A stretch of DNA of 32,869 nucleotides, from contig JAJZJU010000017.1 in NCBI GenBank assembly GCA_021809895.1, positions 1 through 32,869 of the forward strand. Reading direction: 5' to 3'. Every line of letters starts with the position of its first letter. Position 1 is the first letter of the stretch. This document shows, piece after piece, positions 1-32,869 of this stretch. The position numbers were made by a program, and so were the translations under genes. Below the pieces are notes generated by a model, which was not told where the DNA came from, did not search any database, and was given only the letters and a program-made list of their open reading frames with translations. Source of the stretch: a bacterium (GTDB lineage: Bacteria; Chloroflexota; Dormibacteria; Aeolococcales; Bog-877).

Positions 1-833
1 GAAGGGCCGCGGTGGGTATTGAGGTTGTCGACCACCGCATGGATAACCTGCCCGTGGGGGACTTCGGCGTCCAACCGGTCAAGGAAGGCGAGGAAGACCT
101 CGGCAGGGCGGTTGGGAGTGACCAGCCCGAGCACCTTGCCAGTGTGCACCTCAAGCCCGGCGGTGAGGCAGCAGGTGCCATGTCGAATGTATTCGGCCTC
201 GCGCTTGGCCAGCTCTCCGGGACGACGGAGCGGGAGCAGCGGGTAGCGACGCTCCAGCGCTTGAATGCTGGTCTTTTCGTCGATGCTCCAAACCGGCCCG
301 TCATCCGGGGGGTTGAGATAGAGGTCGATGATGGGCGGCATCTTGGTGTCGAAGTCGGGATCCGTGCGGCGCTTCCAGTAGTCGCAGCGATGAGGCTTGA
401 GAGAGGCGTTATTGAGGATTCGCTGCACGGAGCGGGCGCTAATGGCCTGGACTCGACCGCTGGTGGTCAACGCCTCCGCCAGCAGGCTGCCACTCCAGTT
501 GGTGTACCCGGCCAGTCCGGACTGCTCTGGTTGGGTGCAGGCGACTGCAATCACGGTGCAGCGCTCGGGAGCGGTGATACGCCTTGGCCGACCGGGGCGT
601 TGGGCGTCTTGGAGGCCGCTGAGGCGATGCTCAGCTACCCGTCGGGCCCACTTCCGTACGGTGCGGGGGCAGCAGCCGAGATGTCGGGCCGCTGCTCGCA
701 CGGGAGTTCCATCGGCGATCTGCAGAGCGATCCGTGCCCGCAGCGACGAGCGCTGTGAGCTGGTGGGTCGCTCGGCGACCCGGTGCAAAGCGGTGGCTTC
801 CTCGGGGGAGAGCACGAGCGGGGTGTGATGCAT
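1..833 (-). CDS. IS630-family transposase (C-terminus beyond left edge of window)
   Basis: Minus-strand frame open from ATG at 833 to window edge: MHHTPLVLSPEEATALHRVAERPTSSQRSSLRARIALQIADGTPVRAAARHLGCCPRTVRKWARR... (HTH) ...VWSIDEKTSIQALERRYPLLP... and ...HAVVDNLNTHRGP, the first two Asp motifs of an IS630/Tc1-type DDE domain. Confidence 0.88.
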   Translation of the reverse strand, partial: MHHTPLVLSPEEATALHRVAERPTSSQRSSLRARIALQIADGTPVRAAARHLGCCPRTVRKWARRVAEHRLSGLQDAQRPGRPRRITAPERCTVIAVACTQPEQSGLAGYTNWSGSLLAEALTTSGRVQAISARSVQRILNNASLKPHRCDYWKRRTDPDFDTKMPPIIDLYLNPPDDGPVWSIDEKTSIQALERRYPLLPLRRPGELAKREAEYIRHGTCCLTAGLEVHTGKVLGLVTPNRPAEVFLAFLDRLDAEVPHGQVIHAVVDNLNTHRGP

Positions 834-902
834 GGTGGGGCAGCTCGTGAGGGTGGATACTTGCTGGTGAGAACGTCGGGACAGCCATGAGGGTTGCGGC
901 CG

Positions 903-1238
903 GTGAAGATTCCCGAGAGCATCAAGGGATCCCTGGAACAGAAGCTGCGAACTCGGCAGCGGGAACGCTGGCCGCAGCTGCGCGAGATCCAGGTCCGCTA
1001 TCGAGGGGAGTTTGCCTACGTCGACGCCGTGATGCCCGATGGGGAGGTGAACCCACTCTTTCGGCTCCGCTACGGTGGATATGCCAGCGTGTTCGGATTC
1101 GCCATCTATCTGTGGTCCAAGGAAGGCTATGAGGACTCCATCCTTCCCAATGGCTCCTTCGAGGCCACCCCTCAAGAAGCTCTCGACTGCGCCTGCGGTC
1201 TCTACCTCGACGGCCCCTCTGCCTGGGTCACGAATTAA
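903..1238 (+). CDS. conserved hypothetical protein (~112 aa)
   Basis: ORF ...KIPESIKGSLEQKLRTRQRERWPQLREIQVRYRGEFAYVDAVMPDGEVNPLFRLRYGGYASVFGFAIYLWSKEGYEDSILPNGSFEATPQEALDCACGLYLDGPSAWVTN; codon usage consistent with a real GC-rich gene; resembles small hypothetical proteins I recall from actinobacterial accessory regions. Start choice (894 or 903) uncertain. Confidence 0.7.
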   Translation: MKIPESIKGSLEQKLRTRQRERWPQLREIQVRYRGEFAYVDAVMPDGEVNPLFRLRYGGYASVFGFAIYLWSKEGYEDSILPNGSFEATPQEALDCACGLYLDGPSAWVTN

Positions 1239-1325
1239 CGCCGGGGTCAACTAGGTGGTGGCGCGCTGGGCGACCCGTTCCAAGTTCTGGACGAGCACGT
1301 TCTGATCTGGCGTCTGCCGCTCGGC

Positions 1326-2009
1326 TTGGATCTCGCCCAAGCGCCGTCGGGATTCTTCTACAACCATCCCCAAGCCGGCTTCTGCATCGCCATCAACTCC
1401 CAGATGACTCTGGGCAGACAGGTGTTCACCTTGGCCCATGAGTTCGCCCATGCCTTCTTCCACTCCCAGACGTCCGATGTCATCGTCTCGATGCCAGGTG
1501 CGGACCGCGTTCGCGAGCGCTTCGCAGATGCCTTCGCGGGGGAGTTCCTGGTGCCTGGCGACGAGTTGCGCCGGGTGGTCGGTGAGCTTGAGCATTTCGA
1601 TAACCTGGACAACCCGTCGCTGGTGGTGCACCTGCAACGACACTTCGGCGTGAGCTTCGCCACCATCCGCGTGCGTCTCCTGCATGAAAGGCTGCTCAGC
1701 CAGAGCGCCTACGACGCCCTGGCTGAGGCTTCACCCAGCCGGCTGGCGCGCGCGCTGGGCTACCGCGTCCATCCCGCGGACATGGGTAGCTACGATCTCC
1801 ATCCCCTCGAATCCCAGCCGGCTCGGGTACTGCTGCTCGTGCGCCATGCCCTGGAGCGGTCCGCGATCACGACCGGCGATGCCGCGGAGATGCTTGGTAC
1901 CAGCACAGAGGAGATCCGCCAACTCCTGGCCCAGCCGGTGGCCGGCGAAGGAGAGCGCCGCGCCCAGCAGGACCTCGAGGACGCCGCGTTCGCCAACCGA
2001 GAGCGGTGA
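1326..2009 (+). CDS. ImmA/IrrE-family metallo-endopeptidase, apparently lacking the usual N-terminal HTH (5' truncated?)
   Basis: Zinc protease motif FTLAHEFAHAFFHS, with RFADAFAGEFLVP following (COG2856/ImmA-IrrE pattern). The frame stays open upstream (DEHVLIWRLPLGLDLAQ) without an HTH or clear start. Confidence 0.82.
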   Translation: MDLAQAPSGFFYNHPQAGFCIAINSQMTLGRQVFTLAHEFAHAFFHSQTSDVIVSMPGADRVRERFADAFAGEFLVPGDELRRVVGELEHFDNLDNPSLVVHLQRHFGVSFATIRVRLLHERLLSQSAYDALAEASPSRLARALGYRVHPADMGSYDLHPLESQPARVLLLVRHALERSAITTGDAAEMLGTSTEEIRQLLAQPVAGEGERRAQQDLEDAAFANRER

Positions 2010-2021
2010 CCGGCTGCCGTC

Positions 2022-2336
2022 GTGCTGGTGGACTCCTCGGTCGCCCGAAGCTTCGCAGTGCTCGGCTGGACTCGGCACCTGCTGCTGCTGACCGGCGGGA
2101 CAATCCTCCTGGCCGAGGGCGTGCACGGCGCCCACCCGGATGACCCCAGCGAACTCCGCGGGATCATACGCGCCCTTGAGCGTCAAGCCCACGAAGCCGG
2201 CCTGGGATCCGGCGAAGGAGGGCGCGCGTTGGCCGCCGTTCAGGGTCTTGAGGAGATGCTGGCCCTCGATCCGGGGAAGCTCGTAGTGTTGGTCCCAGAA
2301 GCCGATTTATTCCGATATCGGAATAAGTCCGCATAG
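2022..2336 (+). pseudogene. PIN-like toxin-type protein fragment downstream of ImmA gene
   Basis: GTG start giving VLVDSSVARSFAVLGWTRHLLLLTGGTILLAEGVHG...; PIN-like N-terminus, but the product ends abruptly (…DLFRYRNKSA) inside a perfect palindrome, suggesting truncation. Confidence 0.45.
2307..2326. promoter_or_regulatory. perfect 20-bp palindrome TTATTCCGATATCGGAATAA (operator-like)
   Basis: Read directly; both 10-bp arms match exactly; AT-rich in a GC-rich context. Confidence 0.6.
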
Positions 2337-2472
2337 CGGTCCTGCACGGTACTCCTAGCTGCTGCTCACCCTGTCCCAAGCCCGGACAAGTCCCAAGCCC
2401 TCATCGGCTCAGGCGCGAGGTAGAGTACCAGCCGCTCAATGGCCTATGAGCTCTTGGGCCGTCCGTGGCCCC

Positions 2473-2508
2473 CCCACCCGCCGCATCTGATCGGGGTCGG
2501 CGGGTGGG
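2473..2508. repeat. GC-rich hairpin, 11-bp perfect stem CCCACCCGCCG/CGGCGGGTGGG (hairpin family member A)
   Basis: Inverted repeat read directly; similar to hairpins at 4275, 5729 and 15149. Confidence 0.6.
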
Positions 2509-2700
2509 CGACCTCGACCCGGCCCAGCGGGGTCGGCGGCCGGAGCTGCCGAGTGATCTGCCATGCCCGAGATGGGGACAGATACCAAGGGACTCTGCCC
2601 GCAAGGGCTGGGTCGGCTCTGGCCCGGAGCCCAAGCGCCTGGCAACCCCGATCTCCGTGCGGCCGGATACTAGCGATGAATATGAACTCTCCGGTTGTGA

Positions 2701-2706
2701 TATAAT
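2701..2706 (+). promoter_or_regulatory. -10 box TATAAT, 6 nt before ATG at 2713 (leaderless promoter candidate)
   Basis: gttgtgaTATAATcggatcATG. Confidence 0.65.
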
Positions 2707-2712
2707 CGGATC

Positions 2713-3300
2713 ATGAATGAACAACCTCCGTCCGCTCCGCAACGAGGAACTGGCCTGGCGTTCGTCCAGCACTGGGATTGGGTGGCAGAGAAGGGCCTGA
2801 TGCCACAGGCCACGGCTCGCGCCTACCGAGCTGCCGTTTCCCAGATCCTCAAGATTGACGATGGTTGGGAGGACCGGGAAGTGCAAGGGCTCGATGTCGA
2901 CGCCCTCATCTCGCGCTTCCGGAACCTATCGTCTCTCTCCCCCACCAGCCTAAGCACCTATGAGTCCCGATTCCGGTCGGCCCTAGCCTCGTACGTCAGC
3001 TATCTTGAGAATCCGGCATCCTACCAACCCCGGGGACGCAGGAACACCCCCGGCGGGGATGGCAAGAGGCCAAAGGACAAGGGGAAGAAGGAGCCAGAAG
3101 CTGGTCCTCGAGACGCCGCTGAGCCGTCCACTGAGGTGGCCACCCCCGCCGCCAGGTTGGTCGTGTACCCGTTCCCGGTCCGACAGGATCTGTTCGCCGA
3201 GCTCAAGCTCCCCGCGGATCTCTCCTTGGACGAGGCCCGCCGGCTCGGTAGGTTCCTGGAGGCCGTCGCCCTGAGCGACCCCGGAAGCAGTGGCACGTAG
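2713..3300 (+). CDS. phage-integrase N-terminal (SAM-like)-type protein with conserved C-terminal LVVYPFPVRQDLFAELKLPADLSLDEARRLGRFLEAVAL segment; first gene of HigBA-like operon
   Basis: N-terminal AFVQHWDWVAEKGLMPQATARAYRAAVSQILKI...LSPTSLSTYESRFRSALASYVSYLENP resembles a tyrosine-recombinase core-binding domain, but there is no catalytic domain; directly overlaps the downstream toxin gene. Confidence 0.7.
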   Translation: MNEQPPSAPQRGTGLAFVQHWDWVAEKGLMPQATARAYRAAVSQILKIDDGWEDREVQGLDVDALISRFRNLSSLSPTSLSTYESRFRSALASYVSYLENPASYQPRGRRNTPGGDGKRPKDKGKKEPEAGPRDAAEPSTEVATPAARLVVYPFPVRQDLFAELKLPADLSLDEARRLGRFLEAVALSDPGSSGT

Positions 3301-3721
3301 CTCCGCCGTGGAGGGGTCCGGGCGGACGCGAAGGCAATGGCGGTTCTACCGCACGGCCAGCGGACAGGAGCCGGTACGGGAGTTCCTCTGGGACCGACAC
3401 CTACCCGATGAGGACGCGGCCGCCATCGCCGCGGTCATGACTGAGGTACGCAACGCCGGCCGGGCGCATCCCGATGTCAACCATCTTCGAGGTGACATCT
3501 GGCAGTTAGAGATCCGGGGCCGGTCCGCCATCTACCGGTTGCTCTTCGCGGAGGAGGGGCGGTACCAGCAGGTGCTCCTGGCGCTGGAGGTGGTCAATCA
3601 AAAGTGGCAGAAGGCGAAGGGCCGGCACATCGAGCTGGCGGAGAAACGGCTCGCAGATTGGCGCGAGCGAGGGACGCGGCGGACGCCGTCTAGGTCGACC
3701 ACGGCACCGCTGCCCAAGTGA
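3290..3721 (+). CDS. higB-like: RelE/HigB-type toxin (phage Gp49-like family)
   Basis: QWRFYRTASGQEPVREFLWDRHLPDEDAAAIAAVMTEVRNAG...HLRGDIWQLEIRGRSAIYRLLFAEEGRYQQVLLALEVVNQKWQKAKGRHIELAEKRLADW; overlaps the 3' end of the preceding gene; followed by an XRE antitoxin. Confidence 0.85.
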   Translation: MARSSAVEGSGRTRRQWRFYRTASGQEPVREFLWDRHLPDEDAAAIAAVMTEVRNAGRAHPDVNHLRGDIWQLEIRGRSAIYRLLFAEEGRYQQVLLALEVVNQKWQKAKGRHIELAEKRLADWRERGTRRTPSRSTTAPLPK

Positions 3722-3739
3722 TGGGCGAGCCCGAACCAT

Positions 3740-3757
3740 CATATCGCGGGGGATATG
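3740..3757. promoter_or_regulatory. inverted repeat CATATC-N6-GATATG upstream of HigA-like antitoxin (autoregulation operator candidate)
   Basis: Perfect 6-bp arms, abutting a -10-like TAACAT at 3759-3764. Confidence 0.5.
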
Positions 3758-3773
3758 GTAACATTGTCGCGCG

Positions 3774-4118
3774 ATGGCCAAGCGAGACGACCTGGACGCC
3801 TTCATCGCTGCCCGCACGGCGATGAACCCCGACTTCCCCGAGCTGCTGCAAGCGGAGTTGGAGACCCGTCGATTGGTTCTTGAACTGGCTGCGGAGCGGG
3901 AACGGCAGGGCCTCAGCCAAGAGCGGGTGGCCGCTGCTCTAGGCACCAAGCAGCCAAACGTGGCTCGTCTTGAGCGTGGCGGTGTCGATCCCAAGCACAG
4001 CAGCTTGGTCCGGTACGCCAGCCTCCTCGGATGGCACATCACTCTGGAGCCGCTCAAACGAGCACCGACCAGGCCGGTTGGTGGCGAGCGCCGCAAACGG
4101 GGCGCACCAGTCCGCTGA
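3774..4118 (+). CDS. higA-like: XRE-family HTH antitoxin (HigA-like)
   Basis: ...LVLELAAERERQGLSQERVAAALGTKQPNVARLERGGVDPKHSSLVRYASLLGWHITLEPL: classic XRE HTH, downstream of HigB-like toxin. Confidence 0.88.
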   Translation: MAKRDDLDAFIAARTAMNPDFPELLQAELETRRLVLELAAERERQGLSQERVAAALGTKQPNVARLERGGVDPKHSSLVRYASLLGWHITLEPLKRAPTRPVGGERRKRGAPVR

Positions 4119-4274
4119 CCGCCCGGCTTGTGAGGCGGCCCAGCCCAGTCGCACGTCCAGATCCCATTTGGTCGACCGCCGCGCCCCAGGGGGTCTGCGA
4201 GGTCCGGTCGAAGTGGAAGCAGCGCGCCACCTACCTGGTATCTCGACGGCAGCATAGGACGGCCCGACCCCCAT

Positions 4275-4314
4275 CCCCCACCCGCCGTAACTTATCGGGG
4301 ACGGCGAGTGGGGG
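4275..4314. terminator. GC-rich hairpin between convergent genes (bidirectional terminator candidate; hairpin family member B)
   Basis: CCCCCACCCGCCGT ... ACGGCGAGTGGGGG, 13/14 matching arms; lies 8 bp from the UDG-like gene stop (minus strand) and downstream of the antitoxin (plus strand). Confidence 0.6.
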
Positions 4315-4321
4315 GACGAGC

Positions 4322-5098
4322 TTACTTCGCCACCGCCTGGCGCAGCCTCTCCATCTGCTCCGGCTCGAGATGGCGGCTTATGGGGACGTTGCCGCCAAAG
4401 CTGTTGGGATGGGGAACCACGACCAGGAGGCGCTTTTTGCCCGCCAACTCGACGGGACCCAGGAGGTGGTCGGGTGCTTCCAGGTGGAGATAGGTCTGGA
4501 ACGCGAAGCGGGCTATGGCCCCGACTGCGACCACCACCTGCGCGGGTGAGGCCGCCAGCACCCGCTCCAGGTACCGGGAGGTGCAGGGCTCCAGTGCTGC
4601 CCATACCCCTTTCTCACTCCGGCTGCCACAGTGGACCACCTCGCTGAGGGCGTACCCCTGCCCGGGCACCACGGGCTGGGGCAGGATCTCCTTGGCGCAC
4701 GTCTTAACCCAGCCCCAGTAGTGGACCCACTCCCCGCGCTTGCCCTGGCGGTCCACCAGGTGGGCCCCGTCAGCGACGCCGGGCAACTGGCCCTGGTCAA
4801 ATGCGCCGTCCGCCCAGTCCAGGAGAGCATCATCTCGCGAGTCGACGCTTAGGTCCTCGGGATCCGTGATGGGGTCGCCGCCGGCGGGGTTGGAGCTCAC
4901 GAAGAGCAGCGGCGCCTCGGTCAGGTGGCCGACCCAAGGTTCGGGAATCCAGCGCACGCGGTGCGGCCCTCCCGGACCGGCGGCAACCTCGTGACAGGGG
5001 AGTGCCTCTCCACCGTCTGCGACACACGCGGCCAGAACCGGGCAGCGCATTATCTCGACGGCCAGCTCTCGGGGTGCCCCGCTCAGATGGCTGGGCAT
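4322..5098 (-). CDS. uracil-DNA-glycosylase-superfamily-like protein
   Basis: APLLFVSSNPAGGDPITDPED...GWVKTCAKEIL...ALSEVVHCGSRSEKGVWAALEPCTSRYLERVLAASPAQVVVAVGAIARFAF...LLVVVPHPNS: UDG-like fold signatures. Confidence 0.65.
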   Translation of the reverse strand: MPSHLSGAPRELAVEIMRCPVLAACVADGGEALPCHEVAAGPGGPHRVRWIPEPWVGHLTEAPLLFVSSNPAGGDPITDPEDLSVDSRDDALLDWADGAFDQGQLPGVADGAHLVDRQGKRGEWVHYWGWVKTCAKEILPQPVVPGQGYALSEVVHCGSRSEKGVWAALEPCTSRYLERVLAASPAQVVVAVGAIARFAFQTYLHLEAPDHLLGPVELAGKKRLLVVVPHPNSFGGNVPISRHLEPEQMERLRQAVAK

Positions 5099-5126
5099 GC
5101 CGGTCCCTCGAGCTTTGAGGATCTGC

Positions 5127-5537
5127 TCACGAAAACCATGTCGCGACCTCCGAGGCAAGCCTACGCCTGTTCCTGCGGTACTGGGCCAAGCGGCCCCCAA
5201 AGGCAGGGCTGGGGTGGGGGAATCCGAGCAGACAGCGGTCCTCCTCCAGGAGGTTCAGGTCGACGAGGAGTTCGACGGCGTCCTGGGCCGCCCTCCCCAG
5301 GGGGATGACCAGGGCATCACGCACCATCCCGAGCTGGGCTCCAAGACTGGCCACGACCAGAGATCGGAGCAGGGGGTGCCTGATGAGCGGCGGCCTATGG
5401 CCGGTGTAGTTCTGACCTCGGAAGAAGACCGGGTAGCTGATGGCAGAGACACAGGCGACGAGCCGATGCTCATCGGTGAAGAGCTGCTCAGTGGTGTCAA
5501 GGTCCAGCCCCCGGTCAAGACCGATGCCATCCAGCAT
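5127..5537 (-). pseudogene. C-terminal part of a second UDG-superfamily-like protein, N-terminus lost at repeat R1 boundary
   Basis: ...ISYPVFFRGQNYTGHRPPLIRHPLLRSLVVASLGAQLGMVRDALVIPLGRAAQDAVELLVDLNLLEEDRCLLGFPHPSPAFGGRLAQYRRNRRRLASEVATWF resembles the C-terminal half of UDG-like proteins (GFPHPS motif); homologous part begins exactly at the R1 repeat edge. Confidence 0.5.
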
Positions 5538-5694
5538 GGAGGGTGGCAGGGACCGTTCCTCCACGCTCAGCGGAACCAAGTCCTGCGTTGCGGGTCGCCC
5601 CGAACGGTCGTGACCCACGTGGTCGCCCCGAGGTTCCCGCTGGGCCGGTTGGGTCCTCTGCCGCGGGTGCGGCTGCCCTCTGGCCTTGTGGGGT
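5534..5694. repeat. repeat R1 copy 1 (161 bp)
   Basis: gcatggagggtggcagggaccgttcctcc...ctctggccttgtggggt; near-identical at 20552-20712, shorter at 14974-15106. Confidence 0.9.
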
Positions 5695-6279
5695 CGGAGT
5701 TCGCTCGTGGTCGAGGAGGGCTGCCGACCCCGCCGGCCCCTGCTTATTGGGGTTGGCGGGTGTGTGATGGTTCCGGCGGCTCGCTCACGAGGTGGGAGCG
5801 GCCAGGGCCGGTTGGCTGCCACCGAGCGCCCCCGCCCGGCCACCTCCGCCCGCCCCGGGAGATCGGCCGGCACATCTGCCTCCAGCTGCTCGTGCGGGGC
5901 GCCCTAGGCCCCGGCCCACTGCCGCCGGCGTTGAGGGCGGGTAGCGGAGGGCGGCGGTGTCCAACACGCTCCCGGAATGGTCACCGCCCCCCACGGATCC
6001 CCCCTCCCCAGGGACCGCCGCCCTCCCAATCCCCGGAGCCCGCCAAGGAAAGGGCGAAAGTGCTGCCAGGGGATGGGCCGGCCACTGTCGGCCGCTCTCA
6101 CCCGCCGGACCACCTGCGGGAGCACTCGAATTAGAGGGAGGGTGCCTTAGCCGTCGCCCACAGCTCGCCCGCCAGCAAGGAGAGATTCGGCCCCGGTCGT
6201 GGCCGAGCCCCGGGGCCCTTTGGCACGCTCCTTGGCATGGGAACTAAGGTCGGCGTCACTTTCCGACCTCGTTCCCCGG

Positions 6280-6655
6280 TCAGGCAGGGAGCGCCAGCGG
6301 CAGGCGGAAGCGGGGCAACCAGCTGCTCTCGAAGCCGGTGACTGCGGAGACCTGTCCCCCACTGAGCTCGAGCACTAGGAGGCTGACGGCTGGCCGGGCG
6401 CCGCCGTGAAGGTAGGCACCAAACGCCAGCTGACCATTGGCTCGCATGGTGGGGACCAGTTCATACGCCCATCGGCCGCCAGCAAAGATGGCGGCGAAGA
6501 AGCTGGCGGCAGCCTCGCGGCCCTGGTACTGGAGGGGGACTGGGGGCATGGGTACCAGGACGTCGGTGGTGAGGAGGGAGATGAGGCCCTCGGCATCGCC
6601 GGCCTGATACGCGCTGACGAACCGGGCCGCCAGCGCCTGTTCGGCGGGCGAGCCG
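6280..6655 (-). pseudogene. orphan C-terminal SnoaL-like domain of an ECF sigma factor (duplicate of 15520-15892)
   Basis: SPAEQALAARFVSAYQAGDAEGLISLLTTDVLVPMPPVPLQYQGREAAASFFAAIFAGGRWAYELVPTMRANGQLAFGAYLHGGARPAVSLLVLELSGGQVSAVTGFESSWLPRFRLPLALPA; near-identical to the C-terminus of the full gene at 15520-16521; sigma domains missing. Confidence 0.85.
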
Positions 6656-6709
6656 GGAAGCCGCCCTGGGTGGGGCAGCTCCCGCTCCCTCCCACCCTCG
6701 CGCGCTGGC

Positions 6710-7123
6710 TTACATGGCCCTGGCGACGAGCACGCCAACCCTCTGGTAGGTGCCCAGGGCGCGAGCGTCGCGGGTGGCCAGAGGAACCCCGTTGTCGGCC
6801 GCAGCCAGGGCGACCAGCGCATCGTAGACGGCGCCTCCTGCGATCCCAAGCTGGCTCAGCAGCTGTGGCAGCCGGCGGGCTGTCTCATCGCCCATGAGAA
6901 GCGGGGGGGCGAACCGCTCGGCCAGCAGCCCAGCCGCGTCGCTGGGATTCAGCCGCAGGTCACCGGGCAGGCGGGTCAGCACCGCGTAGGTCTCCGCCAG
7001 CGCATGTCCGGCCAGAGCAACCGCCCTTTTGTCCCACCAGCGCACCACCTCCAGGTGGGCGGCATGGGTCCTCACCAGCAGCGGCACCGCCACGCTGGTG
7101 TCGATTGCCAGGGCAGAGGTCAC
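6710..7123 (-). CDS. vapC-like: PIN-domain toxin (VapC family)
   Basis: [15 protein letters not shown]...[15 protein letters not shown]...[39 protein letters not shown] acidic residues; overlaps upstream AbrB-type gene. Confidence 0.88.
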
Positions 7124-7356
7124 CGCCGTCCTTGGTCTATCAGCCCGAAAACGGTCTCGTCGTCAATCTTGGTCTTCCCGGTCACGACCCTGACCCCAGC
7201 GTCGTCGACCAGCCGGGCGGAGCGTGAGACAGGCACCAGCGTCAGCCCCTCCCCGTACCGGGAGATGTCCACCTTGGACCCTGGTCTCAGTCCCAGGCTG
7301 TCGCGCAGCGGCTTGGGGACGACGACCCGGCCGACGGCATCGATGGTGGCCTTCAT
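7120..7356 (-). CDS. vapB-like: AbrB/MazE-type (SpoVT-AbrB) antitoxin
   Basis: [43 protein letters not shown]: swapped-hairpin AbrB signature. Confidence 0.9.
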
Positions 7357-7362
7357 GGGAAA

Positions 7363-7368
7363 AGGATA
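7363..7368 (-). promoter_or_regulatory. -10-like TATCCT, 6 nt before ATG (leaderless promoter candidate)
   Basis: Minus strand: ggTATCCTtttcccATGaag. Confidence 0.5.
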
Positions 7369-7605
7369 CCAGCCAGCTCCCAGTTGCGGCCCCAAAGCGG
7401 GCTCCCGGCCGGGCCACCACGGTGCTCCTTCGTCCGGCTCCTGTGGCGGGCTGCTCCGCTCCCGAGCTGAGTGGTGGTAGAGGTATACCCTGCGCTGGTG
7501 CTGCGCAGACGGGGTCTCCCCCACCGAAGCTACAAGGCGCGAGTGAACAGGAACCGTCTCAAGGAGTTCCTAACTGCCCTTTGATTCAAGGCGCCCTGGC
7601 TGATT

Positions 7606-7806
7606 GTGACCGGGGACCAGTGGACGCTGCTCAGCAGCGACGACAACTGTGCCGGTGCCCTGACCGCGAGCCTGGTGGCCAGGTCATCGGCGTTGGGCCC
7701 GTGCGATCCGATTCCGCCGGACCAGATGGTCCACGCCCGGCGGGAAGGGTGGATTGCGGTGCCCCGAGCCGACGGTCTTTCCCAGCTCGGCGCGGTTCCG
7801 GACTGA
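7606..7806 (+). CDS. small hypothetical ORF (66 aa)
   Basis: VTGDQWTLLSSDDNCAGALTASLVARSSALGPCDPIPPDQMVHARREGWIAVPRADGLSQLGAVPD; strong third-position GC, no family recognised. Confidence 0.3.
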   Translation: MTGDQWTLLSSDDNCAGALTASLVARSSALGPCDPIPPDQMVHARREGWIAVPRADGLSQLGAVPD

Positions 7807-7943
7807 GGCGGCTCGGCCGTCAGTCTCAAGGAAGCCAGTCGCGGGGCAATCTCACTCCAGCTCCGTCAGCAGCTGCTCCAGGCCCGGACCAACACCCGGG
7901 CAGTCAGGCTCAGCGGCGTCCAGCAAGTCCCCATCCAGGCTGG

Positions 7944-8861
7944 TCAGCTGGCCGCCTTGAAGAGTTGATAGCGCTCGCGCAGGAACTCGGCCCGGGGCCG
8001 GTCTGCCTCGGCCCGCGGCACCACCATAAGCAACCTGCCGTGGAGGTCCTGCAACCCGTGTCGCAGCATGGGCCCGTCGATCTCATCAAGGACATCGTGC
8101 CGAATCTCGAGGACGGAGTCCGGGCGGATCCCCACGATGTTGCGATCGAAGGCGGCGTGATGGAGCTTGCACAGGGCAAGCCCGTTGGCTGTGATCGGCT
8201 CACCTGAGGGGTGACCGTCAGGCAGGATGTGGGCGGCATCCAAGAGGTCCGCATGGTGGAGACGACACATCGCACATGACTCTCGATAGGCACGAAGGAC
8301 TCGATGGCGGAAGGCGACCTGATGAAGCCGCTGGCGGGCCAGGCGAGTCACGTACGCCCGCCGCGCCACATCGGGTAATTCGTAGGCAGGGTCAACATCG
8401 CTGGCCAAGGGGTCATCCACCGCCACGGTGAACGTAAGTCTTAGAGGGTCATCCCCAACAATGAAGACCGGCCATTCGGGGAGGTACTGCCCAGGTTCGA
8501 CGCCGTGGAAGTAGATGAGCGGCAGCTGGAGCCGCATAATCTCGCGGAGGCCGCGATTGTCGCGATGGTCGGGGTCAGATCCCCGGTATCTGTATTGCAG
8601 CAGACCGTCTCCGCCGAGTTCGTCCTGATATGGCCTGGCCTTGCCGGCAACCATAGGTACGGAGGTGATACTCAGTGGGAGTTCGAGCACTGCCGGCTTG
8701 AAGATCCCCTGGGGGCCCATCAGCGGGACGCGGCGGCCCTCATAAGAGAAGCCCGCACTGAGCTCGGTCGAGGGCAGAACCTCGCCGTAGCGGAGCGTGA
8801 GCCGCCCAAGAAACTCGAAGGCAGCTGCGCGGATCCGGCTATCGGTCGAATCTCCAGCCAT
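7944..8861 (-). CDS. HNH endonuclease (predicted restriction endonuclease, COG3440-like) with N-terminal putative modified-base/PUA-like domain
   Basis: C-terminal RAYRESCAMCRLHHADLLDAAHILPDGHPSGEPITANGLALCKLHHAAFDRNIVGI is an HNH signature; N-terminal GIFKPAVLELPLSITSVP...YRYRGSDPDHRDNRGLREIMRLQLPLIYFHGVEPGQYLPEWPVFIVGDDP. Confidence 0.82.
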   Translation of the reverse strand: MAGDSTDSRIRAAAFEFLGRLTLRYGEVLPSTELSAGFSYEGRRVPLMGPQGIFKPAVLELPLSITSVPMVAGKARPYQDELGGDGLLQYRYRGSDPDHRDNRGLREIMRLQLPLIYFHGVEPGQYLPEWPVFIVGDDPLRLTFTVAVDDPLASDVDPAYELPDVARRAYVTRLARQRLHQVAFRHRVLRAYRESCAMCRLHHADLLDAAHILPDGHPSGEPITANGLALCKLHHAAFDRNIVGIRPDSVLEIRHDVLDEIDGPMLRHGLQDLHGRLLMVVPRAEADRPRAEFLRERYQLFKAAS

Positions 8862-9080
8862 GGTGGAGATTCTGCACCTGCGTCAATCACCAGTGCCAGG
8901 CTGGACCCAGCTGCGGATGGACGATCTCTCCGGTCTCTGGCCTCGCCGGGATTTACCGGGACGGCTCGGCGACACAGCAATAGCCGACGCGCCAACGCTC
9001 AGCGCGCCAGCATCGCTCCCAGGCCACCTATCTGGCAGCCGCCACGCCGAGCCATCCCCGCGGATCGCGGAGGACGTGAA

Positions 9081-9114
9081 GATCCCCGGGCTGGACCCGA
9101 AGCGACCGGGGATC
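9081..9114. terminator. inverted repeat GATCCCCGG...CCGGGGATC downstream of SHMT-like gene
   Basis: 9-bp perfect arms, no U-tract. Confidence 0.35.
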
Positions 9115-9152
9115 CGCTTTGCCGCTCGAGTCGCAAGGCAGTCAATTGGCCG

Positions 9153-10505
9153 TCAGTCGAAACAGTACTGCAGGCGCGGAAACGCGGCACGCAGCGCCCG
9201 CGCCCGATCCGCCAGCCCCTCCGGGGCCCGCCGCTCCACCAGGACCGCAGCGATGACATCGGCAATCTCCATCATCTCGGCACGACCCATCCCGTAGCGG
9301 GTTACCTCGGTGGTTCCAATACGCAGCCCCGAGGGACGTTCCCAGTTCTCGCGGCGATCCCAGGGAAGCAGGTTCTTGTTGGTGATCACGTTGGCCCGGG
9401 CCAGAAGTTGAGCGGACTCCAGCCCGCCGCCCAGGGTAGAGACGTCGGCGATCACCTGGTGCGTGTCGGTGTAGCCTCGGTGTCCGCCGAGAACGGGCAC
9501 TCCGCACGCCTCCAGCGCCGCCGCCAAGGCCCTCGCGTTAGCCACGATCTCTGCCATCAGCGGCCGGCCGAAGGCCAGCAGCTCGCAGGCCGCCGCAGCC
9601 AGCGCCGCCACTCGATTCACCTGGTGGGTCGCCGCCAGGGTCGGAAACACCGCCTCGGCCAGGGGCCCGGTCAACCGGTCATCGTTCCACACCATGACCC
9701 CGCTCTGCGGCCCGCAGAAGGTCTTCCCCCCCGACCCCGTCACCACCGCCGCTCCCTCCTTGAGAGGGTCCTGGAACTGGCCGCCGGCGATCAGCCCCAA
9801 CTGGTGCGCGCCGTCGAAAAACACCCTCCCACCCCACTCACCCACCACTGTCGCCATCTCAGAGACCGGATATGGGAAGAGCGTCATCGAAGCGCCCAGC
9901 GCGACCAAGACCGGGCGTTCGCGACGGGCGACCTCGGCGAAGGACTCCAGATCGACCGACAGATCCTCGGGGTCGACTGGGATGTCGACTATGCGCAGCC
10001 CGCGCACCCCAGCCGGGCCATCCGACCGGTTGCTGGAGTGGCCGCCAACCGGCTGGGCCAGGCTCATGATCGTCTCGCCAGGCCGGGCCAGGGCCGTATA
10101 GACCGCCAGGTTGCCGATCATGGATGCGCAGAGGCGGTGCTCGGCGTAGTCGCAGTCGAACAGTCGCTTCAGCAATTCCATGCAAAGCGACTCCACCTCG
10201 TCGATGTGGCGAGTCCCGGCGAACCAGCGGTTGACCGGGCCGATATGCCCCTCAGCAGCCCGGGTGCCAATCTCCGAGCCGAGCAGCGCTCTCACCGTAG
10301 AGCTCGTCGGTGCCTCGGGAGCCAGCAGGTTCAGGCACTGCTCCCCCCTCCAGAGCTCGTTGCGCCGGACAGCGGCGACCACCTCCGCCTGCATGGCGGC
10401 GGGGTTGGAGCACCTCTCGATCACGGACCGCGCCGCTCGCAGGACCTCCCGATCATGCACCTCCACCCGTCCCTCATAATCGCTGCGGTCGCCTGTCTCA
10501 GTCAC
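9153..10505 (-). CDS. SHMT-like PLP-dependent enzyme (divergent glycine hydroxymethyltransferase paralogue)
   Basis: ...GEWGGRVFFDGAHQLGLIAGGQFQDPLKEGAAVVTGSGGKTFCGPQSGVMVWND...; whole-length fold_type I/SHMT organisation but altered PLP-lysine motif. Start placed at GTG 10505 because the upstream extension overlaps a dispersed non-coding repeat. Confidence 0.8.
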   Translation of the reverse strand: MTETGDRSDYEGRVEVHDREVLRAARSVIERCSNPAAMQAEVVAAVRRNELWRGEQCLNLLAPEAPTSSTVRALLGSEIGTRAAEGHIGPVNRWFAGTRHIDEVESLCMELLKRLFDCDYAEHRLCASMIGNLAVYTALARPGETIMSLAQPVGGHSSNRSDGPAGVRGLRIVDIPVDPEDLSVDLESFAEVARRERPVLVALGASMTLFPYPVSEMATVVGEWGGRVFFDGAHQLGLIAGGQFQDPLKEGAAVVTGSGGKTFCGPQSGVMVWNDDRLTGPLAEAVFPTLAATHQVNRVAALAAAACELLAFGRPLMAEIVANARALAAALEACGVPVLGGHRGYTDTHQVIADVSTLGGGLESAQLLARANVITNKNLLPWDRRENWERPSGLRIGTTEVTRYGMGRAEMMEIADVIAAVLVERRAPEGLADRARALRAAFPRLQYCFD

Positions 10506-10525
10506 GCTGCACCTCCACGAGCCCA

Positions 10526-10695
10526 GGAAACACCACCTCTCTCCGCCCGGTCCGGCCAACCAACACCGAATGGCTCACCGTGCCACCGCGTCCGGCGGCG
10601 CCAGCCGTCTTCGGGCCGAGGACCATTGTGCCGCCCCTGATCTCATGGGTCCAGGAAGTCGGTGCCGACTCACCAGCGCGCCAATCACATCTGGA
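10526..10695. repeat. dispersed non-coding repeat R2, copy 1 (degenerate)
   Basis: gaaacaccacctctctccgcccggtccggcc...cctgatctcatgggtccaggaag...gcgcgccaatcacatctgg matches 25075-25240 in the same order. Confidence 0.5.
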
Positions 10696-11413
10696 TCAGG
10701 CGCATGGGCGCGCCGACACCATCCCCTGCCCGCGTCCGAGATCCTGAGGCAGATCAGAGCCAGCCACCGCAAGCAGGCGTGCCCAGCCTTGGAAGTGACA
10801 CCCCTTCACCGCCCTGGAGCGGCCCGCTCGCCATCCCCAGGGGAACCTCCGCCAGTCCCGGCAGAGGGTGCTGGGTGCGCGCTGGGCGGCAGTTCGCGGC
10901 CCGGTGCCGAACTCTTCGCATGGACTTGACCGGCGCCAGCCGCAAGTAGTCGGGGACAGGCGCCGAAGATGCTCCTGACGCTGCCCATTTGCCGCCATCG
11001 CGCGTGCGGGGCTGCTGGCCATCCCCGCATTCCAGCGAGATCGCCCTCCAGATCACCGGCGCCGTGCCGGCGACAAGGGCACCACGGGCAAGAGAGCATG
11101 GGCCGACTGCGGGCCCCTCACCCACCGGAGCAGAGGCAGCCACGCTCGAAGTCGAACGGCGTAGCGGCTGCACTCCTCCACAGTTCGCCAGCCTGCGCGC
11201 TGAACTCAGGGTCGATCACGTGGCCCACCACCCTGGTCATCACCAACTGGTTGGCGTAGGCCGCCGGCAGAGGTACATTTGGGCTATGGGAACCGAGATA
11301 GCAACCGATCCAGCAGGCGAATCAGGATCAGCAACGGCGCCGACCATGGCCGCGGTCGATGCCCCGCCCATGCTTCCTGCGGGGCTGCCGCACCCGGTCG
11401 GTCCCCGGCTCAT

Positions 11414-11438
11414 GGTCGAAAAGGGGCCCTTCTCGACC
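11414..11438. promoter_or_regulatory. 25-bp near-perfect palindrome GGTCGAAAAGGGGCCCTTCTCGACC
   Basis: 12-bp arms with 11/12 complementarity around a single centre base. Confidence 0.5.
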
Positions 11439-11623
11439 AAGACGGTGGCGGTTTACCCAGGCGGCACGCAAGCCCATGAGGCCGGCCCCAGCGACTGAGC
11501 GCTGAGCCGGGCGGCCAGGCCAGCCTTGGTCGAGGCCAGGCAAGCGATCGGTTCCAGACCCGCCACCGCCCCAACTTTCTTGGTGGCGCTGGTGGGATAG
11601 AAGTCGGGAGCCGGCCGGCACCA

Positions 11624-12170
11624 CGACCAGCCTCAGCACCTACGAGTCCCGATTCCGCTCGGCCCTGCCCTCATACGCCAGCTATCTTGAAAACCCGGCC
11701 TCGTACGAACCCCGGGGACGCAGGAATACCTCACGCGGGGATCGGACACGGCCAAAGGGCAACGGGATGGAAGAGACAGAGACTGGTCCTGAAGAGGCCG
11801 CTGGGCCATCCCCTGACCCGCCCGCCGCTGCTGCCAGATTGGTCGTGTATCCGTTCCCGGTGCGACAGGACCTGTTCGCCGAGCTCAAGTTGCTGGCTGA
11901 CCCCTCCTTTGAGGAGGCGCGCCGACTGGGTCGGTTCCTGGAGGCCGTCGCCCTGACCGACGCCGCAAGTAGTGGCGAGTAGCTCCTCCAGCCAACACTC
12001 CCGTCAGGCCCGAAGGCAGTGGCCCTTCTACCGCACGGCCAGCGGAAACGAGCCGATCCGGGACTTCCTCTGGGACCGGCACATGCCCGACGAGGATGCG
12101 GCCGCAATCACCTCGGTCATGACCGAGGTACGCCATGCGGGCCGAGGACATCCCGGCGTCAACCACCTTT
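11624..12170 (+). pseudogene. degenerate second copy of integrase-N-like C-terminus + HigB N-terminus (paralogue of 2946-3490)
   Basis: accagcctcagcacctacgagtcccgattccgctcggcc...LVVYPFPVRQDLFAELKLLADPSFEEARRLGRFLEAVALTDAASSGE, then QWPFYRTASGNEPIRDFLWDRHMPDEDAAAITSVMTEVRHAGRGHPGVNHL, ending abruptly. Confidence 0.88.
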
Positions 12171-12232
12171 TGAACGGCCCTGCCGCCCTGGCTCGACGGC
12201 GGGGACGGCAGGCCCGAGGTAGCCCCAACCAA

Positions 12233-12814
12233 TCAAAGCAGGCGGCGGACCTCGTCGACAAACATCGGCACGCTGGCGCGCCGCAGACGGTTGAGCAGAT
12301 CGTCAACCGAGAGGGCGGGATTGCGAGTGTCGCCAGCCTGCTCTTGGATCACGTTGACAACCACCTGCGGCGCCAGGTCCAACTGATCCAGCAAGAAGGC
12401 GTCCGCATCACTCACCTCGATGTCAAACTCCGCGACCGCGGTGGCCGGGAAATCTTCCCGGTTGTTGGTGACAATGATGCCGGCTGAGCCGCGGATCGCA
12501 GATGCGAGCACATGCCGATCATCTGGATCGGGCAGGACCAGGCCGGGCTCAAACCGCTCCCAACCCACCACCAGGGCGTCCTCAAAGGCGGCCGCCATGG
12601 CAGCGAATCTGTCCAGGAATTGCTCGGAAGGTATTTCTGGGTGCACCACCTGCAAGGCCGCCACCGCCTCGTCCACGATCCGCTGCGACCACAGGGGGCG
12701 ATAGAGGTTGCACTCGGCGATACGCAGCAGAGTATCGGCCAGCGAGATCGGGACCAGAACACAAGCATCGAGAAGGGCCGCGTATGGCGCGGTGCTCAAG
12801 TTAGGTTCGGGCAC
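12233..12814 (-). CDS. PIN-domain toxin (PIN_3-like)
   Basis: VPEPNLSTAPYAALLDACVLVPISLADTLLRIAECNLYRPLWSQRIVDEAVAAL...LPDPDDRHVLASAIRGSAGIIVTNNREDFPATAVAEFDIEVSDADAFLLDQLD; GTG start overlaps the antitoxin stop. Confidence 0.82.
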   Translation of the reverse strand: MPEPNLSTAPYAALLDACVLVPISLADTLLRIAECNLYRPLWSQRIVDEAVAALQVVHPEIPSEQFLDRFAAMAAAFEDALVVGWERFEPGLVLPDPDDRHVLASAIRGSAGIIVTNNREDFPATAVAEFDIEVSDADAFLLDQLDLAPQVVVNVIQEQAGDTRNPALSVDDLLNRLRRASVPMFVDEVRRLL

Positions 12815-13313
12815 GGCCTGACAACTTACGGCGGGCCTCTTGCAGGGCGGCCTCGTAGTCCTCGGCCGACCTCTCGTACAAACCGAGCTCGCTCGCCTCG
12901 GTGGTGAGGCGCCCGAGCGCATCCTTGCGATCTGAGCGCCGGCTCGACTGATAGGACAGAAGGTCCAGAAGGCCCACGCGCCGATGCCGCCCGGGTCGGT
13001 CGAAGGGGATCTCGCCGGCTTCCAGAAGCTTCACCAGGGTAGGCCTGCTGATACCGAGAAAGTTGGCCGCCTGCTGGGTGGTGAGTCGCTGGGTAGTCGG
13101 TGCCAGACTGATCGCCTTGCCGCCGCGCATGGCATCCACCACCTGAACCAGCACTTGGTAGACCTCGGGGGGCAGCAGCACCCGCTCCCCGTTGGGGCCG
13201 ACCAGACGGGCTGGCTCGCCGTGGGTCTCCACGAAACGCGCCAGCTGACCCAGGGACTGGAGATCCTGGGGCGGAAAGATTACGTCGCGCCGGACGGTCG
13301 TGTCGGTGGTCAT
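12801..13313 (-). CDS. helix-turn-helix (excisionase-type) antitoxin partner
   Basis: ...APTTQRLTTQQAANFLGISRPTLVKLLEAGEIPFDRPGRHRRVGLLDLLSYQSSRR: excisionase/MerR-like HTH; Shine-Dalgarno AGGAGGA before ATG at 13313. Confidence 0.85.
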   Translation of the reverse strand: MTTDTTVRRDVIFPPQDLQSLGQLARFVETHGEPARLVGPNGERVLLPPEVYQVLVQVVDAMRGGKAISLAPTTQRLTTQQAANFLGISRPTLVKLLEAGEIPFDRPGRHRRVGLLDLLSYQSSRRSDRKDALGRLTTEASELGLYERSAEDYEAALQEARRKLSGRART

Positions 13314-13365
13314 CTCCCAGTCCTCCTGCAAGCCTGGTGGCTCTTCCACTGCCAGGTTAGCAGGG

Positions 13366-13392
13366 TATCGCAATAATCGCAAATATCGCAAT
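13366..13392. promoter_or_regulatory. three 9-bp tandem direct repeats TATCGCAAT/AATCGCAAA/TATCGCAAT upstream of HTH-PIN operon
   Basis: Read directly; the 9-bp spacing places all copies in register. Confidence 0.65.
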
Positions 13393-13624
13393 CGGCGAAA
13401 GCTAGGTCCGGTCGAGCGTGCACCGACCACCCTAATCTCGCTGATCTCGCCCGTCGGCCTCGGCTGAAACCACGGGCCACCGTCCGATGTAGGTATCTCG
13501 CGCAAGATGTCAGCAAGCGCGGAACGAGGGAACGAACCGGACCCGCCGGTCCGGGCAGCAGGAGGATCATCGGCCAACGGCCGATGGTGCTACACCGTCA
13601 TACGAGGTCGGACAGAGCCTCACA

Positions 13625-14009
13625 TTCCGTACCCGGCCGAACGTCCTGGAACAGCTCCAAGAGCAGGCCAAGCACGTTCACCTGCCCAAGATTGTCCTGG
13701 CCGAGCGCTACGTCTAGGAGGGACTGGCGGTGGACCAATTCCCGGGATGTGTTCCGGGGCGGCGCTCTGGGACGCCGGCCCGGCCTCAGCTGCGGACCCG
13801 ATGTGTGGGAGGTAGTAGAGATCTTCCGGGCCGAGTCCCGAGACCTTGCCGCGACCGCCCAGAAGCGGGGGCGCCCCCAAGCCGATCCTCGTGACCGGGT
13901 GCCGGCCAGGTTGCACATACAGATGGCCAAGCTCGAGCCGGAACTGGACCCGGCCAAGAAGTTGATCGAGATCCAGTCAGAACTTGCCGCGGCCTTGGGG
14001 GCTCGTTAG
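13625..14009 (+). pseudogene. decayed RHH-type antitoxin gene (in-frame amber + frameshift)
   Basis: Frame 1: FRTRPNVLEQLQEQAKHVHLPKIVLAERYV*EGLAVDQFPG; continues in another frame: VFRGGALGRRPGLSCGPDVWEVVEIFRAE. Confidence 0.6.
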
Positions 14010-14289
14010 CGAGAGCGCGGAGAGTGGGCAGCCATGATGGTCTACAGCACCGCCACGGAGTTGGCGCCGCTTGGTGGGCACCGAGGGAGCGCGCCAGGCG
14101 GTGGGCCGAGCCCGAGCCACCTAATGCCGCCGCACCCGGCCTCCTGATCCCAGGCCCCTGGGAAACCCGCCGCCTGTCGGCGTGAGAGCTGGCGCCAGGT
14201 GGTAACGAGGCGACGTGGCTCCGGGTCTGGGGCCTCAGGACGACCCTGGACCACACTCCCCTTCCGGGAGGCGGCTCCCCGGCCCCTGG

Positions 14290-14647
14290 TCACAACCCCG
14301 GTGGTGGCAGCTCGCTTGGGGAGGCGATCTGCGGGATCCGCGGATCGACCACCACTGTCCCGACATCATCGAAGTCGCGCACATTGCGGGTCGCCATCGC
14401 GGCGCCCCGGGCCCGGCCGGTCGCAGCGATCTGACCGTCGGCGATGCCCATCGGACGGCCGGTGCAGGAGCGACCGGCCACGATCTCCGCGTGGTGCGAG
14501 GCCGCGGTGCTGTCAAAGGCGATCACCTGTCCCCCCAGCTCATCGTTGATGATCGCTCGGATGCCCTCGGCGAGCCGGGACCTACGGGCACCATCGGGCA
14601 GTCTGGCGCGCCAGTTCCGAGATGACATTGGTGTCCAGGATGATCAT
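14290..14647 (-). pseudogene. VapC/FitB-like PIN toxin copy 1, frameshifted by 95-bp deletion
   Basis: Near-identical to 19766-20218 but lacks the segment equivalent to ~20079-20173, at a CTGGCG direct repeat. Confidence 0.85.
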
Positions 14648-14886
14648 TTTTCGAAATCAGCCGCGCGCGTCAGCTCGGTCCGGGGCGGGAACCTGATCTC
14701 GTCCAGGCCCAGACCGACCAGACGCTGGTGGATTCGACTGCCGACACCACGCGGCCGCGCCGACGCCAGCGACCCACGCAGGATTTCACGAGCCTCGGCC
14801 TCCATCGAGCGTCCGTGCTGCGCCGCTCTGATCGGAAGCCGCTCCTTGGTGTCGTCGACGAGCTTGCGTACGGTTAGGGTCGACAT
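14644..14886 (-). CDS. VapB/FitA-like RHH antitoxin copy 1
   Basis: MSTLTVRKLVDDTKERLPIRAAQHGRSMEAEAREILRGSLASARPRGVGSRIHQRLVGLGLDEIRFPPRTELTRAADFEK; Shine-Dalgarno AGGAGG. Confidence 0.85.
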   Translation of the reverse strand: MSTLTVRKLVDDTKERLPIRAAQHGRSMEAEAREILRGSLASARPRGVGSRIHQRLVGLGLDEIRFPPRTELTRAADFEK

Positions 14887-14973
14887 CGATCGCCTCCTGG
14901 AACTGACGGCAGCGCTGTCACTGCTAGCATCGCAGGAAGTTTCCTCTACGGCTCTTCCCCCGGGAAGGCCGGG

Positions 14974-15106
14974 GCATGGAGGGTGGCAGGGACCGTTCCT
15001 CCACACTGAGCGTAACCAAGGACCGCGTTGCAGGTCGCCGCGAGGTTCCCGCTGGACCGGTTGGGTCCTCTGCCGCGGGTGCGGCTGCCCTCTGGCGGTG
15101 TGGGGT
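14974..15106. repeat. repeat R1 copy 2 (133 bp, internal 28-bp deletion)
   Basis: Aligned by eye to 5534-5694 and 20552-20712; lacks one unit of the GGTCGCCCCGA direct repeat plus spacer. Confidence 0.9.
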
Positions 15107-15148
15107 TGGCGTTCGCTCGTGGGCGAGGCGGCCTGCCGACCCCGACCT

Positions 15149-15176
15149 CGCCAGCCCCTGCCAATTGGGGTTGGCG
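15149..15176. repeat. GC-rich hairpin CGCCAGCCCC/GGGGTTGGCG (hairpin family member D)
   Basis: 10-bp stem with one G-U; paralogous to 5729-5760. Confidence 0.5.
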
Positions 15177-15519
15177 GGTGGGTGGCGGAGGGCGGCGGTC
15201 TCCAACACGCTCCACTGAATAGTCACGGCCCCCACGGGTCCCCCCTCCCCAGGGACCGCCGCCCTCCCAATCCCCGGAGCCGGCCAAGGAAAGGGCGACG
15301 GTGCTGCCGGGGGCTGAGCCGGCCACTGTCGGCCGCTCTCACCCGCCCGACCACCTGCGGGAGCACTCGAATTAGAAGGAGGGTGCCTTAGCCCTCGCCC
15401 ACAGCTCGCCCGCCAGCAAGGAGAGATTCGGCCCCGGTGCTGGCCGAGCCCCGGGGCCCTTTGGCACGCTCCATGGCCCGGGAACTAAGGTCGGCGTCAC
15501 TTTCCGAGCTCATCCCCGG

Positions 15520-16521
15520 TCAGGCAGGGAGCGCGAGCGGCAGGCCGAAGCGGGGCAGCCAGCTGCTCTCGAAGCCGGTGACAGCGGAGACCTGTCCCCC
15601 GCTGAGCTCGAGCACGAGGAGGCTGACGGCGGGCCTGGCGCCGCCGTGAAGGTAGGCGCCAAACGCCAGCTGACCATTGGCTCGCACGGTGGGGACCAGT
15701 TCATACTTCCATCGGTCCCCGGCAAAGATGGCGGCGAAGAAGCTGGCGGCGGCCTCGCGGCCCTGGTACTGGAGGGGGATTGGGGGCATGGATACCAGGA
15801 CGTCGGTGGTGAGCAGGGAGATGAGACCCTCGACATCGCCGGCCTGATATGCCCTGACGAACCGGGACGCCAGCGCCTGTTCGGCGGGCGAGCCCGCGGG
15901 TGGCGCGACCTCGCGGTCTCCCGGACGCAGCTGGAGGTGCAGACGGGCACGCGCCCGCTTGAGGGCGCTGTTGACCGACGCGATGGTCGAGTCGAGGAGG
16001 TCGGCCACCTCCCCGGCGTGATACCCAAGGACATCGCAGAGGATGAGCGCGGCGCGCTGGCGCGCAGGCAGCCGCTGCAGCGCCGTCACGAACGCCAGCG
16101 AGATGGCTTCGGTCTGTTCGTAGCGAGCCTCCGGCCCGAGCTGGAGGTCGATCACGCCCTCGAAGAGCGCTTGCGGGTAGGGCTCCAGCCAGACGACCTC
16201 CCCGAGCCAGGTCGGCGGGGGCGGGTCGATCTCGGGCATCTGCCATTGGGCAGCCGGGCGCCGCTTGGCAGAACGCAGCGCGTTGAGGCACCGGTTGGTG
16301 GCGATGCGGTAGAGCCAGGTGCGGATCGAGGCCCGCCCGGTAAAACCATCCAACCCCTGCCAGGCGGCCAACAGGGTCTCCTGGAGCACGTCCTCAGCGT
16401 CCTGCAGGGAGCCCAGCATTCTGTAGCAATGGGCCCGCAGCTCCCCAAGGTGCGGCTCGGTGAGGTCTCGGAAAGCGTCGCCGTCCCCGAAGCGCGCTCT
16501 GGTCAGCAGCTCGGCCGCCAC
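15520..16521 (-). CDS. ECF-type RNA polymerase sigma factor with C-terminal SnoaL-like domain (SigX5/TIGR02960-like)
   Basis: LTEPHLGELRAHCYRMLGSLQDAEDVLQETLLAAWQGLDGFTGRASIRTWLYRIATNRCLNALR (sigma2), LPARQRAALILCDVLGYHAGEVADLLDSTIASVNSALKRAR (sigma4), SnoaL-like C-terminus. Confidence 0.92.
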   Translation of the reverse strand: MAAELLTRARFGDGDAFRDLTEPHLGELRAHCYRMLGSLQDAEDVLQETLLAAWQGLDGFTGRASIRTWLYRIATNRCLNALRSAKRRPAAQWQMPEIDPPPPTWLGEVVWLEPYPQALFEGVIDLQLGPEARYEQTEAISLAFVTALQRLPARQRAALILCDVLGYHAGEVADLLDSTIASVNSALKRARARLHLQLRPGDREVAPPAGSPAEQALASRFVRAYQAGDVEGLISLLTTDVLVSMPPIPLQYQGREAAASFFAAIFAGDRWKYELVPTVRANGQLAFGAYLHGGARPAVSLLVLELSGGQVSAVTGFESSWLPRFGLPLALPA

Positions 16522-16707
16522 CTCAGCTCACCCCCGACGCTGGCTGCCGCACCACTCCGACTGCTCGCCTGCCTCCACGCTTGCACATGCAAAGCAGCAG
16601 ACCGCCCAGTTTCCGCACCGTCCGGTGTCTATACCCTCGATGGCCCGGTCGCTCCGGGCACCGCGGGGCCTGACTGCCCAGTAAATCTGACCCAAGGAGG
16701 GAGAATC

Positions 16708-17151
16708 ATGGATGACCAGAGTTATACCACCTCATTTACGGTGGACCAGAGTCCGGAGGAGGTCTTCTCCGCCATCAACAATGTCCGCGGATGGTGGGCA
16801 GGAGAGTTCGAAGGCGACACCGAGGAGCTGGGCAGTGAGTTCACCTATCGGTACGAGGACGTCCATTGGTCCAAGCAGCGGATCAGCGAGTCCGTCCCGG
16901 GTCAACGGGTCGTCTGGCACGTCCTGGATGGCGAGCTCAGTTTCGTCGCCCAGAAGGACGAGTGGCGGGACACCGACATCGTCTTCGACATCACCAGGAG
17001 GGGCGCCCAGACCGAACTTCGCTTCACCCATGAGGGCCTGACTCCCCAGCGCGAGTGCTTCCACAGCTGTACAGACGCCTGGGGCTTTTTGGTCAACCAG
17101 AGCCTGAGGAGCCTGATCACCACCGGCAAGGGCCAGAGGCCTGATTGGTAG
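16708..17151 (+). CDS. SRPBCC (AHSA1/START-like) domain protein
   Basis: MDDQSYTTSFTVDQSPEEVFSAINNVRGWWAGEFEGDTEELGSEFTYRYEDVHWSKQRI...GWGFL-type ending; SD aaggaggg; divergent from the sigma gene. Confidence 0.88.
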   Translation: MDDQSYTTSFTVDQSPEEVFSAINNVRGWWAGEFEGDTEELGSEFTYRYEDVHWSKQRISESVPGQRVVWHVLDGELSFVAQKDEWRDTDIVFDITRRGAQTELRFTHEGLTPQRECFHSCTDAWGFLVNQSLRSLITTGKGQRPDW

Positions 17152-17319
17152 CGGCCGGTGTGCATCTTGGAGTGCTTTCGCGCCGCTCGCTGCTCGCGCC
17201 GGCAGCCGTCGTCCCCCGGCGGGCTCCCGCTCGCCCAGCAGCGGCTGCGAGCCTCCCACCTACAGCCGCGCATGCCCGTGGCGCAGGCCCAGTCCAGCTC
17301 GGTGCTATCATGTCGCACT

Positions 17320-17562
17320 ATGAAGGTCGGAGTGCGTGAGCTGCGCAATCGCACCAACCAGGTGATAGAGGCCGTCCGCAGCGGTGAGCGCGTTACGCTC
17401 ACGGTCCGAGGCGATCCCGTGGCCGACATCGTGCCCCACGGCCAGCGCTACCGATGGCTGGCTGGCAATCGGCTGAGAAGCCAACTGGTACATCTGGCGG
17501 CGGACCCTGGCCTGCAGGCCGACCTGGATGAGATCGTCGGCCAGACCCTGGGAGACCTTTGA
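17320..17562 (+). CDS. Phd/YefM-type antitoxin
   Basis: MKVGVRELRNRTNQVIEAVRSGERVTLTVRGDPVADIVPHG: Phd/YefM signature; -10-like TATCAT at 17306-17311. Confidence 0.92.
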   Translation: MKVGVRELRNRTNQVIEAVRSGERVTLTVRGDPVADIVPHGQRYRWLAGNRLRSQLVHLAADPGLQADLDEIVGQTLGDL

Positions 17563-17966
17563 GCGCGGGGTCTGCGGGTCTCCTGGACACCTCGGTCTTC
17601 ATAGCCCGAGAGTCTGGTCGGCCCCTGGGGCCTCTCCCGGAGCGGGTGGCAGTGTCGGTGGTCACGATCGGCGAGCTGCAGCTGGGCGTCCTCAACGCTG
17701 GGGACTCAGCGGTTAGAGAGCGCCGGGCGGCCACCCTGGCGCTGGCTCGAACCGCCGACCCGCTGCCGGTCAGCGAGGCGATCATGGTCAGCTGGGCGCG
17801 CCTGGTGGCAGACTGTAGGGCCGCCGGAGTCCACAAGATGGTCAAGCTCACCGACTCTCTCATCGCCGCCACCGCCGTCGAGCATGGCCTCCCGGTCGTA
17901 ACCCAGGACTCCGACTACGACCAGATCTCAAGAGCCCACCCGTCCGTGACCGTGGTGAAGGTGTAG
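17559..17966 (+). CDS. vapC-like: PIN-domain toxin (VapC family)
   Basis: GLLDTSVFIARESGRPL...VVTIGELQLGVL...KLTDSLIAATAVEHGLPVVTQDSDYDQI; overlaps antitoxin stop. Confidence 0.92.
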   Translation: MSAGSAGLLDTSVFIARESGRPLGPLPERVAVSVVTIGELQLGVLNAGDSAVRERRAATLALARTADPLPVSEAIMVSWARLVADCRAAGVHKMVKLTDSLIAATAVEHGLPVVTQDSDYDQISRAHPSVTVVKV

Positions 17967-18064
17967 CCGACATCGGGGAGCGGGCCACTTGGCGGCCCTC
18001 ATCAGCTTGGGTACGCCCGACGTGGTCGACCGGTTCGCCGGTTGGGACGGCAGCCGGGGATCGT

Positions 18065-18081
18065 GGTTAGCCGCGCTAACC
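18065..18081. promoter_or_regulatory. perfect inverted repeat GGTTAGC-CGC-GCTAACC
   Basis: 7-bp arms, 3-nt centre. Confidence 0.4.
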
Positions 18082-18378
18082 GGTCTGAGGAGACGAACGG
18101 ACGATCAGGTGTTCACAGCTCCAGCGGTCGCCGCACTGTCGCGGCTGCGCGCTAGGCTGGGGCGGCGACCTCGTCTCATCCCGACCCAACTCCTGGAAGG
18201 AGCGGGCTCCCGAGTCCAATTGGGTCCTGAGCAAGGACATCCTGGAGGAGATGAACTCACCGCCAAGTGCTGCGGCCAGGACCTTTGGACCGGACCATCG
18301 CCGGGCTACCCAAGCGGTTCCCTGGCCGAAGGCGAGCAAAGACTGCTCTCCCACCGCCCCGTCTCTACGATTTGTCCA

Positions 18379-18640
18379 ATGTTAGAGTCGGCCGACCGGT
18401 GTGACGTGATGGACGGGATGCCCGGACCGTTGCGGGCGGACCTGGAGCACCTCGGCACGGCGTTGGACCAGGTGCTGGCCGAGTCCGGGGGATCGGACCT
18501 GGTGACAGACGTGGCGGACCTACGCCGGGCCACCATCCGACTGCGCCAGGCCAGGGGCTCCGCCGCGGCGCTGGCCACCCAACGAGTGGTCGACCTGGTG
18601 GCGAGCTTGGACCTGGATCGAGCGGAACGAGTGGCGCAAG
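18379..18640 (+). pseudogene. ppc fragment: N-terminal fragment of phosphoenolpyruvate carboxylase
   Basis: MPGPLRADLEHLGTALDQVLAESGGSDLVTDVADLRRATIRLRQARGSAAALATQRVVDLVASLDLDRAERVA then loses homology (QDPNRRRQAW); matches PEPC N-terminal pattern (LLGEVL..GG..L...VE.LR...I..R). Confidence 0.6.
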
Positions 18641-18999
18641 ACCCGAACCGGCGACGGCAAGCTTGGCAGAGCTCAGGTCGAGAAGGACCGCTCGTCCCGA
18701 CCGGGTGTTACTTATGGGCACTCGGTAGCAACGGTTCCCCATTCAAGTCCGCAAATACGCTCATCTGAGTGGAGCCGAAGGGGAGGCGCTCAGCGCTCTG
18801 GTCCTTGAGGCGTGGCCGGCCGCGGGCCCGATGTAGTGCCTAGCGCCTTGGCCTGGTGAGCGGCGGGACCCTTGAACAACGAAAGGGATCGAAAGTCGCC
18901 AGTTCGGCCTCCTCCGAGATCGGAGGTAGCGGCGAGAGGGGTGGGCGGATGCACCGCCAAGGTCTGAGGAGCCAGCTGCTACCAGGATGCTACCTCTAG

Positions 19000-19005
19000 T
19001 AGTAT
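19000..19005 (+). promoter_or_regulatory. -10-like TAGTAT, 6 nt before ATG at 19012 (leaderless promoter candidate)
   Basis: cTAGTATttgagtATG. Confidence 0.5.
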
Positions 19006-19011
19006 TTGAGT

Positions 19012-19260
19012 ATGAAGGTGAGCGTCAGCCTGCCCGAGGAGGACGTCGAGTTCCTGGACTCGTACGCCCAGTCGCAGAGCTTCCCCTCGCGGTCGGCGGT
19101 TCTGCACAAGGCAGTGCGACTGTTGCGCGGAGCAGAACTTAGCCCGGCATATGAGGACGCCTTCCTCGAATGGGAGCGTTCCGGGGAGGCGGCCGCCTGG
19201 GATGTGACCGCCTGGGATGTGACCGCCGACGAAGGTCTCAAGGCCGATGCTCCGGGGTGA
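19012..19260 (+). CDS. mazE-like: RHH antitoxin (MazE-like)
   Basis: MKVSVSLPEEDVEFLDSYAQSQSFPSRSAVLHKAVRLLRGAELSPAYEDAFLEWE; overlaps MazF-like gene. Confidence 0.9.
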   Translation: MKVSVSLPEEDVEFLDSYAQSQSFPSRSAVLHKAVRLLRGAELSPAYEDAFLEWERSGEAAAWDVTAWDVTADEGLKADAPG

Positions 19261-19594
19261 CATCCGGTTGGTCGATCTGGAACCGGTAAGGGGTGCGGAA
19301 GCCAACAAGCGCCGTCCGGCTGTGGTCGTGAGCAACGACGGCGCCAACGCCTCGGCCGTGCAGCTGGGACGGGGAGTGGTGACGGTTGTGCCGGTGACCT
19401 CGAGCATTGAGATGGTCCACCCGTTCCAGGTGCTCCTGCCGGCCCGGGCCACCGGCCTGCGCCAGGACTCCAAGGCGCAGGCGGAGCAGGTGCGCTCGGT
19501 CGCGGTGCAGCGCCTCGGGCCGCGGATCGGGAGCGTGCCGCCCGCCATCATGGAGAAGCTGGACGAGGCGCTTCGCCTCCATCTGTCCCTGTAG
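19247..19594 (+). CDS. mazF-like: MazF/PemK-family endoribonuclease toxin
   Basis: MLRGDIRLVDLEPVRGAEANKRRPAVVVSNDGANA...VVTVVPVTSSIEMVHPFQVLLPA...QVRSVAVQRLGPRIG. Confidence 0.94.
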   Translation: MLRGDIRLVDLEPVRGAEANKRRPAVVVSNDGANASAVQLGRGVVTVVPVTSSIEMVHPFQVLLPARATGLRQDSKAQAEQVRSVAVQRLGPRIGSVPPAIMEKLDEALRLHLSL

Positions 19595-19765
19595 CCTCCC
19601 CCCTCCCCAACCCGCCGCACCTAATCCCAGGCCCCCGGGAACCCGCCGCCTGTCGGCGTGAGACCTGGCGCCAGGTGGTAACGAGGCGCCGTGGCGCCGG
19701 GTATGGGGCCTCAGGACGGTCCGGGACCACACTCCTTTTCCGGGAGGCGGCTCCCCCGCCTCTGG

Positions 19766-20218
19766 TCACAACCCCGGTGGTGGCGGCTCGCTTGGGGAGG
19801 CGATCTGCGGGCTCCACGGATCGACCACCACTATCCCGACATCCTCGAAGTCGCGCACATTGCGGGTCGCCAGCGCGGCGCCCCAGGCCCGGCAGGTCGC
19901 AGCGATCTGACCGTCGGTGATGCCCATCGGACGGCCGGTGCGGGAGCGACCGGCCACGATCTCCGCGTAGTGCGAGGCCGCAGTGCTGTCAAAGGCGATC
20001 ACCTGTCCCCCCAGCTCATCGTTGATGATCGCTCGGATGCCCTCGGCGAGCCGGGACCTACTGGCGCCATCGGGCAGCCTGGCGACTCCGTAGAGCAACT
20101 CGGCGAGCGTCGTGGCGGTCACCGCCACCTCTTCCCGGTCATCGACAGAGGCCAGAACCTGCTGGTCGGGGGTCTGGCGCGCCAGTTCCGAGATGACATT
20201 GGTGTCCAGGATGATCAC
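19766..20218 (-). CDS. PIN-domain toxin (VapC/FitB-like), intact copy 2
   Basis: (V)IILDTNVISELARQTPDQQVLASVDDREEVAVTATTLAELLYGVARLPDG...GRPMGITDGQIAATCRAWGAALATRNVRDFEDVGIVVVDPW. Confidence 0.93.
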   Translation of the reverse strand: MIILDTNVISELARQTPDQQVLASVDDREEVAVTATTLAELLYGVARLPDGASRSRLAEGIRAIINDELGGQVIAFDSTAASHYAEIVAGRSRTGRPMGITDGQIAATCRAWGAALATRNVRDFEDVGIVVVDPWSPQIASPSEPPPPGL

Positions 20219-20457
20219 TTTTCGAAGTCAGCCGCGCGCGTCAGCTCGGTCCGGGGCGGGAACTTGATCTCGTCCAGGCCCAGACCGACCAGACGCTGGT
20301 GGATTCGACTGCCGACACCACGCGGCCGCGCCGGCGCCAGCGACCCACGCAGGATTTCGCGGGCCTCGGCCTCCATCGAGCGTCCGTGCTGTGCTGCTCT
20401 GATCCGAAGCCGCTCCTTGGTGTCGTCGTCGAGCTTGCGTACGGTTAGGGTCGACAT
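20215..20457 (-). CDS. VapB/FitA-like RHH antitoxin copy 2
   Basis: MSTLTVRKLDDDTKERLRIRAAQHGRSMEAEAREILRGSLAPARPRGVGSRIHQRLVGLGLDEIKFPPRTELTRAADFEK. Confidence 0.92.
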   Translation of the reverse strand: MSTLTVRKLDDDTKERLRIRAAQHGRSMEAEAREILRGSLAPARPRGVGSRIHQRLVGLGLDEIKFPPRTELTRAADFEK

Positions 20458-20551
20458 CGATCGCCTCCTGGACCTGACGGCAGCGCTGTCAATGCTACGC
20501 ATCGCAGGCAGTATCGTCTGCGGCTCTTTCCCCGGCAAGGCTGGGGCCGGG

Positions 20552-20712
20552 GCATGGAGGGTGGCAGGGACCGTTCCTCCGCGCTCAGCGGAACCAAGTC
20601 CTGCGTTCCGGGTCGCCCCGAACGGTCGTGAGCCACGTGGTCGCCCCGAGGTTCCCGCTGGGCCGGTCGGGTCCTCTGCCGCGGGTGCGGCTGCCCTCTG
20701 GCCTTGTGGGGT
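20552..20712. repeat. repeat R1 copy 3 (161 bp), ends at IS110-proximal sequence
   Basis: Near-identical to 5534-5694. Confidence 0.9.
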
Positions 20713-20908
20713 GGCAACTGGTGGCGGAGGAGTGAGCGGTAGTGCCGACAAGAGTGGTTGAGTGAACCTGGAAGAGGTTGCCGAGTAGGACTGGCGAGGT
20801 CAGGCTGTGGGTGATTGCCTTTGAGGGCACCCGCCGGCTAGTGCAAGACATCCCATGGCTGTAACTTGTCAAGTCCGAGCGGTCAACACGTACTGTTGTG
20901 CGCATATG

Positions 20909-22144
20909 TCAAGCCGCCCGAGCCGTGCCGTCCGGGGCATTTCCAGCCCGATGTCCCCAGGCCTTGGCCTCGTCGTAGGCCTCGCGGTGGGCCAGACAGC
21001 CGTGCAAGATTCCCACCCAGCGGTTGGCCAGAGCGCGGAGGGCGCAGTTGTGCCCGTCCCCCTTTGCCCGGCGAAAGTCGTAGTAGGCTCTGGCGCCTGG
21101 AGAGCTGGTGAGGGATGCAAAGGCCCATAGGTAGGTCGCGTCGCCCAGGTGACGGTTACGCACGAAGCGTGCCAGCACTACCTTCTTGGTTCCCGACGCC
21201 CTGGTAATGGGAGCTGTCCCGGCATAGTTCTTGCGGGACCTGGCATCCTGGTACCGGTTCGGGTCGTCCCCGAATTCGCCCAACACCCGGGCGCCGAGGA
21301 TTGTACCGAGCCCTGGCAAGCTGGTGATGATGTCGGCGTCCGGGTGACTCTCAAAAGACTCTGTCAGCTCGGCCTCCAGGGCCTTAATCTGGCGGGTCAT
21401 CTCGGCGATCACTGCGATAGTGGAGGCGCCCACCCCGCTGTAGGCGCGGGTCACCGTCGCTGGTGCCTCGAGCTGGGGGGTCCGCAGCGCCTGCTGGACC
21501 TCGTGAGCCCGCCGTTCCAGGTTCCGCTGGCGCCCGCCCCGGCGCAGGGTCGCCTGCAGGGCCGAAAGCGAGAGCGCCCGGCCCTGCTCAGGCCGGGGGG
21601 CACGCTCCAGCACCGCCAGGGCGTCGTGGTGAGCCAGATCCCCGCCGAAGGCTGCCAGGGCTCCCGGATAGTACTCCCTGAGCTGGGCTCGCAGGCCATT
21701 CAGCTGCCGCTGGCGCGACCAGAGCAGGCGCTGATGGGAGCGAGCCAGCAGCTGCACCGCTGTCACCTCCTCCGAGTCGCCCGCCACCTGACGATGCAGG
21801 TGGCGATCGGTGCGCACCAGGTCGGCCAGCATCTTGGCGTCGGCGCGGTCGGACTTGGCTCCGGAGTTGGATTGCCGCTCCCGGTAGCGGGACGCCACCT
21901 TGGGGTTCACCGCGTACACCTGGTAGCCGGCAGCCACCAGGGAGGCCACCCACAGACCCCGGTCCGTCTCGATGCCCACCGCCACCTGGGCTGGATCCTG
22001 GGCATGCTCGGCCACCAAGCAGTGGAGGAGACCGACCCCCTCCACTCCCTCAGGCAAGCGCCGGTAGGCCAGGGTCGCGCCCGCCTCGTCCATGACCACC
22101 ACGTCGTGGTGATCATCCGCCCAGTCGTCGCCCACAAAGATCAT
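20909..22144 (-). CDS. IS110-family transposase (DEDD recombinase)
   Basis: MIFVGDDWADDHHDVVVMDEAG...AVGIETDRGLWVASLVAAGYQVYAVNPKVASRYRERQSNSGAKSDRADAKMLADLVR...ITSLPGLGTILGARVLGEFGDDPNRYQDARSRKNYAGTAPITRASG. Confidence 0.95.
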   Translation of the reverse strand: MIFVGDDWADDHHDVVVMDEAGATLAYRRLPEGVEGVGLLHCLVAEHAQDPAQVAVGIETDRGLWVASLVAAGYQVYAVNPKVASRYRERQSNSGAKSDRADAKMLADLVRTDRHLHRQVAGDSEEVTAVQLLARSHQRLLWSRQRQLNGLRAQLREYYPGALAAFGGDLAHHDALAVLERAPRPEQGRALSLSALQATLRRGGRQRNLERRAHEVQQALRTPQLEAPATVTRAYSGVGASTIAVIAEMTRQIKALEAELTESFESHPDADIITSLPGLGTILGARVLGEFGDDPNRYQDARSRKNYAGTAPITRASGTKKVVLARFVRNRHLGDATYLWAFASLTSSPGARAYYDFRRAKGDGHNCALRALANRWVGILHGCLAHREAYDEAKAWGHRAGNAPDGTARAA

Positions 22145-22336
22145 CTCGTCCTCCTACTTCGACCACCGCCATCCAGATGAGCCGGAGGGGATTCGCTCAC
22201 GCGCTAATGGATCAGTGCTCAGTGGCACGTCATCCCATCTGTGGTCTTCATCCCCTCGCCAATCAGCGGGGGCACGGTCTTGCAGCAGGGCTCTCAGGCC
22301 CAGCGCTGAATAGTGCTCACCCACTGACGGCTCGGA

Positions 22337-22370
22337 GCCCCCAGCCTGACCGTTCAGGCCGGGCTGGGGC
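22337..22370 (-). other. strong hairpin in non-coding region upstream of IS110 transposase (candidate bridge-RNA element or terminator of zinc-ribbon gene)
   Basis: GCCCCCAGCCTGACCGTTCAGGCCGGGCTGGGGC: inner GCCTGA/TCAGGC and outer CCCCAG/CTGGGG stem. Confidence 0.45.
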
Positions 22371-22386
22371 AAGTGGAGCGAGAGAT

Positions 22387-22746
22387 TCATTGGCCGAGGC
22401 TCCCCTCGACCAACTCGGCCACGGCGACGGGCTCCTCGCAGCAGGGGCAGAGCCCGCCCACGCCTGCCGCCCGCATGAACCGGTTGCAATTGCTGCAGAG
22501 CTGCTCTCCCAGCGCGCGCGTATCACAGTCATCGCACACGTAGACGGTGACCGTGCGGCGCTGACCGCGGGGAGGCAATGGCGCCACCGGGCCCTTGGGA
22601 GCATGACGCTGGCGCCACGCCGCGACCCGGCACACTGCCGAGCACCACAGCTGGCGGCCGATGGGGACGAAGCCCCGCCCACACCTCTGGCAGGTCGTAA
22701 TGCCTTCGTTACGGGACGGGGTCTCGGGCACCCCGTCCCCACCCAT
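22387..22746 (-). CDS. small zinc-ribbon protein
   Basis: TTCQRCGRGFVPIGRQLWCSAVCRVAAWRQRH...VYVCDDCDTRALGEQLCSNCNRFMRAAGVGGLCPCCEEPVAVAELV: multiple CxxC pairs. Start uncertain. Confidence 0.7.
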   Translation of the reverse strand: MGGDGVPETPSRNEGITTCQRCGRGFVPIGRQLWCSAVCRVAAWRQRHAPKGPVAPLPPRGQRRTVTVYVCDDCDTRALGEQLCSNCNRFMRAAGVGGLCPCCEEPVAVAELVEGSLGQ

Positions 22747-23273
22747 CCGGCCGAGCACGACCGTCGCGTCCGCGGCGAGGCCGGGAGAATCCACAGCCCG
22801 GGCGAGTTGTTCACCCCCTCTCCCCGGACCCCTCTCCCCAGCTTCTACTACTACTTTTTCACTCGCCTTCGGCTCCCGCATGCCCCCATTAGCGGGACGT
22901 TCCCGGTGTGAAATATCGGATCTCCACGGCGCCCCAACTCCCGCCCATTGCCACCCGCTCAATCTTCGACTCTCGGACCCAAATCCGGCAGATCTCGGGG
23001 CCATTGCTCAGCGCCGCCGGGACCGCGTCTGGCTCCCGCCAGGAAAGGTTCTCGAAAGCATGGAGGGGAGCTTTGAGTTCAAGGCCAACGGGGGCACCTT
23101 GGGGGCGCCGAGTTCCCTGGTCGGTTCTCTCCGGCGATCCCGCTGCTGGCAATTGGGTGGTTCCAGTCGTGATCAGCCCAGCCAGGGATGTGGCTAGGAT
23201 GCGGCCCGGAAGCCACCACCGACTGAGACGAGCGGCTGCTCCATCAGGCTTCATCAGGACCAGGTGTGCGCCT

Positions 23274-23292
23274 GCATCATGATGTATGATGC
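23274..23292. promoter_or_regulatory. inverted repeat GCATCA-N7-TGATGC overlapping -10 (TATGAT 23285-23290) of VapBC operon, 6 nt before ATG
   Basis: gcatcatgatgTATGATgccgtgATG. Confidence 0.55.
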
Positions 23293-23296
23293 CGTG

Positions 23297-23527
23297 ATGC
23301 GGACTACAGTGAACCTTCCCGAAGACCTTCACCGGGTTGCCATGTCGCTGGCCCGCGACCGCGATCAGAGCCTGAGTCAGACCGTGAGTGACCTGCTGCG
23401 AAAGGCACTCGGCCCCGAGATCGAGGGCGAGCAGGTAACCCAAGACCCAGCCACTGGTTTGCCTATGGTGCGGCTCGGCCACCTGGTGACCACCGAGATG
23501 GTGCGCGCCGCGGCCGACGAGGAGTGA
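23297..23527 (+). CDS. vapB-like: RHH antitoxin (VapB family)
   Basis: MRTTVNLPEDLHRVAMSLARDRDQSLSQTVSDLLRKALG. Confidence 0.9.
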   Translation: MRTTVNLPEDLHRVAMSLARDRDQSLSQTVSDLLRKALGPEIEGEQVTQDPATGLPMVRLGHLVTTEMVRAAADEE

Positions 23528-23922
23528 CTCACCTCCTGGACAGCAATGTCCTGGTGGCGCTGGCAGTCCTTGACCACGTCCATCACGGCGCCGCTGCCCG
23601 GTGGTGGGGTGCCTCGGACGAGCCGTTCGCAACCTGTCCCATTACCCAGGGTGCCCTGATCCGCCTGCTCATGCGTGAAGGACTGGACGCCGGCGCGGCC
23701 AAGAGAGTCCTCGGCCTGCTGACCGGCCATGTGCGCCACACCTTCTGGCCCGACGACATCGGTTACGACTCGATCGACCTGACTCGGGTGCTCGGCCACG
23801 CTCACGTCACCGACTCCTACTTGGCCGCCTTGGCCCGGCACCGGCAGGCGAAACTCGCCACCTTCGACCGGGGTCTGGCCAGGGAGGCACCCGGTGTGGT
23901 TACGCTGATCCCGGTCACCTGA
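23524..23922 (+). CDS. vapC-like: PIN-domain toxin (VapC family)
   Basis: THLLDSNVLVALAVLDHVHHGAAARWW...TCPITQGALIRLLMREG...VTDSYLAALARHRQAKLATFDRGLA; GTGA overlap with antitoxin. Confidence 0.94.
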   Translation: MTHLLDSNVLVALAVLDHVHHGAAARWWGASDEPFATCPITQGALIRLLMREGLDAGAAKRVLGLLTGHVRHTFWPDDIGYDSIDLTRVLGHAHVTDSYLAALARHRQAKLATFDRGLAREAPGVVTLIPVT

Positions 23923-24552
23923 TCGCAGCACTCACCCGGTGTGGCGCCGGTAGGTGGTCACGGCCCCGACTTGTCTCCGGCCGGCCCCAGGCGCGGCTCC
24001 CACACTTTCAGCAGCGCTAGTTGCTGGCCTCCTCCTGAGACCTGTGCTTCCGGGCACCTGCTCTGCTTCACCCGCGGCCGATATCGGCAACCTGGGGGCC
24101 GAGTGCTGACTCAGAGGGGGCAAAAGGGGGACCATGCCTGGGCTGCTACCGCCTCCCTGCCGGGCGGCGCTTGTCTCGTACCGCCGCCCTCGAGGCGGGC
24201 TCGACGCCACCTCGAGGCTGCTAGCCAGCCGTCAGGGACGGCTCTCGAGACAGCGGGCACTGGAGAGCTCTGACCGGTGCTGCGAGCTGACCGGAATCCC
24301 TCGGGTCACACGCAACCTGCTCAGTCACTCTTGTGCCGGCCGCTGGATGAGCTCAGGGGTGCCCCTGGGTTCGAATGTCAAGCCCTTGGACATCGCGGTC
24401 CTCGACTGGTACGGGGAGCACCTGAGGGGGAATGAGGGGTTAGTAGCAGCAGGGAGGGGAAAGTGGGTTGGGGAATGGGTTGAACAACCAGCAGAATGGG
24501 GACGGCGGCCTGTGACGCCACACCCAGGCTGGAGAAGGAGGACGTAGACACG

Positions 24553-25005
24553 ATGCACCTCGAACATGAAGTTGAGATCCAAGCCCCGCGCGACCGGGCT
24601 TGGGAAGCTCTGATCGGGGTCGAGCGATGGCCGCTTTGGACTGAGTCGATGCGGCTGGTGAGATGGCTCGACGGCTGCCGCATGAGCCCCGGCGCCCGGG
24701 CTCTGATCCAGCAGCCGGGACTGCCGGCCACGGTCTGGACCGTCACCGCCGTCCTTCAGGGGTTCTCCTTTACTTGGAAGAGTGCCCGGCCCGGCCTAAC
24801 GACTGTCGCCAGCCACGTCCTGGCCGATTCCGCGGGCGCTGCCGTGACCTTGACCATCTCCATCGACCAGAGCGGTCCGCTGTCGCCACTGGCAAGCTGG
24901 TTGATGCAGAAGAGGACGCGGCGCTACCTCCGCTTGGAGGCCGAAGGACTGGGGCGCGCCGCGGAGGATCTCAGCTCGAGAGCGGCCTCCGCTGAGCCTG
25001 GTTGA
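24553..25005 (+). CDS. SRPBCC/polyketide cyclase-like protein
   Basis: MHLEHEVEIQAPRDRAWEALIGVERWPLWTESMRLVRWLDG...ALIQQPGLPATVWTVT; SD-like ggagg upstream. Confidence 0.82.
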   Translation: MHLEHEVEIQAPRDRAWEALIGVERWPLWTESMRLVRWLDGCRMSPGARALIQQPGLPATVWTVTAVLQGFSFTWKSARPGLTTVASHVLADSAGAAVTLTISIDQSGPLSPLASWLMQKRTRRYLRLEAEGLGRAAEDLSSRAASAEPG

Positions 25006-25074
25006 CCCGCAGCCACCCACTCCCGCAAAAGCCGGCCCGCCACCAACGTGGCGCAGCACCGGCGTCCCATGCAT

Positions 25075-25240
25075 GAAACCACCATCTCTCTCCGCCCGAT
25101 CGGCCCCAAGAGCTCACGAGGGTGCGCGATTGTGGCAGCTTCGGCCCGGCCGACCTGGTGCTGAGGTCGATGGCTCATCTCCTGATCTCATGAGGCCAGG
25201 AAGCCACATCCGCATGAGCGGCGCCCCAATCCCATGCGGA
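25075..25240. repeat. dispersed non-coding repeat R2, copy 2 (degenerate)
   Basis: gaaaccaccatctctctccgcccgatcggcc...cctgatctcatgaggccaggaag...gcgccccaatcccatgcgg, in order with 10526-10695. Confidence 0.5.
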
Positions 25241-26021
25241 GCAAACGCCTGGTAGGGCCGGCCAGCAGGTCCCTCTTCGCCTGGCAACTGCAAGACGTCT
25301 TCGGCCAAGCGGATGACAGCGCCCGACTGATGGGGAGAAGTTGCTCGCAGGAACTGTGGCGCGCAGCCCCGATGAACCTGACTGGGCGGTGACCGCTTCA
25401 CAAGATCTCCCTCACTGGCTGGAAGCAGCACGTGAGAACGGTGTGGTTGACGTCGAGGCCACCGCCAGCCGCACCCGCTGGCCTCGTGTCAGACTCCCGC
25501 TCCGACTTGTGGCGCGTAGAAGCTCGCCGGAGCGGACGGCGGCAGGTCCATGACCTCACAGGCGGCTGGCCGGGTCCGGTCCTCGGCTCACGCGCGGCCC
25601 CTTGCCAAGATCCGCCATCGAGTGCGCTTGCCCGAGGGCCCCGGGCGGCCGTGAATCGGATTGTGACCAGCCAACCAGGGCGTCGGACCAGCCATCCAAC
25701 CAGCCTTCAGCGGCCGCGGGCGCCCCCGCAGACAGGCGCCGATCCCACCGCGGGCAGGAGGATGGAGGCCCGGAAACAGAACCGGGTGCCCCCTCTCCTA
25801 CAGGAGCTCACGGCCGCCTTGGCCCATGGGCAGAGCGCTCGCCATGGCTTGCCTGGTCGACGCCAGACCGTACGGCGCAGGTCGCGCAATCGAGCCGTCC
25901 GTGACAAGACCCGACCCGCTAACGCCAGGTCCGAGCGACACAGCGACCCTGGCCTCATCCCTCAACCACAACGCTGGATCCCGCCCTAAACCCAGGCACG
26001 CAGGTCGAGCCAGAGCAGGCA

Positions 26022-26048
26022 GGTTGCCTGCGGCGAGCGCAGGCAACC
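26022..26048 (-). terminator. hairpin GGTTGCCTGCG-gcgag-CGCAGGCAACC downstream of SBP gene
   Basis: Perfect 11-bp stem, 5-nt loop, ~20 bp after the stop codon at 26069. Confidence 0.65.
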
Positions 26049-26068
26049 CGTCCCCGCGATGCTCATGG

Positions 26069-27862
26069 TCAGTTCGTAAAGTGCCAGCTCTCCGGGTAGA
26101 TGTTGAGGACCGGGTCCTGGGGATAGGCGCCGACCAGGGTGTCCTTCACCGCTGACACCTGCTGGGCCGCGACCGGCTGCCAGAGGACCGGGAGCTGGGA
26201 GGCCATGAAGTTCTCGTAGGCATACAGGGCGGACACCGACGATGAGGTGTGTGTCGTCCCGATCAGGGCGTCCAGAGTCTCGTTGCTGTAGCTGCCGACG
26301 TTGAAGCCCGCTCCAGTCTGGAACATCTCGCCTCCGGTCGGGTAGTTGTCATTTCCGTAGAACCAGCTCGGCGACCCGAAGGTTCCGATCTGCCAGGTGC
26401 AACTGGCCTGCCCGGCGGTGCAGGGCCCGATGGCTCCCAGAATGTTGGCCGACCCCTTGGCCGCCAGCGTCACTCCGGCCTTGGCGAAGTCGCTCACCAA
26501 GAACTGGGCCTCAAGGGTCTGCGAGAGCAGACCCGTCTGGTACACGTAGGTGAAGCTCAGCGGGGTGCCCGCTGCAATCCCGGCGCCGCACTCCCCCGCC
26601 CCGGTGCCCGGATGGGCGCAGGTATCGGTACCGTGCGGGACCACCTTCCACCCGTGGGACCGAAGCAGGGAGATGGCCGAGTTGACGCTGAAGGGGTATG
26701 GCACGGACTTCACATAGGACGACACCAGGGAGGTCGCCGGGGTCATCGGTACCGGCCCGTAGTCCACCGCCGCCGCTCCGCCGAAGGCGGCCTTGATCAG
26801 CGCCGGCTGATCGATGAGGTGCTGCATCGCCTGGCGCACGTACAACTGGGAGAAGATCGGCCCTGCGCTGGGGTTGTGGTAGTTAAGGAACACCAGGGCG
26901 GTTTCCCAGCCGTACCAAGGTTCGATCTTGTACCCGGGGACCGACTGCCCGATGTCGGCGGGCGGCACATATCCGTAAGTGACCCCGCCCCCGCGGAGAG
27001 CGGTGTACTCGGCGGTGTCACTGGAGAACGGCAGCTCCTCGAAGGCGCTGATGGTGGGCTTCGGCGTCCCCGAGTATCGCGTGTTGGGGACCATCTTGAC
27101 GAACCCGCTGGAGTTGAACTGGGCCAGCTTGAACGGACCGTCCACTATCTGCCAGAGCGGATTGGTCGCGTAGGTGCCCAGCGACTTCGACTGTCCCGCC
27201 AGGAAGGTGTACACGGCGGCACAGTCGGCGATGGTGGTGTCACAGTGGCTGGCAACTCCCGGTGCGGTCTCATCCCAGGCCGCCGGCAATGGGGTGATCT
27301 GAGAGAGCTCATTGTGAAGGAACCACTGGTGACTGAAGGCCTTAGAGAGCGTGAAGGTGATGGTGCGGGTCCCCTGGAGGGACATGGCCACGATGTTGTC
27401 AGGAAAGGCACCCGGAACATACGCGAACCAGTTGGCCCTCTCCGCTTTGACCATGTTGACCCATAGCGCCACATCAGCATTGGTGACCGGAGTGCCGTTC
27501 GACCACTGGTAGGGCTTCAGGGTGACGGTGACGGTGGTGCCGCCGTTGGAGAAGACGGGCCGACTGGCCAGGCTGACCTGGGGGTTGTAGTGGGGCTGGC
27601 CCTTGTACCCGAACCAATAGAGAGGACGATACATGAGGAACTGGAAGTCCGAGATATTGGCACTGTTGGCGTACGTCCCCGGCATCAGCGGAAAGATGTA
27701 GTTGGGAGCCCCCAGCGGCTGCTCGGCGAAGGTGACCGTCCCACCCTTGGCGCTCTTCACCGGCGTGGTGCTGGAGCAGGCTGCCAACAACAGCGAAGCG
27801 CCCGCCGCCACTGCGGCAGCGCGCCAAAACGACATCAAGCGGAAGCTACGCATCTTTTTCAC
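26069..27862 (-). CDS. ABC transporter substrate-binding lipoprotein (family 5, peptide/nickel type)
   Basis: VKKMRSFRLMSFWRAAAVAAGASLLLAACSSTTP lipobox; ...YRPLYWFGYKGQPHYNPQVSLASRPVFSNGGTTVTVTLKPYQWSNGTPVTNADVALWVNMVK... SBP_bac_5 pattern. Confidence 0.93.
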   Translation of the reverse strand: MKKMRSFRLMSFWRAAAVAAGASLLLAACSSTTPVKSAKGGTVTFAEQPLGAPNYIFPLMPGTYANSANISDFQFLMYRPLYWFGYKGQPHYNPQVSLASRPVFSNGGTTVTVTLKPYQWSNGTPVTNADVALWVNMVKAERANWFAYVPGAFPDNIVAMSLQGTRTITFTLSKAFSHQWFLHNELSQITPLPAAWDETAPGVASHCDTTIADCAAVYTFLAGQSKSLGTYATNPLWQIVDGPFKLAQFNSSGFVKMVPNTRYSGTPKPTISAFEELPFSSDTAEYTALRGGGVTYGYVPPADIGQSVPGYKIEPWYGWETALVFLNYHNPSAGPIFSQLYVRQAMQHLIDQPALIKAAFGGAAAVDYGPVPMTPATSLVSSYVKSVPYPFSVNSAISLLRSHGWKVVPHGTDTCAHPGTGAGECGAGIAAGTPLSFTYVYQTGLLSQTLEAQFLVSDFAKAGVTLAAKGSANILGAIGPCTAGQASCTWQIGTFGSPSWFYGNDNYPTGGEMFQTGAGFNVGSYSNETLDALIGTTHTSSSVSALYAYENFMASQLPVLWQPVAAQQVSAVKDTLVGAYPQDPVLNIYPESWHFTN

Positions 27863-28201
27863 CCAAGTTTGGCCAATCTTGACAAGCGGCGGACTCCCCT
27901 TGTTCCTGGCCGCATTGCCGACCTCTGGGACCGCCACAGGTCCGCGCGATGGTACCAGATGGTAAGGCCGTGGGTCCCGGCGCGATCGAGCGCGTCGAGC
28001 CCGGCGCAAGAAGGGCCGAAGCTGGCACTTGACCGGGCCAGGTCTGTCTGGTCGCGCCCGGGGATGCAAAGCGCTGGGCGAGATCAAGGTCGCCCACCAC
28101 ACCCTCGGGTTCCGGACCGTGGTCGGGGAGTCGCATAAGCCGGTAGCGGGGCAAGGCGCCAGCCTGCTCGCTGTCGTGGGCTACGGATCGGAGGCGTTGA
28201 C

Positions 28202-28346
28202 CATGATCCACAGTCCGTTCGATGACCTCCGGTAGACCCAGGTGCTGGGCCAGAGTGCCGGAGAGCAGCAGCCGGGCGCCGGCGACCGCGTGGAGGTCAT
28301 CGAACGCCCCCCATGACAGTCCAGAGCGAAGGCTGATGTCGGCACC
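28202..28346 (-). pseudogene. N-terminal remnant of IS1380-like transposase
   Basis: GADISLRSGLSWGAFDDLHAVAGARLLLSGTLAQHLGLPEVIERTVDHG resembles IS1380 N-termini; no continuation. Confidence 0.45.
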
Positions 28347-28564
28347 GACAGGGCGCTGCTCTGGTAGCGGCGATGGACGTGTGGGCGCCATCAATTCCCC
28401 CAGCGCCAATTACATTTTCGTTGTGTACCGCCCCTCCCCTACCTCGACCCCATCGCTGTCTCTACGCTACCTCACCAGCAGTATTCCAACGTCCAAGGCC
28501 GTCCCGGACACATCGTCGCCAGCGGTGTTCACAACTCTCCACGCCCCAGCGAAGCACTCGGCGA

Positions 28565-29794
28565 TCAGGAGTTCTTCCCCAAAGATTGGCGCGCGAGCTC
28601 GGCGCGGGCCAGGGCGTTCTCGTGCACCTCGTCGGGACCGTCAGCAAACCTCAGGGTGCGGATCCCAGCGAACGACGCCGCCAGGGGAAAGTCCTGGCTC
28701 AGGCCACCCGCGCCATGGACCTGGATCGCCCTATCGAGAATCCACTCCACCGTCCTCGGGGTCGCAATCTTGATGGCCTGAATTTCCGCATGGGCACCCC
28801 TGTTGCCGACTGTGTCCATCAGCCAGGCGGTCTTGAGCACCAGCAGTCGCAGCTGCTCCAGCCGCACCCGGGACTGGGCGATCCACTCGCGCACCACGCC
28901 CTGCTCAGCCAGGGGCTTTCCGAAAGCGACTCGCTCCGAGGCGCGCGCACACATCAGCTCGATGGCCCGCTCCGCCACGCCGATGGAGCGCATGCAGTGG
29001 TGGATGCGCCCGGGACCAAGCCGGGCCTGCGCGATCGCGAACCCGTCGCCCTCGCCTCCAATCAGATTTTCGACCGGCACCCGGACGTCGTTGAACTCGA
29101 GCTCGGCGTGGCCGCCATGGTGATGGTCGTCGTAGCCGAAGACCTCCATGCCGCGCTTGACCACCACGCCTTTGGTGTGGCGCGGGACCAGGATCTGGCT
29201 CTGCTGCCAGTGGCGGTCCGCGGATGGGTCGGTCTTGCCCATCACGATGAAGATTTCGGCGTGCGGGTTCATCGCGCCGGTGATCCACCATTTGCGCCCA
29301 TTGATGAGGTAGCTGTCGCCCGCGCGCTCGATGCGGGTGGAGATATTGGTGGCATCGGAGGAGGCGACATCAGGCTCGGTCATCGCAAATGCGGACCGGA
29401 TCTTGCCTGCCAGCAGTGGTTCCAGCCACCGCGCCTTCTGCTGCTCGGTGCCGAACGCCGCGAGGACCTCCATGTTGCCGCTGTCAGGGGCGGCGCAGTT
29501 GAGGGCGGCGGGCGCCAGCTGCCCGCTGCGGCCCGTGATCTCCGCCAACGGCGCGTACTGCAGATTCGTGAGGCCAGCCCCCCCTTCGCCGGGCAGGAAG
29601 AGGTTCCAGAGCCCGCGCGCTCGCGCCTCATCCTGGAGCTCGGCAAGGATGGGGACCTCGGTCCAAGCCCAGCGGTTCTCAAGTGCCTCGAGCTGCTCCG
29701 CGAAGGCCGCTTCCGCTGGCTCCACCTTCTCCTCCATGAAGGCCAACAGCCTGCGTCGGAACTCCTCGGTCTTGGCGTCATACGCGAAATCCAT
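28565..29794 (-). CDS. acyl-CoA dehydrogenase family protein
   Basis: MDFAYDAKTEEFRRRLLAFMEEKV...FAMTEPDVASSDATNISTRIERAGDSYLINGRKWWITGAMNPHAEIFIVMGKTDP...QDFPLAASFAGIRTLRFADGPDEVHENALARAEL. Confidence 0.96.
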   Translation of the reverse strand: MDFAYDAKTEEFRRRLLAFMEEKVEPAEAAFAEQLEALENRWAWTEVPILAELQDEARARGLWNLFLPGEGGAGLTNLQYAPLAEITGRSGQLAPAALNCAAPDSGNMEVLAAFGTEQQKARWLEPLLAGKIRSAFAMTEPDVASSDATNISTRIERAGDSYLINGRKWWITGAMNPHAEIFIVMGKTDPSADRHWQQSQILVPRHTKGVVVKRGMEVFGYDDHHHGGHAELEFNDVRVPVENLIGGEGDGFAIAQARLGPGRIHHCMRSIGVAERAIELMCARASERVAFGKPLAEQGVVREWIAQSRVRLEQLRLLVLKTAWLMDTVGNRGAHAEIQAIKIATPRTVEWILDRAIQVHGAGGLSQDFPLAASFAGIRTLRFADGPDEVHENALARAELARQSLGKNS

Positions 29795-30857
29795 CAGATC
29801 CCTCCCTCAATACGGACAGTCCCGCTGCAATCAGCGGTTCGACGACATCGCCGACGGTGTCGAACCCAGCCCCCACCGTCTGCCCGTGACTGTAGCGGTA
29901 GTGGATACCCTCAAGAATCACGGCGATCTTGAAATAGGCCAACCCCAGATAGAACCGTATGGCGGATAGGTCCCGCGCGCTCTGCTCCGCGTATCGGCTG
30001 AGAATCCCCTCCGCAGTGAGGAACCCAGGAGCCCTGGGGGCGTCCGCGACCAGGTAGCCGGTCGCCATCTCGGACATGCGCCGATAAACCACCAACAGCG
30101 CCAGATCGGTGAGCGGATCGCCCACCGTCGCCAGCTCCCAGTCGATCACCGCCGCCACCATATCCTGGTCATCCACCAGCAGGTTGTCGAGCCTGAAATC
30201 ACCGTGGACGACCGCCGGAGGTGACTCCACTGGCAAACTGGTCTGCAGCAGCGCCTGCAACTCCGGCGCGCCCACCAGCTCCCGGCTGGAGGATGCGTCG
30301 AGCTGCTTCATGAACCGCCGCACCTGACGACCAAGAAATCCCTGAGGTCGCCCGAAGTCCTCCAGGCCCACCGCTACCGGGTCCACACGATGCAGCTCCG
30401 CCAGGGTATCGACCATACGGGTCGAGATCGCCATGGTGCGGTGCGGCCCGAGCGGTTCAAGCTGCGACGCCAGCCGGTATGGCGTCCCCGCCACCATTTC
30501 CATGACATAGAACGCAGCTCCGATCACGTCCGGGTCCTCGCAGAGGGCATACGTCACCGGCACCGGAATGTCCGTGTCGCGCAGAGCGGTCATCACCCTG
30601 TACTCACGGGCCATGTCGTGAGCAGTCGCCAGCACGTGACCCAGCGGCGGCCGACGAACGATCCAGGAGGTCGCCCCATCTGAGACCCTGTAGGTCAGGT
30701 TGGACTTGCCCCCCATCAGCATCTCCGCTCGTAATCGTCCGCGCACAGCCCCCGGGCAAGCCCACTCGAAGAACTTGCGGAACCTCTCGAGGTCCAGCCC
30801 CGGGGTCTCCCCCGGCTCGCCGAGGGCATCCGGTCGGTCGCTGGTCACGGCACCCAC
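29778..30857 (-). CDS. APH-family phosphotransferase (ACAD10/11-type)
   Basis: LMGGKSNLTYRVSDGATSWIVRRPPLGHVLATAHDMAREYRVMTAL...VVHGDFRLDNLLVDDQDMVAAVIDWELATVGDPLTDLALL. Confidence 0.95.
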   Translation of the reverse strand: MGAVTSDRPDALGEPGETPGLDLERFRKFFEWACPGAVRGRLRAEMLMGGKSNLTYRVSDGATSWIVRRPPLGHVLATAHDMAREYRVMTALRDTDIPVPVTYALCEDPDVIGAAFYVMEMVAGTPYRLASQLEPLGPHRTMAISTRMVDTLAELHRVDPVAVGLEDFGRPQGFLGRQVRRFMKQLDASSSRELVGAPELQALLQTSLPVESPPAVVHGDFRLDNLLVDDQDMVAAVIDWELATVGDPLTDLALLVVYRRMSEMATGYLVADAPRAPGFLTAEGILSRYAEQSARDLSAIRFYLGLAYFKIAVILEGIHYRYSHGQTVGAGFDTVGDVVEPLIAAGLSVLREGSDGFRV

Positions 30858-31046
30858 ACCAACCCGGCGGCGGAGCGGCGCCTAAGGGCACGGCCTTGCG
30901 GGCGCGGGGCCCGGCCCCGATTGGTCTGGGACCTGCGCCACTGAACGCCGTGGCTCTCCCAGCGTCTCGCAAACCGACACGCATCCATCAACTGCCCACC
31001 CTGGCGGATCACAGCGCCGGGGCCCAGGCTCGGAGGCCGATCGCAG

Positions 31047-31793
31047 TCATGGACTCTGCTCGCCTTGTCGGTACTCGCTCACCAGGCCGGGCACCAATTC
31101 GGTGAGCGCCAGGCTGGTGGTGACGCTGTCCGTGTGAAGGATGGTGTGGAGGCCCAGGCGGCGCGCTCCCTCGGTGTTGGGCTCGGCATCGTCGACGAAC
31201 ACCACCCGGTCCGCTGTAGTGCCGAGCAGGTTCAGGGTGTGCCTGAAGATGTCGGCGTTGGGTTTGCGCATCCCGACCTCGCTGGAGATCACCACCGGAC
31301 TGAAGAGGGCGTCGAGACGGTCTCTCGGGTAAGAGTTGCCCCAGCTATTGGACAGCAGGGCCACCTTCAACCCGCACCGCTTTAGGGCTTCAGCCAGGCC
31401 GAACATGGCCGGGTCGGGCCGTAAGTCGGCGAACAGGCCCCGCACCAACCCGAACGGCGCCACCGCACCACCGGTGTTGGACAGCAACTGCCCAGCCAGC
31501 AGGCGATCAAACTCAGGGACACTGAGCTCTCCGGTCTCGAGGCGGTGGATTGGGGTGCCCTGGGGCGCGGACCGTGACAACCAGGCCTTCAGTGTCCTGG
31601 AGAATGAGGTGGGATCGATCCCATCACGCTTGAGCCAGGACCCGATGGAGTCACGAACTGGGGTTGTGAGCACCCCGCCATAGTCGAACACCACGGCGCC
31701 GACGGCTCCCGGCCGGGCTGACACCGCAGGACCGCTCTCTTCCCTGGCCCCATGGGTCACACTGCTGGATGTCTCCACAGGACCACCGAACAT
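31047..31793 (-). CDS. HAD-family hydrolase
   Basis: GAVVFDYGGVLTTPV...KVALLSNSWGNSYPRDRLDALFSPVVISSEVGMRKPNADIFRHTLNLLGTTADRVVFVDDAEPNTEGARRLGLHTILH. Confidence 0.95.
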   Translation of the reverse strand: MFGGPVETSSSVTHGAREESGPAVSARPGAVGAVVFDYGGVLTTPVRDSIGSWLKRDGIDPTSFSRTLKAWLSRSAPQGTPIHRLETGELSVPEFDRLLAGQLLSNTGGAVAPFGLVRGLFADLRPDPAMFGLAEALKRCGLKVALLSNSWGNSYPRDRLDALFSPVVISSEVGMRKPNADIFRHTLNLLGTTADRVVFVDDAEPNTEGARRLGLHTILHTDSVTTSLALTELVPGLVSEYRQGEQSP

Positions 31794-31946
31794 TCACCGC
31801 ATCGTCGGGCAAAGGGCCCGACCGGGTCAACCATGCCGACCACATGGCCCGCTTGACCATTTGAGATGGGACCGTGACCGCCCCGAAGTCGACCGCCGGA
31901 TAACTGGCACTACTGTTGTTTGAATGGGTCGTGAGCGGTCCGGGAG

Positions 31947-31963
31947 GGCGGGCGGAGCCCGCC
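31947..31963. other. perfect inverted repeat GGCGGGC-GGA-GCCCGCC
   Basis: 7-bp arms, 3-nt loop, intergenic. Confidence 0.35.
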
Positions 31964-32131
31964 GAGACAGAGCTTGACCAACTGACCCGCCTTCCTGGAA
32001 GCAATTCAGAGGGGCCTTGACAAGACCTCGCGGCCGGCGGCGGTGACACCACTCGGCTTACGACACTGCGGGGACAGCGCTCCGAGCCAACCGCAGAGTC
32101 GGGCAGTCCCGGGGTCGCCCATACTGGAGCC

Positions 32132-32416
32132 ATGCGGGTTGCGATCTATGTCCGCCCGGGTGCATCGAGGCCCGCCGTGGGCGGACACCACGATGGCGCC
32201 CTGGTCGTGCGCGTCGCCGAGCCCGCCGAGGGGGGCAGAGCCACCGACGCTGCACTTCGGGCGGTCGCCGAAGCGCTCGCGCTGCCCCGCCGATCGGTGA
32301 CGCTGTTGCGAGGAGCAAGCAGCCACCGCAAGCTGATCGACATCGAGGTCAAAGCCCCACGGGCTGCCCTCCTCGACGCCGCGGTGGCACGTCTGCGCGG
32401 CCAAGCCGAGCAGTGA
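32132..32416 (+). CDS. DUF167 (YggU-like) protein
   Basis: MRVAIYVRPGASRPAVGGHHDGALVVRVAEPAEGGRATDAALRAVAEALALPRRSVTLLRGASSHRKLIDIE. Confidence 0.93.
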   Translation: MRVAIYVRPGASRPAVGGHHDGALVVRVAEPAEGGRATDAALRAVAEALALPRRSVTLLRGASSHRKLIDIEVKAPRAALLDAAVARLRGQAEQ

Positions 32417-32553
32417 TCGGGCCCCGCTGTTGCGGGGGTTCCAAACAGTTGCTCGTAAGGCGTGCTTTCCTGCGTTCCGCAGGTCGGGCGCAGGGTCCGC
32501 AGCAGTGACCGCTTTTGCTAAGCAGGCATGAGTGATATGTAATACCTGGTGAC

Positions 32554-32869
32554 GTGGCATTGTTGCGACTCAAGGCGGCGGCGGAGGTGCTGGGGGTGCA
32601 CCCGGTGACGTTGAGGCGTTGGGCTGACGAGGGCCGAGTGCCGGTGGTGCGCCCGGTCCGGGAACGGAGGTTCCGTAGCGAGGACTTGGACCGGTTCTTG
32701 GGCCAGGCGCCAAAGGACATACCCCGCCGCGAGGCGCTGTACGTGCGGGTGTCGGGCACGACCGGTCAGGAGTCGTCCCTGGCCGCTCAAGAGGAGGAGC
32801 TGCGCGCCAGCTCAACTGGTGAGGTGGTGGGGGTGTTCCGGGACAGAGCTTCGGGTTTGCGAGAGCACC
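32554..32869 (+). CDS. IS607-family serine recombinase/TnpA (truncated by right window edge)
   Basis: VALLRLKAAAEVLGVHPVTLRRWADEGRVPVVRPVRERRFRSEDLDRFLG (MerR-like HTH) then ALYVRVSGTTGQESSLAAQEEELRAS...VFRDRASGLRE (serine recombinase). Confidence 0.88.
   Translation, partial: MALLRLKAAAEVLGVHPVTLRRWADEGRVPVVRPVRERRFRSEDLDRFLGQAPKDIPRREALYVRVSGTTGQESSLAAQEEELRASSTGEVVGVFRDRASGLREH

Follow-up and report, generated by a model that had tools for sequence, protein, structure and literature searches.

The window analysed here is the whole stretch of 32,869 nt spanning positions 1-32,869 of contig JAJZJU010000017.1, forward strand. It carries three consecutive genes on the same strand (Table 1), the second of which starts inside the first with an overlap of 11 nt. 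The product of this second gene matched the Gp49 family of Pfam (PF05973, 8e-8, above the cut-off), and its nearest solved relative is M. tuberculosis HigB1 (2e-6). It is followed by an XRE helix-turn-helix antitoxin, and both proteins are typical of the Gp49 branch of HigBA. The next gene on the 3' side is on the opposite strand. A domain profile search detected no SecB-like chaperone in gene 1 or its neighbours. The three reading frames of the preliminary description were all recovered, together with the gene-1 tail that it quoted. We infer from this layout a three-gene type II toxin-antitoxin (TA) operon whose genes are probably co-transcribed; toxicity of HigB and its neutralisation by HigA are predicted from their families.

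Table 1. Features of the three-gene operon and of its surroundings in the window.
Feature	Position	Strand	Remarks
Gene 1	2713..3300	+	ATG start, 195 aa; phrog_2602 match 2e-11
HigB/Gp49-type toxin (predicted mRNA interferase)	3290..3721	+	GTG start, 143 aa
HigA-type XRE antitoxin	3774..4118	+	ATG start, 114 aa; HTH_31 4e-9, HTH_3 5e-9
Extended -10 promoter box TGATATAAT	2698..2706	+	sole TGNTATAAT in the window
Palindrome CATATCGCGGGGGATATG, candidate HigA operator, predicted internal higA promoter	3740..3757	+	recurs in G676 and G034
Degraded second copy, gene 1 and part of higB	11620..12178	+	74% protein identity
IrrE/M78 peptidase	1326-2009		
MazE-like + PIN	6710-7524		
HTH_17 + PIN_3	12233-13577		
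FitA-like RHH + probable VapC	14290-15006		
Phd/YefM + PIN	17158-17966		
PemK/MazF	19247-19594		
FitA-like RHH + PIN	19766-20751		
PIN	23524-23922		
Probable IS110-type transposase gene	20909-22144	-	read from ORF

The motif TGNTATAAT is expected 0.01 times in the window and was observed once, directly 5' of gene 1. The transcription start predicted from it falls at about 2713, on the gene-1 ATG itself, and would yield a leaderless transcript. No good -35 element was found upstream of gene 1, where a sigma-70 scan listed nothing, and a terminator scan found nothing either. Between higB and higA, the palindrome CATATC-N6-GATATG is present in the window, in genome G676 and on contig C24 of G034, and the pattern CATATCNCGNNGGATATG gave three matches in 110 genomes, every one before this higA (reversed control, 0). 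Before gene 1, we found no site within 2 mismatches of the HigA palindrome and no recognisable repeated site. HigA is thus predicted to control its own internal higA promoter and not that of gene 1, and the upstream promoter does not obviously appear to be under HigA control. With the candidate HigA operator confined to the gap between higB and higA, a further regulator may be required at the upstream promoter. On contig C24 of G034 (L045, 1452-2021), an intact higA, 90% identical to that of the window, keeps the palindrome and stands just downstream of a VapBC-like pair with only a 3' higB remnant and no gene 1, as a solitary antitoxin.

The operon sits in a TA-rich island covering 1326-23922 of the window (Table 1), a crowding that makes neighbours less telling here. 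Repeats of 70-720 bp with 88-93% identity connect 5534-6654, the 14-16 kb region and 19610-20715, and include FitA-like RHH/PIN modules and a sigma-factor-like fragment. The island also holds a second, degraded copy of the operon, which comprises gene 1 from codon 76 onward and the first ~66 codons of higB, both ends having been lost. Over 544 bp this copy is 80.5% identical in DNA to the first, and it retains the gene 1-higB junction with the same higB GTG, at 11972. Contig JAJYPP010000041.1 (L003/G034; DS3.bin64), considered as a further occurrence, matches the window at 100% identity along at least 9991 bp (window 6986-16976). It gives no independent support because the same DNA sits in another bin; one contig is thus found in two genome bins, and the binning of the window contig is uncertain.

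Gene 1 itself belongs to a rare family. It had no match in Pfam, NCBIfam or PADLOC, and matched the virus-derived family phrog_2602 nearly end to end (2.3e-11, profile positions 10-169 of 173). Its relatives matched the same profile, also over nearly the full length, at 1e-8 to 3e-10; phrog_2602 carries no description of function or neighbourhood. An AlphaFold2 model built on a 7-row alignment shows a four-helix N-domain (aa 14-99, pLDDT >90), a disordered linker (aa 109-145) and a beta-beta-alpha 'YPFP' tail (aa 149-187, pLDDT ~80); folded by itself, the N-domain reached a mean pLDDT of 90. With a pI of 5.7 the N-domain is acidic; basic character is confined to the linker. The PDB matches listed with a TM-score of at least 0.49 were all tyrosine recombinases or the C. 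leptum fragment 2kob, among them lambda Int (1z1g, 5j0n, 2oxo), the integron integrase VchIntI (2a3v) and Tn1549 Int (6emy), with Foldseek E-values >1 throughout. The modelled N-domain resembles the core-binding domain of tyrosine recombinases in its four-helix fold, with TM-scores of 0.5-0.6 for lambda Int (2oxo/1z1g) and VchIntI (2a3v). As all Foldseek E-values exceed 1, we claim a likeness of fold and leave homology unproven. Among the relatives, that of G237 matched Phage_int_SAM_5 weakly (0.087). In contrast to tyrosine recombinases, to which it has no significant sequence match, gene 1 carries a 40-aa beta-beta-alpha tail in place of a catalytic domain: the R-H-R-Y set is absent from its 195 aa and no Phage_integrase match was obtained. 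No helix-turn-helix or ribbon-helix-helix domain was matched in Pfam or NCBIfam, and the model consists of SAM-like helices and the beta-beta-alpha tail. The preliminary description had read the gene as a recombinase-like core-binding N-terminus lacking catalysis; the missing catalytic domain was borne out, and the core-binding assignment stands as a resemblance of the modelled fold to which Pfam is blind. The tail matched phrog_36396 (63 aa) weakly. In IMG/VR viral contigs we found only two short stand-alone YPFP proteins of 67-88 aa (L011, 3953-4219; L012, 3965-4168); since they consist of the tail alone, the YPFP tail constitutes a separate module.

In order to see where relatives of gene 1 occur, a 7-row profile was searched against the whole class (110 genomes), and other family profiles against hundreds more genomes of the phylum. 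The relatives are few and come mostly from fragmented draft genomes; they form six independent lineages. Beside the window, G676, from another family of the class, has gene 1, higB and higA in the same order, with higB and higA 72% identical to those of the window and gene 1 ~35%. An IS-type integrase-core gene abuts the gene-1 start there and may have cost gene 1 its native promoter. In G702, from a third family, gene 1 precedes HicA (PF07927, 1e-18) and HicB (PF15919, 3e-15), and the locus is flanked by housekeeping genes, one for a protein like 2-oxoglutarate dehydrogenase E1 and one for a Der-like GTPase, names that were read from ORF translations. An apparent frameshift in this gene 1 was dismissed, the split being a run of 14 N's at an assembly gap. 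In G108, where the contig ends within gene 1, the gene precedes PDC-M06A (6e-23) and PDC-M06B (2e-20). PADLOC has these two as a candidate defence pair, and their relatives on plasmids form the same two-gene unit; PDC-M06A is probably the toxin of this pair, judging by gene order and its small HicA-like sequence. The two remaining lineages have gene 1 alone, in G237 and, after a histidine kinase gene, in G085 and G298. Weak matches were discarded in G002 (an RHH-like antitoxin ORF) and in G367 and G125 (partial or broken).

A toxin-first pair hence lies directly 3' of gene 1, on the same strand, in four of the six lineages (HigBA in two, HicAB in one, PDC-M06A/B in one), with spacings of -11, -4, +24 and +24 nt. 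Under an assumed background rate of as much as 5% of genes, the chance of finding at least four of six before such a pair is ~1e-4. Eleven more distant HigB loci in this class all lacked gene 1. The preliminary description was right that an extra component accompanies the two-gene HigBA, an order that recurs in G676, and went too far in tying it to HigBA as such: whether homologues lie mostly away from HigBA receives a mixed answer, two lineages being at HigBA, two at other pairs and two alone. We consider the three-gene arrangement to be more than chance, because the order recurs in G676, gene 1 is under purifying selection (see below) and a unique promoter box lies 5' of gene 1. Recurrence before three kinds of pair suggests an add-on regulator and not a chance neighbour.

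Gene 1 could also be a hitchhiker of phage origin that has its own function and accompanies TA pairs because both move on mobile DNA. This would agree with the viral origin of phrog_2602, the two stand-alone lineages, the integrase-core gene abutting the G676 operon and the TA- and IS-rich island of the window; Caulobacter HigX, which lies beside higBA and acts independently of it, provides a precedent (PMC13384398). Against it, four lineages have gene 1 immediately 5' of a toxin-first pair and on its strand, the pairs belonging to different families, and a tblastn search of 50,697 phages and 72,556 plasmids returned neither gene 1 nor a relative. The loci of G676, G702 and G108 do not have the look of a TA island. 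Overall, we regard mere co-travel as unlikely.

The second copy allowed selection to be estimated. As dN/dS between the two copies is ~0.32 for gene 1 (0.31 for higB), gene 1 has been under purifying selection. This bears on whether gene 1 is simply a leader ORF whose translation meters toxin synthesis by coupling, its protein being irrelevant. The overlapping or closely spaced starts would suit such a role, but gene 1 encodes a confidently folded, conserved two-domain protein, kept by purifying selection, and stand-alone members exist, which makes this the least probable of the explanations considered. The preliminary description had deduced probable translational coupling from the overlap; the overlap itself was confirmed, at 11 nt in the window and 4 nt in G676, and coupling is possible.

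Between the window and G676, dN was 0.74 for gene 1 compared to 0.24 for higB and 0.22 for higA, so that gene 1 diverged about three times as much as its partners between two HigBA operons. This is not a steadily fast-evolving gene, as between copy 1 and copy 2 it changed no faster than higB. Moreover, the gene-1 tail of the window is 64% identical to that of PDC-M06-linked G108 and only 40% to that of HigBA-linked G676. The dN contrast and the nearness of the tail to G108 suggest that gene 1 may have been exchanged between operons; a tree test for such a swap was decisive only with C-terminal fragments included (AU p 0.005 with 7 sequences; p 0.36 with 5 full-length ones).

These figures weigh on a role as co-antitoxin or chaperone, for which PasC and the SecB-like Rv1957 are models and in which gene 1 would bind HigB or HigA and aid neutralisation or folding. 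The cotranscription-like spacing and the disordered linker between two domains are compatible with it, and HigB1, the nearest solved relative of the toxin, belongs to a toxin-antitoxin-chaperone (TAC) operon (PMC3968373). However, a protein contacting HigB would not readily be expected to diverge so far beyond its partners or to have its closest tail at a PDC-M06 pair; no SecB match was obtained, and the toxin family changes among the partners of gene 1. A co-antitoxin or chaperone in contact with HigB has become less likely, and we judge this role quite improbable. Slightly less probable again is a sensor or trigger, in which the phage-like domain of gene 1 would respond to phage DNA or a phage protein, setting the toxin free, the operons being defence modules with an exchangeable sensor. 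The phage-type family, the PADLOC defence candidate among the partners and the divergence of gene 1 next to conserved toxin and antitoxin point in this direction; dN/dS below 1 and the small number of sequences argue against it.

We propose, with a probability of roughly 40%, that gene 1 leads a three-gene type II TA operon and encodes a distinct, exchangeable protein that regulates the promoter before it. This reading fits the observations best and is the most likely one, the function being deduced from sequence comparisons and gene order. The extended -10 promoter would give a leaderless transcript with gene 1, higB and higA. The core-binding-like helical domain would bind near 2650-2712, either to DNA or to a partner located there, and by repression or activation set the amount of toxin mRNA, translation of higB being possibly coupled to that of gene 1 through the overlap. 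A promoter of higA in the higB-higA gap, with the palindrome as operator, would supply antitoxin without toxin. Where the toxin gene comes first and the antitoxin has its own promoter, toxin transcription from upstream would have to be limited, and gene 1 is the candidate for this task, on the same principle as PaaR2 and omega but with a different protein. Such a sharing of tasks would be independent of the type of toxin, so that a gene 1 of this kind could also serve HicAB and PDC-M06AB. The absence of a classical DNA-binding motif in gene 1 and of a recognisable repeated site before it, the acidic N-domain, the two stand-alone lineages and the non-significant Foldseek E-values count against a regulator. 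A broader version, which we hold to be somewhat unlikely, would make gene 1 a family of exchangeable lead components for toxin-first TA and defence modules, which would use an integrase-derived helical domain to control or trigger HigB, HicA and PDC-M06A and might sense phages. If gene 1 is indeed such a regulator, a regulatory part of TA systems would be exchangeable independently of the toxin-antitoxin pair (across at least two established toxin types and a defence candidate), the family would serve as a marker for new toxin-first pairs, and the operon would show what toxin-first modules need to hold toxin below antitoxin.

To our knowledge, type II TA operons that include a separate regulator as third component are not numerous, and each of them goes with a single type of toxin. 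An integrase-like first gene of a TA operon is not described in those portions of the literature covered by our search, and 'undescribed', as the preliminary description had put it for its candidate system, holds for these sources and for the libraries searched. HigB1-HigA1 of M. tuberculosis has in common with the present operon a Gp49-type toxin, an XRE antitoxin, the toxin-first order and a palindromic operator candidate; here an unrelated first gene is added, the candidate operator lies only before higA, and the chaperone gene of TAC operons is missing. The operon is not a TAC since it has no SecB-like gene. In Rv1954A-higB1-higA1-Rv1957, a small, apparently unrelated gene of unassigned function precedes higB1 (PMC3968373, PMC3912914), a likeness in position; Rv1954A is described as YjzC-like. 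Another lead gene of a HigBA operon is possibly seen in three genomes of one genus (L034, L035, L037), where a different ORF of 75 aa, downstream of a PanD-like gene, overlaps the higB start by 4 nt. The closest parallels in layout are operons led by a regulator. In paaR2-paaA2-parE2 of E. coli O157:H7, the putative regulator gene comes first of three and is predicted to be leaderless (PMC8630535); there the HTH belongs to PaaR2, a CI-like repressor, and PaaA2 lacks a DNA-binding domain, whereas here HigA matches HTH families and gene 1 does not. In omega-epsilon-zeta of pSM19035, the regulator gene is first and has its own, stronger promoter, with an internal promoter for the rest (PMC4803016), but all protein families differ and the antitoxin precedes the toxin. 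With neither HTH nor RHH, gene 1 is not a PaaR or omega protein; as first of three genes it occupies the position of these regulators, and a regulatory role is predicted for it.
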